DNA of 64,000 nt from a virus: positions 1 through 64,000 of IMG/VR virus record IMGVR_UViG_3300032287_003731. One strand, given 5' to 3'. The translations under genes were made by a program, and so were the position numbers. This document shows, in pieces, positions 1 to 64,000 of this stretch. How positions within the stretch are numbered: the first letter of the stretch is position 1; the number at the start of each line of letters is the position of its first letter. Under the pieces are notes generated by a model. It searched no databases. It was not told the origin of the DNA and saw only the letters and a list, made by a program, of their open reading frames with translations.

Positions 1-1308
1 AAAATCAACTCCATCAACTTTAGCTTGACTAATAGCTGTTCTAGCATGCAATAAAGCAATACCAGCTCCTGGTAAGATACCTTCTTCGAGTGCAGCTTTA
101 GTTGCTTGGAGCGCATCGTCAATGCGATCTTTTTTCTCTTTCATTTCAATTTCAGTACCTCCACCTACATTGATAATAGCTACACCACCAACCATTTTGG
201 CAAGACGATCTTGCAAACGTTCAACTTCATAAGGTGAATTAGAACTATCAATTTGTGATTTTAATTCACTAATACGAACATCAATTTTATCAACATCGCC
301 TTTACCATCTACAATAGTAGTAGTATCTTTACCTACAGTAACAGTTCTAGCTTTACCAAACCATTCCATATTGAAACGTTCCAATTTCATACCTTTTTGA
401 GGTGAAATTACAGTACCACCAGTTACAACAGCAATATCTTCTAAAATTAATGTTCTACGTTCACCAAAGTCAGGTGCTTTAACAGCTACTACTTTCAATA
501 TACCTCTCATTTTATTTACAATGAGTGTTGAAAGTGCTTCACCATCAATATCTTCAGCAATAATAAGCAATGCTTTATTTTCTTGTGATACACGTTCAAG
601 AATAGGTAATAGATCTTTTATAGCACTTAAACGACCATCAAACAATAAAATCAAAGCATCATTAAGAATAGCCTGCATTGAATTATTATCCGTAACCATG
701 TATGGTGACTTATAACCACGATCAAATTGAAGACCTTCTACTACTTCAAGCGATGTTTCACCCGAACGAGATTCTTCTACTGTTACTACTCCATCTCTTC
801 CTACTTTATCAATAGCAGTAGCTACTAGCTCACCTATTTCTTCATCACCATTAGCTGATAATGTAGCAATTTGTTTAATTTGCTTTTCATCATTAATATC
901 TACTGATATTTTTTTCAATTCAGCTACTACTGTTTTAACTGCTTCTTCAATACCACGTTTTACCTGAGTAGCATTTGTTGAAGGATAAGATGTTGCTTCA
1001 ATTGCTTGAGATGCAATTGAATGTGCTAATACTGTTGAAGTAGTTGTACCATCTCCTGCAGCGTCTACAGTTTTTTGAGCTGCTTGTTTAATTACAGTAG
1101 CGCCCATATTTTCAATTGGGTCTTCCAATGTGATTGTCTTGGAAACACTAACGCCATCTTTAGTTGATACTACTTGTCCATGCTCTTTCTCAATCAATAC
1201 ATTACGTCCAAAAGGACCCATTGTAACTGAAACTGCATTATTGACTTTATCAATACCTGCTTGTAGTTTTTCTTTTGCTTCCCTATCAAATTTAATTATT
1301 TTACTCAT
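1..1308 (-). CDS. groEL: Chaperonin GroEL, C-terminus cut by window edge
   Basis: Large subunit of the group I chaperonin, which folds proteins inside a double-ring cage using ATP. Reading from the ATG at 1308, about 436 of the usual ~540 residues are visible and the frame is still open at base 1. The ATP-site motif GDGTTT is at residues 85-90, the N-terminus has the conserved AVSVTMGPFGRNV stretch, and VGGVAIINVGGGTEIEMKEK, typical of the second half of the protein, lies near the edge. It follows groES directly (6-base gap), the classical groES-groEL order. Phage chaperonins usually help fold abundant capsid or tail proteins; that role here is inferred. Identity is very secure. Confidence 0.98.
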   Translation of the reverse strand, partial: MSKIIKFDREAKEKLQAGIDKVNNAVSVTMGPFGRNVLIEKEHGQVVSTKDGVSVSKTITLEDPIENMGATVIKQAAQKTVDAAGDGTTTSTVLAHSIASQAIEATSYPSTNATQVKRGIEEAVKTVVAELKKISVDINDEKQIKQIATLSANGDEEIGELVATAIDKVGRDGVVTVEESRSGETSLEVVEGLQFDRGYKSPYMVTDNNSMQAILNDALILLFDGRLSAIKDLLPILERVSQENKALLIIAEDIDGEALSTLIVNKMRGILKVVAVKAPDFGERRTLILEDIAVVTGGTVISPQKGMKLERFNMEWFGKARTVTVGKDTTTIVDGKGDVDKIDVRISELKSQIDSSNSPYEVERLQDRLAKMVGGVAIINVGGGTEIEMKEKKDRIDDALQATKAALEEGILPGAGIALLHARTAISQAKVDGVDF

Positions 1309-1313
1309 TTATA

Positions 1314-1604
1314 TTATTTTTCTAAAATTGCAATTAAATCTTGTTCTTTACAAACAACATACTCTTCACCTTCAACAGTGATTTTTTGTCCACCAAATGC
1401 AGGAAATATTACAGTCTGACCCACTTCTACAGTGTTTGGAATTAAAGTTCCAGTTAAATTAATTAATCCAGGTCCCGAAGCTATTACTTCACCCATAAGT
1501 GGTTTTTCTTTCCCCATATCAGGTACTACAATGTTTCCATACATTGTTTCAGTTTCATCTTGTTGTTTAATCACGACGTGATTATGTAATGGTTTTATTT
1601 TCAT
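1314..1604 (-). CDS. groES: Co-chaperonin GroES
   Basis: Ten-kDa lid of the GroEL chamber. Starting at the ATG at 1604 it is 96 aa, a normal GroES length, and begins MKIKPLHNHVVIKQQ, matching the family's opening beta strand. The mobile loop region and the C-terminal GEEYVVCKEQDLIAILE are typical. A longer reading from 1637 adds 11 basic residues, but the 1604 start forms an ATGA overlap with the upstream gene's stop, so I prefer it. It lies immediately upstream of groEL and is probably co-transcribed with it. Confidence 0.96.
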   Translation of the reverse strand: MKIKPLHNHVVIKQQDETETMYGNIVVPDMGKEKPLMGEVIASGPGLINLTGTLIPNTVEVGQTVIFPAFGGQKITVEGEEYVVCKEQDLIAILEK

Positions 1605-1828
1605 AATTTTTCTATTTCTTGTTTTACTTCTTTCCAATAATTAAAATCCCATCCTCCACCGTTTTTGTCAAGCGCATCCATTATTTGATCAACTGCTTTT
1701 AGTGCACACTCCTTTGCATATTGATTTCTATACATAGATTTGAATTCACCTGTTTCTACATCCATTAATACACCCGTTGAGAATCCCATATCACTAATAA
1801 GTTCTTTTGCTTTTTCTTTCGGTGTCAT
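1601..1828 (-). CDS. Hypothetical 75-aa protein upstream of groES
   Basis: A small soluble protein of unknown function. It looks helical, contains one Cys near residue 41 and ends acidic/basic (VKQEIEKL). No membrane segment or metal motif is visible. Its stop overlaps the groES start by four bases (ATGA), so it is translated with the chaperonin genes. It could be a small accessory protein, but nothing in the sequence gives a function. Confidence 0.75.
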   Translation of the reverse strand: MTPKEKAKELISDMGFSTGVLMDVETGEFKSMYRNQYAKECALKAVDQIMDALDKNGGGWDFNYWKEVKQEIEKL

Positions 1829-1846
1829 AACATTATTTTAATTAAA

Positions 1847-1862
1847 GATACTGACAGGTCTC
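1847..1862. repeat. Inverted repeat arm on the 3' side of hsp20
   Basis: The plus strand reads GATACTGACAGGTCTC. The other arm, 2496-2512, is its reverse complement apart from one extra base, so the two arms bracket the hsp20 gene. This arm lies just past the hsp20 stop and about 18 bases upstream of the 75-aa gene. Confidence 0.75.
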
Positions 1863-1875
1863 TTAAATTCAAAAC

Positions 1876-2439
1876 TTATTTAATTGTAACTTTTGTTGGT
1901 TTATTTTCCTTTGCAAATGGAATATTCAAAGTCAATAATCCTTTTTCCAATTTAGCTTCTAGCTCTTGGAGATTATATTTACTTGAAATTTTCCAAGCAA
2001 GATCAAAACTTGATTTTTTAATTGTGCGCAATAGATATCTATACTCATTCTTTTCTGCTTCCTCCTCCTTATCACTTTTACGATAAGCAACACGAAGTGT
2101 TTCTGAGTCAACAATAATGTCAATATCTGATTTTTCAAGACCTACTGCTGCGAGTTCAATACGTAAACCATTATCTGTTTCTTGGATATCGCAAGGAATT
2201 CCTGCTACTTTTTCTTTGATTGGTTTGTAACCATCATTTGAAAAAAATGATTTCCAAAGAAGATCAAATTCTTCATCAAATTTCCAAAAATCATTATACG
2301 TGGGGTAATTAGTAAAGGTATTAGATGTTACATAACCTCCTGTTGTTGTTCCTGTTGTGATGTAATTACCTCCTGTTAATGTAAATCCTCCTGTTGTTGT
2401 TCCGTTCGTTACTACGAACACGTCTGTAGTTTTACTCAT
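1876..2439 (-). CDS. Small heat-shock protein (Hsp20/alpha-crystallin family)
   Basis: ATP-independent holdase that binds unfolding proteins. The 187-aa product has an unusual Thr/Gly-rich N-terminus (two TTTGG-type stretches within the first 40 residues), then an alpha-crystallin domain from about residue 80. That domain carries the signature EKGLLTLNIP near the end (the family's G-x-L motif) and a short VTIK tail. It belongs to a phage chaperone set with GroES and GroEL. A late-type promoter motif lies at 2518-2526, and the long leader contains a hairpin and an inverted-repeat arm. The family call is secure; the role in virion assembly or stress protection is inferred. Confidence 0.93.
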   Translation of the reverse strand: MSKTTDVFVVTNGTTTGGFTLTGGNYITTGTTTGGYVTSNTFTNYPTYNDFWKFDEEFDLLWKSFFSNDGYKPIKEKVAGIPCDIQETDNGLRIELAAVGLEKSDIDIIVDSETLRVAYRKSDKEEEAEKNEYRYLLRTIKKSSFDLAWKISSKYNLQELEAKLEKGLLTLNIPFAKENKPTKVTIK

Positions 2440-2454
2440 TTTGTTTTTATTTGT

Positions 2455-2471
2455 GCTCCCCTAAGGTGAGC
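2455..2471 (-). promoter_or_regulatory. Hairpin in hsp20 leader
   Basis: GCTC and GAGC arms plus an inner CC/GG pair enclose a three-base loop, with one mismatch. The structure includes the purine-rich AGGGGAG, about 16 bases upstream of the hsp20 ATG. Temperature-sensitive masking is possible but untested. Confidence 0.4.
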
Positions 2472-2495
2472 GGGTTAATTAATAATTCGTAACGT

Positions 2496-2512
2496 GAGAC
2501 CTGTCAAGTATC
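2496..2512. repeat. Inverted repeat arm on the 5' side of hsp20
   Basis: Partner of 1847-1862. It lies directly downstream of the 2518-2526 promoter motif, so it would be at the very 5' end of the hsp20 transcript and could pair with the 3' untranslated region. Confidence 0.75.
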
Positions 2513-2517
2513 TCGTA

Positions 2518-2526
2518 TATAAATAT
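2518..2526 (-). promoter_or_regulatory. Late-type promoter motif (ATATTTATA) for hsp20
   Basis: Coding-strand ATATTTATA, one of 15 copies of the same element seen in gaps upstream of genes in this window. It overlaps the last base of the clamp stop codon and lies 78 bases before the hsp20 start. Confidence 0.55.
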
Positions 2527-3257
2527 TATTCCTTTGGGGGAAGATAATATGTGCTTTTAATATTTTTTTCGTCTATGAATTCTAATTTTAGAATTCCATT
2601 CTCATCAAACCAACCACGACCTGTTGCTCCTTTATTTTCAATAAATATTTCTTGAATATAGTTAGCATTATATATAAATGCGGAAGACGGTAATGTCATT
2701 TCACTAGCTAACGTATAGAAGTCAATTTTATCATCATGTGATGTTTTACCACCTAAAGTAAAGTAAATATTTTTTTCTTGTTCTTCACTATATGCGGCTT
2801 GAATTTTAACTTCATCACTACCTAATGCTTTTTTAGCTCTAATATAACGATCAGTTAGTTCTTTATCAATATCAAATGAGTAATCAAATGTAACTTGACT
2901 TTCATCTAATACCATCGTTTCAATAGGTATCATTCTTAGATCAGCAAGATGATAAGTTAAGTCATATTCATTATCTGCTATTAGTAACTTAGTAGTAATA
3001 TTATTATGCGTTTCAATATTTAATGCTATAAATTGATTTGTAATACCTACTAATTTGAGTAATTTATTTGTGTCATATATCCCTAAAACACAATCATTAA
3101 TTTCAAATCCAGGAGCTTCTACTACACCACATAAATCCATTGTAGGTGAAGTAAATTGTATTTGTACTTTTTCATCTTTAATTATCCATTTTACTTTTTC
3201 ATGTATTCCATTTAGGTAATACTTTTCAATAACGGATAGTAATAATTGTTTTTCCAT
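2526..3257 (-). CDS. Sliding clamp, DNA polymerase processivity factor (T4 gp45-like)
   Basis: Ring-shaped clamp that tethers the polymerase to DNA and in T4 also activates late transcription. At 243 aa it is close to T4 gp45 (228 aa). The segment DCVLGIYDTNKLLKLVGI around residues 55-72 matches the gp45 pattern DVAIYDLNGFLGILSLV, and the protein ends in a beta strand (STYYLPPKE). It lies directly after the polymerase C-terminal fragment, the expected functional partner. A candidate early motif is at 3277-3285. The match rests on family pattern, not a search. Confidence 0.85.
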   Translation of the reverse strand: MEKQLLLSVIEKYYLNGIHEKVKWIIKDEKVQIQFTSPTMDLCGVVEAPGFEINDCVLGIYDTNKLLKLVGITNQFIALNIETHNNITTKLLIADNEYDLTYHLADLRMIPIETMVLDESQVTFDYSFDIDKELTDRYIRAKKALGSDEVKIQAAYSEEQEKNIYFTLGGKTSHDDKIDFYTLASEMTLPSSAFIYNANYIQEIFIENKGATGRGWFDENGILKLEFIDEKNIKSTYYLPPKE

Positions 3258-3276
3258 AACTTAAATTTAATATATC

Positions 3277-3285
3277 TGTTTTGCC
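3277..3285 (-). promoter_or_regulatory. Candidate early/middle motif GGCAAAACA upstream of clamp
   Basis: Coding-strand GGCAAAACA begins at the last base of the upstream polymerase stop codon and ends about 19 bases before the clamp ATG. Similar motifs precede the polymerase N-fragment, gp32 and HTH genes. Confidence 0.4.
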
Positions 3286-4178
3286 TAAACAAACTTAAAG
3301 AATTTATTTACTTTATCATTCAAACTAGGAAATGACCAACCTAAGTCTTTATAAATACTTTTTAATTTATTTAATAATGTTGATTCGAATCCTTCATCTC
3401 TATCAGCAAACTTATCAATTAGTTCAACAATAAAATCCGGATCATTGCCTGTAAATCCAATTACATCAATTTCATATGGATTTGTTTTAAGTTGAATATA
3501 TTTCATCTTATCACCCGCTGTAAATAATGGATATTGTTTATGTACTTTTTTAAATTTAAGTAAGTCGTTGTAATATATAGCGGCTTTAGTATTAATAGGA
3601 CATTTTGATTTTAATGTTGAGAATATTTCACCAGCTTTAGGAGCACGTTCAACGTATGATTCAATTTGTTTTACTCCTGTAGGTTTAGCTATTTCTTCAA
3701 TAGGCATTGTTTTAACATATTTTTTAAAATCGATTATTTTTTGATCTATTTCTATTTTAGGTTTACCAAACATAATATCTTTAAGTAATCCCTCACCAAA
3801 TTCAGAATATAGAGGTGTCATATTTGATTTCATCAAATCAAGACCCATCATTATCATTTCATCAGCAGTAACACCTTCTTTATTTACAATGTACATTGCA
3901 TAACGACGTTTACCTGCGAAATAACCTCTTTCAATAACTACTTCTTGTTTTAATTCAAAGTAATGGTCTCTATCTTTAATATTAAATGCTTTCTTAGCAA
4001 ATGTACTTATATATTCGTTTGCTACACCCTGCAATTCTGAGGCTATTTCCAAGATAAGGGGCATAACTTTGTTCTTATCATTTAGATCTAAGTCTGGGTA
4101 GCGATGAAGTAGGAGATCTTTAACATGAATAAATAACGAGTCAGTATCGCTAGTTATGATTCTATCTTTATTTTCCAT
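3285..4178 (-). CDS. Family B DNA polymerase, C-terminal fragment (motif C and thumb)
   Basis: C-terminal half of a T4 gp43-like replicative polymerase. It begins MENKDRIITSDTDSLFI: the DTDS at residues 11-14 is motif C, which carries catalytic aspartates of the palm. Further on, GYFAGKRRYAMYI (about 85-97) matches the conserved KKRYA element at the start of the thumb. The missing N-terminal half is encoded upstream at 5189-6916, separated by a GIY-YIG gene and a 99-aa reading frame. Neither half is a complete enzyme, so they probably associate, as described for split gp43 of some T4-like Aeromonas phages. The start at 4178 overlaps the 99-aa gene by 11 bases. No frameshift is visible inside. 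Confidence 0.92.
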   Translation of the reverse strand: MENKDRIITSDTDSLFIHVKDLLLHRYPDLDLNDKNKVMPLILEIASELQGVANEYISTFAKKAFNIKDRDHYFELKQEVVIERGYFAGKRRYAMYIVNKEGVTADEMIMMGLDLMKSNMTPLYSEFGEGLLKDIMFGKPKIEIDQKIIDFKKYVKTMPIEEIAKPTGVKQIESYVERAPKAGEIFSTLKSKCPINTKAAIYYNDLLKFKKVHKQYPLFTAGDKMKYIQLKTNPYEIDVIGFTGNDPDFIVELIDKFADRDEGFESTLLNKLKSIYKDLGWSFPSLNDKVNKFFKFV

Positions 4179-4467
4179 TATTTATTTTTGTAGTTATATT
4201 AATCATATCAGGTAAATCTTTTCCATTACCAGATTCTAGTAATTTAAAATATTTTTTATCTCCAACAATACCATCAACACTCCATTCTGTTTTTATTCCA
4301 TTTTCGTAAATTGGAATTGAATATGTTGAAGATAAGGGTTTAATAAACTCAAATCCTTTCAAATCGTATTTCTTATTAAACATACCTAGGTTTAGTGGAT
4401 TGTTTTTTGAAGGTCCAAATATGGTTGCTTCATTAAATCCAGCTTCATTTATTTTATTATAATTCAT
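4168..4467 (-). CDS. Orphan 99-aa protein in the polymerase split
   Basis: Not recognised. It is a plausible soluble protein with a hydrophobic core pattern (KGFEFIKPLSSTYSIPIYE), starting 7 bases after the endonuclease stop and ending inside the first codons of the polymerase C-fragment. It has no resemblance I can see to polymerase sequence, so it is not a misread exon. It may be a passenger of the homing element or help the two polymerase pieces assemble; both are guesses. Confidence 0.6.
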   Translation of the reverse strand: MNYNKINEAGFNEATIFGPSKNNPLNLGMFNKKYDLKGFEFIKPLSSTYSIPIYENGIKTEWSVDGIVGDKKYFKLLESGNGKDLPDMINITTKINNGK

Positions 4468-4474
4468 AAATTTA

Positions 4475-5149
4475 TTATTTATATTTCCAATAGCTATTTT
4501 TATATATTTTTCCTGTTCGAATAGCTCCTGTTATCCCACCACCTATTTCTTTTCTAATTTTATTTCTAGATTCCCACTCCTTAATTATATTATTTGTTAT
4601 AGGATCTATTTGTAATACTATTTTTTTTCTGTTTACATTTTTAAGATATGAATCTTTTAGTGCTCCATACATTTTTCCTTTTTTTCCACTAGGTTTATCT
4701 TTTTTTGCTTTACTTATGTTCTCTCCTCCCTGATGTTTTTTTCTTAATTTATTTCCAAAGTCAGGTGGTTTTATTTTATTTTTTAAATTAGGTTTGCCTT
4801 TTTTTAATGTTGACAGTAAATCTCCAAATCCTTCTGGTTTAAAGCGTCCTTTCATTTTTTCGGATTGCTTTTGTTTTGATTCATCAGTATGATATTCAGG
4901 TCCACTTCCTCCTTTTTTACGTTTATTTACAACATTATACCCTAAATTAATATAATATTGTATCCATTTTGTTTCAAGCGGTTCCCATTGGTTTCTATCT
5001 AAAGATTTTACTTCATCTATAATATTATATTTTATGTTATCCCCAAATGTCTTTTTATGATTATACTCTCTACTATTTTTAGTTTTACCTATATATACTT
5101 TATTAGGATTGTTATCTATGTTTGTAACAATATATATTTTAGTTTTCAT
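4475..5149 (-). CDS. GIY-YIG homing endonuclease inserted in the DNA polymerase gene
   Basis: Site-specific mobile endonuclease. The N-terminus KIYIVTN...KVYIGKT is the GIY-YIG catalytic core. The middle has several lysine-rich NUMOD3-like DNA-binding segments (EKMKGRFKPEGFGD, ENISKAKKDKPSGKKG), and the C-terminus resembles an IENR1/NUMOD1 DNA-recognition repeat (KEWESRNKIRKEIGGG). I use the ATG at 5149 (224 aa); a TTG at 5164 would add five residues. It sits exactly where the polymerase gene is broken and carries its own late-type motif at 5163-5171. No group I intron core fits in the remaining space, so it looks free-standing. Confidence 0.92.
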   Translation of the reverse strand: MKTKIYIVTNIDNNPNKVYIGKTKNSREYNHKKTFGDNIKYNIIDEVKSLDRNQWEPLETKWIQYYINLGYNVVNKRKKGGSGPEYHTDESKQKQSEKMKGRFKPEGFGDLLSTLKKGKPNLKNKIKPPDFGNKLRKKHQGGENISKAKKDKPSGKKGKMYGALKDSYLKNVNRKKIVLQIDPITNNIIKEWESRNKIRKEIGGGITGAIRTGKIYKNSYWKYK

Positions 5150-5162
5150 AATTATTATTTCC

Positions 5163-5171
5163 AATAAATAT
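5163..5171 (-). promoter_or_regulatory. Late-type promoter motif (ATATTTATT) for endonuclease
   Basis: Coding-strand ATATTTATT, 13 bases upstream of the ATG at 5149. It shares the longer context ATATATTTATTGGAAAT with the copy upstream of the 9555-9884 gene. Confidence 0.5.
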
Positions 5172-5188
5172 ATGAAAGAGACAAGTAA

Positions 5189-6916
5189 CTACATAGTCTT
5201 TTTCTTATTTCCACATCCTTTAGGGGTATTATTTATTTCATTATTAATATAATCATTCATATTTTTAATACTTTCCTGCAATAATCGTTGACCAGTTAAT
5301 GTAATAGCTTTAGATATCATTTTATGGCCGTCAGTATAACGCCAGCCATTAATTGCATAACAGCCATATACGTCATTTAACTTAATTTTATATGCGTGTT
5401 GTCTATGATTATAAAACTCACCTTTAACAGTATCACCTGATTTGTATGCTTTTTTCATTAAGTTTTTATATTCAACTCGCTTATTAAACCAATCAGTTAG
5501 TACTTCACATACTACTGATGATTTATCAGTTCTAAACATAGCACCAGATGCTGCTATCATCCATTTATTATCTTCAATTAAACCAATTAATACCCCTACT
5601 TTTACTTGTGCTTGTTGAGTTGTACGCTTTTCATTCAATCGCTCAATAGTGATTATTTGTTCAGGATCCATTCGTTTTAGATCATTTAATGTCCAATTAT
5701 TATCGTATTTATTTTTGTTTATAATACGACCAACAAACGTTTCAATACCTATATTAAGCGAACGAATAATAGATGGATATAGTGATGTGAAATCTAAATC
5801 AATAACCCACTCATATAATCCAGGTATTGGATCTTTTAAATAACCACCTGCGTATTCTTCTTCAAGCTGTTTAAGTGCAGGATTAGTAGTTGTAGGTTTA
5901 TTAGGTGAAACTATACCTTGACGTTTTAGGTAAGTCAATATAGCGCCGTCGTTTAGTACAGTTGATAAATAGATCATTTCATAAGGCACATGACATAGAT
6001 GACAAATTGCAACCGTTAGTTCAATGAATTTAAATTTCTTTTCTAATTCAATAATAATTTCTACGTCACGTAAGTTGTATTCAACGTATTTATTTACATC
6101 TTCTTTGAACAATCTATCTAAACTGCCTTCATAATCTACTTTACCTAAATTAACATATTTTACTCCTATATCGTTTAGTTTATATGATGGTTCTTGCTTC
6201 ATAACATACTTCTTATGAAGTAACATATAATCTAAATGATTAATACCTGCTATTTCAATTGGTTGAGATGTATCCCACTCAGTAAATTTAAACTTACGGA
6301 TTGGGGATAAACGAGCTGCTTCATCAGCTCCTAATACATTATTTAGTCTATAATATAGATAAGGAACGTCAAAGAAACCACTATTCCATCCTGTAATAAT
6401 AGTCGGATCTACTGTTTTCCATAATTCAAGAAATAATAATAGTAATTCTTCTTCATTAGCACAAGGTACTACTTGTTTATTTTCTTCATTTATAGATTGT
6501 AATTGATTTTTTTCATCTAATATTAAGCAATAATATTTTTTACCTGTAGCATCATACAATGAAATTGAAGTTATTTTCATTGGTGCTGATTTAATATATT
6601 CAGTAGTTAGAGCACCACCAATTTCACACTCAATATCAAAGTAAATTATATTATGCCACTCAGGAGTATCATCACTATCTTTATATTTATCAATTAATAT
6701 AGCAGTAAGTCGATCGATATCTGCTTCATATAAATGATTATCAGTCCATTTATATTTAGTAGTTAATTTAGCTCGCTTACCATCTAGTGTTTGGTATTGA
6801 CCATTATCGTCTATTTGAAAGCGAGGTACTGTATATTGAAATTCAGTCCATCCTTGATTATCATCACGTAGATGATAACTATACGATTTATTGTCGTAGA
6901 ATATTGCTTGATACAT
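5189..6916 (-). CDS. Family B DNA polymerase, N-terminal fragment (exonuclease, motifs A and B)
   Basis: N-terminal 575 aa of a T4 gp43-like polymerase. The 3'-5' exonuclease motifs are visible: IIYFDIECE (Exo I, about residue 90), ITGWNSGFFDVPYLYYR (Exo II) and YNLRDVEII (Exo III). Palm motif A is LDFTSLYPSII and motif B is KIKLNDVYGCYAINGWRY. The frame then stops after a short basic tail (GCGNKKKTM) before the catalytic DTDS, which starts the separate protein at 3285-4178. The tail resembles the first residues of the C-fragment (ENKDR), consistent with disruption of one gene. A candidate early motif lies at 6936-6944. Confidence 0.95.
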   Translation of the reverse strand: MYQAIFYDNKSYSYHLRDDNQGWTEFQYTVPRFQIDDNGQYQTLDGKRAKLTTKYKWTDNHLYEADIDRLTAILIDKYKDSDDTPEWHNIIYFDIECEIGGALTTEYIKSAPMKITSISLYDATGKKYYCLILDEKNQLQSINEENKQVVPCANEEELLLLFLELWKTVDPTIITGWNSGFFDVPYLYYRLNNVLGADEAARLSPIRKFKFTEWDTSQPIEIAGINHLDYMLLHKKYVMKQEPSYKLNDIGVKYVNLGKVDYEGSLDRLFKEDVNKYVEYNLRDVEIIIELEKKFKFIELTVAICHLCHVPYEMIYLSTVLNDGAILTYLKRQGIVSPNKPTTTNPALKQLEEEYAGGYLKDPIPGLYEWVIDLDFTSLYPSIIRSLNIGIETFVGRIINKNKYDNNWTLNDLKRMDPEQIITIERLNEKRTTQQAQVKVGVLIGLIEDNKWMIAASGAMFRTDKSSVVCEVLTDWFNKRVEYKNLMKKAYKSGDTVKGEFYNHRQHAYKIKLNDVYGCYAINGWRYTDGHKMISKAITLTGQRLLQESIKNMNDYINNEINNTPKGCGNKKKTM

Positions 6917-6935
6917 AACTTAAAGATATAACCTT

Positions 6936-6944
6936 TATTTTGCC
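6936..6944 (-). promoter_or_regulatory. Candidate early/middle motif GGCAAAATA upstream of polymerase
   Basis: Coding-strand GGCAAAATA, about 19 bases before the polymerase ATG. The start context TTTAAGTTATG is the same as at the clamp gene. Confidence 0.4.
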
Positions 6945-6972
6945 AAAAATTAAAATTATCTATATTATGATA

Positions 6973-7776
6973 TTACTTATAGATATTTAATTCTATTTCT
7001 TCAGGAGTATAATTATAGAAATGTTTATAACTATGTAAGAAAGCAACATCGGGTTGTTCTTCTATTGGAATACTCCATCCTGTTTTATCCCACCAATTAC
7101 CTATATTTTTAGAATCATATTGAGCCCAATCTTCCCACACTCCACTAGTACAACCATTAAACTGAAAGATAAAAGATAAAGTAGCATCACACCATTCAAT
7201 TGGTCTGCTATCTAATACTTTAATTTTATCCCAAGGAATATTATTTATATTTTCATAAATTTTAATAAATTTTTCTCTATTGAATATAGCACCTCCACAC
7301 GCTCCATAACTTTCTAAAGAACCTAATTTACTCCAGTGGTTTCTAGAATGATCAGTTATATTAAATTTATTTTTAAGATAACTATATAATTCAGGAGTAT
7401 ATAAAGGACCATTTGCTCCTGAAATATCAAACTGAGGAGGTTTAATTATTTGTCTTTTACACCATACATCGTCTTCATAGTGTAAAATCCAATCAACATC
7501 TTTTAAAACAGTAGTGCATGCTTTATATATTCTTTCTAACCAATCTAATTGACCGTTTTCTTTAATGAATACTCTTCCTGAATGAGGATTATTAATTCCA
7601 GTTTGTTCTAAGTGTTCATAATAACAATTAAATTTTTCTGCTACTTTTTCTAATATGTTACTTCCATCTTCGTATAACATTGCTGGAATATCAGGATAGA
7701 TTTTTCTAAGTTGTTCTAAAGCTTTATAGCATGCTACTAATTTATGTCCTGATTGGTAAAAAACTCCTAGTTTCAT
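6973..7776 (-). CDS. Glycosyltransferase-like protein (GT-A type)
   Basis: Probable nucleotide-sugar glycosyltransferase, 267 aa. It opens with a beta strand (MKLGVFYQSGH), and around residue 100 has WILHYEDDVWC, where EDD resembles the DxD metal/sugar-nucleotide motif. GACGGAIFNREKF around residues 160-172 resembles the acceptor-side loop of GT-A enzymes. Its start overlaps the stop of the upstream GlcNAc-transferase-like gene by four bases (ATGA), so the two are made together and probably act in one pathway. The target could be modified DNA, virion protein or a cell-surface glycan; the sequence does not say. Confidence 0.65.
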   Translation of the reverse strand: MKLGVFYQSGHKLVACYKALEQLRKIYPDIPAMLYEDGSNILEKVAEKFNCYYEHLEQTGINNPHSGRVFIKENGQLDWLERIYKACTTVLKDVDWILHYEDDVWCKRQIIKPPQFDISGANGPLYTPELYSYLKNKFNITDHSRNHWSKLGSLESYGACGGAIFNREKFIKIYENINNIPWDKIKVLDSRPIEWCDATLSFIFQFNGCTSGVWEDWAQYDSKNIGNWWDKTGWSIPIEEQPDVAFLHSYKHFYNYTPEEIELNIYK

Positions 7777-8960
7777 AGTATTATATCTTTTCTATTTATC
7801 CATTCTCCATCTTTATTTACAGGCCAGTAAACCCACTTATATGGTTTAGTAAATGATTTAAAATGTATCTGTAAGTTTGGAGTATATTCTGTTAAATCAA
7901 ACCTATATATTACTTCTTCTTTTTCATTTTCAACACCAATATAAATAAAGTTAAAATCTTCTGTTGGTGGAATACTTAAAGTTAAATTATATTCTTCTTC
8001 TACTATTAAGTCCCAATCAGAATCATCATTAATAGGTGGATTAATTCCTTTTAATGTACTTGGATGTAATCTTTTATTTTTAAAATTAATACCAGCATAT
8101 AATTCATAATCGCGGTGAGTACGTACTGTACCTAAACCGTATTCATCTAAATCAATATTATTATCTTCTTCTTGTAACATATGACGTAAACGGCGTTTAC
8201 TATCATTATCTATTTCCCACCATGGTTTTTCTACATTATTAGCTGGGGTAAAATCATCCCAATGTTTAGTTCTACCTTCACGAGTATACTCATGCCATAT
8301 TATTGTTTTATGGGGATGAAATAAATCATATCCTAATGTATATGATCTAATTGATAAACTAATTTCATCACCAGCAAAATAAATATTAGGATCGTATTTA
8401 TATTCTTCACAGTGAATACCTAGTGTAAAGAAAAAATGACCACTAACAAATCTAGCAGGAATAGGAGCAGTTAATGTTTCCCAATCAGGTATAGTATGAG
8501 GTCTAAATAATATAGTGCCACCTGATGTAAAGTTAGAGGCAACCATTTTATATGGCTCTATATTCAATAATTCATTATTGAGAGGACGATACATTCCTGC
8601 ATACGAAGTAATAATAGGTTTAGGTGAATTAGTTAATTGCATCATTTCAATTAACTCTTCATCCCAATCTTGTAAGAAACGATGATGTGAATCTAATTGT
8701 AAAGTATATTTTTCACCTTTCCATAATTTTTGAATTAAACTTCTAGCCCAACATAATCCTTTACTTTCACTCCAATGTTTATCTATTATAGTAAAACGAG
8801 AATCACTAGCAAATTCAGCTAGCGATTCTGTTTCACTTCGTTGCCAACAAATACCAAATGTAAGACGCTCAGGGTATTTAGCTTTAGCTATACAATCTCT
8901 AATTGTAGGAATCAATTCAGGATCTCTATAACTAGCTATCTGAACGAATATTTTATCCAT
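7773..8960 (-). CDS. GlcNAc-transferase family glycosyltransferase (PF11397-like)
   Basis: Glycosyltransferase related to the family that includes the Skp1 hydroxyproline GlcNAc-transferase. Starting at the ATG at 8960, the protein begins MDKIFVQIASYRDPEL, followed by LTFGICWQ and then LCWARSLIQKLWKGE and LQLDSHHRF, the conserved core whose DSH replaces DxD. A second conserved block, FAGDEISLSIRSYTLGYDLF, holds a likely catalytic/acceptor region. The C-terminal ~100 residues look like an added beta domain. Upstream ATGs at 8975 and 8993 are possible starts; 8960 gives an 8-base overlap with the preceding gene. The family call is good; donor and acceptor are unknown. Confidence 0.85.
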   Translation of the reverse strand: MDKIFVQIASYRDPELIPTIRDCIAKAKYPERLTFGICWQRSETESLAEFASDSRFTIIDKHWSESKGLCWARSLIQKLWKGEKYTLQLDSHHRFLQDWDEELIEMMQLTNSPKPIITSYAGMYRPLNNELLNIEPYKMVASNFTSGGTILFRPHTIPDWETLTAPIPARFVSGHFFFTLGIHCEEYKYDPNIYFAGDEISLSIRSYTLGYDLFHPHKTIIWHEYTREGRTKHWDDFTPANNVEKPWWEIDNDSKRRLRHMLQEEDNNIDLDEYGLGTVRTHRDYELYAGINFKNKRLHPSTLKGINPPINDDSDWDLIVEEEYNLTLSIPPTEDFNFIYIGVENEKEEVIYRFDLTEYTPNLQIHFKSFTKPYKWVYWPVNKDGEWINRKDIIL

Positions 8961-9480
8961 TTCTTTGTTTATCATTTTGCCACTGTCCATCATACATTTC
9001 GGCTGGTGTGCATTCGTAGAAGTAAATTTGAGCTACCCGAGCATCTTTTTCAATGAATATAGGCTCAAATACATAAAGTAATGTACCCATATTCTCTGTT
9101 TTAAATCCAGGATCAAATACTGGGCTATTAATGATAGCTCCGTTGCGGTAAAGTGAAGAGCGTTGTTTAATAAATGCTACTCTATTACTTGGAATAGTAC
9201 AGCCTTCATTAAAAGTAATATCGTATACACCTTCATATAACAACCATCCTTCATAACCATCTAATTTAATAGGTTCTATTGGCTTATATGTAGTTAATTC
9301 AGTTTTATCTTTTAATACTTTACCGATTTTACCATCAGCATGATAAACATTTGCACTAATTTTATTACCTATTTTTTGTACTGCTTTTAAACTAAGATCA
9401 AAACCTACTTGTGCTGGTTTGCCTTTAGTGTGTTCTAGTTTTAATAGATTTTCTTCTAGTATTTGATTTACATTTAACAT
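8953..9480 (-). CDS. dCTP deaminase / dUTPase superfamily enzyme
   Basis: Member of the trimeric dCTP deaminase/dUTPase fold that supplies dUMP or dUTP and keeps uracil out of DNA. Over 175 aa it shows the nucleotide-binding motif KQRSSLYRNGAIINSPVFDP (about residues 107-126), then GTLLYVFEP and a C-terminal YDGQWQ, which recalls the closing loop of the family. I cannot tell deaminase from dUTPase by eye. It lies with FolE, RNR and thioredoxin in a nucleotide-metabolism context. Confidence 0.85.
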   Translation of the reverse strand: MLNVNQILEENLLKLEHTKGKPAQVGFDLSLKAVQKIGNKISANVYHADGKIGKVLKDKTELTTYKPIEPIKLDGYEGWLLYEGVYDITFNEGCTIPSNRVAFIKQRSSLYRNGAIINSPVFDPGFKTENMGTLLYVFEPIFIEKDARVAQIYFYECTPAEMYDGQWQNDKQRNG

Positions 9481-9500
9481 AACATTGATTTTTAAATAGA

Positions 9501-9535
9501 GATAGGCGAAAGATAATTAAATCTTTTCGCCTATC
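9501..9535 (-). terminator. Hairpin terminator after the small membrane-protein gene
   Basis: GATAGGCGAAAGAT pairs with ATCTTTTCGCCTATC (one bulge) around an AATTAA loop. It lies between the stop at 9555 and the next gene's start at 9480. The coding-strand tail is only moderately T-rich (TCTCTATTTAAAAATC), so termination may be partial. Confidence 0.65.
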
Positions 9536-9554
9536 CAAATTAAACTAAATTAAA

Positions 9555-9884
9555 TTATTTTTTAGTTTTTTTAACGATTGTTGGTTTTGAAGCTTCAACT
9601 ACTACGGGCTCTTCTACCTTAACTGGTTCTTCAACAGCAACAACTGGTTCTTCAGTAGTAACTGTCTCTTCAACAGCAGTAGATTTAGGAGTAAATACTT
9701 CTACAAGCATTTTTAAAGGTCCATCAGGTAAGAATCGACCAATAACAGCTACAGCTGCTGCTATTAAAGCGTTTACTAATGTTACTTCACCAGTAGTAAG
9801 TTGTTCTTGTAATACTACAAAAAAAGCAGCTAAAATACCAACAATAGATGTAACTGGAGAGTCACCTAAAATTTTCTTAAACAT
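9555..9884 (-). CDS. Small membrane protein with charged C-terminal tail
   Basis: A 109-aa protein with two hydrophobic segments: VTSIVGILAAFFVVLQ at about residues 11-26 and NALIAAAVAVIGRFL at about 38-52. A long tail follows, rich in Glu, Val and Pro, ending in lysines (TIVKKTKK). The size and paired membrane helices would suit a holin or other small phage membrane protein, but no lysin gene is adjacent and I cannot confirm this. It has its own late-type motif at 9905-9913 and a hairpin terminator behind it, so it is probably a single-gene late transcript, which fits a lysis or virion role. Confidence 0.75.
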   Translation of the reverse strand: MFKKILGDSPVTSIVGILAAFFVVLQEQLTTGEVTLVNALIAAAVAVIGRFLPDGPLKMLVEVFTPKSTAVEETVTTEEPVVAVEEPVKVEEPVVVEASKPTIVKKTKK

Positions 9885-9904
9885 AATTTATAAATTTGAT
9901 TTCC

Positions 9905-9913
9905 AATAAATAT
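9905..9913 (-). promoter_or_regulatory. Late-type promoter motif (ATATTTATT)
   Basis: Coding-strand ATATTTATT, 20 bases upstream of the membrane-protein ATG at 9884. It has the same extended context (TTATTGGAAAT) as the endonuclease copy at 5163-5171. Confidence 0.5.
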
Positions 9914-9920
9914 ATTAAAA

Positions 9921-10649
9921 TTAGCAATAAGCTTGAAGATTTAATTTAAGCATTTCAAGTACTTCTTGTTTAGCTGTTTTATTATGATCAGCAAACACAC
10001 CGCTTATTTCACTTGTAACCATACTAGCACCCCAATGTTTTACACCCCTACAGGATACGCAATTGTGTGTGCTATGTACTATTACCATTACTCCTATGTT
10101 ACCTTCACAAATATTATTTATAGCGTTATGAATAGCTACAGTAAGTTGTTCTTGAATAGCTCCTCTACGTGCAAAATGTTCTACTACTCTATTTAGTTTA
10201 GATAGTCCAACTACTTTACCATCTTTACCTGGGATATAGGCAATGTGTGCTTTTCCTAAAATGGCTTGATGATGATGGGAGCACATAGACACAATAGGGA
10301 TATCACGTTCTAAAACAATACCTGTATATCCATCACTAGGAAAAGCAGTAATATCTGATGGTAATTCATATCTACCCTTCCATAGATCAAATACATAAGC
10401 TTTAGCCACACGATGAGGAGTTTCCATACTGTTTGGATCATTTTTCCAATCAACACCCAATGCTGTAAGAAAATTACCATAAGCTATTTCAGCTTCATCT
10501 ACAATTTTCCATTTTTCATCATCAGTAAGTGAACGATGATAACCATCCTCAATAAGAGAAGCCAAATAAGTTGAAATACCATTTGCAAAACCAGGTTGTG
10601 CTGTTTCTAATGCCTCAACATTAGCAATTTTTCTACGTTTATTCTCCAT
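9921..10649 (-). CDS. folE: GTP cyclohydrolase I
   Basis: Converts GTP to 7,8-dihydroneopterin triphosphate, the first step toward preQ0 (and folate). The 242-aa protein has the family's zinc ligands: SMCSHHH around residue 123 (Cys123, His126) and THNCVSCRGV around residue 197. The conserved GLSKLNRVVEHFARR lies at 148-162. With QueD, QueE and QueC nearby it completes the GTP-to-preQ0 pathway, which in phages usually feeds 7-deazaguanine DNA modification. The start at 10649 overlaps the preceding small gene by 11 bases. Confidence 0.97.
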   Translation of the reverse strand: MENKRRKIANVEALETAQPGFANGISTYLASLIEDGYHRSLTDDEKWKIVDEAEIAYGNFLTALGVDWKNDPNSMETPHRVAKAYVFDLWKGRYELPSDITAFPSDGYTGIVLERDIPIVSMCSHHHQAILGKAHIAYIPGKDGKVVGLSKLNRVVEHFARRGAIQEQLTVAIHNAINNICEGNIGVMVIVHSTHNCVSCRGVKHWGASMVTSEISGVFADHNKTAKQEVLEMLKLNLQAYC

Positions 10650-10806
10650 ATTCTTCTTTATACATTATTTTAAAATAACATTTTTCACATAATTGACCTG
10701 CACCTTCGACATAATAATTTCTTTTATCTATATGATCCGATTTAAGATAAGTAGTATCTTCATCGCAGATCATACAATACTCTTTTTCATCGATTAGTTT
10801 TTTCAT
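10639..10806 (-). CDS. Small CxxC...CxxC zinc-ribbon-like protein
   Basis: A 55-aa protein from the ATG at 10806 (an upstream start at 10827 would add seven residues). It has two Cys pairs, CMIC near residue 11 and CEKC near residue 41, likely binding one zinc. Its stop overlaps the folE start. Function is unknown; it could be a small regulatory or nucleic-acid-binding protein. Confidence 0.65.
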   Translation of the reverse strand: MKKLIDEKEYCMICDEDTTYLKSDHIDKRNYYVEGAGQLCEKCYFKIMYKEEYGE

Positions 10807-10906
10807 TTTTATCGTTTTTATCAGCAAACCAAACAGCTATTTTTAATAAAAATAAAGGAAAAGCTGCTATTATTATTAAACCTGCTGTTAGATATACTAT
10901 TTTCAA
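10787..10906 (-). CDS. Possible 39-aa single-pass membrane peptide
   Basis: A TTG start at 10906 gives a 39-residue frame. It contains one strongly hydrophobic stretch (IVYLTAGLIIIAAFPLFLL) followed by a charged tail (FADKNDKNEKTNR), typical of tiny phage membrane peptides. It fills the gap between the thioesterase stop and the zinc-ribbon start and overlaps the latter by 20 bases. The non-ATG start and small size keep confidence low. Confidence 0.4.
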   Translation of the reverse strand: MKIVYLTAGLIIIAAFPLFLLKIAVWFADKNDKNEKTNR

Positions 10907-10908
10907 TG

Positions 10909-11268
10909 TTATTTCTTTTTATTATGTGCTATTGGTTTTCCATTTTCATCTAACAATACAAATACAATTTTTTCAACTTTAATAATAGTTTGTTTAGTAT
11001 CTTTATTTCGTACTTCGCATACAATAGTAATAGATGTTGTACCTACAGACACTAAATCACATCCTATTTCAATAATATCACCTATCTTAGCTGAAGATAC
11101 GAAATTAATTTCGCTCATTGCCTTAGTAACTATATTTGTTTTATTTAGTTGGCAAATAGCAAATATAACTGCTTCTTCGTCTATCCATTTTAAAACTTGT
11201 CCACCAAATAAAGTACCTCTAGCATTTAAATCGCTCGGTTTAATTAGTTTTCTAGTTCTAAATTTCAT
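10909..11268 (-). CDS. Hotdog-fold acyl-CoA thioesterase (YciA-like)
   Basis: Predicted to hydrolyse acyl-CoA thioesters. The 119-aa protein has the family's active-site region SDLNARGTLFGGQVLKWIDE at residues 12-31, where Asn and the following Gly-rich helix start are conserved, followed by a long beta sheet. Single hotdog domains of this size usually form hexamers or dimers of dimers. It lies between queE and folE, joined to queE by a TAATG junction, so it is co-expressed with deazaguanine genes. A thioesterase is not a known step of that pathway. It may alter host lipid metabolism or act on an unknown modification. Confidence 0.88.
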   Translation of the reverse strand: MKFRTRKLIKPSDLNARGTLFGGQVLKWIDEEAVIFAICQLNKTNIVTKAMSEINFVSSAKIGDIIEIGCDLVSVGTTSITIVCEVRNKDTKQTIIKVEKIVFVLLDENGKPIAHNKKK

Positions 11269-12140
11269 TATACATTTAGTGTTTTATCCCAAGCTGAAAT
11301 ATGTAAACGAGTTAAACCACGGAATTTGTATTTTTTAGCCATTTCTAATACAAATTGAGTACGCTCATGGAAATTATCTTGACTATCTAATCCTGGCATA
11401 CAAACCACTTTGGAAAGCGGTATACTAAATTCATCAACAAAGTCACGTAGTAGTTCATTAACATCTTCTTCATTTGATATAACAAATTTAAACTGATAGC
11501 ATCTATGTTCCATTATACGCTTTATAGCGTCGGGTACTATACGTTGTTTAGCTGGTAAGCCTGAATTAGATAGTTTAGGTGAGCAGTTGATTTGGTCTAA
11601 TTGAATCCAAAGCGGATGGTCAATATAAACGGTACCATTTGTTTCTATTTCACTAAACGCTGTGATTTTATCTGTTTGTACTAAACCACCTGAATATATT
11701 ACATTAATAGATGGGTCTATAGATTTCCAATACCAAATAAAATTTCTAATTGCTTCCTGATGTTCTTTAATTGTAGGTTCACCACCAGTCCAAATAATAT
11801 GAATAGTACCATTCTTAATATCATCGTAGATACCTTGTTCTTTCCAACGATCAATTAGATATTGAAAATCTTTATCTTCACCCCTCCATAGCCACTGACT
11901 TGTAGAATCACAAGTCCAAGTTGCTTTACCTTCTGCTTGTAAATCACCTACGAATATTTCTCCATCTTCTAAATTCTGCTCTTTAGCTAATTGATTAGCG
12001 AATACTCTACTCATACCGCAAGTTAGGTTACAAACACCTAAACGAACAAAGTATGATGGTACTCCGCTACTTATACCTTCGCCTTGTACACTATAGAAGT
12101 CTGAACTTATAAGTAATTTATTTAGATTGATCTTGCTCAT
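11268..12140 (-). CDS. queE: 7-carboxy-7-deazaguanine synthase (radical SAM)
   Basis: Radical SAM enzyme that turns 6-carboxytetrahydropterin into 7-carboxy-7-deazaguanine. The N-terminus FYSVQGEGISSGVPSYFVRL is the QueE substrate/SAM region. The [4Fe-4S] cysteines appear as C37, C41 and, after a 35-residue insert, C77 in TWTCDST; in most QueE proteins the third Cys follows the second after two residues. IIWTGGEPTIKEHQ, the family's GGEP motif, follows at about 114. The protein is 290 aa, longer than bacterial QueE (~220 aa), partly because of this insert. It is followed by the thioesterase and folE. Identity is firm; the effect of the insert is not known. Confidence 0.93.
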   Translation of the reverse strand: MSKINLNKLLISSDFYSVQGEGISSGVPSYFVRLGVCNLTCGMSRVFANQLAKEQNLEDGEIFVGDLQAEGKATWTCDSTSQWLWRGEDKDFQYLIDRWKEQGIYDDIKNGTIHIIWTGGEPTIKEHQEAIRNFIWYWKSIDPSINVIYSGGLVQTDKITAFSEIETNGTVYIDHPLWIQLDQINCSPKLSNSGLPAKQRIVPDAIKRIMEHRCYQFKFVISNEEDVNELLRDFVDEFSIPLSKVVCMPGLDSQDNFHERTQFVLEMAKKYKFRGLTRLHISAWDKTLNV

Positions 12141-12339
12141 TAATATATGATTTATATTTTTCTTTATCTATTACTATCATTTTAGTAGGAGCAGGTGCAC
12201 CAGTAAAGGGACAGTAATTAATTTGAGTTGCATACTCTTCATTATGTGCCCACATTTTTCCTTCTTTATCTATTTCTATGTGAGTTATTGCTTGACCCCA
12301 CATTTTATTAGGCGCTCTATATTCTAAATTCTGCTGCAT
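12118..12339 (-). CDS. Hypothetical 73-aa protein with CPFTGAPAP motif
   Basis: Not recognised. It contains one Cys in YCPFTGAPAP (about residue 43), similar to half of a zinc ribbon, and is otherwise mixed alpha/beta. It overlaps the queE start by 23 bases and follows a 40-aa gene by two bases, so it is part of the deazaguanine operon. No function can be assigned. Confidence 0.75.
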   Translation of the reverse strand: MQQNLEYRAPNKMWGQAITHIEIDKEGKMWAHNEEYATQINYCPFTGAPAPTKMIVIDKEKYKSYINEQDQSK

Positions 12340-12341
12340 GG

Positions 12342-12464
12342 TTATTTCTTAGTATATTTTATATAATTAAATATAAAATTTAAATTTGGCCATTCCAAAA
12401 TTCCTAAAATACTAATGTGATGTTCACCGCATAAACCTAACGTGTGTTCAATTAAATGTATCAT
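12342..12464 (-). CDS. 40-aa small protein with LCGEHH motif
   Basis: An ATG at 12464 opens a 40-residue frame, MIHLIEHTLGLCGEHHISIL, continuing to a hydrophobic end (LNFIFNYIKYTKK). The compact LCGEHH cluster could bind a metal. It starts just after the terminator of the HTH gene and ends two bases before the next ATG, so it neatly fills an otherwise empty gap. Function is unknown. Confidence 0.6.
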   Translation of the reverse strand: MIHLIEHTLGLCGEHHISILGILEWPNLNFIFNYIKYTKK

Positions 12465-12471
12465 ATTGATA

Positions 12472-12507
12472 AAATAAAAAACATCCCCACCAATTAAGGT
12501 GAGGATG
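12472..12507 (-). terminator. Intrinsic terminator after the HTH gene
   Basis: On the coding strand CATCCTCACC pairs with GGTGGGGATG (one G-T pair) around TTAATT, followed by TTTTTTATTTT. This is a clear rho-independent terminator for the gene at 12521-12748. It separates the regulator from the queE-side genes. Confidence 0.88.
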
Positions 12508-12520
12508 TTGAGGACGTGAA

Positions 12521-12748
12521 TTAAACAAACTCACTGTTTTCTACACGACGACGAGATACTTTATACATCTCATTTGCCATTACTTGAGGAACGGAACGAC
12601 GACCTGCTACTACGTTACATACATGAGACTCCGAATATCCAGTACCGTCAGCAATACGTGTCAAATCTCCTTTACGTTGACGAGCCTTGAAAAAATTAAG
12701 TTTTTCAATACTGTTCAATCTTGTATTTTTTGTTTGTTGTTTACTCAT
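12521..12748 (-). CDS. Small helix-turn-helix DNA-binding regulator
   Basis: A 75-aa basic protein with a Cro/C1-type helix-turn-helix: LTRIADGTGYSESHVCNVV at about residues 29-47 gives the two helices and turn, followed by GRRSVPQVM and a basic tail. It probably binds phage or host promoters. It has its own candidate early motif (12789-12797) and a strong terminator, so it is transcribed as a unit within the deazaguanine cluster. Target genes are unknown. Confidence 0.85.
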   Translation of the reverse strand: MSKQQTKNTRLNSIEKLNFFKARQRKGDLTRIADGTGYSESHVCNVVAGRRSVPQVMANEMYKVSRRRVENSEFV

Positions 12749-12787
12749 AACTAAAGTTTAAATTTTTATATATTTGAAGTTAAAATT

Positions 12788-13657
12788 TTATTTTGCCCTC
12801 TCCAAAACTTTCTCTACATGTGCTTTAGCTACTTCCCAAGACACAGGACCACTTAAATCAGCATAATTTACAGGATCAGGACGACCAAGTTTAATAAATG
12901 CTTCAATACGTTCTACTGATGATGCTGATTTATAGTCTGAGTACCATTTCCCGTCTATAATATTTCTATTATTACCTCCATCACCGTCAATCCATATTGG
13001 TTTATAACTTGTATTAGTTCTACTGTATACCTCGTTAAAATCAAGATTAAGTTTTTCACAGCACTCTAATCCATCTTGTAATATACCGAACTTATCAGTA
13101 TGTAAATAAGGTGTATAAATATTTACTAAGTCAGAATCCCAATTACCAATTCTAAATGCTTCCATATCGGCATCTCTAAACTCTTGACGGCAGTCAGGAT
13201 AAATAGCATGATCACCTGCATGAATTCCAAGTGCAATATTTACTCCTTGTCTTACATCGCAATCATCATCTACGGGTTTAGTAGCAAGTGATAATGCTAC
13301 TGCCTGGATAAGTGAACTGAAGATTTTATTGCGATTAGGAACAACAGTTTCTTTCATATTTTCTTGCTCATAATGTCCTTCAGGGACATCATCTCCACCT
13401 TCAACTAATGCTGAGTTAAGTAGTTGTTGTAATCCATCTAGTTTAATAATTTGATGTCTTAATGGGAAATAATAGTCATTATTCCAATTAGTGTTTAGAT
13501 ATCTAATTAATGATGCAGCACGTTCAAGTTCAACACGATGTTTTTGTCCATAATCAAAAGATAAAGCTGTAACTTCATAGCCATTGGCGAGTAGATGAAG
13601 CAGCAATGTAGAGCTATCCATACCTCCACTTAAAGATAATACTGCTTGTTTTTTCAT
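12788..13657 (-). CDS. queC: 7-cyano-7-deazaguanine (preQ0) synthase, zinc cysteines absent
   Basis: Uses ATP and ammonia to convert 7-carboxy-7-deazaguanine to preQ0. The PP-loop SGGMDSS is at residues 10-16, and VPNRNKIFSSL (about 108-118), ALGIHAGDHAIYPDCR (about 146-161) and YLHTDKF further on are QueC hallmarks. Bacterial QueC then has a C-terminal cluster of four Cys binding zinc. Here that region (residues about 207-255) has none: the usual WSCY site reads NTSYKPIW, and the CxxC region is replaced by GKWYSDYKSASSVER. The rest of the C-terminus aligns well (RIEAFIKLGRPDPV). The gene's start overlaps the DpdA-like gene by four bases. Confidence 0.95.
   Translation of the reverse strand: MKKQAVLSLSGGMDSSTLLLHLLANGYEVTALSFDYGQKHRVELERAASLIRYLNTNWNNDYYFPLRHQIIKLDGLQQLLNSALVEGGDDVPEGHYEQENMKETVVPNRNKIFSSLIQAVALSLATKPVDDDCDVRQGVNIALGIHAGDHAIYPDCRQEFRDADMEAFRIGNWDSDLVNIYTPYLHTDKFGILQDGLECCEKLNLDFNEVYSRTNTSYKPIWIDGDGGNNRNIIDGKWYSDYKSASSVERIEAFIKLGRPDPVNYADLSGPVSWEVAKAHVEKVLERAK
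12789..12797 (-). promoter_or_regulatory. Candidate early/middle motif GGCAAAATA upstream of HTH gene
   Basis: Coding-strand GGCAAAATA about 40 bases before the HTH ATG. It coincides with the last codons of queC (R-A-K-stop), so this copy could be chance. Confidence 0.3.
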
Positions 13658-14454
13658 TTTATATAACTTTTAAATTTTTGTATGTTAAATTTAATATCTT
13701 CAAGTTGCCCACTCAAGTCTTTATCAAAAAATTCTTCTATTTTTTCTTTAGGTTTATCTTTAAGACCATTGTCTTTATATCTTATTCCTAAAGCACCATT
13801 AATTATAGGACTAGAAGTATCTATTGATTTTAAACAATCATATTTAAATATATCATTACTTTTATATAACATTATTTCTTGAGGTAATGAACATCCTAAT
13901 AAATGATGATAATAAGATTGATTCATTGTATTAGTTTCTAATAACTTATTTATTAGATAATGTCTACCTACCATTTGTTTATCTAATGTAGATATATTAG
14001 CTCCTATTGTTTGATAAGCAGCAGATGAATGATTAAAAGCTATATGTTTATATCCTAAATCAACTAATATTTGATATGTAGTTAATAATTCACCAAAATT
14101 ATTTCCTTGAAGTACAGCCATTAACGCTGTTTTTTCAGGTAAATATTTTTTATAATTTACAACCCAATGTTTAGCATTACGAAGAGTAATTGATGAATCA
14201 TTCCAAGCATCAGGTACAATGAATATATCTGGTTGTAGCCATTCAATTTTAGATAATAAATCTTCTGTTGTATGTGTTATTCCTTCAAATAACCCATTGT
14301 CCATAATAATAAAACGTTTATCTAAATATGCTTTTTGAAAGAATAATTTATAATATTCTGATTTATCTAATAAATGGGGTAAACAATATTCATAATCATT
14401 CCATTCATAACTATAATCCATCAATGAAGGTGGAAGTTCATGTGAAACTTTCAT
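13654..14454 (-). CDS. DpdA/TGT-like transglycosylase (7-deazaguanine base exchange)
   Basis: Likely member of the tRNA-guanine transglycosylase-like TIM barrels, which in phages (DpdA) exchange guanine in DNA for a 7-deazaguanine. Supporting segments of the 266-aa protein: MDNGLFEG (51-58), PDIFIVPD (75-82), MAVLQG (112-117), HHLLGCSLPQE (183-193) and SIDTSSP (210-216), an order of beta-strand ends with Asp/Gln/Gly like that of TGT barrels. It is smaller than tRNA TGT (~375 aa) and lacks the C-terminal zinc site, as phage DpdA-type proteins can. It lies between queD and queC with ATGA overlaps on both sides. The call rests on pattern plus context; a bare TIM-barrel hydrolase is the alternative. 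Confidence 0.72.
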   Translation of the reverse strand: MKVSHELPPSLMDYSYEWNDYEYCLPHLLDKSEYYKLFFQKAYLDKRFIIMDNGLFEGITHTTEDLLSKIEWLQPDIFIVPDAWNDSSITLRNAKHWVVNYKKYLPEKTALMAVLQGNNFGELLTTYQILVDLGYKHIAFNHSSAAYQTIGANISTLDKQMVGRHYLINKLLETNTMNQSYYHHLLGCSLPQEIMLYKSNDIFKYDCLKSIDTSSPIINGALGIRYKDNGLKDKPKEKIEEFFDKDLSGQLEDIKFNIQKFKSYIK

Positions 14455-14666
14455 AACGATATTTTCTTTTTTAATTTATCAATTTGAATTTGACAATACC
14501 ACTTACCTAACCAATTAGATGCTTTAGCATACTTTTTAGTCCATTTATTTATTTTTTTATAAGTAGACACATCTATTTTAATATCAGTTTCATCCCAGTG
14601 TCCTTCAGTATAATGTGGGTATATATGTTTTTTTCTATTCTTCATATATAGCGGTATTTTTTTCAT
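14451..14666 (-). CDS. Hypothetical basic 71-aa protein
   Basis: Lys- and Trp-rich small protein (KKINKWTKKYAKASNWLGKW), possibly nucleic-acid-binding, with no recognised domain. A second ATG at 14645 would shorten it by seven residues and reduce the overlap with queD from 32 to 11 bases. Its stop overlaps the DpdA-like start by four bases, so it is translationally coupled to the modification genes. Confidence 0.7.
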   Translation of the reverse strand: MKKIPLYMKNRKKHIYPHYTEGHWDETDIKIDVSTYKKINKWTKKYAKASNWLGKWYCQIQIDKLKKKISL

Positions 14667-15099
14667 GTTCTCTTACTTCCACTTGTTTTATCTTAACTCT
14701 TCCATTAGAATCACTTATAACCCATGGATTAAGTTTATTATAAATATACTCAGCAAACTTCTCACACCCAACAGCGGGAATTATCCTTAATTGAATAATA
14801 CCTAATTGATCCATTGTTTTAAATCCACCAATTCCAGGATCATCTTCTGCTATAATTGTAGTATGATCAAACATATAATCCATCCACTCTTTAGGACTTA
14901 ATCCATCTATTTTGTATTGTGATCGCTTAGCATGTCCAAAATCCCAAACCCAATTACGCTCATCTAATTCACCTTCAAACCATACTCTAAATGATATCCC
15001 ATAACCATGTAAAAAACGACAATGTGTTCCTTCTGCTTTCCATTGACGGAATACACAACTAAAACCGTCAAACAATTTTGTTGATATAAATTTACTCAT
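14635..15099 (-). CDS. queD: 6-carboxytetrahydropterin synthase
   Basis: Second step of preQ0 synthesis: converts dihydroneopterin triphosphate to 6-carboxytetrahydropterin. The 154-aa protein has HCRFLHGYG around residues 27-35 (zinc His and nearby Cys), DFGHAK, MFDHTT (about 75-80, catalytic Asp-His), VGCEKFAEYIY and the C-terminal VEVREHEKNTAIYEE, where the EHEKNTA pattern is diagnostic. It heads the deazaguanine gene group in transcription order. Confidence 0.95.
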   Translation of the reverse strand: MSKFISTKLFDGFSCVFRQWKAEGTHCRFLHGYGISFRVWFEGELDERNWVWDFGHAKRSQYKIDGLSPKEWMDYMFDHTTIIAEDDPGIGGFKTMDQLGIIQLRIIPAVGCEKFAEYIYNKLNPWVISDSNGRVKIKQVEVREHEKNTAIYEE

Positions 15100-15105
15100 A
15101 TTATT

Positions 15106-15318
15106 TTATTTTTCACTATTTAATTTACTATTATGATTTCCAAATAAAATAGTACATAAAATATTAATACCTATTGCTTGCCAAAGTGTTATTTTAGTAA
15201 GTCCAAAAATTGAAGGTATTAACCAATTCCATAGTAACATAACAGGAAGTCCAAGTACAATAGCAAGTATTCCTATAATTCCGGCAAATGTGAACAAAGC
15301 TTCTAGATAAGATTTCAT
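15106..15318 (-). CDS. Small two-helix membrane protein
   Basis: A 70-aa protein with two hydrophobic segments, FAGIIGILAIVLGLPVMLLW (about residues 11-30) and LWQAIGINILCTILFG (about 45-60), and a short polar tail. It is probably an inner-membrane protein. There are no charged or catalytic residues inside the helices. It sits four bases after the preceding gene and seven before queD. Function is unknown; small membrane proteins with a WNWLIPSIFGL-type core are common in Bacteroidota phages. Confidence 0.8.
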   Translation of the reverse strand: MKSYLEALFTFAGIIGILAIVLGLPVMLLWNWLIPSIFGLTKITLWQAIGINILCTILFGNHNSKLNSEK

Positions 15319-15321
15319 TTT

Positions 15322-15648
15322 TTATTCATTTTCATTATTAAGAGATTCTATATCTATTTTTACTTCTGACAGTGATTGCTCTATTTGAGACACCATATTT
15401 AATATTTCATTTAACATTTCTATTTTATTTTCATCTGGTGTTGAATCTAAATTATCTTGTATTTCAAGTACTCGTTTATGTATTTTATCTGGATTCATTT
15501 GTATTACTTTTGTAAAAATATTATTTATTTGTTTATATTGTTCTTCTTCTGATTTTAATAAATCTTTTGATGTTTTTATTATATGATGAGTAGCAGCGTA
15601 TGCGTAACTATTTATTTCTTTATCTAACTTAGCTAAGAGTAATTTCAT
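15322..15648 (-). CDS. Hypothetical helical/coiled-coil protein, 108 aa
   Basis: A mostly helical, charged protein with heptad-like spacing of Leu/Ile (EIQDNLDSTPDENKIEMLNE, then ILNMVSQIEQSL). It is probably an oligomeric small protein with no enzymatic motif. Its start overlaps the preceding DUF5522-like gene by four bases. No function can be given. Confidence 0.75.
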   Translation of the reverse strand: MKLLLAKLDKEINSYAYAATHHIIKTSKDLLKSEEEQYKQINNIFTKVIQMNPDKIHKRVLEIQDNLDSTPDENKIEMLNEILNMVSQIEQSLSEVKIDIESLNNENE

Positions 15649-15842
15649 TTATTTTTATATTCTGGGTTTAAGTTAATAAATTCTTTTGCCAAAGCCTTAT
15701 TTTCTTTTTTATATTTTGGATCATATGGACAATGTTTACATTTATTCCCACAACAATAACCACGTTCGATATGATAGAGGGCAGTAAATACTACCCTCGT
15801 ATCATCCATATAATAATGAATATCTTTTATAAATTCAGCCAT
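15645..15842 (-). CDS. DUF5522-like Cys-rich small protein
   Basis: A 65-aa protein containing VVFTALYHIERGYCCGNKC and then HCPYDP, the CCGNxCxHCPY signature of the DUF5522-type proteins found widely in Bacteroidota cells. The four cysteines probably bind a metal. Function is unknown even in cells. Its presence supports a Bacteroidota host and suggests capture of a host gene. It directly follows the RNR gene by one base. Confidence 0.85.
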   Translation of the reverse strand: MAEFIKDIHYYMDDTRVVFTALYHIERGYCCGNKCKHCPYDPKYKKENKALAKEFINLNPEYKNK

Positions 15843-15843
15843 A

Positions 15844-17694
15844 TTATACTATTTCGCACGCTCCACCACTGCATGCTGCTTGATCCATTAAAGCAGTTTC
15901 ATCACTAAATTCAACTACTTTAGTAAGATCAATACCATGTAAATGAGTTACCATTTCTTCAAATTGTTCTTTAGTACAATCTTCATAAGGGCTTTGTATA
16001 TAAGTACCTCCAAAATAAGGCAATACAGATAAACCATTAAATGTTTCTTTATTTTCCCACATCCATTTACCTACTTCTTCCCATTCACCTTCTTTAATTG
16101 ATACAGTTGCTGATACGTTATTTGTATTTGCTCCTTTGCGATGTCCTTTTTTAACCCATTGTGTATTGAATTTCTTAACACGCTCAAGCATATCAATTAC
16201 ATTTTCAGTTCTTAAGATAGAACCTTCTGGTGCTTTCTGAGGTACTGAAATTATAGCTTGAATTGTTGGTTTGAAGAAATCATCTTCAACTAATTCTGGA
16301 TGATTAATAGCTAAGTAAGAGTAGATAGCTTCGTTTTTACCTACACGAATACGGCGAATATAATAGTCATTATGCCAAGCGTGAATACCACTTGATGTAC
16401 CTAATACTAATGAGCTAGTACCTGATGGTTTAACTGTAGTTACACGAGCTGCTTTATTAATACTAATCAATTCAGCTACTCGTTCGTTTTCTTCTTTAGC
16501 TACATCTGCTGCTTCTTTCAAATTATATTTTAATACTGCTCCTGATCCAATACCTGTCATTCCTACACCAAGTAAAGCATCTTTTTCAGTTGTTTTTTGC
16601 CATATATCTCTCAAATAATGAAAGTTAGTATATGATGCTTGTAAAGTACCAATAAAAGATGCTACTTTAACTCGTTCATTTAAATCTTCTTGTGATTCAA
16701 CATTAGATGCATTGATTTCACATAAATTACAGAATTGGTATGAACGTAAAGCAATTTCACAGCATGGATTAGTACCCCAATCTTTATCATTACTAAAGTA
16801 AATACCAGGTTCACCACTATTACTTAATTCAATTTTTTTCCATAATTTAAAGAATTCTTCTTCATCTATTTTATGGCGTAATACAACAGCAGAGTTATTA
16901 GCACGACCACGTTGTGGATTTTCTTCCCACCAATTACCAAACTTACATGTCAACATTTCTTCATCATCTAAATCAAACAATGAAATCAATGCTGCTCTTC
17001 TAATACCACCACTTAATACAGCATCTGCAATATGGCAAGCTATATCATGTGCTTCGATTGATGATAATCTATCGCCGTTTTTCTTTCTATCAAATACTTT
17101 TTGAAGATTAAATAAACATTCTTTAAGTGGTTCTGGGCCAGGTGCTTTACCGCCTACAGTAATTAATTGAGCCCCTTTAGGACGAATATCTCTAAAATCA
17201 AATAATGGAAGTGGTGCTCCTTGAAAGTATGCTTTACAAAGCATACGAACAGCATCAGCCCATCCTTCAATACTATCACCTACTAAATAACGCTTTGTTT
17301 TAATAGGAATAGTAATTTCAGGTAATTTATCTATATGATGATTCTGAACGCTATATCCTACTCCACATCCACTTAAAAGCAAAAACATTATTTCGCTAAA
17401 TGATCTCCAATCATCAATAGGGAGAAAAGAACAATTAAATATACGAGTATTATTAAGTTCAATGGGTTTTCCTGCAAATTGCAGTGAACGCATTGATGGT
17501 AATACTTTTTTAGCATAGACCAATTTATAAGCTTCTTCGATTTCATCTTTTAATTGAGGAAATTTTTCTTGATGCATTTCTTTATTTCGAGTTACTAACT
17601 CATACCATGTCTCTCTTCTCTGTTTTTCAGGTACATACTTACTATATTTCATGTAAGTAGTAATATCACTAAGGATCTCTTGCGTTACGTCCAT
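15844..17694 (-). CDS. nrdJ: Adenosylcobalamin-dependent ribonucleotide reductase (class II)
   Basis: Reduces ribonucleotides to deoxyribonucleotides with a B12-derived radical, independent of oxygen. Visible signatures over 616 aa: PSMRSLQFAGKPIE and NCSFLPI at the N-terminus, LLLSGCGVGYSVQ, NPCCEIALRSYQFCNLCEIN (active-site region), VKPSGTSSLVLGTSSGIHAW, and a C-terminal Cys pair in ACSGGACEIV that would be re-reduced by thioredoxin. It is of the monomeric triphosphate-reductase type but shorter than the Lactobacillus enzyme (739 aa). Thioredoxin lies 19 bases upstream, its natural electron donor. The phage depends on host or environmental B12. Confidence 0.95.
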   Translation of the reverse strand: MDVTQEILSDITTYMKYSKYVPEKQRRETWYELVTRNKEMHQEKFPQLKDEIEEAYKLVYAKKVLPSMRSLQFAGKPIELNNTRIFNCSFLPIDDWRSFSEIMFLLLSGCGVGYSVQNHHIDKLPEITIPIKTKRYLVGDSIEGWADAVRMLCKAYFQGAPLPLFDFRDIRPKGAQLITVGGKAPGPEPLKECLFNLQKVFDRKKNGDRLSSIEAHDIACHIADAVLSGGIRRAALISLFDLDDEEMLTCKFGNWWEENPQRGRANNSAVVLRHKIDEEEFFKLWKKIELSNSGEPGIYFSNDKDWGTNPCCEIALRSYQFCNLCEINASNVESQEDLNERVKVASFIGTLQASYTNFHYLRDIWQKTTEKDALLGVGMTGIGSGAVLKYNLKEAADVAKEENERVAELISINKAARVTTVKPSGTSSLVLGTSSGIHAWHNDYYIRRIRVGKNEAIYSYLAINHPELVEDDFFKPTIQAIISVPQKAPEGSILRTENVIDMLERVKKFNTQWVKKGHRKGANTNNVSATVSIKEGEWEEVGKWMWENKETFNGLSVLPYFGGTYIQSPYEDCTKEQFEEMVTHLHGIDLTKVVEFSDETALMDQAACSGGACEIV

Positions 17695-17713
17695 TTTATA
17701 TCTATTTTAAATC

Positions 17714-17974
17714 TTAAATAAGTGAATTGATAGTATCTATGTATGTAGATTTTGGCTGTATACCTACATAGCGCTGCTTAGCGGCTCCATTTTTAAAAAT
17801 TATAACTGTTGGTACGCTAGTTATAGAATGATTTTGTACTTCTTCAGGTGATACATCTACATCAATAGTTTCAAACGAAACATTTGGGAATGATTTTTCT
17901 ATTTCAGTAAATAAAGGAGCTAATTGGCGACATGGTTGACACCATTTTGCAAAGAATTTTTTTACTATTATCAT
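17714..17974 (-). CDS. Thioredoxin
   Basis: An 86-aa dithiol reductase with the active site WCQPC at residues 11-15 (the common form is WCGPC), the cis-proline loop ITSVPTVIIF, and a C-terminal GIQPKSTYIDTI helix. It is slightly shorter than E. coli thioredoxin (109 aa) but has the full core fold. It sits directly upstream of nrdJ, so it probably recycles the reductase; T7-style polymerase binding is less likely here. A late-type promoter motif at 17994-18002 precedes it. Confidence 0.95.
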   Translation of the reverse strand: MIIVKKFFAKWCQPCRQLAPLFTEIEKSFPNVSFETIDVDVSPEEVQNHSITSVPTVIIFKNGAAKQRYVGIQPKSTYIDTINSLI

Positions 17975-17993
17975 AATCTTTTTATTTTGGGGT

Positions 17994-18002
17994 GATAAAT
18001 AT
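17994..18002 (-). promoter_or_regulatory. Late-type promoter motif (ATATTTATC) upstream of thioredoxin
   Basis: Coding-strand ATATTTATC 19 bases before the thioredoxin ATG, in the gap after the helicase stop. It is an unusual place for a late motif, since thioredoxin and nrdJ are metabolic genes. Confidence 0.45.
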
Positions 18003-18006
18003 AGTA

Positions 18007-19377
18007 TTATTGTTCAAGCTTAAAAAATTTCTTTTGGAGTATTTGTCTTTCTTCAACATCAACATCCGAAAAATTATTTACTGTTTTACTATTTGTTTCT
18101 ATTTCATCATCGTCAATTGGATTATCATCTACTTCAATAAAACCGTTTGAAGTATTAATTTTAGATTTAAAAGTTAAACCATCAGCACCATATCTATTTT
18201 TCATAATATGCCATTTACCAGTACCTTCAACTTTATCTTTACGTTTACGTGCTAAAGATAAAATAATATCACCAATCATTATTTTTTCATATGAACCTGC
18301 TGCATTATCACCTTCAATAATATCAGATTTTGCTGCTCCTCTATTTGCTTGTGAAGGTGATACAATAGGAATACCTTTTTCCTTAGCAAATGATTTAGCT
18401 GCTATATAAACATCATCGATTTCTTCTTTACGATCTTTTCTTGAACGTGTACGCATGTAATCAAGATAATCAATAATGATTAAGTCTGGTTTGAAGTTAT
18501 TTTGGTGTTCAAGTTGTTGAAGATGTGATTCAATGGTATCGAATGATGCTCTTTTAGGTGGGTATTCTTTAATAATTACTTTACCCTTTACTTTACCTAC
18601 TATTTCATCTACTTCTTTACGATGTAAATGTAATTTATCTACTTCAATACTAGAAAATACAGCATCGTATCTTTTACCTATATATCCTTCACCTAATTCA
18701 AGTGAATAATGTACTACATTAAATCCTAAAGCAGCAGCATATGCACCCATTGCTGTTACAGCCCATGATTTACCGCCGCCTGGATTGCCAAATACAAGTA
18801 CTAAATCACCTTTACCATAACCACCTTGTGTTAAATCATTAAATGTAGCCCAAGGAAATGGAATTGTGTTTCTATCATCTTCACGGTATCTAGCTTCAAT
18901 ATCTAAATTATAATCTAGGCCTACTGTTTTATCTTCACCTGCTTTAACTGCTTTACTAATTAATTGAAATATACTATCAAAATCGTTTATTTCAAGTAAA
19001 CTAACTGAATTTAAAATTGCTTTTTTTACTTGTTGGTTACGGCAGAAGGTACTAAATTCAGTTTCAACCCATTCTAAATCACTCTGATCTGATAATTTAT
19101 AAGCTTCTCTAAGTGTCTCTGTTATTGATATTTTTAATACTTCATTATCAATTTTCTTTACTTCAATAGACATTGTTTCTACTGTAGGTGTAGTGTGGTA
19201 TTCACTAAAATATTTTTGAATATATTCTATAACCCACTTATGAGCACTTGATTCGAAATAATCAGAATCAAGCGAATCAATAATATTAAGTAGAAATTGT
19301 CGTTGTGTAAGTAGAGCTCCTAATACTTTTAATTGAAATACAGCACCATACGTTGATAATTTTTGAAGAGTTGTCAT
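18007..19377 (-). CDS. Replicative DNA helicase (DnaB / T4 gp41 family)
   Basis: Hexameric 5'-3' helicase that unwinds DNA at the fork. The 456-aa protein has an N-terminal helical domain (residues 1-150), then the RecA-like motor: Walker A FGNPGGGKS at about 196-204, Walker B DLIIIDYLDYM, a downstream SQANRGA motif with the glutamine sensor and a KNRYG element with the arginine finger region. The C-terminal acidic tail may contact primase or other proteins. It is co-directional with the 5' nuclease, uvsX and gp32. No primase is seen in this window. Confidence 0.93.
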   Translation of the reverse strand: MTTLQKLSTYGAVFQLKVLGALLTQRQFLLNIIDSLDSDYFESSAHKWVIEYIQKYFSEYHTTPTVETMSIEVKKIDNEVLKISITETLREAYKLSDQSDLEWVETEFSTFCRNQQVKKAILNSVSLLEINDFDSIFQLISKAVKAGEDKTVGLDYNLDIEARYREDDRNTIPFPWATFNDLTQGGYGKGDLVLVFGNPGGGKSWAVTAMGAYAAALGFNVVHYSLELGEGYIGKRYDAVFSSIEVDKLHLHRKEVDEIVGKVKGKVIIKEYPPKRASFDTIESHLQQLEHQNNFKPDLIIIDYLDYMRTRSRKDRKEEIDDVYIAAKSFAKEKGIPIVSPSQANRGAAKSDIIEGDNAAGSYEKIMIGDIILSLARKRKDKVEGTGKWHIMKNRYGADGLTFKSKINTSNGFIEVDDNPIDDDEIETNSKTVNNFSDVDVEERQILQKKFFKLEQ

Positions 19378-19395
19378 TCGTAACTTTTTATAAAT

Positions 19396-20421
19396 TTATT
19401 TAAAAGAATTTAGATAACCAAACAGTTGTAAGATCCATGACTGTACATTAGGAATACTTTCTCCTAACTTGTCATTATGATACATTTGAACAAATATAGG
19501 TATATTTAACTCATAAGAACTATTAAAAGCGTCTTTCACTAGCTGTTTATTCTCTGGTGATAAGAAACTTCCATCCAAAGACATTAGTTTTTCATTAATT
19601 AATAATTGCTGTCTTCTTTCTATAACAGACAAATATAGCTTATTTTCATTAATTGATTCAGCTGATTTTTTTATTATATTCTCTAGAGTAATTCTATGAT
19701 CATTTATTAGCTCTGGAAATAATTTAATAAGCTTTTTTGGCCCAATACCATCTATCCCAGGTATATTATCTGATTGATCTCCTAATAGTATTTTATAATT
19801 AATAAAATTAGTACTGCTAACATTATATTCTTCTAGTACATCTTTTGGAGTATATATTTTCTTTTTAGTTGGAGAATAAACGTGTGTTTTATCACTTACT
19901 AATTGAAGAAAATCTTTATCAGCAGACATAATAGTTACTCTTTGAGTTTCTTCATAATCGGCAAATCGTGAAGATAAATAACCAATAATATCGTCTGCTT
20001 CTAAACTATCAATACCGATAATAGTAACTGGTAGACATTTTAAGTATTGGATTAAACGTTCCATTTGATTATTAATACTCTCTGTTTCTTCTTCTTTAGA
20101 AGTAAATATAGAGTAGTTAGTCATGCGATTAGCATTTCTATTTGCTTTATACTCAGGGAATAAATTTCGTCTTGCGTTTGAACTTCCAACACCATCAAAT
20201 ACAATAACTACTTTAGTTGGATCACATACACGAATAGCATAACCTACTGATTTTAGAAATCCTGTGAGGGCACCAATATGGTGCCCGTCAGGATTTATGT
20301 GGTTAATCATAGTAAAGTTTCTCAAAAACGTATTGAATGCGTCTACTATTAGAATTGAATTGAATTCTTTTCGTATATCTGGTTGTATGTTGGATAAGAG
20401 TTCATGATATTTTTTACTCAT
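19396..20421 (-). CDS. 5'-3' exonuclease / flap nuclease (T4 RNase H-like)
   Basis: Removes RNA primers and flaps from lagging-strand DNA. The 341-aa protein shows the metal-binding acidic series of the FEN family: ILIVDAFN near the start, VVIVFDG, DSLEADDIIGYL, VTIMSADKDFLQLV, and the helix-hairpin-helix region DQSDNIPGIDGIGPKKLIKL. Length and order match T4 RNase H (305 aa) and bacterial Pol I 5' nuclease domains. It lies 4 bases after uvsX and 19 before the helicase gene, in a compact replication operon. Confidence 0.93.
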   Translation of the reverse strand: MSKKYHELLSNIQPDIRKEFNSILIVDAFNTFLRNFTMINHINPDGHHIGALTGFLKSVGYAIRVCDPTKVVIVFDGVGSSNARRNLFPEYKANRNANRMTNYSIFTSKEEETESINNQMERLIQYLKCLPVTIIGIDSLEADDIIGYLSSRFADYEETQRVTIMSADKDFLQLVSDKTHVYSPTKKKIYTPKDVLEEYNVSSTNFINYKILLGDQSDNIPGIDGIGPKKLIKLFPELINDHRITLENIIKKSAESINENKLYLSVIERRQQLLINEKLMSLDGSFLSPENKQLVKDAFNSSYELNIPIFVQMYHNDKLGESIPNVQSWILQLFGYLNSFK

Positions 20422-20424
20422 ATT

Positions 20425-21531
20425 TTAGTTTACTTCATCATTATCTATTTCCACAATAGGTGATATTTTACTACTCTCTTCCCATTCGCTATTATCTTCT
20501 GTAATTTGGATTTCATCTATATTAATATTAGTTCCAAACCATTCCGATGCATGAGCTGCTTTATATGCTTTTTCTTCATCTTTATCGTCAGGAATAAATC
20601 CATGTGGTGTTACAATTACAGTAGATGTAGTTGCTACTCCACAGTCAGCATGAATCTTATCAATTGCTATTTTAGTACGTTTAGCAAACTCAACTTTTTT
20701 ACCCTTATGTTGAGCGTGAATCTTACTTGTACCACTATTAGTTACATTACCAAATGTAATTACAATTGATGCATCCCAATACATTGCATTACCACCCTTA
20801 TTTGTCATACGAGGTTGAGACATAGGAGTTAATGCTGGTTGAACACCTGTTTTATTAATAATAAAGAATGTATTAGTATAAGCTGATGTTTCTTTACGTG
20901 ATAATGGAAATTGCTGATTAATAAAGTTACCGAATTGAGTAGCCATAGCTCCAGCGTTCCACATTGGATTGTTATTGCCTTGTTTAACACTCATTTCACA
21001 TGGAATTGATCCTACCGAGTCCCAAAGGAACAATAAATCATAAGGTAGTTTTCCTTTCTTTTGTTCATCGAGTATATCAGCAATAAATGCAGCTACGTCT
21101 TCAATAGTATTAAGTGATGCTCTATCCACGTATAAGAAGAAACCTTTATAATTCATTATTTCACCTGTTTCTTCATCAGGTATAGATTCAAGCTGTAATC
21201 CCATTGTTTGAGCGTGAGCAAAGTCCCATTTCATCTCAGTGATGATAAAGATGGGCAATACACCCATCTTTTGAGCAGCAACTGCTACTTCTATCATCAA
21301 AGTAGTTTTACCCGTATCTGAACCACCTCTAGCAATAGAAACATGACCCATAGGAATCCCAGGAATTGAAAGTGCTTCTTTCACTGCTGAAGAGAATGGA
21401 ATCCATTTTTGTTTTTTAAACTTAGAGGATTGATCTAGAAACTTAGATTTTTTAAATGCGTCAATGTCAAATGACTTTTTAAGTGATTCTGACACTATTG
21501 ATGTTAAGGTATTATCTTTTGTTCGTGCCAT
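20425..21531 (-). CDS. uvsX: RecA-like recombinase UvsX
   Basis: Forms filaments on single-stranded DNA and drives strand invasion, which in T4-like phages also starts replication. The 368-aa protein has Walker A ARGGSDTGKTTLM (about 67-79), Walker B LLFLWDSVGSIP, and an extended acidic C-terminus (DNSEWEESSKISP) like T4 UvsX. It follows gp32 by two bases, its known partner in filament loading. The RecA core is certain; UvsX is preferred over bacterial RecA because of the length, the T4 context and the acidic tail. Confidence 0.93.
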   Translation of the reverse strand: MARTKDNTLTSIVSESLKKSFDIDAFKKSKFLDQSSKFKKQKWIPFSSAVKEALSIPGIPMGHVSIARGGSDTGKTTLMIEVAVAAQKMGVLPIFIITEMKWDFAHAQTMGLQLESIPDEETGEIMNYKGFFLYVDRASLNTIEDVAAFIADILDEQKKGKLPYDLLFLWDSVGSIPCEMSVKQGNNNPMWNAGAMATQFGNFINQQFPLSRKETSAYTNTFFIINKTGVQPALTPMSQPRMTNKGGNAMYWDASIVITFGNVTNSGTSKIHAQHKGKKVEFAKRTKIAIDKIHADCGVATTSTVIVTPHGFIPDDKDEEKAYKAAHASEWFGTNINIDEIQITEDNSEWEESSKISPIVEIDNDEVN

Positions 21532-21533
21532 AA

Positions 21534-22367
21534 TTAATCATTGAAAAGGTCATTAAATTTATCTGCATTGCTTGTTTTAGCTTTGGTTTCTAAAGAATAA
21601 GCAGGTGCTACGGGCTTATTCATTTCAGTTAAGAAATCATCTTCTTCTGTTACAGCAGCTGTAGTAGTTGCAGTAGTTGCAGTAGCTGTTTCTTCTGCTT
21701 CAGGATTCAACCACTTAGCCAATACATCTTTCAATTGATCGTAATCATATTTACGATTAATTCCGAGAATATCGGGTTGTTCATTAAGCACTTTTTCTAC
21801 TAATACTGCATCTTCAGAAATAGGAGATGTTTTTGGTTTAACTCTCAATGCACATTTAATACCTTTTCTACCAGCAACTATATCTTCAGTTGCTTCGATT
21901 GTAAAATCACGACCGTCTGTAATGTCGGTAAAATCACCATAATCATCATCGGCAGCAATACCAACGAGTTGATCATTAGTTAACTTACCAAATTCCCACA
22001 AACGAGCACCCAAATGCTCTTCACCACGTACTACTACAGCAGCAAAATAACGAGATTTAGGTTCAACTTTTTTAGCTAATTGCCAATCTTCCTTATCGGA
22101 TGATTTACGCAATTGTTTTGCAAAATCAACAATAGGATCAGCTTCACCCCAATTAGTAAGTGCTACAATTGGTCCTTTAGTAAAACCATAATGGAATCGT
22201 ACTTCACGAATAGGCCATGTTTTGTCGTACTTGTTAGGTAAAATACGCACTTGGTACTTACCTGGTTTTGGTTTGAAGAAAATTTTACTGTAATCAACTT
22301 TTTCGTACTTCTGTTGCCCTTTATTTTGAGCAGCGGCTAACTTCTGCTTTGCAAGATTAATGTCCAT
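21534..22367 (-). CDS. Single-stranded DNA-binding protein (T4 gp32-like)
   Basis: Coats single-stranded DNA during replication and recombination. The 277-aa protein follows the gp32 plan: a basic N-terminus (LAKQKLAAAQNKGQQKYEKV) for cooperativity, an OB-fold core containing KPGKYQVRILPN and IREVRFHYGF, and a Thr/Ala-rich linker leading to a C-terminal acidic tail (TEEDDFLTEM, FNDLFND) that would contact other replication proteins. Unlike T4 gp32 it has only one Cys in the whole chain, so the zinc site is absent. A candidate early motif lies at 22402-22410. It is co-transcribed with uvsX. Confidence 0.9.
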   Translation of the reverse strand: MDINLAKQKLAAAQNKGQQKYEKVDYSKIFFKPKPGKYQVRILPNKYDKTWPIREVRFHYGFTKGPIVALTNWGEADPIVDFAKQLRKSSDKEDWQLAKKVEPKSRYFAAVVVRGEEHLGARLWEFGKLTNDQLVGIAADDDYGDFTDITDGRDFTIEATEDIVAGRKGIKCALRVKPKTSPISEDAVLVEKVLNEQPDILGINRKYDYDQLKDVLAKWLNPEAEETATATTATTTAAVTEEDDFLTEMNKPVAPAYSLETKAKTSNADKFNDLFND

Positions 22368-22401
22368 AACTAATATAATTTAGAATTAAAAATAACAAAT
22401 T

Positions 22402-22410
22402 TGTTTTGCC
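22402..22410 (-). promoter_or_regulatory. Candidate early/middle motif GGCAAAACA upstream of gp32
   Basis: Coding-strand GGCAAAACA about 34 bases before the gp32 ATG. The start context TTAGTTATG resembles that at clamp, polymerase and HTH genes. Confidence 0.4.
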
Positions 22411-22419
22411 TATCAAAAC

Positions 22420-22761
22420 TTAAGATATGATCAAGGTAAAGTTCCCTGCTCCTCTTAAATAATAGGTCGAACCTGTAACTGCAACTGCTGGCGTAAATGT
22501 AAGTGATGATGTGCCTGGAGAGATAACAGCAGAAGCTATATGAGATGATGAAACAAATCCTATAGATGATGACACAACCCATGTTCCTACTGCGTTAGTT
22601 TTAGAACCACTATTGTAAAATCCATCAGCATTTCTTATAGTCTCTAAAGTAAAATAACCAGTTGAAGCATCAGCATTATAAAACGTAAATGTTTTTAATC
22701 CTGATAAATTTTCTCCGATTGAACCGGAGCCATATAATTGATTTGATGTATATGTAGCCAT
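22420..22761 (-). CDS. Small Ser/Thr-rich beta protein, probably virion-associated
   Basis: A 113-aa protein rich in Ser, Thr, Gly and Ala with alternating hydrophobics (FTFYNADASTGYFTLETI; GSTYYLRGAGNFTLIIS), as in small decoration or tail-tip proteins. There are no Cys and no charged clusters. It lies between the gp32 gene and a hypothetical gene, with a TAATG junction to the latter. Virion function is inferred from composition only. Confidence 0.7.
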   Translation of the reverse strand: MATYTSNQLYGSGSIGENLSGLKTFTFYNADASTGYFTLETIRNADGFYNSGSKTNAVGTWVVSSSIGFVSSSHIASAVISPGTSSLTFTPAVAVTGSTYYLRGAGNFTLIIS

Positions 22762-23180
22762 TATTTTGCTAAGTCTATAATTTTATAAATAGCTGTGTCT
22801 AAGCGACGTAATTCAGGACCATTATTCAATAATATACAATTTCTATAATCTAACCAATTAACTATATAATTTTTATCTAGCCTTCCTTCATTAAGTTGTC
22901 TAATCAATGTGTTTAAAGCATTGATAGTGTAAAGTGTATTTGATTCTTTTTTACGATGTACTAAAATAGTATTTGGTAATGGAGTATCAATAACATTGCC
23001 TGTATCTATATTATAAGTACATACTAACTCGTTACTTTGAGGCGATTCAAGTATAAATATTTTATTATATAATATAGAATATCGGCGGTTTATATTACCG
23101 ATAGTAGATTCTAATTCATCAGGCAAAGTAAAAGTACAAAAAAGTTTATTCAATTGATCAAACAAATTATATTCCGTCAT
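22761..23180 (-). CDS. Hypothetical 139-aa protein
   Basis: Not recognised. It has mixed alpha/beta pattern with a conserved-looking block NTILVHRKKESNTLYTINAL around residues 70-89, followed by LNEGRLDKNYIVNWLDYRN. No catalytic or metal motif is visible. It lies 6 bases after the PolA-like gene and its stop overlaps the next gene's start by one base, so it is in the same transcript. Confidence 0.75.
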   Translation of the reverse strand: MTEYNLFDQLNKLFCTFTLPDELESTIGNINRRYSILYNKIFILESPQSNELVCTYNIDTGNVIDTPLPNTILVHRKKESNTLYTINALNTLIRQLNEGRLDKNYIVNWLDYRNCILLNNGPELRRLDTAIYKIIDLAK

Positions 23181-23186
23181 AAATAT

Positions 23187-24482
23187 TTAGATTTTAGTTA
23201 AGCCATGATATGTTTTACCTTGTTTAATGTTTACTGGGTATTTTATCATATTTATTATTTCTTGAATTAAATTAATATCTTCTTTATTGTAATCAAATAA
23301 AAAGGCATCATATGTGTATAATACTAATTTTGTTTTTTTATCTTTTAAATAATCTAAAATTAATTCAAGTAATTGAACATTAGTTGATGTTTCATAACTT
23401 TGAATTACATAATTAAATAATTTATTAATAGTCATTGTTTTATCATGTGTAAATATTTTATTTTTAGTTTCGTAATAACCACCGTATTGGTATGTATCCC
23501 ATAAATCATCAATATATTTTATTACGTCTTTAAAGAATGGTTTATTACGATATTCACTCCAAACACCACCATATAATTGCTTAAACGTTAATTCTTTAGC
23601 TTCCTGCTGTGATACATTGAGTAATTCACCTAGGTAATCATATGTGTTTCTATCTTTAGGAAATTCAAAACCAACTAATTCACCTATTAATCGTGGATGA
23701 TAACCCTGAATGTCTATTTCTATAAATGAATCATTATTTGGTCTATAACATAAACGTTCTCCGTTTGTTTTATTTAACGCTGCAAAATTAATAGTATTGT
23801 ATGTGTTAGATGGACGAGACGTAGTAGTATTTAAATTATAAGAAGAATATATTCTTCCTTTAAATAGACTAAACTCGGGATATTTTAAATCATCACCGTA
23901 ACAATCAATAAAGCAGTTTTTATCTACTTTTATACCGTTTTTTTCTATATTATAAAATACGTTTACTGTATTAAAGTTTTGAAATTGAAATTGTGTGTTA
24001 CTGGGGGTGTATTTTTGTATTATAGGTAGTATTGCTTGAAATATTTTTTCACACTCTTCATAGTGTTTACTGATTGGTATTAAACAATTAATATTAGATA
24101 AATTAATATTATTTCTATAATAATGATTAATACAGTTATTACCAGATATTTCAGTTAAATCAATAGATTCGAGTAACTGAGTATCATACAATTTATTAGC
24201 TAGTGGATATACCCAATGTAATGCTTCTTTTTTATCTAATACCCATAGTTTACCTGTGTTATTAGATAACCAATCAATAATTTCAGTTTGAGATATACTA
24301 AATGATTCATTGTGATCTAAACACAAAATGTATCCTTTCTTTCCATTAAGCGGTCTAACATATATTAGACTTAGCGACGTAAGTGACGGATGATAATTAT
24401 CGTTTTTAGAAATAAATCTAACAAAGCAATCGTTAAACGATTGAGAAAACAATTGATCCGAACGTTCGACAATATAAAACAT
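23187..24482 (-). CDS. Divergent family A DNA polymerase-like protein
   Basis: The 431-aa protein carries a reduced Pol I-type polymerase core. TSRPSNTYNTINFAALN (221-237) matches the RxSSxxPNxQN block; FIEIDIQGYHPRLIGELVGF (253-272) is motif A with Asp257; AKELTFKQLYGG (295-306) is motif B with Lys and YG; VLYTYDAFLFD (387-397) is motif C with Asp392, where the usual HDE reads YDA. The N-terminal part has weak remnants of an exonuclease-like domain (WVLDKKEALHW, LYDTQLLESID). At 431 aa it is much shorter than Pol I (~900) or T7 polymerase (704). It could be a repair or primer-extension polymerase, or a non-catalytic relic. It is the second DNA polymerase in the window. Confidence 0.72.
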   Translation of the reverse strand: MFYIVERSDQLFSQSFNDCFVRFISKNDNYHPSLTSLSLIYVRPLNGKKGYILCLDHNESFSISQTEIIDWLSNNTGKLWVLDKKEALHWVYPLANKLYDTQLLESIDLTEISGNNCINHYYRNNINLSNINCLIPISKHYEECEKIFQAILPIIQKYTPSNTQFQFQNFNTVNVFYNIEKNGIKVDKNCFIDCYGDDLKYPEFSLFKGRIYSSYNLNTTTSRPSNTYNTINFAALNKTNGERLCYRPNNDSFIEIDIQGYHPRLIGELVGFEFPKDRNTYDYLGELLNVSQQEAKELTFKQLYGGVWSEYRNKPFFKDVIKYIDDLWDTYQYGGYYETKNKIFTHDKTMTINKLFNYVIQSYETSTNVQLLELILDYLKDKKTKLVLYTYDAFLFDYNKEDINLIQEIINMIKYPVNIKQGKTYHGLTKI

Positions 24483-24521
24483 ATATCATAACCTTTATGG
24501 TTTAAAGTTAACGAAAATTTT

Positions 24522-25013
24522 TTAGCTTTCCAAAAAAGCCTTTAAACCAGGCATTTGCTTTTCAGCTTCTTCTAAATTAGAGCGATCTGGTTTAAGAGAT
24601 GTTATTTGATAAAATAAATCTTTTTTTAATTCTTCGAATGTTTTCTTATCTATTTGTTTTATAATTATAGGATTAATATTTATTTTTTTAGCATAATATG
24701 TTTCAATAAGTTCTTGATCAGTATCTAAATCTGATTTTGATAGTGAGTTAAATTTAGGAGAAGATAATTGTTGAGAAGATTTTTTAGATATTAATCCATA
24801 AACATAAGTTGATGCTTGAGTTAATAAAGTATTAATATTATTATTACTAGTTGTTTTAATTAATTCTAGAGAATTAGTATTAAATTCTTTGCCTGCAAAA
24901 AATTTATTATTCAATTCATAATAATATCCTTGATAATACTTATAATTTGAAACATAAGCATATTCATTACCTGAAGTATAATTATATTTTATAATATTAG
25001 CTGGTATTCTCAT
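24522..25013 (-). CDS. Probable tail/baseplate structural protein, 163 aa
   Basis: The N-terminus is Tyr/Asn-rich (EYAYVSNYKYYQGYYYELNN, then KFFAGKEFN), a pattern I associate with small baseplate or tail proteins of Bacteroidota and pelagic phages. The C-terminal half is helical and charged. It lies directly after the baseplate lysin gene (11-base gap) and is in the same transcript. Assignment to the virion is from context. Confidence 0.65.
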   Translation of the reverse strand: MRIPANIIKYNYTSGNEYAYVSNYKYYQGYYYELNNKFFAGKEFNTNSLELIKTTSNNNINTLLTQASTYVYGLISKKSSQQLSSPKFNSLSKSDLDTDQELIETYYAKKININPIIIKQIDKKTFEELKKDLFYQITSLKPDRSNLEEAEKQMPGLKAFLES

Positions 25014-25024
25014 TTATTTTAATT

Positions 25025-28000
25025 TTATATATAAGGTCCTATATATTCAAAAGCAGCAGTTTGGGATTGATTTCTATAATATACTTTATTCCATTTTAAA
25101 ATAGAATAATTTTGTTGTATTATCCCAGGAGCACTCCCAGCAAATCCAGAAGATGAATTAGAAATAATATTATAACTTCCATCAGTATTTATTGTATCAA
25201 TAACAATACCAGTATGACCAGCTTTAACTTTTCTAGCAGTTACTATAACATCTCCGGGTTTAGCATTTTCCCATCTATCTCTTTTTTTCCATTTATCTGT
25301 ATTTTTAAAAAGATAATTATATAAATCAATAGTAGATAATTCTATATCTTTATTAGGATGAATTTGATATCCTGTTGCTCTTAAAAACATAACACTTACT
25401 GCTGCTGCGCAACCTACATTTCCGTTTTGGGTAAGAGGTATTGGGACTGTTGAAAACCCAATACTTTGTTTAGCAGCAATAACTAAACTCTTATAAGGAG
25501 GATTTACTCTGTATTTTTGATTAATATTAGGATCTACTTTATTACTTTCTGTATTATTAATTTTATTTATTGCTGCATTTTTATTATTTGTATTTACAAT
25601 ATCAGTAAATGTCAAATCAGCTCCTGATGGTTCATCTAGTATAATTGTTTGAGCATCAATATTAGTAGTCCAATCATTATTAGATATAGAATGTCCTATC
25701 CCAGTTACTACGTAACCTAATTTAGAACCTAAAGTTTCTCCTCTATACCCTCTAGGTAATAAGTCTTCAGGTATTTTAAACATATGACCTATTACTAATC
25801 CTCCTATACCATCCATAGTAATAGATAATTTAGTAGGAATAATTGCTCTATTTTTTATATTAGATTTAGTTAGATTTTGATAAAAATTAATTAAATCCCT
25901 TAAAGCATTCTTATACTGTCCTGCTTTTTCCGTATTAAAATCTGCATCTTCTACTTTAATAATAATAGTAGTATCATCTAATTCAGAAAAATAATCATAA
26001 AATACATCAAAAATAGATGATAAGTTTTTTAATTGATTAGCAATGTTTTCAGCTGTAGGTTGATTTGGATCAGCTAACACATCTTGTTTTTTAGATGTAA
26101 TTCTATCTTCTAAACCTTTATTAAAATCTAACATTGTATTATTATCAGTAGCCATTGCACCTCCACCTACTTGAGCACCAATCGCTATAGTAGTTGATTG
26201 ATCAGGAAATATTTGTGATTCTAATTTATATGATCTAACAGTAGATTTAATATTATGCATTTCTAATATAAATAAATTATCATATACTTCTTTTCTACTT
26301 ATTGTATCTACATAATTTACATCTATTATTCTTATAATATTATCTATAGGATCAACATGAATATCAAAATTATTTACATTACCTATAGAAGAAGCTACTT
26401 CAGACATTACACTTTTTAAATAGTCATATAAATTAATATCGTTTTTTTCTTTATTATCTCTAGATTCTAAATCATTATTTAAAGCTAACCTATATAAAAA
26501 ATTTACATTAACATATATATTTCCTATAATACCTAATTCAGTTGATGGATCATTTTTATAAAAAAATGGTTTTAATTTACTTAAATAAGCTATATTACCT
26601 ATTTCAGATAAAGCTTTTGTTTGTTTTTCTTCGATTTCTTTTTTTGTTTTTTCTAATTTTTGTTTTTCTGATATTGCTGGGTTTTGTTGAAGTGCCCCTG
26701 AAAGATTTTTACCTCCTAAAGCTTGATCTATTTGAGAAGAACTAAGAACTTTATTTAATTTATCATATAAAGAATTAGCAGCAACACTGGTGACTCCTGT
26801 TGTTAAGGGAGCAGCAGTATTAAAACCAGTAGTAACAGTAGTAGCAGAAGTAGTAGTAATAGTTGCAGGATATTTTTCATGCCACCTGCGAGATAATTCT
26901 TTTACTTTATTTAAATCTCCTTTTAATGTTGAAGAAAGTAAACTTATTATTTTATTTTCATTAACATTATTAGTAACAATAGTAGCAGTTGTATTAGTTC
27001 CTGTAATAATATTTGTGCTAGTAGTTAGATTAGTAGTTGATAGTGTTATTTCTATTTCTTTAATTAAATTATTATATGTAGCATCATCAACTATATTATC
27101 ATATACTACAACATTTGTATCTATTGGAGGATTAAGTTTTTCTACGGTTGTTACTGAAGGTAATTGGCCACTAAGCCAAAAAGAAGGATTAATTGCACAT
27201 ACAGAAGGATCCATTGAAATTTGAAGAGGATGTCCTAAACATAGTAAATATCCTCCTTCTCCTGTATCTGAATTAGGTTTATTAGGTGAATTTTTATCGT
27301 ATTCTCTATCAAATACAGAACAAGTTATATATGCCTGTTTACTATTAGAATCAATAAATGTAACATGATTATTAATTAAAGTACATAGACTTTCTAAAGT
27401 AATATATACTTGTTCATCACTTGCTCCTACTTCTCCTGTATCGTCATTATTTTCTGCTCCTCCATTTATGTTAATTACTGTTTTAAAAGCATTATATGTA
27501 TTTCCTTTTTTATCAGGAAAAGAAAATATTTCATTTTCATTTTTATCTTTTCCAATATTCCATATTTCATAAAATAATCCTGCTAATATATTTTTTGTAT
27601 ATGCTTCTTTTAAATCATCTTCCTTATTATCTGTACCTATTAATCCACCACCTCCTGTTATTTTATCCATATTATTAAATGGAGTATAATTAACTTTTAA
27701 TGATTCCATTACTTCACCTATAGAAATTATGGTAGTAGTACAATCATATCCCCCATCAGGGCGAGCAGACCAACTATAATTTTTTACATAACCATACATT
27801 GCATCATAATTACCTCCATATTTTTTAACAGCAGTATCATATATTTCTTTAAATATTTTTTCTTTAGTTAATCCACTGGGTGGGTTAATAATATCAAGAT
27901 AATTAAAAAGATTTTGTAATTGTTTATTACTATTTAAATAAGGAGCCCATCCCCACTCTATTAATGCAGTATAACCAGGACGCATATAAAGTAATTCTAA

Positions 28001-28420
28001 ATCTTCTAATTGACGTATGTCCCAAGCATTAAAATTTACAGTTACTTCTCTTAATGAACCATACGCTGATTTAGATTTTACTTCTATCCCAGTAATACCA
28101 GGCATAGGACGAATACCTAGTCTATTAGTTCCACCTCCGGGAGTTAATGTGCTGTAAGCATTATTAGTTGTATTTCCTATTCCTGATTTTAAAGTATTAT
28201 TATTTAATATACCTCCTTGTAAAATGTATTTTGATGCTAATTCATTAGTAGGAGGTGCCCCTTTAGTAAGTGATACATTAACAGCAGAACTCATTCTAAT
28301 CCAAGCGTTACGAGCATTATAATATTGAATAGCAGTAGGAGTACGTTCAAATATAGCGTCTTGCCTAGCTTTTAGCTGTTCTTGAATTTCTGACTTAAAT
28401 GTATCTTTAAATATAGACAT
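25025..28420 (-). CDS. Baseplate hub-type protein with C-terminal cell-wall hydrolase domain
   Basis: A very large (1131 aa) tail-tip protein. The N-terminal ~150 residues contain RPMPGITGIEVKSKSAYGSL and REVTVNFNAWDIRQLEDL, common to baseplate proteins of related phages. The middle is long, Asn/Thr-rich and partly coiled. The last ~150 residues form a cysteine-peptidase domain of CHAP/NlpC-P60 type: GCAAAVSVMF (Cys about 1005), KPGDVIV, GHTGIVID (His about 1068) and NIISNSSSG. This domain probably opens peptidoglycan during DNA injection. It lies between the gp53/LysM-like gene and a small structural gene. The exact baseplate position is not known. Confidence 0.82.
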   Translation of the reverse strand: MSIFKDTFKSEIQEQLKARQDAIFERTPTAIQYYNARNAWIRMSSAVNVSLTKGAPPTNELASKYILQGGILNNNTLKSGIGNTTNNAYSTLTPGGGTNRLGIRPMPGITGIEVKSKSAYGSLREVTVNFNAWDIRQLEDLELLYMRPGYTALIEWGWAPYLNSNKQLQNLFNYLDIINPPSGLTKEKIFKEIYDTAVKKYGGNYDAMYGYVKNYSWSARPDGGYDCTTTIISIGEVMESLKVNYTPFNNMDKITGGGGLIGTDNKEDDLKEAYTKNILAGLFYEIWNIGKDKNENEIFSFPDKKGNTYNAFKTVININGGAENNDDTGEVGASDEQVYITLESLCTLINNHVTFIDSNSKQAYITCSVFDREYDKNSPNKPNSDTGEGGYLLCLGHPLQISMDPSVCAINPSFWLSGQLPSVTTVEKLNPPIDTNVVVYDNIVDDATYNNLIKEIEITLSTTNLTTSTNIITGTNTTATIVTNNVNENKIISLLSSTLKGDLNKVKELSRRWHEKYPATITTTSATTVTTGFNTAAPLTTGVTSVAANSLYDKLNKVLSSSQIDQALGGKNLSGALQQNPAISEKQKLEKTKKEIEEKQTKALSEIGNIAYLSKLKPFFYKNDPSTELGIIGNIYVNVNFLYRLALNNDLESRDNKEKNDINLYDYLKSVMSEVASSIGNVNNFDIHVDPIDNIIRIIDVNYVDTISRKEVYDNLFILEMHNIKSTVRSYKLESQIFPDQSTTIAIGAQVGGGAMATDNNTMLDFNKGLEDRITSKKQDVLADPNQPTAENIANQLKNLSSIFDVFYDYFSELDDTTIIIKVEDADFNTEKAGQYKNALRDLINFYQNLTKSNIKNRAIIPTKLSITMDGIGGLVIGHMFKIPEDLLPRGYRGETLGSKLGYVVTGIGHSISNNDWTTNIDAQTIILDEPSGADLTFTDIVNTNNKNAAINKINNTESNKVDPNINQKYRVNPPYKSLVIAAKQSIGFSTVPIPLTQNGNVGCAAAVSVMFLRATGYQIHPNKDIELSTIDLYNYLFKNTDKWKKRDRWENAKPGDVIVTARKVKAGHTGIVIDTINTDGSYNIISNSSSGFAGSAPGIIQQNYSILKWNKVYYRNQSQTAAFEYIGPYI

Positions 28421-28424
28421 AACA

Positions 28425-28733
28425 TTATCTTACTTGATTAAATTGGTTAAATTGTCTAAGAACAGTATTAATATCTACTGGTATTCTTAATTGAGTGCCA
28501 GGAGCTGGGTATAATGCTCCTCTAGTTATATTATTATTTGCCATTGCTATTACCCACCATAAATTAGCGTCTTGATAATAACTATATGCTAATGAATCTA
28601 GTCTATCACCAACTGTAGTAATAACATATACATCGTTTTCTGATAAAGGAATATTAGGATAAAATTTTCCTTTATAGTATGGACGATATGTATTTTGAGT
28701 TGTTAATATGGTTGGATTATCGTAGCGATTCAT
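28425..28733 (-). CDS. LysM-like baseplate protein (gp53 type)
   Basis: A 102-aa protein whose core TTVGDRLDSLAYSYYQDANL then WWVIAMANN, PGTQLRIP is the LysM-like fold found in T4 gp53 and P2 gpX-type tail proteins. In the tail it joins hub and wedge or fixes the hub rather than degrading the wall. It begins just after the 764-aa structural gene and ends 5 bases before the lysin gene, a usual baseplate context. Confidence 0.85.
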   Translation of the reverse strand: MNRYDNPTILTTQNTYRPYYKGKFYPNIPLSENDVYVITTVGDRLDSLAYSYYQDANLWWVIAMANNNITRGALYPAPGTQLRIPVDINTVLRQFNQFNQVR

Positions 28734-28735
28734 AA

Positions 28736-31030
28736 TTATTTTATATATTGGTATCCATTATAATTTTGAGCAATATGAGATATATTTAATCTCTTTTCAG
28801 ATATTTTATTAATACCTTTAGTTTGAGAACCAATAGGTGTAAATCCTAAACTTACTTCTACAACATGGGGAAGTACCAGTAATTTATCAGAATTTACGCC
28901 ATTTAAAGCTACTTCCCAAGGAGAATCATTTGGTATAGTATATCCTACAGAAGTTAGTATACCATCTTGTCCATCAATCCAGTTACCTACTGTCATTTTT
29001 ACCATTGGACCTCTCATTAAAACACCATTATAGTCAGGCATTACATTACTCATCAAATAATTTAATTTTTGATACATTGGTTCCATTTCTTCAACGGATA
29101 ATGCTGCTACTTTAAAACCAATTTGTATTTTTCTAGTAAAACCATTATATATATAAAATTCTTCACCTCTACCAACATATTGTACTGGATTCCATTTAGG
29201 ATCTGTATTATCTGAAAATTGAGTTAAGTATGCTCTAAATACCATGTAATTAGAGTTGGTTGGATCTTCTCCGTTTAATGCTTGAATTCTAAATTTAACT
29301 AAGTCATTTATAGTATAATCTTTTCCAGAAATTGTTACAGTACTATCAATAGATGTAGTACTTGAAAATATAGGAGTTAAATTAATACTATCTTGTATTC
29401 CATTACCTATTCTTGTTTCACGATTTATTTCTTTCCAAGATTTAAGAGTAACTAATATTTTGTTGCTATTACTGCTATAATAAACAGGAGATTGATTTGA
29501 ATCAGGTAAAATTCTATTATTTAAGTCTTTTACTATTCCGTCCGGTAAACTATTACCATATATTCCAAATGTATTTATATCATTAAATCCATCAGTATAT
29601 TTTTTTTCTCTTAAATTTTTAGATTCAATTATTTTTTGATATGTTTGATAAGAAGCATTTCTAGATATAGGTGTTATTCCAGGATCAATAATACTAGCTC
29701 TTCTAATTGATCCGGTATCATTATTGTTTGTTTGTATTTTTGTTTTTGGAGCATTAGTTCGACCATAAGTAGCTCCAGGTTGTATTATATCAATATTTGA
29801 CCCAGAAAAATATTGATTTGAAACTCCTAAATCCTTTTGTAATACTAAGCTATTTCCATCATACCCAAAAGATGAAGATTTATATGTTTTTATAGTTTTA
29901 TCATCTAATGTTTGTGGTTTATTAGTATTAGAAGTTAAATTAGGAAATATATTAGGAGCAAATGATGAAGATGTTCTAGTAGAGACACCAACAAATCTAT
30001 CAGGTATTCTCATACCATCACTAGCGCTTGCTTCTTGTACTAAAGCATTATATTTTGAATCTGTAATATCATTAGCAGAAGCTATTTGATCATTTAATCC
30101 TAATGGAGTATTATCTCTTCTCCCATTAAATACAGACTGAATTGATTTACCATCTCTATAAAATATAGGATTAGGAGCAAATAACGATCCTGATTTATCT
30201 GATACTCCTGTAAAATTAGTTATTCTTCTGCTAGCATCAGTGTAACCGTCTCTTGTTCCTCCTTCATGTCCTATTAATCTATATGATATTCCTGCTTCTT
30301 TGGCTTCTTTAACAGCCCATTCATTTTCAGTTATATCTTGATTTACTATAAGAAAATCACCTCTTCTTCTAATAATTGTGTTACCAATACCATAAACAGA
30401 TGAAGGACCACTAATATAATTAGCAATATCATTAGTATTACCTAATATAGATCTTAATTGAGTTAATCTATTATTATCTTCATTATTATTATATTGAGCA
30501 ACTTTAAAATATAAATTATCATCGTTGCGTTTAGGAGTAAAACCATGTCTTACTATATGTTGACCAAAAGCATTAACTGGTACTTGAGCAAGTGTATTGA
30601 TGCCTAAATTATAAATACGAGTAGGACCTACAGCATTTTGAATTTTATTTGCTGTATTGAGAATAAAATTACCTGCATTTCTTAATAGTCCACCACCAGA
30701 GGTAGGATTATCTGTCTTTAATTGTTTTGTTTCTAGTCTAGGATTAGATAATTGTAAACCTACTTGTTTAGCAATAAATAAAGGACCTTTTGGAAAATCC
30801 TTAAGAAATTTTCCTATACGAATAGTATCAACAATTGAAGCATTAGTAGCACCAACAATACCCCCACGAACTAGTCCATCATCGAATTTAGTCATTCGAA
30901 AACGGTTAAATCCTGTGTCAACTGTATTAATATCAGTTGTTACATATGGTTGGCCACTACTACCTCCTCCTGGTTGGTCGTTTCCGTATTTGAGAGATTT
31001 TAAATCGGTTTTTAAATCAAGAAGTGGCAT
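28736..31030 (-). CDS. Large tail/baseplate structural protein, 764 aa
   Basis: Virion protein beginning MPLLDLKTDLKSLKYG with a Gly/Ser-rich segment (QPGGGSSGQPYVTTD), a type of N-terminus I know from baseplate or hub-associated proteins of related phages. The long central part is Asn/Ser-rich; the C-terminus holds a folded beta domain (VMRFxxYLTQFSD-like region, then YVGRGEEFYIYNGFTRKIQI). No enzyme motif. It lies between tape measure and LysM-like genes, which places it in the baseplate. Its first residues resemble those of the neighbouring 100-aa protein (MPLLDKLPT). Confidence 0.75.
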   Translation of the reverse strand: MPLLDLKTDLKSLKYGNDQPGGGSSGQPYVTTDINTVDTGFNRFRMTKFDDGLVRGGIVGATNASIVDTIRIGKFLKDFPKGPLFIAKQVGLQLSNPRLETKQLKTDNPTSGGGLLRNAGNFILNTANKIQNAVGPTRIYNLGINTLAQVPVNAFGQHIVRHGFTPKRNDDNLYFKVAQYNNNEDNNRLTQLRSILGNTNDIANYISGPSSVYGIGNTIIRRRGDFLIVNQDITENEWAVKEAKEAGISYRLIGHEGGTRDGYTDASRRITNFTGVSDKSGSLFAPNPIFYRDGKSIQSVFNGRRDNTPLGLNDQIASANDITDSKYNALVQEASASDGMRIPDRFVGVSTRTSSSFAPNIFPNLTSNTNKPQTLDDKTIKTYKSSSFGYDGNSLVLQKDLGVSNQYFSGSNIDIIQPGATYGRTNAPKTKIQTNNNDTGSIRRASIIDPGITPISRNASYQTYQKIIESKNLREKKYTDGFNDINTFGIYGNSLPDGIVKDLNNRILPDSNQSPVYYSSNSNKILVTLKSWKEINRETRIGNGIQDSINLTPIFSSTTSIDSTVTISGKDYTINDLVKFRIQALNGEDPTNSNYMVFRAYLTQFSDNTDPKWNPVQYVGRGEEFYIYNGFTRKIQIGFKVAALSVEEMEPMYQKLNYLMSNVMPDYNGVLMRGPMVKMTVGNWIDGQDGILTSVGYTIPNDSPWEVALNGVNSDKLLVLPHVVEVSLGFTPIGSQTKGINKISEKRLNISHIAQNYNGYQYIK

Positions 31031-31039
31031 TTATATGTA

Positions 31040-31342
31040 TTAATAACGTCCTTCTTTTGGACCTAAATCTTTATATCTACGGCCTGATTTGGATTTGTAT
31101 ACTTGAGATACAACACCTACTGGTTTTAAACTAGGAGCATTAGCATCTAACTCATCTAAAGTAGAAGGTAATGGTTTCATACTTAAATTTCCTTTAATTA
31201 ATCTCCAAGTTACATTTGGGATATTATCTACAGAATAAGTATTATGTAATGAACCTGGAGGAATAGGATCAACTCCAAAAATGGGAGGTTTATTTCCTCC
31301 TAAGCCTAAAGTACTGGTTGGTAATTTGTCTAATAATGGCAT
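31040..31342 (-). CDS. Small virion protein, 100 aa
   Basis: Pro/Gly-rich protein beginning MPLLDKLPTSTLGLGGNKPP, without recognised domains. The shared MPLLD start with the next gene suggests duplication or a common targeting segment for baseplate assembly. It has its own late-type motif at 31358-31366 and leads the baseplate gene run. Structural role is inferred from position. Confidence 0.7.
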   Translation of the reverse strand: MPLLDKLPTSTLGLGGNKPPIFGVDPIPPGSLHNTYSVDNIPNVTWRLIKGNLSMKPLPSTLDELDANAPSLKPVGVVSQVYKSKSGRRYKDLGPKEGRY

Positions 31343-31357
31343 AGTTTTAATGTTTAG

Positions 31358-31366
31358 TATAAATAT
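31358..31366 (-). promoter_or_regulatory. Late-type promoter motif (ATATTTATA)
   Basis: Coding-strand ATATTTATA, 15 bases before the ATG at 31342, in the gap after the tape measure stop. It probably drives the baseplate genes down to at least 25025. Confidence 0.55.
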
Positions 31367-31373
31367 TTAATTT

Positions 31374-34300
31374 TTAAGCTACTTTGTATGAACCTTGTAC
31401 TAATGTTGTACCTACTTTTTTGCCATCCATATTAATAGATGTATCTTTATTGTATAATCTATCTATAGCAGTTCTAACTTCATTAATAGCTGCTATCATT
31501 GGTGTTAAATCAATTTGAGGCATTGACATATTTTCACCTCCACCTAAATTAGTACCTGCAATTACAGTATCATTATCATTTAATCTAATTGCTCCTTCTG
31601 GTGCTAATAATGTGCGTTTACCATAGCCACCTTCTGACATTATATCATCACCTTTTAATAAATTATAACCTAAAGCTGCTACACCAGCAGCAGCTGCTAA
31701 TCCTATAGGAATAGCAAAAGGTCCTAAAAGTTTACCAATACCAGATACAGCAGCAGATAAAGCATCCATGGCTGCTGAAGCAATTGATGTAATAGCAGCT
31801 TTTTTAGATATTACAGCTCCTACATTTTTTAAAGCATTAATTGCTATAAGTCCTGTTTTTTGGATATTTAACCAAATTACTTTTCCTTTTTCATAAAGCC
31901 AATCTTTCATTGTAATTAAAAAAGATTCTTTTTTTACTGTTTGAGTAGCTTGTTGTAATCCAAATTGCATTCTTAGAGCAGCCATTACTCCTTGTTCTGC
32001 TGCTAATTGTCTAAATATTTGAATGTTGTATGCTACTTTAGTTAATAGATTTTTTTCATCTAATATGTTTCTTGCTATTTTATTTCTTTGTTCAAATACT
32101 GATAGACCTTGATTTTTTCCTGCTAGAACATAAGATGCCATATCATATCCTAAAGATATTTTTTTAAGACCGTTAAGAACTAATTGTGTTCCTCTTATAG
32201 CTAAAAATGTATATGATATTGCTTTTAAAGCAGGACCAATTTCATTTATAATATTTAAAGCTCCACTTAATAAATCTATAAAACTACCTAAAGGACCCGC
32301 TACTAAATTACCAATTAAACTTTGTAATTTTAAAATAGCAGCATTAAATTTATCTTGTATTGCTTGTCTTTCAAGTGCTTCAGCTGCTTCTTCTTCTGTT
32401 ATTTGTGCTAATGATTTTCCACTTGCTATTGCTTCTTCTCTTTTTCTTAAAGTATTAGCTAATTCGTCAGTAGTCATTCCAACAGATTCGGCTAATGCTT
32501 TCTGTTGTAATACATTTATTTTAGTAAACTCAGCTGATGATCCTATATTTTTATTTAATTCTTCAGCTAATGTTATTTGATCCCCAGCTAAAGCAGCGGC
32601 TCTTGCTCTTTCTAAATTAAGTTGTTTGCCTGTTAATAATTCTGCTTTTAACTCATTTTCAATTGATGATTCAAAATTAAGAAGAGATTCACCTGATCTA
32701 GCAACTTGTTCTAAAGTCATACCGAATGCTTTAGCAGTTACTACTGCTTTAGCAATTGTTTCTGGATTATTTCCTAGATTAGCTGCTAATTGTCCTGATA
32801 CTTTTACTGCTTCTGCTAATGCTGCTTTAAAGTTGATTCCAACTTTAAGTTGATTCCTAGTAGCAGTTAATCCTCTAACAAATGATTTATAAGTTTCTTC
32901 AGATGTTTTTCCATTTAATACAGCAAAACGTTGAATTTGTGCTGCTTCATCTGCTTGTAATCCAACTTGTTTAGTTAATTTAACTTGTGTTTCAAGTTGA
33001 TCAGCTGTAAATTCATATGCAAACCCTGTAGCTTCAGATAATTGTCCAAATGCTTCTACTAAATTAGCTGTATTAACATTTATATTTTTAGAATTACGTT
33101 CTATCTTTACTAATGATTCTCTAAAAGCATCTGCTCTATTAGTTCCGTATCCTAAAGACTTACCTAATTCAACTACTTGTTTATTAGCATCAAGTGCTTT
33201 ATCTATAAAAAATGTAATTATAGTTAAAGGATCAGTAAGCGCTTTTTTAAATCCAGTTCCTAGTCCTTTTACAAGTACTCCTAATGATTTAAATTTATTA
33301 CCTAGATTATCAACAGAAGTAATAGCATCTTGTTTAACTTTATCTTCTTCTTTATCTAAATCTGCTAATTGTTGTTTGGTATTTAGTTCATCAGCTAGTA
33401 AATCATTTTTCTTTCGGTCTTTTTCAATTTGAAGATCAGCTATTCTAGTTGCTCTATCATTATCAATATCAGATATGTTTTGACTAATTAAAGCCTGTCT
33501 TCTAGCTAAATCAATAGCATCTTGTCCGGTTGCTGTTTGGAGTTGATTTTGAATATCTAATAATTCATTTCGAAGAGCAACTTCTTGATTAGTTTGAACT
33601 TGAGCTGCTGCTATTTCTCTTTCTTTAGCTTGAATTTCTTCTTGAATTCTTAAAGAATTTTGTAGTAGAGCAATTCTTTGATCTTCAATATTTTTAATTT
33701 TTTTAATTACTTCTTTACTTTTTAAAGCACCATCAATTAATTCTTGATTATATTTTTTTACAGAATCAATAGCATCGTCTATATTTAAGAATTGAGCTAA
33801 AGAACCTCCATATTTTGAAACTACACCAGCAGCTGCTGTTGCTATACCTCCTAGATCTTCTCTTACATTATATATTTGTTTAGAAATATTAAGTTCTTTT
33901 TGCAAAAGAGGTATTCCTTCACTTAAAGCATTATTTGCTGCTTCAAATAAATCTTTTTCTTCTTTTAATTGATTAAGTAATTTTTTCTGAGCTGTGGTTA
34001 AATTTTCATTATCTATAGCATATAAGTCATTAAGGAGTTTTTCTTGTCTAAAAGTAAATTGTCTTACATTATTAATTTCTTTTTCTTCTCCTAATCTATC
34101 TCGTACATTTTTTAATTCTATTTTACTTTTAGCTAAGATTTCTCCTTTTTTCTTAAACTGTTTTTCAGTTAAATCAGTAACACCTTGCTGGAAGTAGTTT
34201 AAATCAGAAGATAAATTAGTAAGTCCTTTAAATATAGATTTTCCTGCTTGTAATAATATATTTTGTTTTTTTAATTCAGCAGTTGTTTCTCTAAAACTTT

Positions 34301-34499
34301 GATATAAATAATCAGATTTAAAAACAGTATCATTTAATTCTTTATTAAGTCTAGATACAGAAGCAGTTAAATTACCCGCAGCTTTAGCTTGATCTGCAAA
34401 ACCTTGAGCTTGCTGGCGAGTTAATCCATCGGCTTGCTGTAGTAATTCTATATACTTTTCGTATAGTTTATTTAATTCTTGTTGATCTTGTGGATCCAT
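31374..34499 (-). CDS. Tail tape measure protein
   Basis: Sets tail length and is threaded inside the tube. The 1041-aa protein has a long N-terminal coiled coil (residues ~1-400, rich in Glu/Lys/Gln and Leu), a mid region with TMP-like helices, hydrophobic segments near residues 760 and 960 (FAIPIGLAAAAGVAALGY), and a C-terminal GGYGKRTLLAPEGAIRLN then DNDTVIAGT block common to tape measures of this phage group. Position after the gp26-like/frameshift gene pair and before baseplate genes is the expected one. A late-type motif at 34518-34526 precedes it. Confidence 0.9.
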   Translation of the reverse strand: MDPQDQQELNKLYEKYIELLQQADGLTRQQAQGFADQAKAAGNLTASVSRLNKELNDTVFKSDYLYQSFRETTAELKKQNILLQAGKSIFKGLTNLSSDLNYFQQGVTDLTEKQFKKKGEILAKSKIELKNVRDRLGEEKEINNVRQFTFRQEKLLNDLYAIDNENLTTAQKKLLNQLKEEKDLFEAANNALSEGIPLLQKELNISKQIYNVREDLGGIATAAAGVVSKYGGSLAQFLNIDDAIDSVKKYNQELIDGALKSKEVIKKIKNIEDQRIALLQNSLRIQEEIQAKEREIAAAQVQTNQEVALRNELLDIQNQLQTATGQDAIDLARRQALISQNISDIDNDRATRIADLQIEKDRKKNDLLADELNTKQQLADLDKEEDKVKQDAITSVDNLGNKFKSLGVLVKGLGTGFKKALTDPLTIITFFIDKALDANKQVVELGKSLGYGTNRADAFRESLVKIERNSKNINVNTANLVEAFGQLSEATGFAYEFTADQLETQVKLTKQVGLQADEAAQIQRFAVLNGKTSEETYKSFVRGLTATRNQLKVGINFKAALAEAVKVSGQLAANLGNNPETIAKAVVTAKAFGMTLEQVARSGESLLNFESSIENELKAELLTGKQLNLERARAAALAGDQITLAEELNKNIGSSAEFTKINVLQQKALAESVGMTTDELANTLRKREEAIASGKSLAQITEEEAAEALERQAIQDKFNAAILKLQSLIGNLVAGPLGSFIDLLSGALNIINEIGPALKAISYTFLAIRGTQLVLNGLKKISLGYDMASYVLAGKNQGLSVFEQRNKIARNILDEKNLLTKVAYNIQIFRQLAAEQGVMAALRMQFGLQQATQTVKKESFLITMKDWLYEKGKVIWLNIQKTGLIAINALKNVGAVISKKAAITSIASAAMDALSAAVSGIGKLLGPFAIPIGLAAAAGVAALGYNLLKGDDIMSEGGYGKRTLLAPEGAIRLNDNDTVIAGTNLGGGENMSMPQIDLTPMIAAINEVRTAIDRLYNKDTSINMDGKKVGTTLVQGSYKVA

Positions 34500-34517
34500 A
34501 CCTTTAATATTACATCA

Positions 34518-34526
34518 TATAAATAT
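34518..34526 (-). promoter_or_regulatory. Late-type promoter motif (ATATTTATA) for tape measure
   Basis: Coding-strand ATATTTATA 18 bases before the tape measure ATG. It begins two bases after the terminator hairpin of the previous gene, so the terminator's T-tract and the promoter share sequence. Confidence 0.55.
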
Positions 34527-34527
34527 T

Positions 34528-34553
34528 AAAGCGCCCTACTTTTTGGGCGCTTT
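34528..34553 (-). terminator. Terminator hairpin overlapping the 84-aa gene's stop
   Basis: A perfect 9-bp stem (AAAGCGCCC / GGGCGCTTT) with an 8-base loop, followed on the coding strand by AATATTTAT. The last codons and stop of the upstream gene lie inside the hairpin. Confidence 0.78.
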
Positions 34554-34790
34554 AGCTACATATGTTGGTTGTTTTGGAGAAGTAACGTTTGGTCTTGATA
34601 TTTCTTTACTTGGTTTATTTTTTAGTAGATTTTGTTGTTTTTCAGCTTCTTCTTTTTGTTTTTCAAAATATTCTTTTAATGTTTCAAAAGTAAATTTACG
34701 CAACCAAATAGGCATATTATATACAGTATCCCAATCATATCCACCATTTCCATGAAATACTATTTCATGTATTTGTCTAAATAAATACAA
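34536..34790 (-). CDS. Tail assembly chaperone-like second frame (possible +1 frameshift product)
   Basis: An 84-aa frame with no ATG at its beginning; the first usable start is TTG at 34790. It contains HEIVFHGNGGYDWDTVYNMP then IWLRKFTF, a block I associate with small proteins following gp26 in T4-like phages, and a Pro/Lys tail. The same frame is open upstream to 34826, overlapping the end of the gp26-like gene (DYR precedes the TTG codon). A +1 ribosomal shift from that gene would make a fusion, as tail assembly chaperones placed before tape measure genes often do. Translation from TTG is the alternative; no Shine-Dalgarno is seen. Confidence 0.72.
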   Translation of the reverse strand: MYLFRQIHEIVFHGNGGYDWDTVYNMPIWLRKFTFETLKEYFEKQKEEAEKQQNLLKNKPSKEISRPNVTSPKQPTYVAKAPKK

Positions 34791-34791
34791 C

Positions 34792-35535
34792 CTATAGTCC
34801 AGAGTCAGGCCAAAGAAAGTTAATACCTAAAGAAATTTCTATACCCTCCCCAGTATAGTTTTCATCATTTGGTTTATATTTCATATTAATATCTGGTGAT
34901 ATTTGATTATAATATTGACGAAGAGCTCTAGAATCTTTAGCGATTAAATAATTATCAACAAATTCACGAATATCTTTTGGTTCACGTTTACCTTCAACTG
35001 AAGTGATAATATGTTTTAAGCGTGTAGTAACATCAGTTGTAATGTTTGGATTTATTTTTTTTAATCCTTTAATTTCAGCTTCGATTTTTTGTTCATCACC
35101 GTGTGTTAAAAGTTTAAAAGTAATATTATTAGTAGAATGAGGAAGAGTAAATTCAAATTCATTCATACCATGTTTAAATAAAGAAAAATCTACTATTTTA
35201 TCTTCTAATGTAGATAAATCAACATTAATTTCTGTTTCGCCAAAAGTAACAGGATAGTCTTTACCATAACCTAAAATGCGAGCAGCAATTAAAATAGCAT
35301 TTTTATCACCGACTAATAATTCATTGTAATCAATTGGTGTTACAATAAGCGCTTGTAATAATTTATCTACTACTGTTCCATTTTTAATGTAATTAGTATT
35401 AGTAAGAATATCTTCTTCCTTAGCAGTCATATACTTCATTTCAATTTCACCTTTTGCTAGTGGTGATGTAACTGGATAAAGTAAACCTTTAGAAGGTAAT
35501 GCAACTGTTTCTGTTGGAATTTTTAATTCAGCCAT
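34792..35535 (-). CDS. T4 gp26-family baseplate hub/assembly protein
   Basis: Member of the T4 gp26-like (PF12322-type) proteins acting in baseplate hub assembly or as tail chaperone. Starting at the ATG at 35535 it is 247 aa and opens MAELKIPTETVALPSKGLLY, followed by GEIEMKYMTAKEEDILTN, the family's most conserved N-terminal region; VDKLLQALI and the C-terminal NFLWPDSGL fit too. A longer reading from 35592 is unlikely, since it would run through the promoter motif at 35561-35569. It ends next to, and probably shifts into, the 84-aa frame before the tape measure gene. Confidence 0.88.
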   Translation of the reverse strand: MAELKIPTETVALPSKGLLYPVTSPLAKGEIEMKYMTAKEEDILTNTNYIKNGTVVDKLLQALIVTPIDYNELLVGDKNAILIAARILGYGKDYPVTFGETEINVDLSTLEDKIVDFSLFKHGMNEFEFTLPHSTNNITFKLLTHGDEQKIEAEIKGLKKINPNITTDVTTRLKHIITSVEGKREPKDIREFVDNYLIAKDSRALRQYYNQISPDINMKYKPNDENYTGEGIEISLGINFLWPDSGL

Positions 35536-35560
35536 ATAACGTTTTTTATTGTTTGATATA

Positions 35561-35569
35561 TATAAATAT
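35561..35569 (-). promoter_or_regulatory. Late-type promoter motif (ATATTTATA) for gp26-like gene
   Basis: Coding-strand ATATTTATA 25 bases before the ATG at 35535, immediately behind the tail tube terminator. Confidence 0.55.
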
Positions 35570-35582
35570 ATGAAAAGTAAAA

Positions 35583-35602
35583 GCGTCTGCAAAAGCAGAC
35601 GC
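35583..35602 (-). terminator. Intrinsic terminator after tail tube gene
   Basis: Perfect 8-bp stem GCGTCTGC / GCAGACGC with a four-base loop, followed on the coding strand by TTTTACTTTTC. It lies 29 bases after the tube stop. Confidence 0.88.
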
Positions 35603-35630
35603 CTTTATAAAAGAAAGAAATATAGAGAAA

Positions 35631-36116
35631 TCAGAAGTTCAATACGCAGTAATCCATAGCGATTGTAACGGATAAGTTAATTGCGGCATCGTTAGCCCAA
35701 TCATACTCACCAAAGGTAGCTGTTTTAACATAAGCACCTTTAACAATCCACTCACCTACTACATCACCTACAGGACCTAAAATGTCTAATGTTAAGTCTT
35801 TCTTGTAGAAGTCAGAATAGCCATCACGACCAGTTACTGATTCGTGTGCTAAACGAGCCCATTCCATTACAGCTTGAGCACCAGAGGGAGTTACAGGATC
35901 ATATAAACTTAAAGTCATATCATTCCAACGTACTTTACCTTTTACTTTACGGTAAACGTTGATGTGATCTAATATAATTTCACCAGCTTCAAATCCAGGA
36001 GCAGAAGCAGCTTTAATCAAGTATGCGGGAATACCGTCAATATACATGATAAAGCGATTCTGAACTTTAGGTTCAAATGCTGTAAACATAATTTCATTTG
36101 CGTCTAATACAGGCAT
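35631..36116 (-). CDS. Tail tube protein (T4 gp19-like)
   Basis: Forms the inner tube of the contractile tail by stacking hexameric rings. The 161-aa length equals that of T4 gp19 (163). Family features include NRFIMYIDGIPAYLIKAASA near the start, then GEIILDHINVYRKVKGK and a C-terminal TFGEYDWANDAAINLSVTI strand pair. A late-type motif lies at 36144-36152 and a strong terminator follows, so this abundant protein has its own transcript. A homing endonuclease gene separates it from the sheath gene. Confidence 0.94.
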   Translation of the reverse strand: MPVLDANEIMFTAFEPKVQNRFIMYIDGIPAYLIKAASAPGFEAGEIILDHINVYRKVKGKVRWNDMTLSLYDPVTPSGAQAVMEWARLAHESVTGRDGYSDFYKKDLTLDILGPVGDVVGEWIVKGAYVKTATFGEYDWANDAAINLSVTIAMDYCVLNF

Positions 36117-36143
36117 GTTATTTAATTTTTAAATTATTCTGGG

Positions 36144-36152
36144 TATAAATAT
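36144..36152 (-). promoter_or_regulatory. Late-type promoter motif (ATATTTATA) for tail tube
   Basis: Coding-strand ATATTTATA 27 bases before the tube ATG, in the gap after the endonuclease stop. Confidence 0.6.
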
Positions 36153-36177
36153 GTTAAATTATAAAAAACATATTATT

Positions 36178-36885
36178 TTAGATGTATTTCCATTGAAATC
36201 CATAGGCTGTTTTAGATACACCAATTAAACAACAACTAATGTTAGAATGTTTTTTTCCAATATATTTTGCAGCTTCTCCTATACTATTATGTTGTTTTAT
36301 TATATTACCTTCTTTATCTAGTTGTAATATAGGTTTATATTTTTTATTTAAATAAGATTGAGATTGTTTTTTACCTTTTTTAGCTTTACTTATCTTTTGT
36401 TTATGTTCATCTGTATATTTACGACCTGTTATTTTTTGTCGTATTATTTCACCAAATCCTTCTGGTTTTGGTTTACCTATATTAGCTTGTTTTAATTTTT
36501 CTTTACGTTTTTGATTATTACTTATTTTATTTTTAGTTTCTTGTGTTACTATTTTATTTTTATTTCCTTTTCTTATTTTATTAATAACATAATTATATTT
36601 ATCCTCATTTAAATCTTTATTATACCATCCAGATGTTTTACTTCTTATATTATAAAAACTTTTTGATTTAACAGCATTGAAATAATATATCCAGTATTCT
36701 TCACGTTCACCTAAATTTTCTTTAGTACAATATTCTAATATTTCTTTTTTGAAGTTTTCTTTACCATATTTTTTAATATCTTCTAAAAGTAAAGTACCAC
36801 TACCTAAATAATCAGGATCATTATGTGAATCTTTTCCTATATATTTTTTACCGTTTATTAAATTTTTTGTAATATACACTACCAT
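36178..36885 (-). CDS. GIY-YIG homing endonuclease between sheath and tube genes
   Basis: A 235-aa mobile endonuclease. The catalytic core is VVYITKN...KKYIGKD at residues 2-18, with later conserved Glu in GEREEYWIYYF. Lysine-rich NUMOD3-like elements (HKQKISKAKKGKK) and a C-terminal IENR1-like domain (SIGEAAKYIGKKHSNISCCL) bind DNA. It interrupts the sheath-tube pair that is normally adjacent in T4-like genomes. A long hairpin (36891-36925) lies directly before its start, with a late-type motif inside the loop region, so expression is probably tightly timed. Confidence 0.93.
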   Translation of the reverse strand: MVVYITKNLINGKKYIGKDSHNDPDYLGSGTLLLEDIKKYGKENFKKEILEYCTKENLGEREEYWIYYFNAVKSKSFYNIRSKTSGWYNKDLNEDKYNYVINKIRKGNKNKIVTQETKNKISNNQKRKEKLKQANIGKPKPEGFGEIIRQKITGRKYTDEHKQKISKAKKGKKQSQSYLNKKYKPILQLDKEGNIIKQHNSIGEAAKYIGKKHSNISCCLIGVSKTAYGFQWKYI

Positions 36886-36890
36886 AAAAA

Positions 36891-36925
36891 TATCCTCTTA
36901 CAATAATAAATATTGTAAGAGGATA
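36891..36925 (-). terminator. 14-bp hairpin: sheath terminator and leader of endonuclease
   Basis: TATCCTCTTACAAT pairs perfectly with ATTGTAAGAGGATA around a 7-base loop. On the coding strand it is followed by TTTTTATGG, so it can terminate sheath transcription, and the T-run leads straight into the endonuclease ATG. Confidence 0.82.
36905..36913 (-). promoter_or_regulatory. Late-type motif (ATATTTATT) in the hairpin loop
   Basis: Coding-strand ATATTTATT spans the hairpin loop, 19 bases before the endonuclease ATG. Promoter and terminator therefore occupy the same DNA. Confidence 0.5.
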
Positions 36926-36962
36926 AATTTTAATATTTTACTTAAGGAAGCTTAAAAGTAAA

Positions 36963-38681
36963 TTAAGCCCCAAAAGTTGCACCAGTTGGTTGAATGTTGA
37001 AATTCAATATAATGAATTCAGCAGTCTTAGTTGGTTGAATATAGATCTGACCTACTAATTGATTGCGATCTATTACATCAGGTGTGTTATTGGAATCATC
37101 CATTACTACCTTGTAAGCATATAAACCTTGACGTTGTACTACTGATTCGAGATATGGATTAACTTGAGCAAGGAATCTATTGCGAGTAACATTAGTATTT
37201 TGTTCGAATACTAAACTGTTTGATACTTGACCAATATAATCTTTTAAGGCAATTAATAAACGACGAACGTTTACACGATCAAGAGCGGTTTGTTTTTTCT
37301 GTAATGTTTTCTGACCATATACTACAACACCTTCACCAGGGAATGTAGCGAGTGGGTTAACATTACCTGAGTATAATGAATCACGATCCGCTTGAGATAA
37401 TCTCTTTTCGGCACGTAATACTGAAGGAACACCACCACGATTTAAACCAGCAGGAGCAAACCAGCTAGCAGCGACTTGATCATTGAAAGCATAAACACCA
37501 CCTATTACTGTTGATGGAGGCGCCCATACAGATTTACCTAAAGTGGAACTATATAATTGAACCCAAGGATAGTAAGTAGCAGCATAGTTACTTGATTGAA
37601 CAGCAGCAGCATTTACTGCTGAACTAATTGCAATTCCATAAATACCAGCATCTACAACAGCAATAGCATCACCTCTGTTTTCAACAGTTGAAATCATAGT
37701 TGAAACAGCACTGTTACTTAAGCCAACACCAGGAGCTAATAATACATTGAATTGATAAGCATCTGAGTTATTTAAGATACGGAATGCTGTGATATAGTCG
37801 TTAGCTGAAAATCCTTGAATATTACTTGTTGTAATAGTTTCATTCATTAATTGAGCAGTAGTAGTTGCCGCTACACCCCCAGCAAATGAACCACCAAATG
37901 AACCACTCCCTAATGCAGGTAGTGAGCCACTGTATTGAGTAGCTTTATAGCTACCGTTATTATCAATTGAATCTACCTGAGGTGTAGTTACTGATTTAAC
38001 ACGTATATATCTTGAAGCATTAGTGTATGAACCTGTAATATCAACTATATAATTACCATCACTATCAATTGCAAATACAGGTTTAATATCACCTATAACA
38101 CGAGAAATATAGTTAGGTAATACTGGGTCTAATGATAAGTTAGCCCATGTTTCTAAATAATTAGGTTGAGCAGTATTGTCATTACCTGCACGAACGGCTA
38201 AAGTAAATATACCACTACCTGTACTTACATTTGTTACTTCCCAGCGAACGTTGAGATTACTACCGCTTGCTAAAGCACCACTTACCATGCTAGAAGTATT
38301 ATTCATAATATCACCCCAAGCTAATGTTTCAATCACAAATGAAGAAACATCAACTACTCCAGGAACTGTAGCTTGTGAATAAGTACTAACACCAGCAGAG
38401 CCACTAATAATTCTAGTTACGAGTAATGTTTGACCACCATTCTGAAAGAAATCTTTAGCAGCTAATGATGTAAAGTATTCATAGTAGTAGCTACTACTTT
38501 TAAATGATTCACCAAATTTAGCTACATATTCACTGTATGAAGTAACATAAGTAGGAACAAAAGGTTGACCTAATACTGTAGGACCAACAAGTGCAGTAGC
38601 TGTTCCTTGAATGCCCTGCTGCACTAAAGACTGGTCAGTTTCATTTTGAAACACACCAGGCGAAATAATTTTTTCTGCCAT
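36963..38681 (-). CDS. Tail sheath protein (T4 gp18-like)
   Basis: Contractile sheath subunit, 572 aa (T4 gp18 is 659). The N-terminus KIISPGVFQNETDQSLVQQG is the classic sheath start; AALVGPTVLGQP-type and FQNGGQTLLVTRII follow. The C-terminal domain has NVRRLLIALKDYIGQVSNSL and FLAQVNPYLESVVQRQGLYA, the conserved part that contacts the tube. The inserted middle is Ser/Thr/Ala-rich. A late-type motif (38724-38732) with a small leader hairpin precedes it, and a strong hairpin follows. Confidence 0.96.
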   Translation of the reverse strand: MAEKIISPGVFQNETDQSLVQQGIQGTATALVGPTVLGQPFVPTYVTSYSEYVAKFGESFKSSSYYYEYFTSLAAKDFFQNGGQTLLVTRIISGSAGVSTYSQATVPGVVDVSSFVIETLAWGDIMNNTSSMVSGALASGSNLNVRWEVTNVSTGSGIFTLAVRAGNDNTAQPNYLETWANLSLDPVLPNYISRVIGDIKPVFAIDSDGNYIVDITGSYTNASRYIRVKSVTTPQVDSIDNNGSYKATQYSGSLPALGSGSFGGSFAGGVAATTTAQLMNETITTSNIQGFSANDYITAFRILNNSDAYQFNVLLAPGVGLSNSAVSTMISTVENRGDAIAVVDAGIYGIAISSAVNAAAVQSSNYAATYYPWVQLYSSTLGKSVWAPPSTVIGGVYAFNDQVAASWFAPAGLNRGGVPSVLRAEKRLSQADRDSLYSGNVNPLATFPGEGVVVYGQKTLQKKQTALDRVNVRRLLIALKDYIGQVSNSLVFEQNTNVTRNRFLAQVNPYLESVVQRQGLYAYKVVMDDSNNTPDVIDRNQLVGQIYIQPTKTAEFIILNFNIQPTGATFGA

Positions 38682-38707
38682 TTTATAATTGTTTTTTAAT
38701 AAATTTA

Positions 38708-38722
38708 ATAGGATTGACCTAC
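38708..38722 (-). promoter_or_regulatory. Small leader hairpin of sheath mRNA
   Basis: GTAGG / CCTAT arms (one G-T pair) enclose a five-base loop just after the promoter motif, 27 bases before the sheath ATG. Confidence 0.4.
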
Positions 38723-38723
38723 C

Positions 38724-38732
38724 GATAAATAT
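38724..38732 (-). promoter_or_regulatory. Late-type promoter motif (ATATTTATC) for sheath
   Basis: Coding-strand ATATTTATC 42 bases before the sheath ATG, one of the long-leader copies. Confidence 0.6.
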
Positions 38733-38763
38733 CTAAAACTAATTATAAAACGCAGAGTTATTA

Positions 38764-39027
38764 CTAAGCAGGTGTAATTTCACCAGTTTCAGGATTTATA
38801 TTACCATTTCCGTATTTACTTACTAATTGATTTGTTAATTCTTTTTCTTTTTCTTCAATAGACGTTATGTCTTTAAGAAGATTTGCTTTTTCTTCTTCTA
38901 AAGAAACAACATATTTTTTATATGTTGATAATTGAATTTCAAGACTGCCTACCTCAAATGTAGTTTGATTATAACGTGCTTGAAGATCTTTAATTGATTG
39001 TAATTCTTCTTGTGTAAGTTGTGCCAT
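38764..39027 (-). CDS. Coiled-coil small protein, 87 aa
   Basis: Nearly all helical, with Leu/Ile heptads (LTQEELQSIKDLQARYNQTT; YVVSLEEEKANLLKDITSIE) and a short C-terminal tail NPETGEITPA. It is probably a dimeric or trimeric coiled coil. It lies between the sheath gene and a zinc-finger gene and may be a tail assembly factor or chaperone; function is not visible. No separate promoter motif is seen before it. Confidence 0.75.
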   Translation of the reverse strand: MAQLTQEELQSIKDLQARYNQTTFEVGSLEIQLSTYKKYVVSLEEEKANLLKDITSIEEKEKELTNQLVSKYGNGNINPETGEITPA

Positions 39028-39042
39028 GTACTTTATTTTATT

Positions 39043-39276
39043 TTATTTTTCCCATTTAGCTAATGGGCAAGCTTCATTTCCTGGTTTGGGGCTAAATATT
39101 TTTTTAGAGAGTGGACATCCACATTCACCACAATAATATAAGTCTATAGTTGAATTGTGAGATTTTTTATCACACCCATCACACACACTTGCTCTATACT
39201 CAGCTATTACTTTTTGTTCAGGTGTTGGGTCAGCAGCAGCAATCCATGCTTTTGCTATTTCAACTATTTTAAGCAT
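39043..39276 (-). CDS. Small Cys4 zinc-ribbon protein
   Basis: A 77-aa protein with a helical N-terminus and a zinc-binding C-terminus: CDGCDKK, then YYCGECGCPL, then NEACPLAKW, giving CxxC and CxxC pairs plus extra Cys. Small ribbons of this type are frequent in T4-like phages but without known function. Its start overlaps the end of the preceding 155-aa gene by 8 bases. Confidence 0.8.
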   Translation of the reverse strand: MLKIVEIAKAWIAAADPTPEQKVIAEYRASVCDGCDKKSHNSTIDLYYCGECGCPLSKKIFSPKPGNEACPLAKWEK

Positions 39277-39736
39277 TAGGTGCTTGAATTAATTTAAACA
39301 AAACAATATAATTAGTTTCTGTTGATATCTTTTCAAAGTCTTCTAATTGAAAAGCATGATGTTCTAATTCGCGATCTTCATTTAATAATGAATTAAAATC
39401 ATTTTGAAAACTAACATACGTTGGATTTACTTCACGAGAAACAACTTCTTTAGTGTCATCATCAACTACTTCGTTAATGTAAATAGGAATACTAATATTA
39501 CCTTGCTCATCAGTAGTACCGTATTTTTTAATAAGTTCTTCTCTTAATAAATTTACTGCTTCTTTTTCAGCAGTTACTTTTTTAGCTAAATCGTATAACC
39601 AGTATTTAGTTGGTACTGATATTTTTTCAGCGAGTAATCCTTTAACTAATACTTCACCGGTTTCGGAATTAGTAAATCCGTTTATTTCAACGTCAAGTTG
39701 AAAAAATTCTTGTAATTTTAAAACTGTTTTTATCAT
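39269..39736 (-). CDS. Hypothetical 155-aa protein
   Basis: A soluble, acidic protein with alternating beta and helical pattern (LQEFFQLDVEINGFTNSETG; EKEAVNLLREELIKKYG). No catalytic motif. It has its own late-type motif at 39756-39764 and leads a transcript with the zinc-ribbon and coiled-coil genes. Position next to the sheath gene suggests a late assembly role, but this is weak. Confidence 0.75.
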   Translation of the reverse strand: MIKTVLKLQEFFQLDVEINGFTNSETGEVLVKGLLAEKISVPTKYWLYDLAKKVTAEKEAVNLLREELIKKYGTTDEQGNISIPIYINEVVDDDTKEVVSREVNPTYVSFQNDFNSLLNEDRELEHHAFQLEDFEKISTETNYIVLFKLIQAPNA

Positions 39737-39755
39737 AAAATTTATTATTTGTGTA

Positions 39756-39764
39756 TATAAATAT
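39756..39764 (-). promoter_or_regulatory. Late-type promoter motif (ATATTTATA)
   Basis: Coding-strand ATATTTATA 19 bases before the ATG at 39736, inside a 91-base AT-rich gap that holds nothing else recognisable. Confidence 0.55.
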
Positions 39765-39827
39765 ATAAAAAATATAGAAAAATATAAATTTAATATTTTG
39801 TTTAAATTAAATCTTTAGTATTTGTTT

Positions 39828-40076
39828 TTATAAATTAAATTTTTTTATCCATTCTTCCGTTTCTAATATTTCACAAATAGTATAGTAGTCTACTATTTGT
39901 TTAGGTTCTGGTATGGATAGCACACTGCTTGGGATTTGCGGTGTGTCCCATTTCACAAAAGTTTTTGTTCTGTCTAAAGATTTTCTAGTTGTTTCTATAG
40001 AAGTTTCCAACACCTCCTCAAAATTAATTAAATTTAAATATTGAGATTGAAATATTAAAAATAACTCATTTTCCAT
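39828..40076 (-). CDS. Hypothetical 82-aa protein
   Basis: Not recognised. It starts MENELFLIFQSQYLNLINFE, has Lys/Thr-rich middle (TTRKSLDRTKTFVKW) and an acidic end. Likely helical. A late-type motif lies 13 bases before its start. It sits between the adhesin and the 155-aa gene, so a late, possibly virion-related role is plausible but unproven. Confidence 0.65.
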   Translation of the reverse strand: MENELFLIFQSQYLNLINFEEVLETSIETTRKSLDRTKTFVKWDTPQIPSSVLSIPEPKQIVDYYTICEILETEEWIKKFNL

Positions 40077-40088
40077 TCTGCATTTTAT

Positions 40089-40799
40089 TTATAAATACCT
40101 AACTTTTGTAGCATTATAGTTTTGTAATACTTCTGTACTAGAAAGCACTCTACTATATATCATTACTTCAGATACATAGTTATTTCCGTAAGAAACGAAA
40201 GGCGGAGCGCTCTGACCTACTCCTAGTGCCGCTGTCGATCCTAAGCCAGTAGCTCCGGAAAGGTTTATTGGATTTAAAGCACTTCCATTTAAATAAATTT
40301 GACATCTATTAGAGGCTGCAAATCTATCATAAGTAGCTACCACATTTGTCCAGGCTCCTGTTATTAAAGAATTATTTGTGCTAGGACCAAAGCTATTGAT
40401 ACTATTTATCCACACAAAATACGTAGATGTGCTTCCCGCCCCTGTTCCGTAATAAAAAGCGCATGTGGCATTACCTATAGACAAAAAAGAGTTTAATCCA
40501 CCTCCCCAACTTCTTATGTACACCCACGTAGACCAAGTAAACACATCGCTTGCACTAGAACCTAAAGGTACACTTGAAAACGCAATGTAATCGTCTGTTC
40601 CGTCTAAAGCAAATGTACCTCCTTTTATAGTACTGTCGAAAGAAGCTCCGTTGGTTAAAGATCCTGTCTGTGAGCCAAACAAGTTTGTAACCGTGTTACC
40701 TACTCTAGGATAGGATAGTAGTTGAGCAGAATCCATCCAGAACGTTAATCCGTTTACTACTATTTTAGTTCCGCTATCTCTAATTCCTAATATACTCAT
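40089..40799 (-). CDS. LamG/concanavalin-like adhesin domain protein
   Basis: A 236-aa protein with a single laminin-G-like jelly-roll domain: FALDGTDDYIAFSSVPLG, then FTWSTWVYIRSW, ATYDRFAASNRCQIYLNGSA and a C-terminal VSEVMIYSRVLSSTEVLQNY, all typical of LamG_3 domains. Such domains bind glycans, so it is probably a receptor-binding tip or accessory adhesin of the tail fibre next to it (5-base gap). Base composition is richer in G+C than that of the replication genes, as in the neighbouring fibre gene, consistent with separate acquisition. Confidence 0.85.
   Translation of the reverse strand: MSILGIRDSGTKIVVNGLTFWMDSAQLLSYPRVGNTVTNLFGSQTGSLTNGASFDSTIKGGTFALDGTDDYIAFSSVPLGSSASDVFTWSTWVYIRSWGGGLNSFLSIGNATCAFYYGTGAGSTSTYFVWINSINSFGPSTNNSLITGAWTNVVATYDRFAASNRCQIYLNGSALNPINLSGATGLGSTAALGVGQSAPPFVSYGNNYVSEVMIYSRVLSSTEVLQNYNATKVRYL
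40090..40098 (-). promoter_or_regulatory. Late-type motif (GTATTTATA) overlapping the adhesin stop
   Basis: Coding-strand GTATTTATA includes the adhesin's final codons and stop and lies 13 bases before the 82-aa gene's ATG. One base differs from the consensus. Confidence 0.4.
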
Positions 40800-40803
40800 A
40801 ACA

Positions 40804-43800
40804 TTATGCGTTTATATTTCCAATTAAATACCATTCATTACCAGATATATTGATTAAAGTTGCTGCTCCATATCTCGTACCTATTCTATTCCAGCTATTA
40901 GCACTTCTAATAGTTACGCCTGATCCTGTTGCAAATAATATAGAGCCAGTACCGTATAATATAACATCAATATATGTACCATCTGCAAAATCAACAGATG
41001 ACGATGCAGGTATTGTTAAACTATGCGATACATTTGTACTTCCACTCACTTCTACAGTTTTACCAGCATCGGTTAATGCAAAAGTATAACTTCCTGTTAC
41101 TCTATTAAAGGTAACTGCGGTAGGTGCACTACCACCACCGCCACCTGGTGCCCAAGATGCAGATAGAGCTTGAGTAGCATAAGAGGCAGTCCCAAATAAA
41201 GACCCAGTAACACTTCCACTAATATTTAAACTACCAGTTATTGTATGTATATCAGAAATTATATTACCAATTCGTACACCAGTATTTGTTACTTGAAATT
41301 CTATTGAACTTCCTGTAATTACTGTTAAAGATCCTGTTACTGTTAGTGTAGAACCGTCAAACTGTAAATTAGCCTCTCCATTTAAAGTATTAGCTGTACC
41401 TGTTGCTGTTATAAGATAATTATCTGTGTTATTGTTTATAGTTACGCTACCTCCACCTCCTCCGGTTGCTACGGTAATTACATTACCGCTACTATCTACA
41501 GCTAAGTTTGCCACAGCTGTTCCGGGAAATGCTCCTGATCCCGTGTATTTGCTAAAACCAAGCTGACCGGAATGTAAACTAAGGTTAAAATATTCTGCGT
41601 CACTACTGGCATTAGTACCTCTCAGTATTCTAAATCTATTTTGATAATTATCAATCATAGATGCGGAGGTATAGGATCCTCCGGGAGCTTGAAGCAGTAT
41701 TTGTCCGCCTTCTCCAGTCCCTCCTGCAGGAGGAGGTCCTACAACTATAGTATTTTCAGTCGAGCCTAGGGATGAGGTTCCTATTGCTAAAGACCCTATT
41801 ACTACCGCACTGCCACTAATACCCAAACTACCTGTAATAGTATGAGCATCTGTTATTATATTTCCTATCTTAGTGCCTGTACTCGTTACTTGTAATTCTA
41901 CAGCGTTACTAGGACTTACGGTAAACGATCCTGATACTATAGCGCTACCGCTTACGTCTAGTTTTGCGTTAGGAGAGGTAGTTCCGATGCCTACATTTCC
42001 CGCTCCGCTAATCCTAAGTACCTCTGTACTTCCTCGTGTAATTGCAAATTCCCCTGCCGTTCGTACGCCATCTAAATACCAATTTCCTCCTTGGGTTTCT
42101 AGTGCAAGTCTAGTTCTAGCGCTACTCCCTGTATTTTGGTTTGATATGTTTATACCGGCAGCAGCATTTATATCTACTACAACACCTAATTTATCAGAAG
42201 GAGTAGTAGTTCCTATACCAACGTCGCCTGCGGATGTAATTCTCATCCGCTCAATATTATTCGTTCCTTCTGCCGTGAAAAAAGTTAGTGCAGCAGTTGG
42301 TATTGTTGAACGACCACCTACACCTATACGCCCCTCATTGCTGAACGAACCAGCATACACCGCAGTATTTGCATCTCCTCCGAAATATGCATAGTTGCTG
42401 CGGACGTTTAAGGTGCCGTTTACATCAAGGGTGTTGGTTGGGGTGGTGGTGTTTATACCTACATTGCCATCCCAAGTGATATTTAATCTTCTGCTTCCAT
42501 TTGTGTATAAGAACAAATCTCCTTGCCCAGAGGCAAAGTTTGTTCCGGTGAAACCCATACCATAACGAGAAGCTCTATCATTTGAGGACTCCCAAGAGAA
42601 TCCTATGGTTGCAAATTCGCCAATGGTACTAGTGTTGTAGTTAAGGTTTACACCGCCTCCGGTAGAAGTTAATGTAGTTCTGTTTGCATTATTAATGTCA
42701 AGCTTGTTGGCTGGGCTCACAGTTCCCACTCCCACATTACCACTAGCACTAACATATAAAGCATTAGCACCTGCGGTGCCTGCTCCATCCACTTCTAGCA
42801 CGCCTCCTGTTGAGGCGGATACGTGTAATTTTGTAGTCGGATTTGTAAGTCCCACCCCCACGTTACCTGTACTAGAAAAGATGTAGTTAGCATCATTACT
42901 ATTACCTGCTAGGAAATACAAAGGTATGGTAGTACCTATCGAACTTATATAGTTACTGGTTGGACCGCCACCTCCTGATAATAAAAGGCCGTAGCCAGAA
43001 TCTGTTATTTTAATTGTTCTATTTCCTGATGTACTAATGCTTCCTACCTGCAAATTACTGTCGGGTGCTGTGGTGCCTATACCTACATTTCCAGAAGCTT
43101 TAAATATAACTTGTTCTACGGCGTTGGGAAAGAATCTAATATCTCCGGAGGCTCCTGACGTTACTACTTTTATGTACGCGTTGTTGTTTTGAGCAATAAG
43201 CATATTATTTGTAGCACCGTCTGAAGTAATAGTTATTCCATCGGCATCTGCTGTATCTCCAATAATATACTTGTAGTTATTGGATATCTTGATATCTCCG
43301 GCTGTTACTCGTAGTTTTTTATCGGGACTTGTAGTACCTATACCGACATTACCATTCGTTCGTAAGATAGTCATTCTATCGGTCAAAGTCCCATCTCCTG
43401 TAGAAAAAACTAACCCCGAAATAGCAAAAGACTCAGCAGTAATTGCTGCTTGTTTTACCGTGCCCCCAGTGCTTAATATAATATGAGGAGTTGCTGTTGT
43501 TGGATTTGTTGTATATGCAATCTCTAACTTTGCTCCAGGACTATTAATACCTAAACCTACATTACCACTAGCACTAACATATAAAGCATTAGCACCTGCA
43601 GTGCCTGCTCCATCCACTTCTAGCACGCCTCCTGTTGAGGCTGTTACGTGCAATCTTGCAGTTGGACTTGTAAGTCCTATACCAACGTTTCCTAATTCAT
43701 TTATTGTCATCCTTGTTATAGGACTGTACAAACCTAATCCACTTGAATTATTCCATGGATTTGTTTTTATATATAATATACCTCCGGAAGTTCCTGAGCT

Positions 43801-46065
43801 TTGGTCAGATTGAATACTTGCTAATGCTTGGTTATTGTTACCTCCGTAATTGGTAGTTCCTACAGATATTTCGGAAGTTGTTGATCCGCCAGCATGTAGT
43901 ATTGTTTGAGGGGCTGTAGTCCCAATACCTACGTTTCCTGCTGAAGATATAACAGCTCTAACATTTTGATTACTTCCATCAACATCTGCAGTAACAAAAG
44001 ATATCCCGTTATTTGTTACCCCCGCTACTCCAGATCTAATAATAGCATGACCACCTTCGCTGTTTACTATACTAATCTGTGAAGTAGATGTTGATGCTGC
44101 ACCTAATACTGTAAATTTAGAATATGGTGAAGTAGTTCCTATACCTACATTAGTACCTCCTACCGACAATACACTGTTATTGACAGTTAAACTACCTGTT
44201 ACTCCTACCGATCCGGTAAATTGATGAGTATTACTTAACGTACTTCCAAATCGGGTAGAACCAGTTATGAAACTAACAGAAGATGTTACGGTCTGTACTA
44301 CTAAGGTTTGAGCTGTGATGGTGCCGGTAACAGTAAGTGAACCGGTAATGATTGCGTTGCCATTTACGTCGAGTTTGGCGTTGGGAGTGGTTGTGCCGAT
44401 ACCTACATTACCGTTATAATCAATGTATAATCTAGAAGCTAAAGTATTTCCAGTAGATCCAGTAGCAAGTTGTATATTTAAAGAACTACCTCTCGTTGTA
44501 TTAACCGAATCATCTCTAATCTGGTGTATAATTTTTCCTAAAGCTCTTTGAGTACTATCGTTATACGTGGATCCTCTAAATACAATAGATTGTCCAAACC
44601 CATCAAATTCTGTTTGAGCTGTATTTTCAGACTCTATAACTAATACGTCTAATGGAGTAGTTCTATCTGCCGTAGTAGTTCCAGCTAATCCTTTATATAC
44701 ATGCAATGAGGCAGTTGGAGAAGTAGTTCCTATACCTAGATTACCGCTACTCTGATACATAACACTACTGCTTAAGCTTGTAGCAGTATTCCAAAGAGGA
44801 ATGTAACTAGCACCTCCTCCTAATACATTAGAAGCAGTACTAGCAAATGAAGCAGTTCCGAGCAATGATCCTGTTATACTACCTGCTGCTATTGATCCAG
44901 ATAGTACTACTTCACCTGTAAATCTTGCAGAGCCGGATACGTCTAGGTTATATAGAGGCAGTGGTTGATTAATGCCTACTCTTCCGTTTCCTACAGACCC
45001 TGAAAAGGGATTTCCTACTATACTTGAGTAAGAGCCTGTACCAAATATAAACCCTCCTATGTTAATACTGTTTTGTCTACCATCTTCAAGAGTAATGTTC
45101 GTACCTATGATGATGTTATTAGATTTTACTCCAAAAGATCCTCCCTGTACGTTATATCCTGCTCTATATCCTAAAAACGTAGAGTAAGAAGCACTAGCTG
45201 CATACCACCCTGCGTAGCTTCCTATAAAATTAGAATTGTCTGCGTAAAAAGCTGCTTGTCCGGCTTCATACCCTATAAAATTAGAAGCACTGGCTTGGTT
45301 AGCCTGGTTTCCAGCTCTCAGACCTAAAAAGTTAGAGTTTTGAGCGTTTGATGCGGAATACCCGGCACTTCTTCCTAGAAAATTTGAACCGCTGGCATTT
45401 ATTGCTTGGTAGCCTGCACTTTCGCCTAAAAAATTCGAATGTAGAGCGTTAGTGGAGTTACGTCCAGACTCTGCTCCTAAAAAATTCGAGTACGAAGCAT
45501 TTGCAGCATCTCTACCTGCATTTTGTCCGAGGAAATTGGAGTAAGAGGCTCCAGGAGAAGTGTCCCCTGCGCTTCTCCCAAAAAAATTAGAGTAACTTGC
45601 GTTTGTAGAAAGGTATCCTGCAAATCTACCTAGGAAATTAGAGTATGTAGCGTTGGGGGCATTAAATCCGCTGTTCTGCCCTATGAACGTAGAAAAGGCT
45701 GCATTTGAGGAAGAGTATCCCGCGTTTGCTCCTAGAAAGTTGGAGTTGTTCGCAGAAGTGGCTTGAAATCCGGCTTGAAATCCTACGAAGTTTGAGTATG
45801 CTGCTGCTGTTGATCCGCTTCCAGCACTGCTACCTACTAACACTGAGAAGGTAGTTGAAAAATCTCCTACGTTTGTAGGAGTGTATACGGTAGATCCTGA
45901 AAGTGCTACAGGATACGAAGAGCTGATAGCATTCACCGTGTTGCTAGACCAAGAAGCGGTTCCGAACAGCGATGCTGTTACACCTTGGGTGACATTAAGT
46001 GAACCTGTAATTATTGAATTATTAAGGGCAATTATGCCGTTCCTTGCGACAAATTCGTTTGGCAT
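40804..46065 (-). CDS. Giant tail fibre 1 (1753 aa) with beta-roll and GNVGIGTTSP repeats
   Basis: Host-recognition fibre. After a short N-terminus (residues 1-86) comes a run of thirteen 17-residue repeats of the type NASYSNFLGRSAGYLST, which resemble YadA-like left-handed beta-roll heads. The rest is a chain of GNVGIGTTSPxxKL modules, each probably a small triple-beta domain, with a copy of the NTHQFTGSV cassette shared with the other two fibres (about 44195-44340). The C-terminus ends in a compact beta domain (YIDVILYGTGSILFATGSGV); no S74 chaperone is seen. G+C is clearly higher than in the virion-core genes. A leader hairpin and late-type motif precede it. Confidence 0.9.
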   Translation of the reverse strand: MPNEFVARNGIIALNNSIITGSLNVTQGVTASLFGTASWSSNTVNAISSSYPVALSGSTVYTPTNVGDFSTTFSVLVGSSAGSGSTAAAYSNFVGFQAGFQATSANNSNFLGANAGYSSSNAAFSTFIGQNSGFNAPNATYSNFLGRFAGYLSTNASYSNFFGRSAGDTSPGASYSNFLGQNAGRDAANASYSNFLGAESGRNSTNALHSNFLGESAGYQAINASGSNFLGRSAGYSASNAQNSNFLGLRAGNQANQASASNFIGYEAGQAAFYADNSNFIGSYAGWYAASASYSTFLGYRAGYNVQGGSFGVKSNNIIIGTNITLEDGRQNSINIGGFIFGTGSYSSIVGNPFSGSVGNGRVGINQPLPLYNLDVSGSARFTGEVVLSGSIAAGSITGSLLGTASFASTASNVLGGGASYIPLWNTATSLSSSVMYQSSGNLGIGTTSPTASLHVYKGLAGTTTADRTTPLDVLVIESENTAQTEFDGFGQSIVFRGSTYNDSTQRALGKIIHQIRDDSVNTTRGSSLNIQLATGSTGNTLASRLYIDYNGNVGIGTTTPNAKLDVNGNAIITGSLTVTGTITAQTLVVQTVTSSVSFITGSTRFGSTLSNTHQFTGSVGVTGSLTVNNSVLSVGGTNVGIGTTSPYSKFTVLGAASTSTSQISIVNSEGGHAIIRSGVAGVTNNGISFVTADVDGSNQNVRAVISSAGNVGIGTTAPQTILHAGGSTTSEISVGTTNYGGNNNQALASIQSDQSSGTSGGILYIKTNPWNNSSGLGLYSPITRMTINELGNVGIGLTSPTARLHVTASTGGVLEVDGAGTAGANALYVSASGNVGLGINSPGAKLEIAYTTNPTTATPHIILSTGGTVKQAAITAESFAISGLVFSTGDGTLTDRMTILRTNGNVGIGTTSPDKKLRVTAGDIKISNNYKYIIGDTADADGITITSDGATNNMLIAQNNNAYIKVVTSGASGDIRFFPNAVEQVIFKASGNVGIGTTAPDSNLQVGSISTSGNRTIKITDSGYGLLLSGGGGPTSNYISSIGTTIPLYFLAGNSNDANYIFSSTGNVGVGLTNPTTKLHVSASTGGVLEVDGAGTAGANALYVSASGNVGVGTVSPANKLDINNANRTTLTSTGGGVNLNYNTSTIGEFATIGFSWESSNDRASRYGMGFTGTNFASGQGDLFLYTNGSRRLNITWDGNVGINTTTPTNTLDVNGTLNVRSNYAYFGGDANTAVYAGSFSNEGRIGVGGRSTIPTAALTFFTAEGTNNIERMRITSAGDVGIGTTTPSDKLGVVVDINAAAGINISNQNTGSSARTRLALETQGGNWYLDGVRTAGEFAITRGSTEVLRISGAGNVGIGTTSPNAKLDVSGSAIVSGSFTVSPSNAVELQVTSTGTKIGNIITDAHTITGSLGISGSAVVIGSLAIGTSSLGSTENTIVVGPPPAGGTGEGGQILLQAPGGSYTSASMIDNYQNRFRILRGTNASSDAEYFNLSLHSGQLGFSKYTGSGAFPGTAVANLAVDSSGNVITVATGGGGGSVTINNNTDNYLITATGTANTLNGEANLQFDGSTLTVTGSLTVITGSSIEFQVTNTGVRIGNIISDIHTITGSLNISGSVTGSLFGTASYATQALSASWAPGGGGGSAPTAVTFNRVTGSYTFALTDAGKTVEVSGSTNVSHSLTIPASSSVDFADGTYIDVILYGTGSILFATGSGVTIRSANSWNRIGTRYGAATLINISGNEWYLIGNINA
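45145..45807 (-). repeat. Thirteen tandem 51-bp repeats (17-aa units) in fibre 1
   Basis: Residues 87-307 divide exactly into 13 units of 17 aa with consensus NASYSNFLGxxAGxxAx; no unit is longer or shorter. Ser-Asn-Phe-Leu-Gly and Ala-Gly positions are almost invariant, while the other residues vary. Confidence 0.9.
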
Positions 46066-46075
46066 TATACTGGTT

Positions 46076-46097
46076 TCCTAGTTCACTTTCCCTAGGA
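46076..46097 (-). promoter_or_regulatory. Leader hairpin of fibre 1 mRNA
   Basis: Perfect 6-bp stem TCCTAG / CTAGGA with a 10-base loop, between the late-type motif and the ATG. Confidence 0.5.
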
Positions 46098-46107
46098 GGG
46101 GGTTTAT

Positions 46108-46116
46108 AATAAATAT
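46108..46116 (-). promoter_or_regulatory. Late-type promoter motif (ATATTTATT) for fibre 1
   Basis: Coding-strand ATATTTATT 42 bases before the fibre 1 ATG, overlapping the end of the upstream 60-aa gene by one base. Confidence 0.55.
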
Positions 46117-46298
46117 TATACAAATAAAGCAGCTGAGACACGGTAGAGTCTACCTGTTGGGTCTGCTGCTTGAAGTTCATCTGCTTTAGCTTGTGCTTCT
46201 GCTTCGTTATCGTATTCGTAAATGGGATCGTCTGGGTTTAGTTTGAGGACCCATATTTGTGGATTGCCTGGAATAAATTCCATTTCTACTTTAAACAT
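46116..46298 (-). CDS. Hypothetical 60-aa protein between fibres
   Basis: A small acidic protein with one beta strand pair (MFKVEMEFIPGNPQIWVLKL), a helical EAEAQAKADELQAADP stretch and a hydrophobic C-terminus. It fits in the short gap between fibre 2 and fibre 1, in the same direction and probably in the same transcript as fibre 2. It might be a fibre assembly factor (compare T4 gp38 or gp57A by position only). Confidence 0.65.
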   Translation of the reverse strand: MFKVEMEFIPGNPQIWVLKLNPDDPIYEYDNEAEAQAKADELQAADPTGRLYRVSAALFV

Positions 46299-46310
46299 AT
46301 TATTTTATTT

Positions 46311-49300
46311 TTACATGAATATTGCTAGTGATTTAATTTTCCATCCTGAAGTATTGGTTTGTACATTAAACTGTACATCACTTCCTGCAATAGAAACTGA
46401 AGAAGTTACAACTGCAGTATTACCTATATCTACAGTGGAATTATCGTAATACTGTACTGATGTACCATTCCAAGCTCCTACTACTTCACCTGCTCTTATA
46501 TTACTACCACTTGATACTGTGTATTTGAAGAAAGCAGATGTATATGAACCTGTTGCTTGAGTAAATAGATTATTTGATCCTACTACTGATGATGCTACTG
46601 TAGCATAATCAGTGAGTGTAGAATCTATTGTGAGTTGATTTGCAACTGTGAAGTTGTTTGAGTATGATGATGTAGCTGCGAATGATGCGCTTGTTGCAAA
46701 TGAAGCAGACACTGCATTTTGTGCTTGAGACGCTGATGTAGCAAACGAAGCACTAACAGCATTTAATATATAACTTGCAGTAGTAGCAAATGAGGATGAT
46801 ACAGCATTTAAAACATATGAAGCACTAACTGCATTTAACACATAAGATGCTGTATTAGCAAATGAAGCACTAATTGCGTTTAGTACATACGAAGCAGTTA
46901 CAGCTTGAGACGCTGATATAGCAAACGAAGCACTAACTGCATTTTGTACAAACGATGCTGTTAATGCATTAGATGCAGTTATTGCATTACTTGCCCATGA
47001 TGCCGTCCCAAACAATGACCCTGTTATTCCAGCTCCAGTTACATTTAATGATCCAGTTATGCTTACACTACCAGTGAACTGGTGCGTGTTACTGAGTAAT
47101 GTTCCAAAGCGAGTTGATCCTGTTACAAAGTCAATTGACGATGTTATGGTTTGTACTACTAAGGTTTGCGCTGTAAGTGTACCTGCTACGGTGAAATTAT
47201 CAGCATATGATGCTGTAATTGCTCTTGTAGCGAACGAAGCACTGACTGCGTTTAGTATGTAGGATGCTGTTTGAGCGTTGGATGCTGATAGAGTATATGA
47301 AGCGCTCACTGCGTTAAGTATGTACGATGCTGTTACTGCATTTTGTGCTTGAGATGCGCTTAACGCATAGCTAGCACTAACAGCATTTAAAATATATGAT
47401 GCTGTACTAGCGAATGAAGCAGATACTGCATTCAATACATAACTTGCTGTTACTGCATTTTGAGCTTGAGAAGCAGATAGACTATAAGAAGAAGATACTG
47501 CATTTAGTACGTAACTTGCTGTAACTGCATTCGCAGCTTGAGAAGCAGATAGAGCGTAGGACGCAGTAGTAGCAAAAGAAGAACTTACTGCATTTAATAT
47601 ATAGCTGGCTGTAGTAGCGTTTGAAGCAGACAAAGCATAAGAAGAAGAAACCGCATTTAATATGTAACTAGCTGTAACAGCATTACTTGCCCAGCTAGCA
47701 GTGCCTAAAAGAGATCCTGTAATATTAGGAGATACTAAAGACCCTGTTACAGTTAATCCGCTCTCGTACCTTCCGGAGCCAGACACATCTAAACTAAATA
47801 AAGGAAATGGCTGATTAATACCTATTCTACCATTTGCAGACCCAGAAAAGGCTATATTAGATACAGTAGAGTAAGACCCTGTTCCAAAAAGTATTCCTCC
47901 TATATTAATCGCATCTTTTCTACCAGTATTAACAGTTATGTTTGTACCAATAATAATATTATTGCTACCTATAAGATTTCCAATAGTATTAGCTCCTACG
48001 TTTTCTCCAATTAAAATAGAGTTATTTGCATTGGTTATTTGAAATCCCGATTGCCTTCCTATGCATACGCTTCCATTAGAAAAATTAGCAGCAGAACCAG
48101 CAGCTTGCCCTAAAAATACAGAACCGCTTGAAGCAAAAGAATCTCCTCCTGCACCACTTCCTATGAATACGGCACTACTTGCAGATATTGCTCCTGTAGA
48201 AACTCCTATAAATACAGAATTTCCTACATTTGATTTATTACTAGCAGCAAAGGATCCTATGGCAATTAAGTAAGAAGAGTTCGTTGTTCTCCATCCTGAG
48301 CGATACCCTAAAAGAATGCTGTTATCTGAATCAGATGAGCCACTTCCTGCCTCTCTTCCTAATATTACAGAATCTGTAGTACTAAAATTCCCTACATTTG
48401 TAACTGAGTATATAGTAGTCCCATTGACAGCAATAGGATAAGAAGAACTTATAGCATTTATTGCTGCAGAAGCAGATACTGCTCTTGAAGAGCTTACAGC
48501 AAAAGAAGAGGATAATGCATAGGAAGCGCTAACCGCATTCAGTATGTAACTAGCCGTTACTGCATTTTGTGCTTGAGAAGAAGATAGACTATAAGAAGAA
48601 GATACTGCATTTAATACATAACTAGCTGTAGTAGCAAACGAAGCACTTACTGCATTTATTATGTAGCTTGCTGTTACAGCATTTTGTGCTTGAGATGCTG
48701 AAGTAGCTAATGAAGCACTAACTGCGTTTAGCACATACGAAGCAGTTGTTGCATTTTGCGCTTGTGATGCACTAAGGGCATATGATGAACTAATAGCATT
48801 CAATATGTAAGATGCTGTAACGGCATTCTGCGCTTGAGAAGCAGATACAGCATATGAAGCACTTAAAATACTATTTTTACCATAAGGTCCATCAACGTTA
48901 GACGAACTAACATATGATGCTGTTTCTGCTGTAGCAGTAGCTACAGTGATATTGAATGTGCTACTATCACCTTTGGTAAATGTTATTGTTGAACCGGCAA
49001 TAGATGCGGTAATTATACCTCGAAATGGTAGTGATGAAGTAGAAGCAAATGAAGCGCTTACTGCATTAAGTACATAGCTTGCTGTTTGTGCTTGGGAGGC
49101 ACTTAAAGCATTAAGTACGTACGATGCCGTAGAAGCGAATGATGCAGAAGTAGCTGTTGTTGCTGTTGCTGCATTTCCACTAATAGAAGCACTAATAAAT
49201 GATTTATTTTCCCATTTAGCAGCAGTTGTATCATAAACTAATGCTTGACCACTTAGAGGACCTGATATTAATACATCAGATAAACCGGATAGAGTTTGAG

Positions 49301-52300
49301 TTATTGTTGATCCTCCACCACCAGATCCTCCTACTGATCTAAATAAACCTCCTAGTTGAATAGCATATGAGTCAGTAACTGTAAAGTCAGCGTTATTTCT
49401 TACAACAATAGCTCCTAAATAGATTGCGTTTGCTGCAGTGTTTGGTGCTTCAACAAACGATTCAAAAGCAATATTTGCTGTTGCATCTGTTAGACTTGCA
49501 TATGTAGCATTACCATAATAAACGACTATAGCTTTAGCTACACTATTAGGGAAATAGAATACTCTTTGAATAGAAAATTCTCTATTTGATCCTCCTCCTG
49601 GTACTGCTGTTAGTATGCCATTATCTGAATATCGTGTTGGATCTATGGCACCATATCCTAAACCAGCATTTGTATCATATACCCAAGTAGAGCCTGATTG
49701 TCTGTATCTGAATATTTTAGATACATTAGTACCACTATCAGTGGCGTAGGATGGATTATTTGGATCTACAGGATAATTAGAACCAGGTGAGTAGGCAGTA
49801 CCGCCTGCTACTATTAAACTACCTGTTGATGATCCACTAGGTGCTAAAGTATATCCTGATAATTTTAAAGGTCCAAATGCTCTATTAAATATATTTTGTT
49901 GTTGTTCAAAACCATATGCTGTAGATGGTTGTGTTTTAACACCGTTAATTGTAGATCCATTTTGAAACAATACAATACCTATGTTAATTTCTGTATCAAA
50001 CTGACCAGCAGCATATGGTGTACCTTGTTGGTAAATATTACCAGTTGAATCAATAGATACAAACGCTTGTTGATATGATGCGGTAAGTGGTGCAATACTA
50101 GCCGATAAATTACCCCAATTTAAATACTGTATTGTTGGATATGGATTATCATTTAAACTAGCATTTAAGTTTACTATAATACCACTACCACTACCAATTT
50201 GATAAACAGTAGATGATTGAGTTGTAATTAAACCACCGTTTAATAAACCAGTATATAAGTTACCTTCTAACCAACGTAAACGAGTTGTATTAGAATATCC
50301 TTTACTGTTTTGAGAGAAATATAAGTCTTGTGTAGAACCAGAAACATAAATGTAAGAGGCAGATATAGATGTATCTATATTTGTAGTTACAGGATCAAAT
50401 CTGTGGTATCCAGTTTGTCTAATGTCACCATATATTTGTACTGATGCTGTTAAATTACCAGGTCCTTGAGATCCTGAAATTATAATACTACCAGATAATA
50501 TAGTATTGCCAATTAAGGTATTATTGCCTGTTTGAGTTGTAGATCCTGTTATACTTAAACTACCAGTTAAAGTAGTAGAACCAATAAGTGTATTTGATCC
50601 AGTAGTAAATAAACTGCCCGTTACGGTTTGATTTCCTATAAACTTATTTGAACCTGTAGTAGCAAAAATACCAGATGAAGTTCCATTTAATAAACCAGCA
50701 TTTGAAGCATATGATGCGCTAACAGCATTTAATACATAAGATGCTGTTTGAGCATTTTGAGCTTGAGATGCACTTAATGCATACGATGAGCTAATAGCAT
50801 TTAATACATAGCTTGCAGTTACAGCATTTTGAGCTTGTGATGCAGATACAGCGTAAGAAGCACTAATAACATAAGATGCACTTATTGCATTTAGCACATA
50901 TGATGCTGTTATAGCATTTTGTGCTTGAGATGCACTTAATGCGTATGATGAACTTAGTATACTGTTTTTCCCATAAGGACCATCAACATTAGATGAAGTA
51001 ACATATGATGCTGTTTCAGCAGTGGCTGTTGCTATAGTAACATTAAAAGTACTGCTATTACCTTTTGTAAATGTTATTGTTGAACCTACAACTGAAGCTG
51101 TTACTACACCTTCTAAAGGTAAAGATGAAGTTGAAGCATATGATGCACTAACAGCATTTAATATATATGATGCTGTAACTGCATTGTCTGCTTGTGACGC
51201 GCTTAATGCGTAAGATGCACTAATTGCATTTAACACATATGATGCTGTTACTGCATTTTGAGCTTGTGAAGCACTTAAAGAATAGGATGATGTAGTAGCA
51301 AATGATGAACTAACTGCATTTAACACATATGATGCTGTTACTGCATTTTGAGCTTGTGAAGCACTTATTGCGTATGATGCACTAACAGCATTCAATACAT
51401 AACTAGCTGTTACAGCATCTTGTGCTTGAGATGCACTTATAGCGTATGATGAACTTATAGCATTGTTAGCCCAACTAGCAGTTCCAAATAATGAACTTGT
51501 TATTCCAGCTCCAACTATATTTAAACTGCCTGTTATACTTACTGATCCAGTAAATTGATGTGTATTTGATAATAAAGTACCAAAACGAGTAGAACCAGTA
51601 ACAAAATCAACAGATGAAGTAATAGTTTGTACTACTATAGTTTGGGCAGTTAATATATTTCTAACTGTAAAGTTATCGGCTGATGATGCTGTAGCAGCGA
51701 ATGAAGCACTAACAGCATTGAGTACATAAGAGGCAGTTACTGCATTTTGTGCTTGTGAAGCGGATAAAGCGTATGATGCTGATGTAGCATTATTTGCCCA
51801 TGATGCTGTTCCAAATAACGAACTAGTTATGTTAGTTATACTTAAACTACCTGTTGATATAATAGAACCGCTTGTGAATATAGAGCCAGTAAATGTTAAA
51901 GTACCAGCGTTTGAAACAAGTAGTGTTGCACCTGAACTTCCAGTTACTGTTAATGATCCTGATATTACTACGGCTTGATTAAGCTGATTAACAGATGAAG
52001 CAGTAGAAGCGAATGATGCACTAATAGCATTTAGTACATATGAAGATGTAGTAGCGAACGATGCACTAACAGCGTTAAGTACATAGCTAGCAGTGGTAGC
52101 AAACGATGCACTAACAGCGTTAAGTACATATGATGCTGTTGTAGCGAGTGATGCTGTTACTGCTCTAGAAGCAGATGTAGCAAACGAAGCAGATACTGCA
52201 TTTAATATATAACTAGCAGTTAATGCTTGTGATGCACTAACAGCCCATGATGCAGTCCCAAACAATGATCCTGTAAAGCCTAAACTTGCATTTACAGAAC

Positions 52301-54500
52301 CAGTTACTATTAAACTCCCAGTTATTATTGCAGATCCAGTATATGGAAATCCTGATCCTTGAGCATTTAAAGCATAAGAAGCAGTTAATGCATAAGACGC
52401 GCTTAGCGCTTGTAAAGCATATGATGCTGTGGCGGGTACATTAGCAGCAAAAGATGCTGTTAAAGCATTTATAGCCCAACTCGCAGTTCCAAATAAAGAT
52501 CCAGTAATACCATTATTAACAGTTAAACTACCACTTATATCTAATGAACCAGACATTTTATGCTGATTGTTAGGATTCAGTTGTAATTTATTATATGCTT
52601 CTACATCACTTCCCCCAACAAAGAAACCAACATGAGTATTATTATCATTAGCATTACCAATATGTAAATTATTTGCTATTGAATATAGATAAGCATCATT
52701 AGCTTCACCAATAAAACCAGCACTATAGTTTTCACTATTAATACCCATATCAACATAGTTACTAGACTCATTGCCGTTATTTGCAGTAGCAACTACATCG
52801 GAGGAAGCACTAACTCCTTGATTGGTATTTTGTATATTATTTTGTAGGTAGTTATTTAAATTACCTTTACCTGTTAATACGTTTATTGATGTTGGATGCG
52901 TTTGAAACACATAAAGTGCTTCAGGATTAGCTGAGGTAATATTAGTTTCATTAATAGCAATACTAGTTGTACTAAAACTATTGCTAACTTGAAACATGGT
53001 ACTATTACCTAGTGTAGTATTTGTTTTAAAGAAAGGTATGTATGTGGCACTGCCGCCTAATATGTTAGAGGCAGTAGCAGCATTTATTGCATTTGAAGCA
53101 GATAAAGCCCAACTTGCTGTACCTTGTAATGAACCTGTACCTCTAAAATCAGTAGTTTTTAAAAATCCATTTACTGTTAAATCATTAATAGTCGTACCAT
53201 TATAATTTACTAATATATAGTGACTTTCATCTTGACTAAGTAATACAACAGCTCCACTAACATTTGGTTTAAGAAATAAATCGTAGTTATTAACCGTATA
53301 AAGAGAACTACTATTTGCAAAATATATACTACCAGATATTCTTTGATTTCCTGATATTTGTACTTCATTTCCTGCGGCGTATATAAGATTACTCCTATTA
53401 TTATCATCAGTACCATTACCTATTATGAATGCGCTTTGTACTGAAGACGATATATTGTATTGGCCTTGTACGTGTTGATAGTTTCCTTTTGCTATTGTTC
53501 CTAATCCTTCTGCGTGTGAAGCGTTTCCAAAAGCTTTAGTACTTTCTCCCTCTGCGTGTGAAGCAATTCCTATTGCCTGTGTATTATCTCCTTCGGCATG
53601 CGAGTAGGATCCTGATGCTAAGGTAGAACTACCTTCTGCGTGTGAGCTCTGACCCCTAGCTATTGATCCATAGCCTTCGGCATGTGAATAAGATCCTGAT
53701 GTTATTGTTTCTTGACCTTCAGTATGTGAATAATTTCCTACTGCTTGTGTGTTATCCCCTTCAGCATGTGAGTAGTCTCCTGTTGCTCTAGTAACACTTC
53801 CTTCAGCGTGTGAGTATTCTCCTGTTGCTATATTCCCCTCTAATCCTTGAATAAGAGAGCCTGTTATGGTTTGATTACCATTGAATTGATTTGAACCCGT
53901 AGTAGCAAAGGTAGAGCTATCTTTACCATCTAATAAATCTGAATTGAGAGAATAAGATGAACTAATACTAAAACTAGCAGTCCCAAATAATGAACCAGTT
54001 ATACCGCCTGTAGCTATTAAAGGACCATTGACAGTAAGAGAACCTGTTACTACTTCTTGTGATGAAGTAATAACTTGTACTACTATTGTTTGTGCAGTAA
54101 GTGTGCCTCTAACAGTAAAATTATCAGCTGATGATGCGGTTACTGCATATGAAGCGGATATAGCATTTAAAACATAGGATGCTGTAGTGGCGTTTTGAGC
54201 TTGTGATGCACTTAACGCATATGACGCACTAATTGCATTTAAGACATAAGATGCTGTAGCAGCATAAGATGATGAGATTGCATTATTGGCCCAACTTGAA
54301 GTACCAAAAAACGAACCAGTAAAGCTACCTGATGTTCCAACACCTATAGCGATTATTTCATCTCCATTAGAGCCAGATCGCTTCATGTATGCGATACCGT
54401 CATACGTGTTAAGCGCTATTTCTCCATAATCTAAAGAGGAAGTACTAGGAACTTTTCCGGGTATGCTACTGCGACGTAGCTTAAGTATTTGTTGAGCCAT
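46311..54500 (-). CDS. Giant tail fibre 2 (2729 aa)
   Basis: The largest gene in the window. The N-terminus LKLRRSSIPGKVPSTSSLDY then GEIALNTYDGIAYMKRSG resembles the Mtd-N-type attachment domain of phage tail fibres. It then alternates: Ala/Ser-rich repeats of TASYVLNAVSASFAT type, nine 14-aa YSHAEG repeats (residues 225-350), NTHQFTGSV/SADNFTV cassettes, a unique folded region around residues 1370-1760, and a second VFIGSGAG-type beta-roll. The C-terminal ~100 residues are a small beta domain (GEVVGAWNGTSVQYYDNSTV), without S74 chaperone. It should be a very long trimeric fibre. Late-type motif at 54533-54541. Confidence 0.9.
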   Translation of the reverse strand: MAQQILKLRRSSIPGKVPSTSSLDYGEIALNTYDGIAYMKRSGSNGDEIIAIGVGTSGSFTGSFFGTSSWANNAISSSYAATASYVLNAISASYALSASQAQNATTASYVLNAISASYAVTASSADNFTVRGTLTAQTIVVQVITSSQEVVTGSLTVNGPLIATGGITGSLFGTASFSISSSYSLNSDLLDGKDSSTFATTGSNQFNGNQTITGSLIQGLEGNIATGEYSHAEGSVTRATGDYSHAEGDNTQAVGNYSHTEGQETITSGSYSHAEGYGSIARGQSSHAEGSSTLASGSYSHAEGDNTQAIGIASHAEGESTKAFGNASHAEGLGTIAKGNYQHVQGQYNISSSVQSAFIIGNGTDDNNRSNLIYAAGNEVQISGNQRISGSIYFANSSSLYTVNNYDLFLKPNVSGAVVLLSQDESHYILVNYNGTTINDLTVNGFLKTTDFRGTGSLQGTASWALSASNAINAATASNILGGSATYIPFFKTNTTLGNSTMFQVSNSFSTTSIAINETNITSANPEALYVFQTHPTSINVLTGKGNLNNYLQNNIQNTNQGVSASSDVVATANNGNESSNYVDMGINSENYSAGFIGEANDAYLYSIANNLHIGNANDNNTHVGFFVGGSDVEAYNKLQLNPNNQHKMSGSLDISGSLTVNNGITGSLFGTASWAINALTASFAANVPATASYALQALSASYALTASYALNAQGSGFPYTGSAIITGSLIVTGSVNASLGFTGSLFGTASWAVSASQALTASYILNAVSASFATSASRAVTASLATTASYVLNAVSASFATTASYVLNAVSASFATTSSYVLNAISASFASTASSVNQLNQAVVISGSLTVTGSSGATLLVSNAGTLTFTGSIFTSGSIISTGSLSITNITSSLFGTASWANNATSASYALSASQAQNAVTASYVLNAVSASFAATASSADNFTVRNILTAQTIVVQTITSSVDFVTGSTRFGTLLSNTHQFTGSVSITGSLNIVGAGITSSLFGTASWANNAISSSYAISASQAQDAVTASYVLNAVSASYAISASQAQNAVTASYVLNAVSSSFATTSSYSLSASQAQNAVTASYVLNAISASYALSASQADNAVTASYILNAVSASYASTSSLPLEGVVTASVVGSTITFTKGNSSTFNVTIATATAETASYVTSSNVDGPYGKNSILSSSYALSASQAQNAITASYVLNAISASYVISASYAVSASQAQNAVTASYVLNAISSSYALSASQAQNAQTASYVLNAVSASYASNAGLLNGTSSGIFATTGSNKFIGNQTVTGSLFTTGSNTLIGSTTLTGSLSITGSTTQTGNNTLIGNTILSGSIIISGSQGPGNLTASVQIYGDIRQTGYHRFDPVTTNIDTSISASYIYVSGSTQDLYFSQNSKGYSNTTRLRWLEGNLYTGLLNGGLITTQSSTVYQIGSGSGIIVNLNASLNDNPYPTIQYLNWGNLSASIAPLTASYQQAFVSIDSTGNIYQQGTPYAAGQFDTEINIGIVLFQNGSTINGVKTQPSTAYGFEQQQNIFNRAFGPLKLSGYTLAPSGSSTGSLIVAGGTAYSPGSNYPVDPNNPSYATDSGTNVSKIFRYRQSGSTWVYDTNAGLGYGAIDPTRYSDNGILTAVPGGGSNREFSIQRVFYFPNSVAKAIVVYYGNATYASLTDATANIAFESFVEAPNTAANAIYLGAIVVRNNADFTVTDSYAIQLGGLFRSVGGSGGGGSTITQTLSGLSDVLISGPLSGQALVYDTTAAKWENKSFISASISGNAATATTATSASFASTASYVLNALSASQAQTASYVLNAVSASFASTSSLPFRGIITASIAGSTITFTKGDSSTFNITVATATAETASYVSSSNVDGPYGKNSILSASYAVSASQAQNAVTASYILNAISSSYALSASQAQNATTASYVLNAVSASLATSASQAQNAVTASYIINAVSASFATTASYVLNAVSSSYSLSSSQAQNAVTASYILNAVSASYALSSSFAVSSSRAVSASAAINAISSSYPIAVNGTTIYSVTNVGNFSTTDSVILGREAGSGSSDSDNSILLGYRSGWRTTNSSYLIAIGSFAASNKSNVGNSVFIGVSTGAISASSAVFIGSGAGGDSFASSGSVFLGQAAGSAANFSNGSVCIGRQSGFQITNANNSILIGENVGANTIGNLIGSNNIIIGTNITVNTGRKDAINIGGILFGTGSYSTVSNIAFSGSANGRIGINQPFPLFSLDVSGSGRYESGLTVTGSLVSPNITGSLLGTASWASNAVTASYILNAVSSSYALSASNATTASYILNAVSSSFATTASYALSASQAANAVTASYVLNAVSSSYSLSASQAQNAVTASYVLNAVSASFASTASYILNAVSASYALSASQAQNAVTASYILNAVSASYTLSASNAQTASYILNAVSASFATRAITASYADNFTVAGTLTAQTLVVQTITSSIDFVTGSTRFGTLLSNTHQFTGSVSITGSLNVTGAGITGSLFGTASWASNAITASNALTASFVQNAVSASFAISASQAVTASYVLNAISASFANTASYVLNAVSASYVLNAVSSSFATTASYILNAVSASFATSASQAQNAVSASFATSASFAATSSYSNNFTVANQLTIDSTLTDYATVASSVVGSNNLFTQATGSYTSAFFKYTVSSGSNIRAGEVVGAWNGTSVQYYDNSTVDIGNTAVVTSSVSIAGSDVQFNVQTNTSGWKIKSLAIFM
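46660..47010 (-). repeat. Pentadecad (45-bp) helical repeats, C-terminal array of fibre 2
   Basis: Repeats of TASYVLNAVSASFAT type, about eight units with approximate borders. Protein units are nearly identical while codons differ. Similar arrays lie at about 47215-47700, 48465-48870, 50695-51470 and 51980-52260 in the same gene. Confidence 0.8.
53451..53828 (-). repeat. Nine tandem 42-bp repeats (14-aa YSHAEG units) in fibre 2
   Basis: Residues 225-350 divide exactly into nine 14-aa units, consensus A-x-G-x-Y-S-H-A-E-G followed by four variable residues. This is the pattern of YadA-type trimeric adhesin heads. Confidence 0.9.
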
Positions 54501-54517
54501 ATCTATGGTATTCTAAA

Positions 54518-54529
54518 GCCTATGTAGGC
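54518..54529 (-). promoter_or_regulatory. Palindrome in fibre 2 leader
   Basis: GCCTATGTAGGC, self-complementary arms between the late-type motif and the fibre 2 ATG. It could be a small hairpin or an operator. Confidence 0.4.
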
Positions 54530-54532
54530 AAC

Positions 54533-54541
54533 AATAAATAT
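54533..54541 (-). promoter_or_regulatory. Late-type promoter motif (ATATTTATT) for fibre 2
   Basis: Coding-strand ATATTTATT 32 bases before the fibre 2 ATG, two bases short of the upstream gene's stop. Confidence 0.55.
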
Positions 54542-54542
54542 G

Positions 54543-55106
54543 TTAACATACATAGGGATCACAAAATTGTGGAAATGATAGAGTAACATAGGTTGATCCT
54601 ATATAGAATTGTTCTCCATGATACCTACTAGTTCCATTTATTACTAGATTACCAGAAAAAACATATCTAATTGTATTACAAGTCATTCCACTATTGCCCT
54701 GTTGACTAACATTTAATGAACCGCCGTTTATTATTAAAGCATTTGGACTTGTGTCTGATTCTCCAGAAGGTGATAGGCAAGAAACATCATCATAACCAAT
54801 TACACTTAACGAAGCTGCAGATATTGTTATTGCTGTTGAATTTATATAATCATATATATTAGCATAAAAATAGTTTGTTTCGTACTTAACTTCTAAAGTA
54901 GTACTAACAGCATCATAATACACTCCTCTAAACTCAGATAATGAGTGGGGTGCATTTTGATCAACAGTAGCTTCATATGTTTTTACTAATGAAGATGGTT
55001 GAGGAGTACTTCCACCTGCTAATTTAGTATTAGCTGTATTTCTTGTTAGATGAGCTTCTTCATTTATATCTCCAAACGATATTGGTCCACTACTTGGTAA
55101 AGGCAT
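54543..55106 (-). CDS. Small tail/fibre-associated protein, 187 aa
   Basis: Begins MPLPSSGPISFGDINEEAHL, a start shared by many short structural proteins found beside tail fibres. The C-terminal half is Ser/Tyr-rich beta (ISAASLSVIGYDDVSCLSPS; FYIGSTYVTLSFPQFC) with several Cys that may pair. Its start overlaps the end of fibre 3 by 17 bases, so they are translated together. It may cap or attach the fibre; no enzyme signature. Confidence 0.75.
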   Translation of the reverse strand: MPLPSSGPISFGDINEEAHLTRNTANTKLAGGSTPQPSSLVKTYEATVDQNAPHSLSEFRGVYYDAVSTTLEVKYETNYFYANIYDYINSTAITISAASLSVIGYDDVSCLSPSGESDTSPNALIINGGSLNVSQQGNSGMTCNTIRYVFSGNLVINGTSRYHGEQFYIGSTYVTLSFPQFCDPYVC

Positions 55107-58100
55107 CTAGTCTAGATTTTAATTCGTCGATTTGCTTTTGTTGTTCTTTAATTGCTTCAATTAATAAAGCAGTTAAGTGATTGTAGTCAACTGTTTTAAA
55201 TGTACCTTGACCTAAACGTTCTTGTTCACGTACAAGTTGAGGTATTACTTTTTCTACGTCTTGTGCTATTAAACCTATTTCTTCTCTATTTGCTCTGCTG
55301 CCTTGATTTCCTATCCATTTATAATATACACCTTGCAATTGTTGCACCTGATCAAGAGCTACACTACCACATACTTGTCTTATATCGTATTTTAGATTAC
55401 GATCTGAGAATGAATAGAAACCAACTACATCATCGGCTGCTCTAAACATACCACTTGAAGAGAACTCAAATTTATCTGTATCTAAAAAGGATAATTTAAC
55501 ACTATCTAAATCTAATGATCCACTACCATAAAATCCAGAACCTGTATAACTTGCAAATCCATAATTTACAAAAGAAGAAATACCTAATGATGTATGGTTA
55601 ATTTGAGTATTACCACCAACAACATAGTCTGTTCCTCTAAATACAATAGCTGCAGATCCATCAGCACTAGAAGCTATATAATGAGAAATATCATAATTTC
55701 CTGCTGTATTAGTAAAAGCACTTTGAGTTTGATATATTTGAGATATTCCTAAAGTAGTATTACTAGTCCATATAGGAATATAATCAGTAGTTCCTCCACT
55801 TAAATTTGCATTTGAAGCATAAGATGCAGTTATTGCCCTTGATGCACTTACAGCATGTGAAGCACTAATAACACTATTTGAACCAAATGGACCGAATACA
55901 CCGGATGCTGTTATGTACGATGCTGTTAACGCAAACGAAGCAGATACTGCTCTTGATGAACTAAGAGCAAATGAAGCACTTACTGCATTTAACACATATG
56001 AAGCAGTACTTGCAAATGATGCTGAAACTGCATTTAACACATACGATGCTGTGCTTGCAAACGATGAACTAACAGCATTAAGTATATAACTAGCTGTTAC
56101 TGCTTGTGATGCACTAACAGCCCACGACGATGTACCAAACAATGAACCAGTTATTCCAGCCCCCACAACAATTAAACTACCAGTCATACCTACTGAACCA
56201 GTAAATTGATGTGTATTACTAAGTAGTGTTCCAAAGCGACTAGAACCTGTTACAAAATCAATTGATGATGTTATAGTTTGTACTACTATTGTTTGAGCAG
56301 TTAATGTATTTCTTACAGTAAAATTGTCTGCAGATGATGCTGTAGCAGCGAACGAAGCACTAACTGCGTTTTGAACAAATGAAGCAGTAGACGCAAACGA
56401 AGCGCTAACTGCATTAAGTACATAACTGGATGTTAATGCTTGTGATGCACTTACTGCCCACGATGCTGTTCCGAATAAAGAACCAGTAAAATTAGTTGCA
56501 GTCACACTGCCACTTACATTTACACTGCCTGTTATTGTATGAGTATCAGTAATTACATTACCTATTTTAACACCTGTAGTTTGAACTTGAAGTTCTATAT
56601 TGTTACTTGGTGCTACTGTTAATGAACCGGTAATGATTGTATTACCATTAACGTCAAGTTTAGCATTAGGTGTTATAGTACCAATACCAATATTACCAGT
56701 ACTTTGATACATTACACTACTGCTTAATGCTGTAGCACTAGTCCACATTGTGATATAGTTTGCAGCACCGCCGCTCACGCCACTAGAATTAGCAGCAAAC
56801 GCTGATGTTACAGCATGTGAGGCGCTTATTACGCTGTTTGATCCGAATGGACCGAATACACCGGATGCTGTTATATACGATGCTGTAGCAGCAAATGATG
56901 CACTAACTGCATTTTGAACGAATGAAGCAGTAGATGCGAATGAAGCACTAACTGCATTCTGAACGAACGATGCAGTACTAGCGAATGATGCTGAGACTGC
57001 GTTTTGGACGAACGATGCTGTGCTAGCAAATGAAGATGAAACGGCATTAAGCACATAACTAGCTGTTAATGCTTGCGATGCACTAACAGCCCATGATGAT
57101 GTACCAAATAATGATCCTGTAATTCCAGCTCCTGTAACATTTAGCGAACCTGTAATTGTAACACTACCCGTGAATTGGTGTGTATTACTAAGTAATGTCC
57201 CAAAACGTGATGAGCCTGTTACAAAATCCGTTGAGGATGTTATTACTTGTGTTACAATAGTTTGTGCAGTAAGAGTACCACGTACTGTAAAATTATCAGC
57301 TGAGGAGGCTGTTGCTGCAAACGATGCTGAAACGGCATTTTGGACGAATGAAGCAGTTGAAGCAAATGATGCACTAATAACACTATTTGAACCAAAGGGA
57401 CCAAACACATTAGAAGCAGTAACAAAAGATGCTGTTAGAGCATTTCTGGCTAAGGAAGCTGTAGAAGCAAATGATGCTGAAACTGCGTTTTGAACGAAGG
57501 ATGCTGTACTAGCAAATGAAGATGAAACAGCATTGAGTACATAAGATGCTGTTACTGCGTTTTGAGCTTGAGATGCACTTAATGCGTATGATGCTGTTGT
57601 AGCGAATGAAGCACTAACTGCGTTTAGTACATAACTTGCCGTTTGAGCATTGGATGCTGATAAAGCATATGAAGCACTTACAGCGTTTAATACATAAGAT
57701 GCACTAACAGCATTTTGTGCTTGTGACGCCGATAATGCATATGATGAACTTATTGTATTATTAGCCCATGATGCTGTTCCGAATAAAGAGCCTGTTATTC
57801 CAGCTCCTACAACAGTTAAACTACCAGTTATACTTACACTACCTGTAAATTGATGTGTATTACTAAGTAATGTACCGAATCGAGATGAGCCAGTTACAAA
57901 ATCAGTACTTGAAGTTATAACTTGAGTTACTATTGTTTGAGCAGTAAGTGTACCACGTACTGTGAAATTATCTGCAGATGATGCTGTTGCAGCGAACGAT
58001 GCACTAACTGCGTTTTGAACGAATGATGCTGTGCTAGCAAACGATGAACTAATAATACTGTTTGATCCAAATGGACCCCAAACATTAGATGCTGTTACAA

Positions 58101-60459
58101 AGGATGCTGTTAATGCATTTTGAGCTAATGATGCCGTTGAAGCAAAGGATGCACTAACTGCATTTTGAGCGAATGATGCTGTACTAGCAAACGATGCTGA
58201 AACTGCGTTTTGAACGAATGAAGCAGTAGATGCGAATGAAGCACTAACTGCATTTAACACATATGAAGCTGTGGAAGCAAACGAAGCAGATACAGCATTC
58301 TGAACAAACGATGCTGTACTGGCAAACGATGCTGAAACTGCGTTTAGCACGTATGATGCTGTTACTGCGTTTTGAGCTTGTGATGCGCTTAATGCATAAG
58401 ATGATGATATAGCGTTTAAAACGTACGAAGCTGTTAGTGCTTGGGATGCACTTACTGCCCAACTTGCAGTTCCAAACAACGACCCTGTAATTCCAGCTCC
58501 TACAACAGTCAAACTACCAGTTATACTTACTGAGCCTGTAAATTGATGTGTATTAGTGAGCTGAGTACCGAAACGAGTTGATCCAGTAACAAAGTCAGTT
58601 GATGAAGTAATTACCTGTGCTATAATAGTTTGAGCAGTTAATGTACCTCTTACCAAGAAATTATCTGCTGATGAAGCAGTTGCTGCATAAGATGCACTTA
58701 TTGCATTTAGTACATAAGATGCACTTACTGCATTTTGTGCTTGAGATGCACTTAATGCGTATGATGCGCTTAATATACTATTACTTCCATAAGGACCATA
58801 CACATTAGATGAAGTAACATATGATGCTGTTGCTGCTGTAAATGAACCGGTTCCTAAATAATATAATTGTCCTGAACTTGAATTATAAGCTACAAAATGA
58901 GGTTGACTAACATTAGTTAATCCTGGTAAAAATACTGAGCTGGTTATACGAGCACTGCCTGATACATCTAAAGTATATGCTGGTGAAGTAATACCTATTC
59001 CAAAATTACCTGTATTTAATAAAGTAGCTTTTACTGTATTGTTTGTAATAAATTGTAATGGAAAATTATTTATAGTTCCAACTATACCAGCATAAGCAGT
59101 AGTACCTGTTAATATGCCTCCTCCAGAGTTAGTTTCAACTCCTAATCTTAAAACACTAGTTGTATTTGATACATCAACTATAGTATAGTTTGTAAGATCA
59201 TTTCCTTGATTAAATACAGTCCATTGTTTTTTTACAAACATATTTTCTGTACTAGCAGCAGATGCTGTTCCTATACCTACAAAACCATCATTTCTTAAGT
59301 ATAATAATTCAGTTGATGAAGCATTTATAACATTTAAAGCAACAGTAGCCGATGTAGAGCCTGCTCCTTTTACTTCTAGTCTAGCTGAAGGTAAAACAGT
59401 TCCACCACCTATAGTAATATTACTACCACTTTGATACATTACACTGCTTGTTAAAGCAGTATTTGTTCTCCATAGTGTAATATAGTTTGTAGTACCTCCT
59501 TCCACATTAGAAGCAGTACTAGCGTATGATGCTGATAACGATGATGGAGAATAACTTGCTGTTGAAGCAAACGATGCACTTAAAGCATACGATGAACTAA
59601 ATGCTTGTGATGCACTAAGCGCGTATGATGAACTAAATGCTTGTGATGCACTAAGAGCATACGAGGCACTTATTGCATTTAAAACATAAGATGCTGTTAC
59701 AGCGTATGATGCACTTAGTATACTGTTTTTTCCGTAGGGACCATCAACGTTAGAAGAACTAACATATGATGCTGTTTCTGCTGTTGCTGTTGTTACGGTG
59801 ACATTAAAAGTACTGCTATTACCTTTAGTGAATGTAATTGTAGAGCCAACAGCAGACGCTGTTATTAATCCTTGAAGTGGTAATGATGCTGTTAAAGCGT
59901 ATGATGCTGTTAATATACTATTTTTACCATAAGGACCATCAACATTAGAAGAAGACACATATGATGCCGTTTCAGATGTTGCTGTTGTTACACTAACGTT
60001 AAAAGTACTGCTATCGCCTTTAGTAAATGTAATTGTAGAGCCGGCTGCTGATGCTGTAATTATGCCTCGTATAGGTAAAGATGCAGTTGAAGCATTAGTT
60101 GCTGTTAAAGAATTTAATGCAAATTCAGAATAATCTGCTTTATAAGCAAACGATGCTGTTCTTGCTAGTTGAGAATAATACGAATGAAGTGAAAATATAC
60201 CAAATAAAGTATTAAGAGAATTAGTAGCATTTAATGCTACAGCAGCATAATTAGCATATGATGATGTTAAAGCATATGATGAACTAACAACACTACTTCC
60301 CGATCCTGCTAATATAACAACGCTTGGTACTCCTGCTGTTTCTTTTTTAAGATATAAAGTACCATCATTAACGTTAAGCGCTATTTCTCCTAAATCTAAA
60401 TCTAAAATAGTAAATCCCTGACCAGGGATTGTTGTATAATTTGGAATAATCTTTGGCAT
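55090..60459 (-). CDS. Giant tail fibre 3 (1789 aa) with C-terminal S74 chaperone domain
   Basis: Long trimeric fibre starting with an attachment-type domain (FTILDLDLGEIALNVNDGTL), followed by Ala/Ser pentadecad repeats and five or so NTHQFTGSV/SADNFTV cassettes. The C-terminus carries an intramolecular chaperone of the peptidase S74 family: FSDRNLKYDIRQV (catalytic Ser and Lys in SDRNLK), then EEIGLIAQDVEKVIPQLV, FKTVDYNHLTALLIEAIKEQ and a final coiled coil. This domain helps trimer folding and then cuts itself off at the Ser. Late-type motif and a palindrome lie before the gene. Codons vary strongly among identical protein repeats. Confidence 0.93.
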   Translation of the reverse strand: MPKIIPNYTTIPGQGFTILDLDLGEIALNVNDGTLYLKKETAGVPSVVILAGSGSSVVSSSYALTSSYANYAAVALNATNSLNTLFGIFSLHSYYSQLARTASFAYKADYSEFALNSLTATNASTASLPIRGIITASAAGSTITFTKGDSSTFNVSVTTATSETASYVSSSNVDGPYGKNSILTASYALTASLPLQGLITASAVGSTITFTKGNSSTFNVTVTTATAETASYVSSSNVDGPYGKNSILSASYAVTASYVLNAISASYALSASQAFSSSYALSASQAFSSSYALSASFASTASYSPSSLSASYASTASNVEGGTTNYITLWRTNTALTSSVMYQSGSNITIGGGTVLPSARLEVKGAGSTSATVALNVINASSTELLYLRNDGFVGIGTASAASTENMFVKKQWTVFNQGNDLTNYTIVDVSNTTSVLRLGVETNSGGGILTGTTAYAGIVGTINNFPLQFITNNTVKATLLNTGNFGIGITSPAYTLDVSGSARITSSVFLPGLTNVSQPHFVAYNSSSGQLYYLGTGSFTAATASYVTSSNVYGPYGSNSILSASYALSASQAQNAVSASYVLNAISASYAATASSADNFLVRGTLTAQTIIAQVITSSTDFVTGSTRFGTQLTNTHQFTGSVSITGSLTVVGAGITGSLFGTASWAVSASQALTASYVLNAISSSYALSASQAQNAVTASYVLNAVSASFASTASFVQNAVSASFASTASYVLNAVSASFASTASFVQNAVSASFASTASFAQNAVSASFASTASLAQNALTASFVTASNVWGPFGSNSIISSSFASTASFVQNAVSASFAATASSADNFTVRGTLTAQTIVTQVITSSTDFVTGSSRFGTLLSNTHQFTGSVSITGSLTVVGAGITGSLFGTASWANNTISSSYALSASQAQNAVSASYVLNAVSASYALSASNAQTASYVLNAVSASFATTASYALSASQAQNAVTASYVLNAVSSSFASTASFVQNAVSASFASTASLARNALTASFVTASNVFGPFGSNSVISASFASTASFVQNAVSASFAATASSADNFTVRGTLTAQTIVTQVITSSTDFVTGSSRFGTLLSNTHQFTGSVTITGSLNVTGAGITGSLFGTSSWAVSASQALTASYVLNAVSSSFASTASFVQNAVSASFASTASFVQNAVSASFASTASFVQNAVSASFAATASYITASGVFGPFGSNSVISASHAVTSAFAANSSGVSGGAANYITMWTSATALSSSVMYQSTGNIGIGTITPNAKLDVNGNTIITGSLTVAPSNNIELQVQTTGVKIGNVITDTHTITGSVNVSGSVTATNFTGSLFGTASWAVSASQALTSSYVLNAVSASFASTASFVQNAVSASFAATASSADNFTVRNTLTAQTIVVQTITSSIDFVTGSSRFGTLLSNTHQFTGSVGMTGSLIVVGAGITGSLFGTSSWAVSASQAVTASYILNAVSSSFASTASYVLNAVSASFASTASYVLNAVSASFALSSSRAVSASFALTASYITASGVFGPFGSNSVISASHAVSASRAITASYASNANLSGGTTDYIPIWTSNTTLGISQIYQTQSAFTNTAGNYDISHYIASSADGSAAIVFRGTDYVVGGNTQINHTSLGISSFVNYGFASYTGSGFYGSGSLDLDSVKLSFLDTDKFEFSSSGMFRAADDVVGFYSFSDRNLKYDIRQVCGSVALDQVQQLQGVYYKWIGNQGSRANREEIGLIAQDVEKVIPQLVREQERLGQGTFKTVDYNHLTALLIEAIKEQQKQIDELKSRLDAFTK
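58090..58400 (-). repeat. 45-bp pentadecad repeats in fibre 3
   Basis: Consecutive units of ASFASTASFVQNAVS type, approximate borders. Related arrays lie at about 55815-56120, 56335-56465, 56860-57080 and 57300-57765. Confidence 0.8.
58505..58690 (-). repeat. Dispersed fibre cassette (TGSTRFG / NTHQFTGSV / SADNFTV)
   Basis: One copy of a roughly 165-bp cassette. Other copies: about 44195-44340 (fibre 1), 47050-47215 and 51530-51690 (fibre 2), 56180-56345, 57130-57310 and 57815-57985 (fibre 3). Confidence 0.8.
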
Positions 60460-60475
60460 ATTTTATATTACAACG

Positions 60476-60488
60476 TCAACAGTGTTGA
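60476..60488 (-). promoter_or_regulatory. Palindrome in fibre 3 leader
   Basis: TCAAC-AGT-GTTGA on the plus strand, directly after the late-type motif; hairpin or operator. Confidence 0.4.
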
Positions 60489-60489
60489 A

Positions 60490-60498
60490 TATAAATAT
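60490..60498 (-). promoter_or_regulatory. Late-type promoter motif (ATATTTATA) for fibre 3
   Basis: Coding-strand ATATTTATA 30 bases before the fibre 3 ATG, overlapping the last base of the previous stop codon. Confidence 0.55.
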
Positions 60499-60722
60499 TA
60501 AAATGAATTATTTCCTAAGTCTAACGTGTAGAAACTGCCACTATCGCCGAATGTATCTACGTTTTGAATTGTAATAGAACCAGTTATTGTTGGTGTTGAT
60601 GCTACATAAACTGAGCCTGAGACTATAAATGATGGGTCTGAGCTGCCACTAAGAATTAATTGGTTAGTAGTGGCATTATATGATAAATTAGATAATACTT
60701 GTTTTAATTTTAATCGTGCCAT
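60498..60722 (-). CDS. Small virion protein, 74 aa
   Basis: Ser/Thr-rich beta protein beginning MARLKLKQVLSNLSYNATTN; composition resembles short segments of the fibres (SGSVYVASTPTITGSITIQN). It probably belongs to the tail or fibre attachment site. It starts one base from the end of the 414-aa structural gene, in the same transcript. Confidence 0.7.
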   Translation of the reverse strand: MARLKLKQVLSNLSYNATTNQLILSGSSDPSFIVSGSVYVASTPTITGSITIQNVDTFGDSGSFYTLDLGNNSF

Positions 60723-60723
60723 T

Positions 60724-61968
60724 TTAAATGAATTTACCTACAGCTATTATTTGGTCTGTTGATTCAAACGAGTACTCTAAATTAGTAGTGTTTACTGTTA
60801 AAGTACAAGTTCCATTTCCATTATCAGTAAATGATGTAATAGCATTTGCATCTACGTATTGACCATTAACAAAGAAATTAAAGTTAGTAGCGGATGTTGC
60901 TGGTAATGGTGATGGAGCTGCTAAGAAAGATCCATTAAATATAGCTGTATTTGATGTAATAGTAGCAGCATACCTTGTTATACTTGTTCCTAAGTATGAA
61001 GCTAATTCAGTATTTAAAGCTACAGTTGTACTTGTTATGTTCACATTATAAGAATCAACAGCCGATGTAGCTCCCATTGCTGTTTTAGGTGCTGGAGTAG
61101 CTTTACCAGTGGGTGAAAATGTTTCAGCAGTTTCTGACGTTTCGAGCGTAAATGTTATTCTAGATGGAGAATAATGCATATTAGTATCTGATAGATGTTG
61201 GTTAATACTATTAGCAATTAAGTATCCATTTACTTTTAAAGTAATATTAGTAGTTGCTACTCTATCTTCACCAGTATTAATAATATTTGTTGTAGCAAAA
61301 CTATCAATCATAGTTCTAAATTGCCATCTATTTTTATCACCCCAATATGAATCAGCAGCATATTCAATTGCTTCAATTAATTTGTTATTTTGTTCTACAT
61401 AATTAGTTAAAATAACAACCTCATATGTTAGAGTAACATAATCAGGTACTACAGAAACATAATATTGTTTTGATGGTATTCTATTTGTTAATATAGAAAA
61501 TTTATCATATTGATTTCTTTGATTATATCTACTTTCAAATACTTGAAATAAAGATGCTAAGTTACCATCTATTTTATTACCTAAATTTCTATTTTTTTCA
61601 ATTCCATTTCTTTTAAACATTATAAGAGGAATTACTAATTTACCATTAGTATCTCTATAATAACCATCTTGTTGTACTGATTTCCAGCGCTCAGGAGAAC
61701 CATACATTACTGGAACATTAATTACATTACCATCTTGTACTACAGTAGGTAAAATAGCAGTTTCAAAATAGTATTTAATAGCATAATCAATATCTTCTAA
61801 ACCAATAGTAATATCCTTTATATTATCAGTTTTACGAGTAGTGTTTAATGCTCTATTATCACGATGAGTGAATACATTTTGACTAACTGGTTTGTCCTGA
61901 TAGTAAGGATTAATAGTATCTTGTACTATTTCTGCTTGATTTTTTGGTATAGGTTTGCGATTTTGCAT
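60724..61968 (-). CDS. Virion structural protein, 414 aa (tail/neck type)
   Basis: Contains VPVMYGSPERWKSVQQDGYY followed by LVIPLIMFKRNGI, a block I recognise from a widely shared structural protein of T4-like marine phages; a middle YYVSVVPDYVTLTYEVVILT domain and a Thr/Ala-rich C-terminus follow. The exact T4 equivalent is unclear (tail terminator, neck or sheath-stabiliser are candidates). A TAATG junction links it to the gene before. No enzyme motif. Confidence 0.75.
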   Translation of the reverse strand: MQNRKPIPKNQAEIVQDTINPYYQDKPVSQNVFTHRDNRALNTTRKTDNIKDITIGLEDIDYAIKYYFETAILPTVVQDGNVINVPVMYGSPERWKSVQQDGYYRDTNGKLVIPLIMFKRNGIEKNRNLGNKIDGNLASLFQVFESRYNQRNQYDKFSILTNRIPSKQYYVSVVPDYVTLTYEVVILTNYVEQNNKLIEAIEYAADSYWGDKNRWQFRTMIDSFATTNIINTGEDRVATTNITLKVNGYLIANSINQHLSDTNMHYSPSRITFTLETSETAETFSPTGKATPAPKTAMGATSAVDSYNVNITSTTVALNTELASYLGTSITRYAATITSNTAIFNGSFLAAPSPLPATSATNFNFFVNGQYVDANAITSFTDNGNGTCTLTVNTTNLEYSFESTDQIIAVGKFI

Positions 61969-62318
61969 TATTTGCCTGATTTTCTTAATTCTAACATCTT
62001 ATCTAGAGCTTTTGTATACTTGTATAATTGATTATGAAGTTTATTTATTTCTTTAGCAACTTCTTTAATGTCTTTATCAGGATAATATAAAAAGGCTTCA
62101 AATTCTTTTTTACTATTAAATATATTTTTTCTCATTTTATCCATCTTAGGAAGATAAATTACTTGACTTCCTATGATTATACTTCCTTTATCAAATAATT
62201 CTTTTTGCTGTTGTGGGGTTAATTTAGTAATATCATTAGTAATTTCTTCTGGTTCTTGACCCGGAGAATATATTTGACCTGGCTTTTCTAGTTCCTTTAT
62301 AATATTTAATAATTTCAT
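61968..62318 (-). CDS. Hypothetical 116-aa protein in the neck gene run
   Basis: Highly charged helical protein (KLLNIIKELEKPGQIYSPGQ; EVAKEINKLHNQLYKYTKAL). It probably forms an elongated helical bundle. It lies within a tight run of head-tail joining genes and its stop overlaps the following start by one base. It may be an assembly chaperone or minor virion protein; nothing specific is visible. Confidence 0.7.
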   Translation of the reverse strand: MKLLNIIKELEKPGQIYSPGQEPEEITNDITKLTPQQQKELFDKGSIIIGSQVIYLPKMDKMRKNIFNSKKEFEAFLYYPDKDIKEVAKEINKLHNQLYKYTKALDKMLELRKSGK

Positions 62319-62328
62319 TATATATATT

Positions 62329-62670
62329 TTAGTATGATCCTACTTTAGTAATTGTATCGTATCTTGGAATAAACTGTAATAATCCAGGTACTCTATTTTT
62401 AGTTACAGCATTTATACCAATTTGTTTAATTGATGTTTTAGCATCACCTCTTCCAATATACTTTATTTTAATCAAAGAATATTCATATTGAGGTGTTTTT
62501 TTTCTATTTAAAAAATCACTTTGTACTACAGTCACAACAACTACATCTTCTAATGCTCTAATTTCATTATATATTTCTACCTTATTTTGTTCAGCTTCTG
62601 TTTTAATTAGAATATCACATCTAAAAATAGTAATACCTTCATTTAATAATATTTTTTCTAAAATTCCCAT
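62329..62670 (-). CDS. Hypothetical 113-aa alpha/beta protein
   Basis: A ferredoxin-like beta-alpha-beta pattern is suggested by ITIFRCDILIKTEAEQNKVE, followed by VVVVTVVQSDFLNRKKTPQY and YSLIKIKYIG. Such a fold is common in small tail-terminator or neck proteins, but the family is not identified. It joins the preceding gene by a TAATG junction. Confidence 0.7.
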   Translation of the reverse strand: MGILEKILLNEGITIFRCDILIKTEAEQNKVEIYNEIRALEDVVVVTVVQSDFLNRKKTPQYEYSLIKIKYIGRGDAKTSIKQIGINAVTKNRVPGLLQFIPRYDTITKVGSY

Positions 62671-63263
62671 TAGCTATACTGTATTAAGTTAAGTTTTGTT
62701 GTTCTTGTTAAATGAGCTACTACTTTATATACTACTATTTGACCAGGAGTACCAACAGTTGATTCAGATCTACCAGTACCAGGTATAGTTATAAATGATC
62801 TATTTGAATCATGCACTTCATAATATCTTTCTTGATCAGTAACTATATCTCCTACTTCAGGTAAAAAATCAAGCTCAGCTAAAGTTATTTTTGGTATTGT
62901 TAATGTTAGTGTTTGATTAACATCAGGTCCGTATTCAGTGTCAGTATAAACAAAATCACCTCTTTCAATTAAACATCTTACCTCTACTGGGGGATAATAC
63001 CATTTTTCTATTGATTCACCATACATATTTGATTTAGTATTAATTAGGTCTATTTTAAAATAGCCTACAGTCATATTACTAAAACGAATAGATGATTTAG
63101 CAGCTTGATCTATAAATGTATTTATAAAATCAGCACCAGTTGGAGGTAATTCAGGAGCAGTAGGAACTCCTTCTTTAGTTACCGGAGCAGAAGGAACTAC
63201 AGTTGGATAATTCGGATCGGGGCAGTTATCTACAGGTATATATTTTGTTATTCCTCTTGGCAT
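62670..63263 (-). CDS. Head-tail joining / neck-type structural protein, 197 aa
   Basis: After a Pro-rich N-terminus (VPSAPVTKEGVPTAPELPPT) it contains YPPVEVRCLIERGDFVYTDT, then TLTIPKITLAELDFLPEVGD and RYYEVHDSNRSFI, a beta-rich domain typical of small neck or tail-completion proteins in related phages. TAATG junctions link it on both sides. Assignment to the neck rests on position beside the next gene and on pattern. Confidence 0.72.
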   Translation of the reverse strand: MPRGITKYIPVDNCPDPNYPTVVPSAPVTKEGVPTAPELPPTGADFINTFIDQAAKSSIRFSNMTVGYFKIDLINTKSNMYGESIEKWYYPPVEVRCLIERGDFVYTDTEYGPDVNQTLTLTIPKITLAELDFLPEVGDIVTDQERYYEVHDSNRSFITIPGTGRSESTVGTPGQIVVYKVVAHLTRTTKLNLIQYS

Positions 63264-64000
63264 TAGAATATATAAATTGGTAATGGTATTTGAGTTAAAG
63301 TGTCACGAGCAAATTGAGCTTCTTGTTGTTGACGCTCTAATTGTGATTTACGCGATACTTCATTTAACATTTCTTTTAATTCAGTTAACAGTTGTTCTTT
63401 TTCTGTTCTAGCGTCTTGAATTAAATCGGAGCCTTGTAATGCACCTACACCTTGAACGTTAACTGTAGAATATTCTAAACGAATATGAGCTTCAATTTCA
63501 CGGCATAGTGCTAATGTATATTTAAATATCCAAGTTCTACCCACAGTGTTTATTCTAGAGTATATTGGGTTTCTATAAGGAACATTCATTACATCAGTAA
63601 CAACATTATTTCTATTATCCTTTATAGGATTAAATTTATCACTAAATTTAACATACTCAAAAAATAATTTTTTATTTTCAGTAGGTATAGGAAATATTTT
63701 TAATTTATTATTTACTAAATTAAATGAATAAGCTGCTTTTCTGATTTGATCATTAAACTCAATCGCTTGTATTTTTTGTATATCAAAATAAATAGGCATT
63801 AATAAGAAGTTAATACCTGGTGAGAATTGACCAAACCCAAAAGTTTCAAGTAATGATTGAATACCTGTACCTGTGCCAGCATATGGATCAAAATAACGAA
63901 CAATTGCTGGTGGTTCTTCATAGAATACTCTTCTAATTTCTATTTTATCGCCTGGATCTAATGATGCTGAGTCTGCAGCCCATACATTTAAATCATAATC
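63263..64000 (-). CDS. Neck protein-like structural protein, N-terminus beyond window edge
   Basis: The frame is open to base 64000 without a stop, so the ATG at 63799 (which would give 178 aa) is probably internal; the 67 residues before it (e.g. RVFYEEPPAIVRYFDPYAG) look like real protein. The visible 245 residues include VVTDVMNVPYRNPIYSRINT, then GRTWIFKYTLALCREIEAHI and a helical C-terminus (SRKSQLERQQQEAQFARDTL) ending IPLPIYIF. This matches my picture of T4 gp13/gp14-type neck proteins in marine T4-like phages. The exact number is uncertain. Confidence 0.78.
   Translation of the reverse strand, partial: DYDLNVWAADSASLDPGDKIEIRRVFYEEPPAIVRYFDPYAGTGTGIQSLLETFGFGQFSPGINFLLMPIYFDIQKIQAIEFNDQIRKAAYSFNLVNNKLKIFPIPTENKKLFFEYVKFSDKFNPIKDNRNNVVTDVMNVPYRNPIYSRINTVGRTWIFKYTLALCREIEAHIRLEYSTVNVQGVGALQGSDLIQDARTEKEQLLTELKEMLNEVSRKSQLERQQQEAQFARDTLTQIPLPIYIF

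Follow-up and report, generated by a model that had tools for sequence, protein, structure and literature searches.

Genes at the locus

The DNA analysed here (the window) comprises 64,000 nucleotides, positions 1 to 64,000 of IMG/VR virus record IMGVR_UViG_3300032287_003731. Its minus strand carries a gene for a 431-aa protein, assigned below to the divPolA1 family of phage polymerases, followed downstream on the same strand by a 139-aa protein, a 113-aa ORF, a single-strand DNA-binding protein (SSB), a UvsX-like recombinase, a FEN-type nuclease and a DnaB-like helicase. These genes and the two parts of the regular polymerase of this phage are located as follows.

23187..24482, minus strand: divPolA1, 431 aa, ATG start; predicted thumbless, exonuclease-dead family A DNA polymerase
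22761..23180, minus strand: 139-aa protein, constant divPolA1 neighbour and candidate partner subunit; model pLDDT 88, no significant fold match
22420..22761, minus strand: 113-aa ORF between the 139-aa neighbour and SSB
21534..22367, minus strand: gp32-like single-strand DNA-binding protein (SSB); phrog_1192, E 7.4e-16
20425..21531, minus strand: UvsX-like recombinase; phrog_97, E 2.9e-16
19396..20421, minus strand: FEN-type 5'-3' exonuclease; phrog_107, E 1.4e-39
18007..19377, minus strand: DnaB-like replicative helicase; phrog_19, E 2e-74
5189..6916, minus strand: regular family B DNA polymerase, N-terminal part; phrog_262 positions 80-569, E 9.9e-108
3285..4178, minus strand: same family B polymerase, C-terminal part, separate ORF; phrog_262 positions 569-852, E 3.4e-44

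The 139-aa gene starts 6 bases past divPolA1, and the two small ORFs (139 and 113 aa) separate divPolA1 from the downstream SSB and UvsX. The plus strand of 23187-24482 contains many stops. Relatives at 62-100% identity to the window protein were retrieved, and 11 divPolA1 pairs gave dN/dS values of 0.07-0.23 by a Nei-Gojobori-type count, with dS above 1 and near saturation in 8 of the 11. These values indicate purifying selection, and the reading frame is therefore not a chance ORF.

Assignment to family A DNA polymerases

The window protein looks unfamiliar because single-sequence searches of Pfam and PHROGs return no match; against Pfam DNA_pol_A (PF00476) the protein alone gave none at E up to 10, and a search of PDB sequences returned unrelated proteins only (best E 0.0095). 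PF00476 is matched at E up to 0.01 by 35 of 68 family members, and a profile of 68 divPolA1 representatives aligns with a profile of six reference PolAs with 98.5% probability (E 1.6e-15). The palm part by itself matches eight reference PolAs at E 2.6e-16, while the first 200 residues by themselves yield no significant match to the same set (probability 4%). With the 68-row profile, a PDB search also reaches the Klenow sequences of E. coli (E 4.3e-4), and the divPolA1 copy of the uncultured phage LR756508 matches Staphylococcus phage polymerases over its C-terminal half (best E 9e-6).

The AlphaFold2 model (mean pLDDT 94.0, pTM 0.91) displays the Pol I fold. Family A DNA polymerases account for all 50 PDB matches listed by Foldseek, named rows among the matches in a viral structure library are largely PolA or DNA polymerase, and the 50 rows listed by VIA-align comprise DNA polymerases only. 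The top match of VIA-align 2 is the large fragment of Bst Pol I (Z 26.2, rmsd 4.2, 402 of 431 residues), in which model residues 1-429 are aligned with 300-876. This alignment places the N-terminal part, undetectable by sequence, in the position of the exonuclease domain. The initial annotation, which had proposed a reduced second family A polymerase beside gp32 and UvsX, is thus borne out by both the profile comparison and the fold. Profiles and model together identify the product of 23187-24482, with confidence, as a predicted family A DNA polymerase reduced to palm, fingers and a remnant of the exonuclease domain.

Relation to divPolA1 and distribution of the family

The 2024 study of divPolA1 is reportedly the work of Yutin and colleagues. 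According to the available passages of that paper (Virol J 2024, 21:200; PMC11348598), divPolA1 occurs in 14 phages of 155-190 kb including Flavobacterium phage immuto, and is characterized by a truncated thumb and an inactivated exonuclease; these phages encode a regular polymerase besides, from family A, B or C, and the replication genes around divPolA1 are conserved. divPolA1 was inferred there to keep polymerase activity and to join in replication. Every one of these features is found in the window protein, which is therefore a further member of the known family. With divPolA1 of the immuto group, annotated as DNA polymerase family A, it shares homology (35.1% identity over 97% of the query, E 4e-58), the short thumb, the dead exonuclease, the palm residues, the second polymerase and the downstream genes. 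The record of the window has 96,953 bases, and the published genomes are given as 155-190 kb in the passages available. In the literature searched, the name divPolA1 appears only in this paper and its preprint (PMC11188092), and no biochemistry of the family was found.

Beside the 2024 description as far as its text was available, the present analysis adds an invariant histidine at the steric-gate position, the scale of the family, its Mel-JY01 and LR756508 branches, and an exclusive link with the 139-aa neighbour. The available text passages of PMC11348598 mention neither the histidine nor the neighbour, although the 139-aa gene may well be displayed among the neighbourhoods of its Fig. 4b. 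The same passages describe divPolA2 of barbaviruses, likewise an extra PolA-like protein beside a regular PolB that has neither a normal thumb nor an active exonuclease. The N-terminal domain of divPolA2 is unrelated and its neighbourhood varies (PMC11348598, passages available), whereas the N-terminal part of the window protein aligns with the exonuclease region of Pol I and its neighbourhood is fixed.

When 50,697 phage records were searched by tblastn, divPolA1 was identified in six, namely four immuto records, Microcystis phage Mel-JY01 and LR756508. The family was enlarged to 256 distinct complete proteins, the outer members of which share only 29-37% identity with the window protein; clustering of 334 complete ORFs at 85% identity, with repeats counted, gave 135 representatives. 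At least 590 sequences in IMG/VR encode a relative (590 of the 600 pattern matches listed), and a scan with the LR756508 protein brought no further relatives. We also note divPolA1 at 36-67% identity on seven contigs of metagenome-assembled bacterial bins (L334, JAIOYD010000025.1, and L335-L340), one of them filed as Rickettsiaceae, which are presumably binned phage contigs.

Loss of the thumb and of the exonuclease motifs

The first description of the protein, as lacking much of a normal Pol A, can now be specified: there is no thumb, and the exonuclease motifs are lost. By hand count on the profile alignment, G183, the conserved glycine after the exonuclease part, and T221, the threonine of the TGR motif, are separated by 38 positions, compared with 122 between G544 and T666 of E. 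coli Pol I, and the thumb shortfall relative to Bst and Klenow amounts to ~84 residues. The model contains a single helix of four or more residues between G183 and T221, which is 8 residues long. The missing segment is the thumb. Only 17 residues lie between the same two columns in all 18 representatives of the Mel-JY01 group, and also in 14 of the other 117.

Alignment columns 18-33 contain no acidic DxE pair that is conserved. In the second exonuclease region K85 is invariant, and D100, which we take to be a structural aspartate, is present in 131 of 135. The catalytic aspartates of the 3'-5' exonuclease appear to have been replaced, a call made from alignment columns and not from a superposed structure.

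Active site

The palm and fingers retain the residues named initially, Asp257 of motif A, Lys296 and Tyr304-Gly305 of motif B, and Asp392 of motif C, which align with D705, K758, Y766, G767 and D882 of E. coli Pol I. R223, F300 and Q361 likewise align with R668, F762 and Q849, and all eight positions are invariant in the 135 representatives. The invariant site and the dN/dS values of 0.07-0.23 together indicate that selection maintains divPolA1 as an enzyme whose active site is a particular one, and that the protein is not decaying.

Other positions are changed. The position of E. coli E710 is occupied by histidine (His262 in the window protein) and that of H881 by tyrosine, each in 135/135 representatives, and arginine is found at the R754 position in one of 135, with three gaps; none of E710, R754 and H881 is changed in the eight reference PolAs, a set that includes three regular PolAs of divPolA1 phages. 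At the E883 position alanine is present in 105 representatives and serine in 30, and the H734 equivalent is position 281 of the window protein. Motif C of the window protein reads Y391-D392-A393, the YDA noted before, compared with HD in 8/8 reference PolAs. The tyrosine is the unusual part of this motif, since the third residue is alanine in Gordonia phage Nibbles as well, and serine in both Twort and HMO-2011. Klenow and Bst Pol I share fold and residue order with the window protein and differ from it in their thumb and exonuclease motifs and in the four positions E710, R754, H881 and E883, which are changed in the window protein.

The steric-gate position of T7 RNA polymerase is glycine, and His262 of divPolA1 differs from this residue as well as from the glutamate of DNA polymerases. 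In E. coli Pol I, Glu710 is the steric gate and Phe762 its assistant, according to the passages available of PMC13228545. Judged from the aligned residues, the replacement of E710 by His and of H881 by Tyr, together with the loss of R754, could fit the active site to a different substrate.

Gene neighbourhood and the 139-aa protein

The 139-aa neighbour lies downstream of divPolA1 in all 198 distinct cases with enough flank; 2.5 kb of downstream flank was available for 198 of the 256 distinct proteins, and flanks that were too short were excluded. Among distinct cases with enough flank, SSB is found downstream in 154 of 155 and FEN in 76/76, a UvsX-like recombinase was detected in 92 of 117, and the helicase tally consists of one usable case. 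The UvsX profile was built from relatives of the window, and LR756508 carries a RecA-like ORF, recognized by eye, at the UvsX place despite the profile miss; at least this miss looks like divergence, while others may be real absence. A homologue of the 113-aa ORF is present at the same place in locus L003 and not in L005 or L007 (by eye). Between partner and SSB, L007 contains, alongside other ORFs, a 259-aa ORF (7978-8757) with leucine-rich-like repeats, again by eye.

Loci fetched with divPolA1 hold divPolA1 by construction, and a set fetched with the partner (tblastn, best 80 loci per scan) is less circular, with some contigs in both. In this reverse test divPolA1 lies upstream of 78/78 distinct neighbour proteins (102/102 ORFs) at loci with 2.5 kb upstream. 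Contigs fetched repeatedly are included in the tallies of 312/312, 299/299 and 102/102, and counts of distinct proteins exclude such repeats. Among 48 partner-fetched loci with just 300-2500 bases upstream, 30 contain a piece of divPolA1 and 18 contain none at the threshold used; we read these 18 as cases of too short a flank. In the collection of 50,697 phage records the partner matches the same six records as divPolA1; in immuto the two proteins are KNV73_gp001 (divPolA1) and KNV73_gp002 (neighbour).

The 139-aa protein has no match among PDB sequences at E up to 1. Its PHROG matches are stray, occurring in 4 among 49 members (best E 0.0012), the window copy giving nothing better than E 0.039. 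Searches with its model (pLDDT 88) returned no Foldseek match under E 0.17 and VIA-align Z values of at most 6.5 over ~61 residues, which is under the stated noise level of the tool. As the fold matches are all weak, they exclude no fold family, and these searches brought to light no recognisable relative outside divPolA1 phages. As a subunit for holding or loading divPolA1, the neighbour is the foremost candidate.

In phage T7, the DNA polymerase makes use of host thioredoxin at the thumb. By eye, a thioredoxin-like ORF follows the DnaB helicase in two loci, directly in L003 (12392-12691) and after one further ORF in L005 (12754-13026); set against the T7 precedent, divPolA1 itself is without a thumb.

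Proposed function and alternative readings

The reading that we prefer, and to which we give even chances, is that divPolA1 works as an accessory polymerase, active but exo-minus and of low processivity, which serves to fill short gaps or to extend primers. The enzyme would be catalytically active and, without thumb or proofreading, would add short stretches only, filling gaps or extending primers on gp32-coated DNA, for example where the FEN nuclease and UvsX have opened Okazaki junctions or recombination intermediates. Bulk synthesis would be left to the regular polymerase (PolB in this phage), and FEN and divPolA1 could together correspond to bacterial Pol I, with nuclease and polymerase divided between two proteins. 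Low processivity would require helpers, for which the 139-aa neighbour is a candidate.

ASFV DNA polymerase X belongs to family X, with a fold unrelated to that of Pol I. According to the passages available of PMC5330486, it fills gaps although both the thumb and the 8-kDa domain are lacking, and it may thus serve as a precedent, from another family, for thumb-free viral gap filling. Both are thumbless viral polymerases, and the comparison is a working analogy only. More generally, a thumbless family A polymerase asks how little of the polymerase hand suffices. Environmental phage contigs commonly carry the family, and its unchanged active site and one constant neighbour make its function open to direct testing in cultured phages of Flavobacterium.

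A role in repair or recombination, one of those offered initially, is plausible from the context, and by the order of the genes alone gap filling, D-loop extension and lesion bypass cannot be told apart. As a recombination or lesion-bypass polymerase, divPolA1 would extend the invading 3' end in D-loops made by UvsX or copy past damage, with distortion tolerated for want of thumb and proofreading. The module shared with UvsX and gp32, the lost exonuclease motifs and the absent thumb would all suit such an enzyme. UvsX is, however, the least constant member of the module (92/117, partly a limit of the profile), whereas FEN and SSB are constant, and we regard this reading as unlikely, though a serious contender.

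Rather doubtful is the idea that divPolA1 forms half of an obligate two-subunit polymerase, in which the 139-aa protein would supply the DNA grip of the thumb in trans and the steric-gate histidine would alter the selectivity for sugar or substrate. If the neighbour does replace the thumb, this would be a new way of building a polymerase; otherwise divPolA1 is a useful accessory polymerase, already named in 2024.

The other polymerases of these phages bear on the division of labour. A regular PolB is present in 10 of 20 divPolA1 records and a regular PolA in 9, one or other kind occurring in 19 of 20 and in all 15 records of at least 150 kb; none was found in the 114-kb fragment G011. PolC is matched in one of the 20 only, LR756508, the PolB matches of which are spread over more than one ORF. 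It is improbable that divPolA1 is a main replicative polymerase and the regular polymerase an accessory. Such an arrangement would account for the constancy of the replication neighbourhood of divPolA1 while the other polymerase swaps between families A and B, a point also made in the available passages of PMC11348598, and the PolB gene of the window is interrupted; against it stand the missing thumb and exonuclease motifs of divPolA1 and the regular polymerase retained in 19/20 records, including 15/15 of those of at least 150 kb.

The PolB that the initial annotation placed in the same phage is indeed there, split into 5189-6916 and 3285-4178. The halves (3285-6916, minus strand) meet at position 569 of PHROG 262, the second starting just before the DTDS motif, and enclose a 229-aa ORF (4475-5164), GIY-YIG-like by eye and without a Pfam family, and a 99-aa ORF (4168-4467). 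The split resembles a homing-endonuclease insertion or an intron; Rfam gave no intron at the split, one sub-threshold match to a snoRNA family, and no gathering-level match in the whole window. Beside PolB, a 243-aa ORF (2526-3257, minus strand) resembles a sliding clamp (gp45-like) by eye and has no match in PHROGs or Pfam.

We consider it quite improbable that divPolA1 is a family A derivative acting as RNA polymerase or primase, in which the steric-gate change would admit ribonucleotides. The position of Glu710, the gate according to the available text of PMC13228545, is His in 135/135 representatives compared with Glu in 8/8 reference PolAs, but histidine is still bulky and the equivalent of F762, the assistant of the gate in the same text, is kept in 135/135. 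The primase idea is further weakened by homologues of the annotated DnaG primase of immuto in 16 of 20 records (those of 97, 102, 126 and 133 kb lack one), so that no priming role is needed for divPolA1.

That divPolA1 is a catalytically dead remnant with a structural or regulatory role is hardly credible: the loss of thumb and exonuclease motifs and, in almost every member, of the residue equivalent to R754 would agree with it, but both catalytic aspartates and the K, F, Y and Q residues are invariant in 135/135 although outer members are only 29-37% identical. Just as little credence can be given to specialization for templates modified with 7-deazaguanine, also suggested initially: QueC occurs in 13 and QueD in 17 of 20 divPolA1 records, yet both are absent from Mel-JY01 (190,001 bases), LR756508 (484,177 bases) and the 114-kb fragment G011, all of which possess divPolA1, and in immuto it is instead the regular PolA that has most of the modification genes (QueD, QueE, GTP cyclohydrolase, DpdA and QueF) close by, in the 8 kb upstream of it, with divPolA1 ~29-36 kb away from them at the start of the record and QueC about midway.

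The window has a deazaguanine set of its own at 9921-15099 on the minus strand, consisting of GTP cyclohydrolase and QueE-, QueC- and QueD-like proteins.
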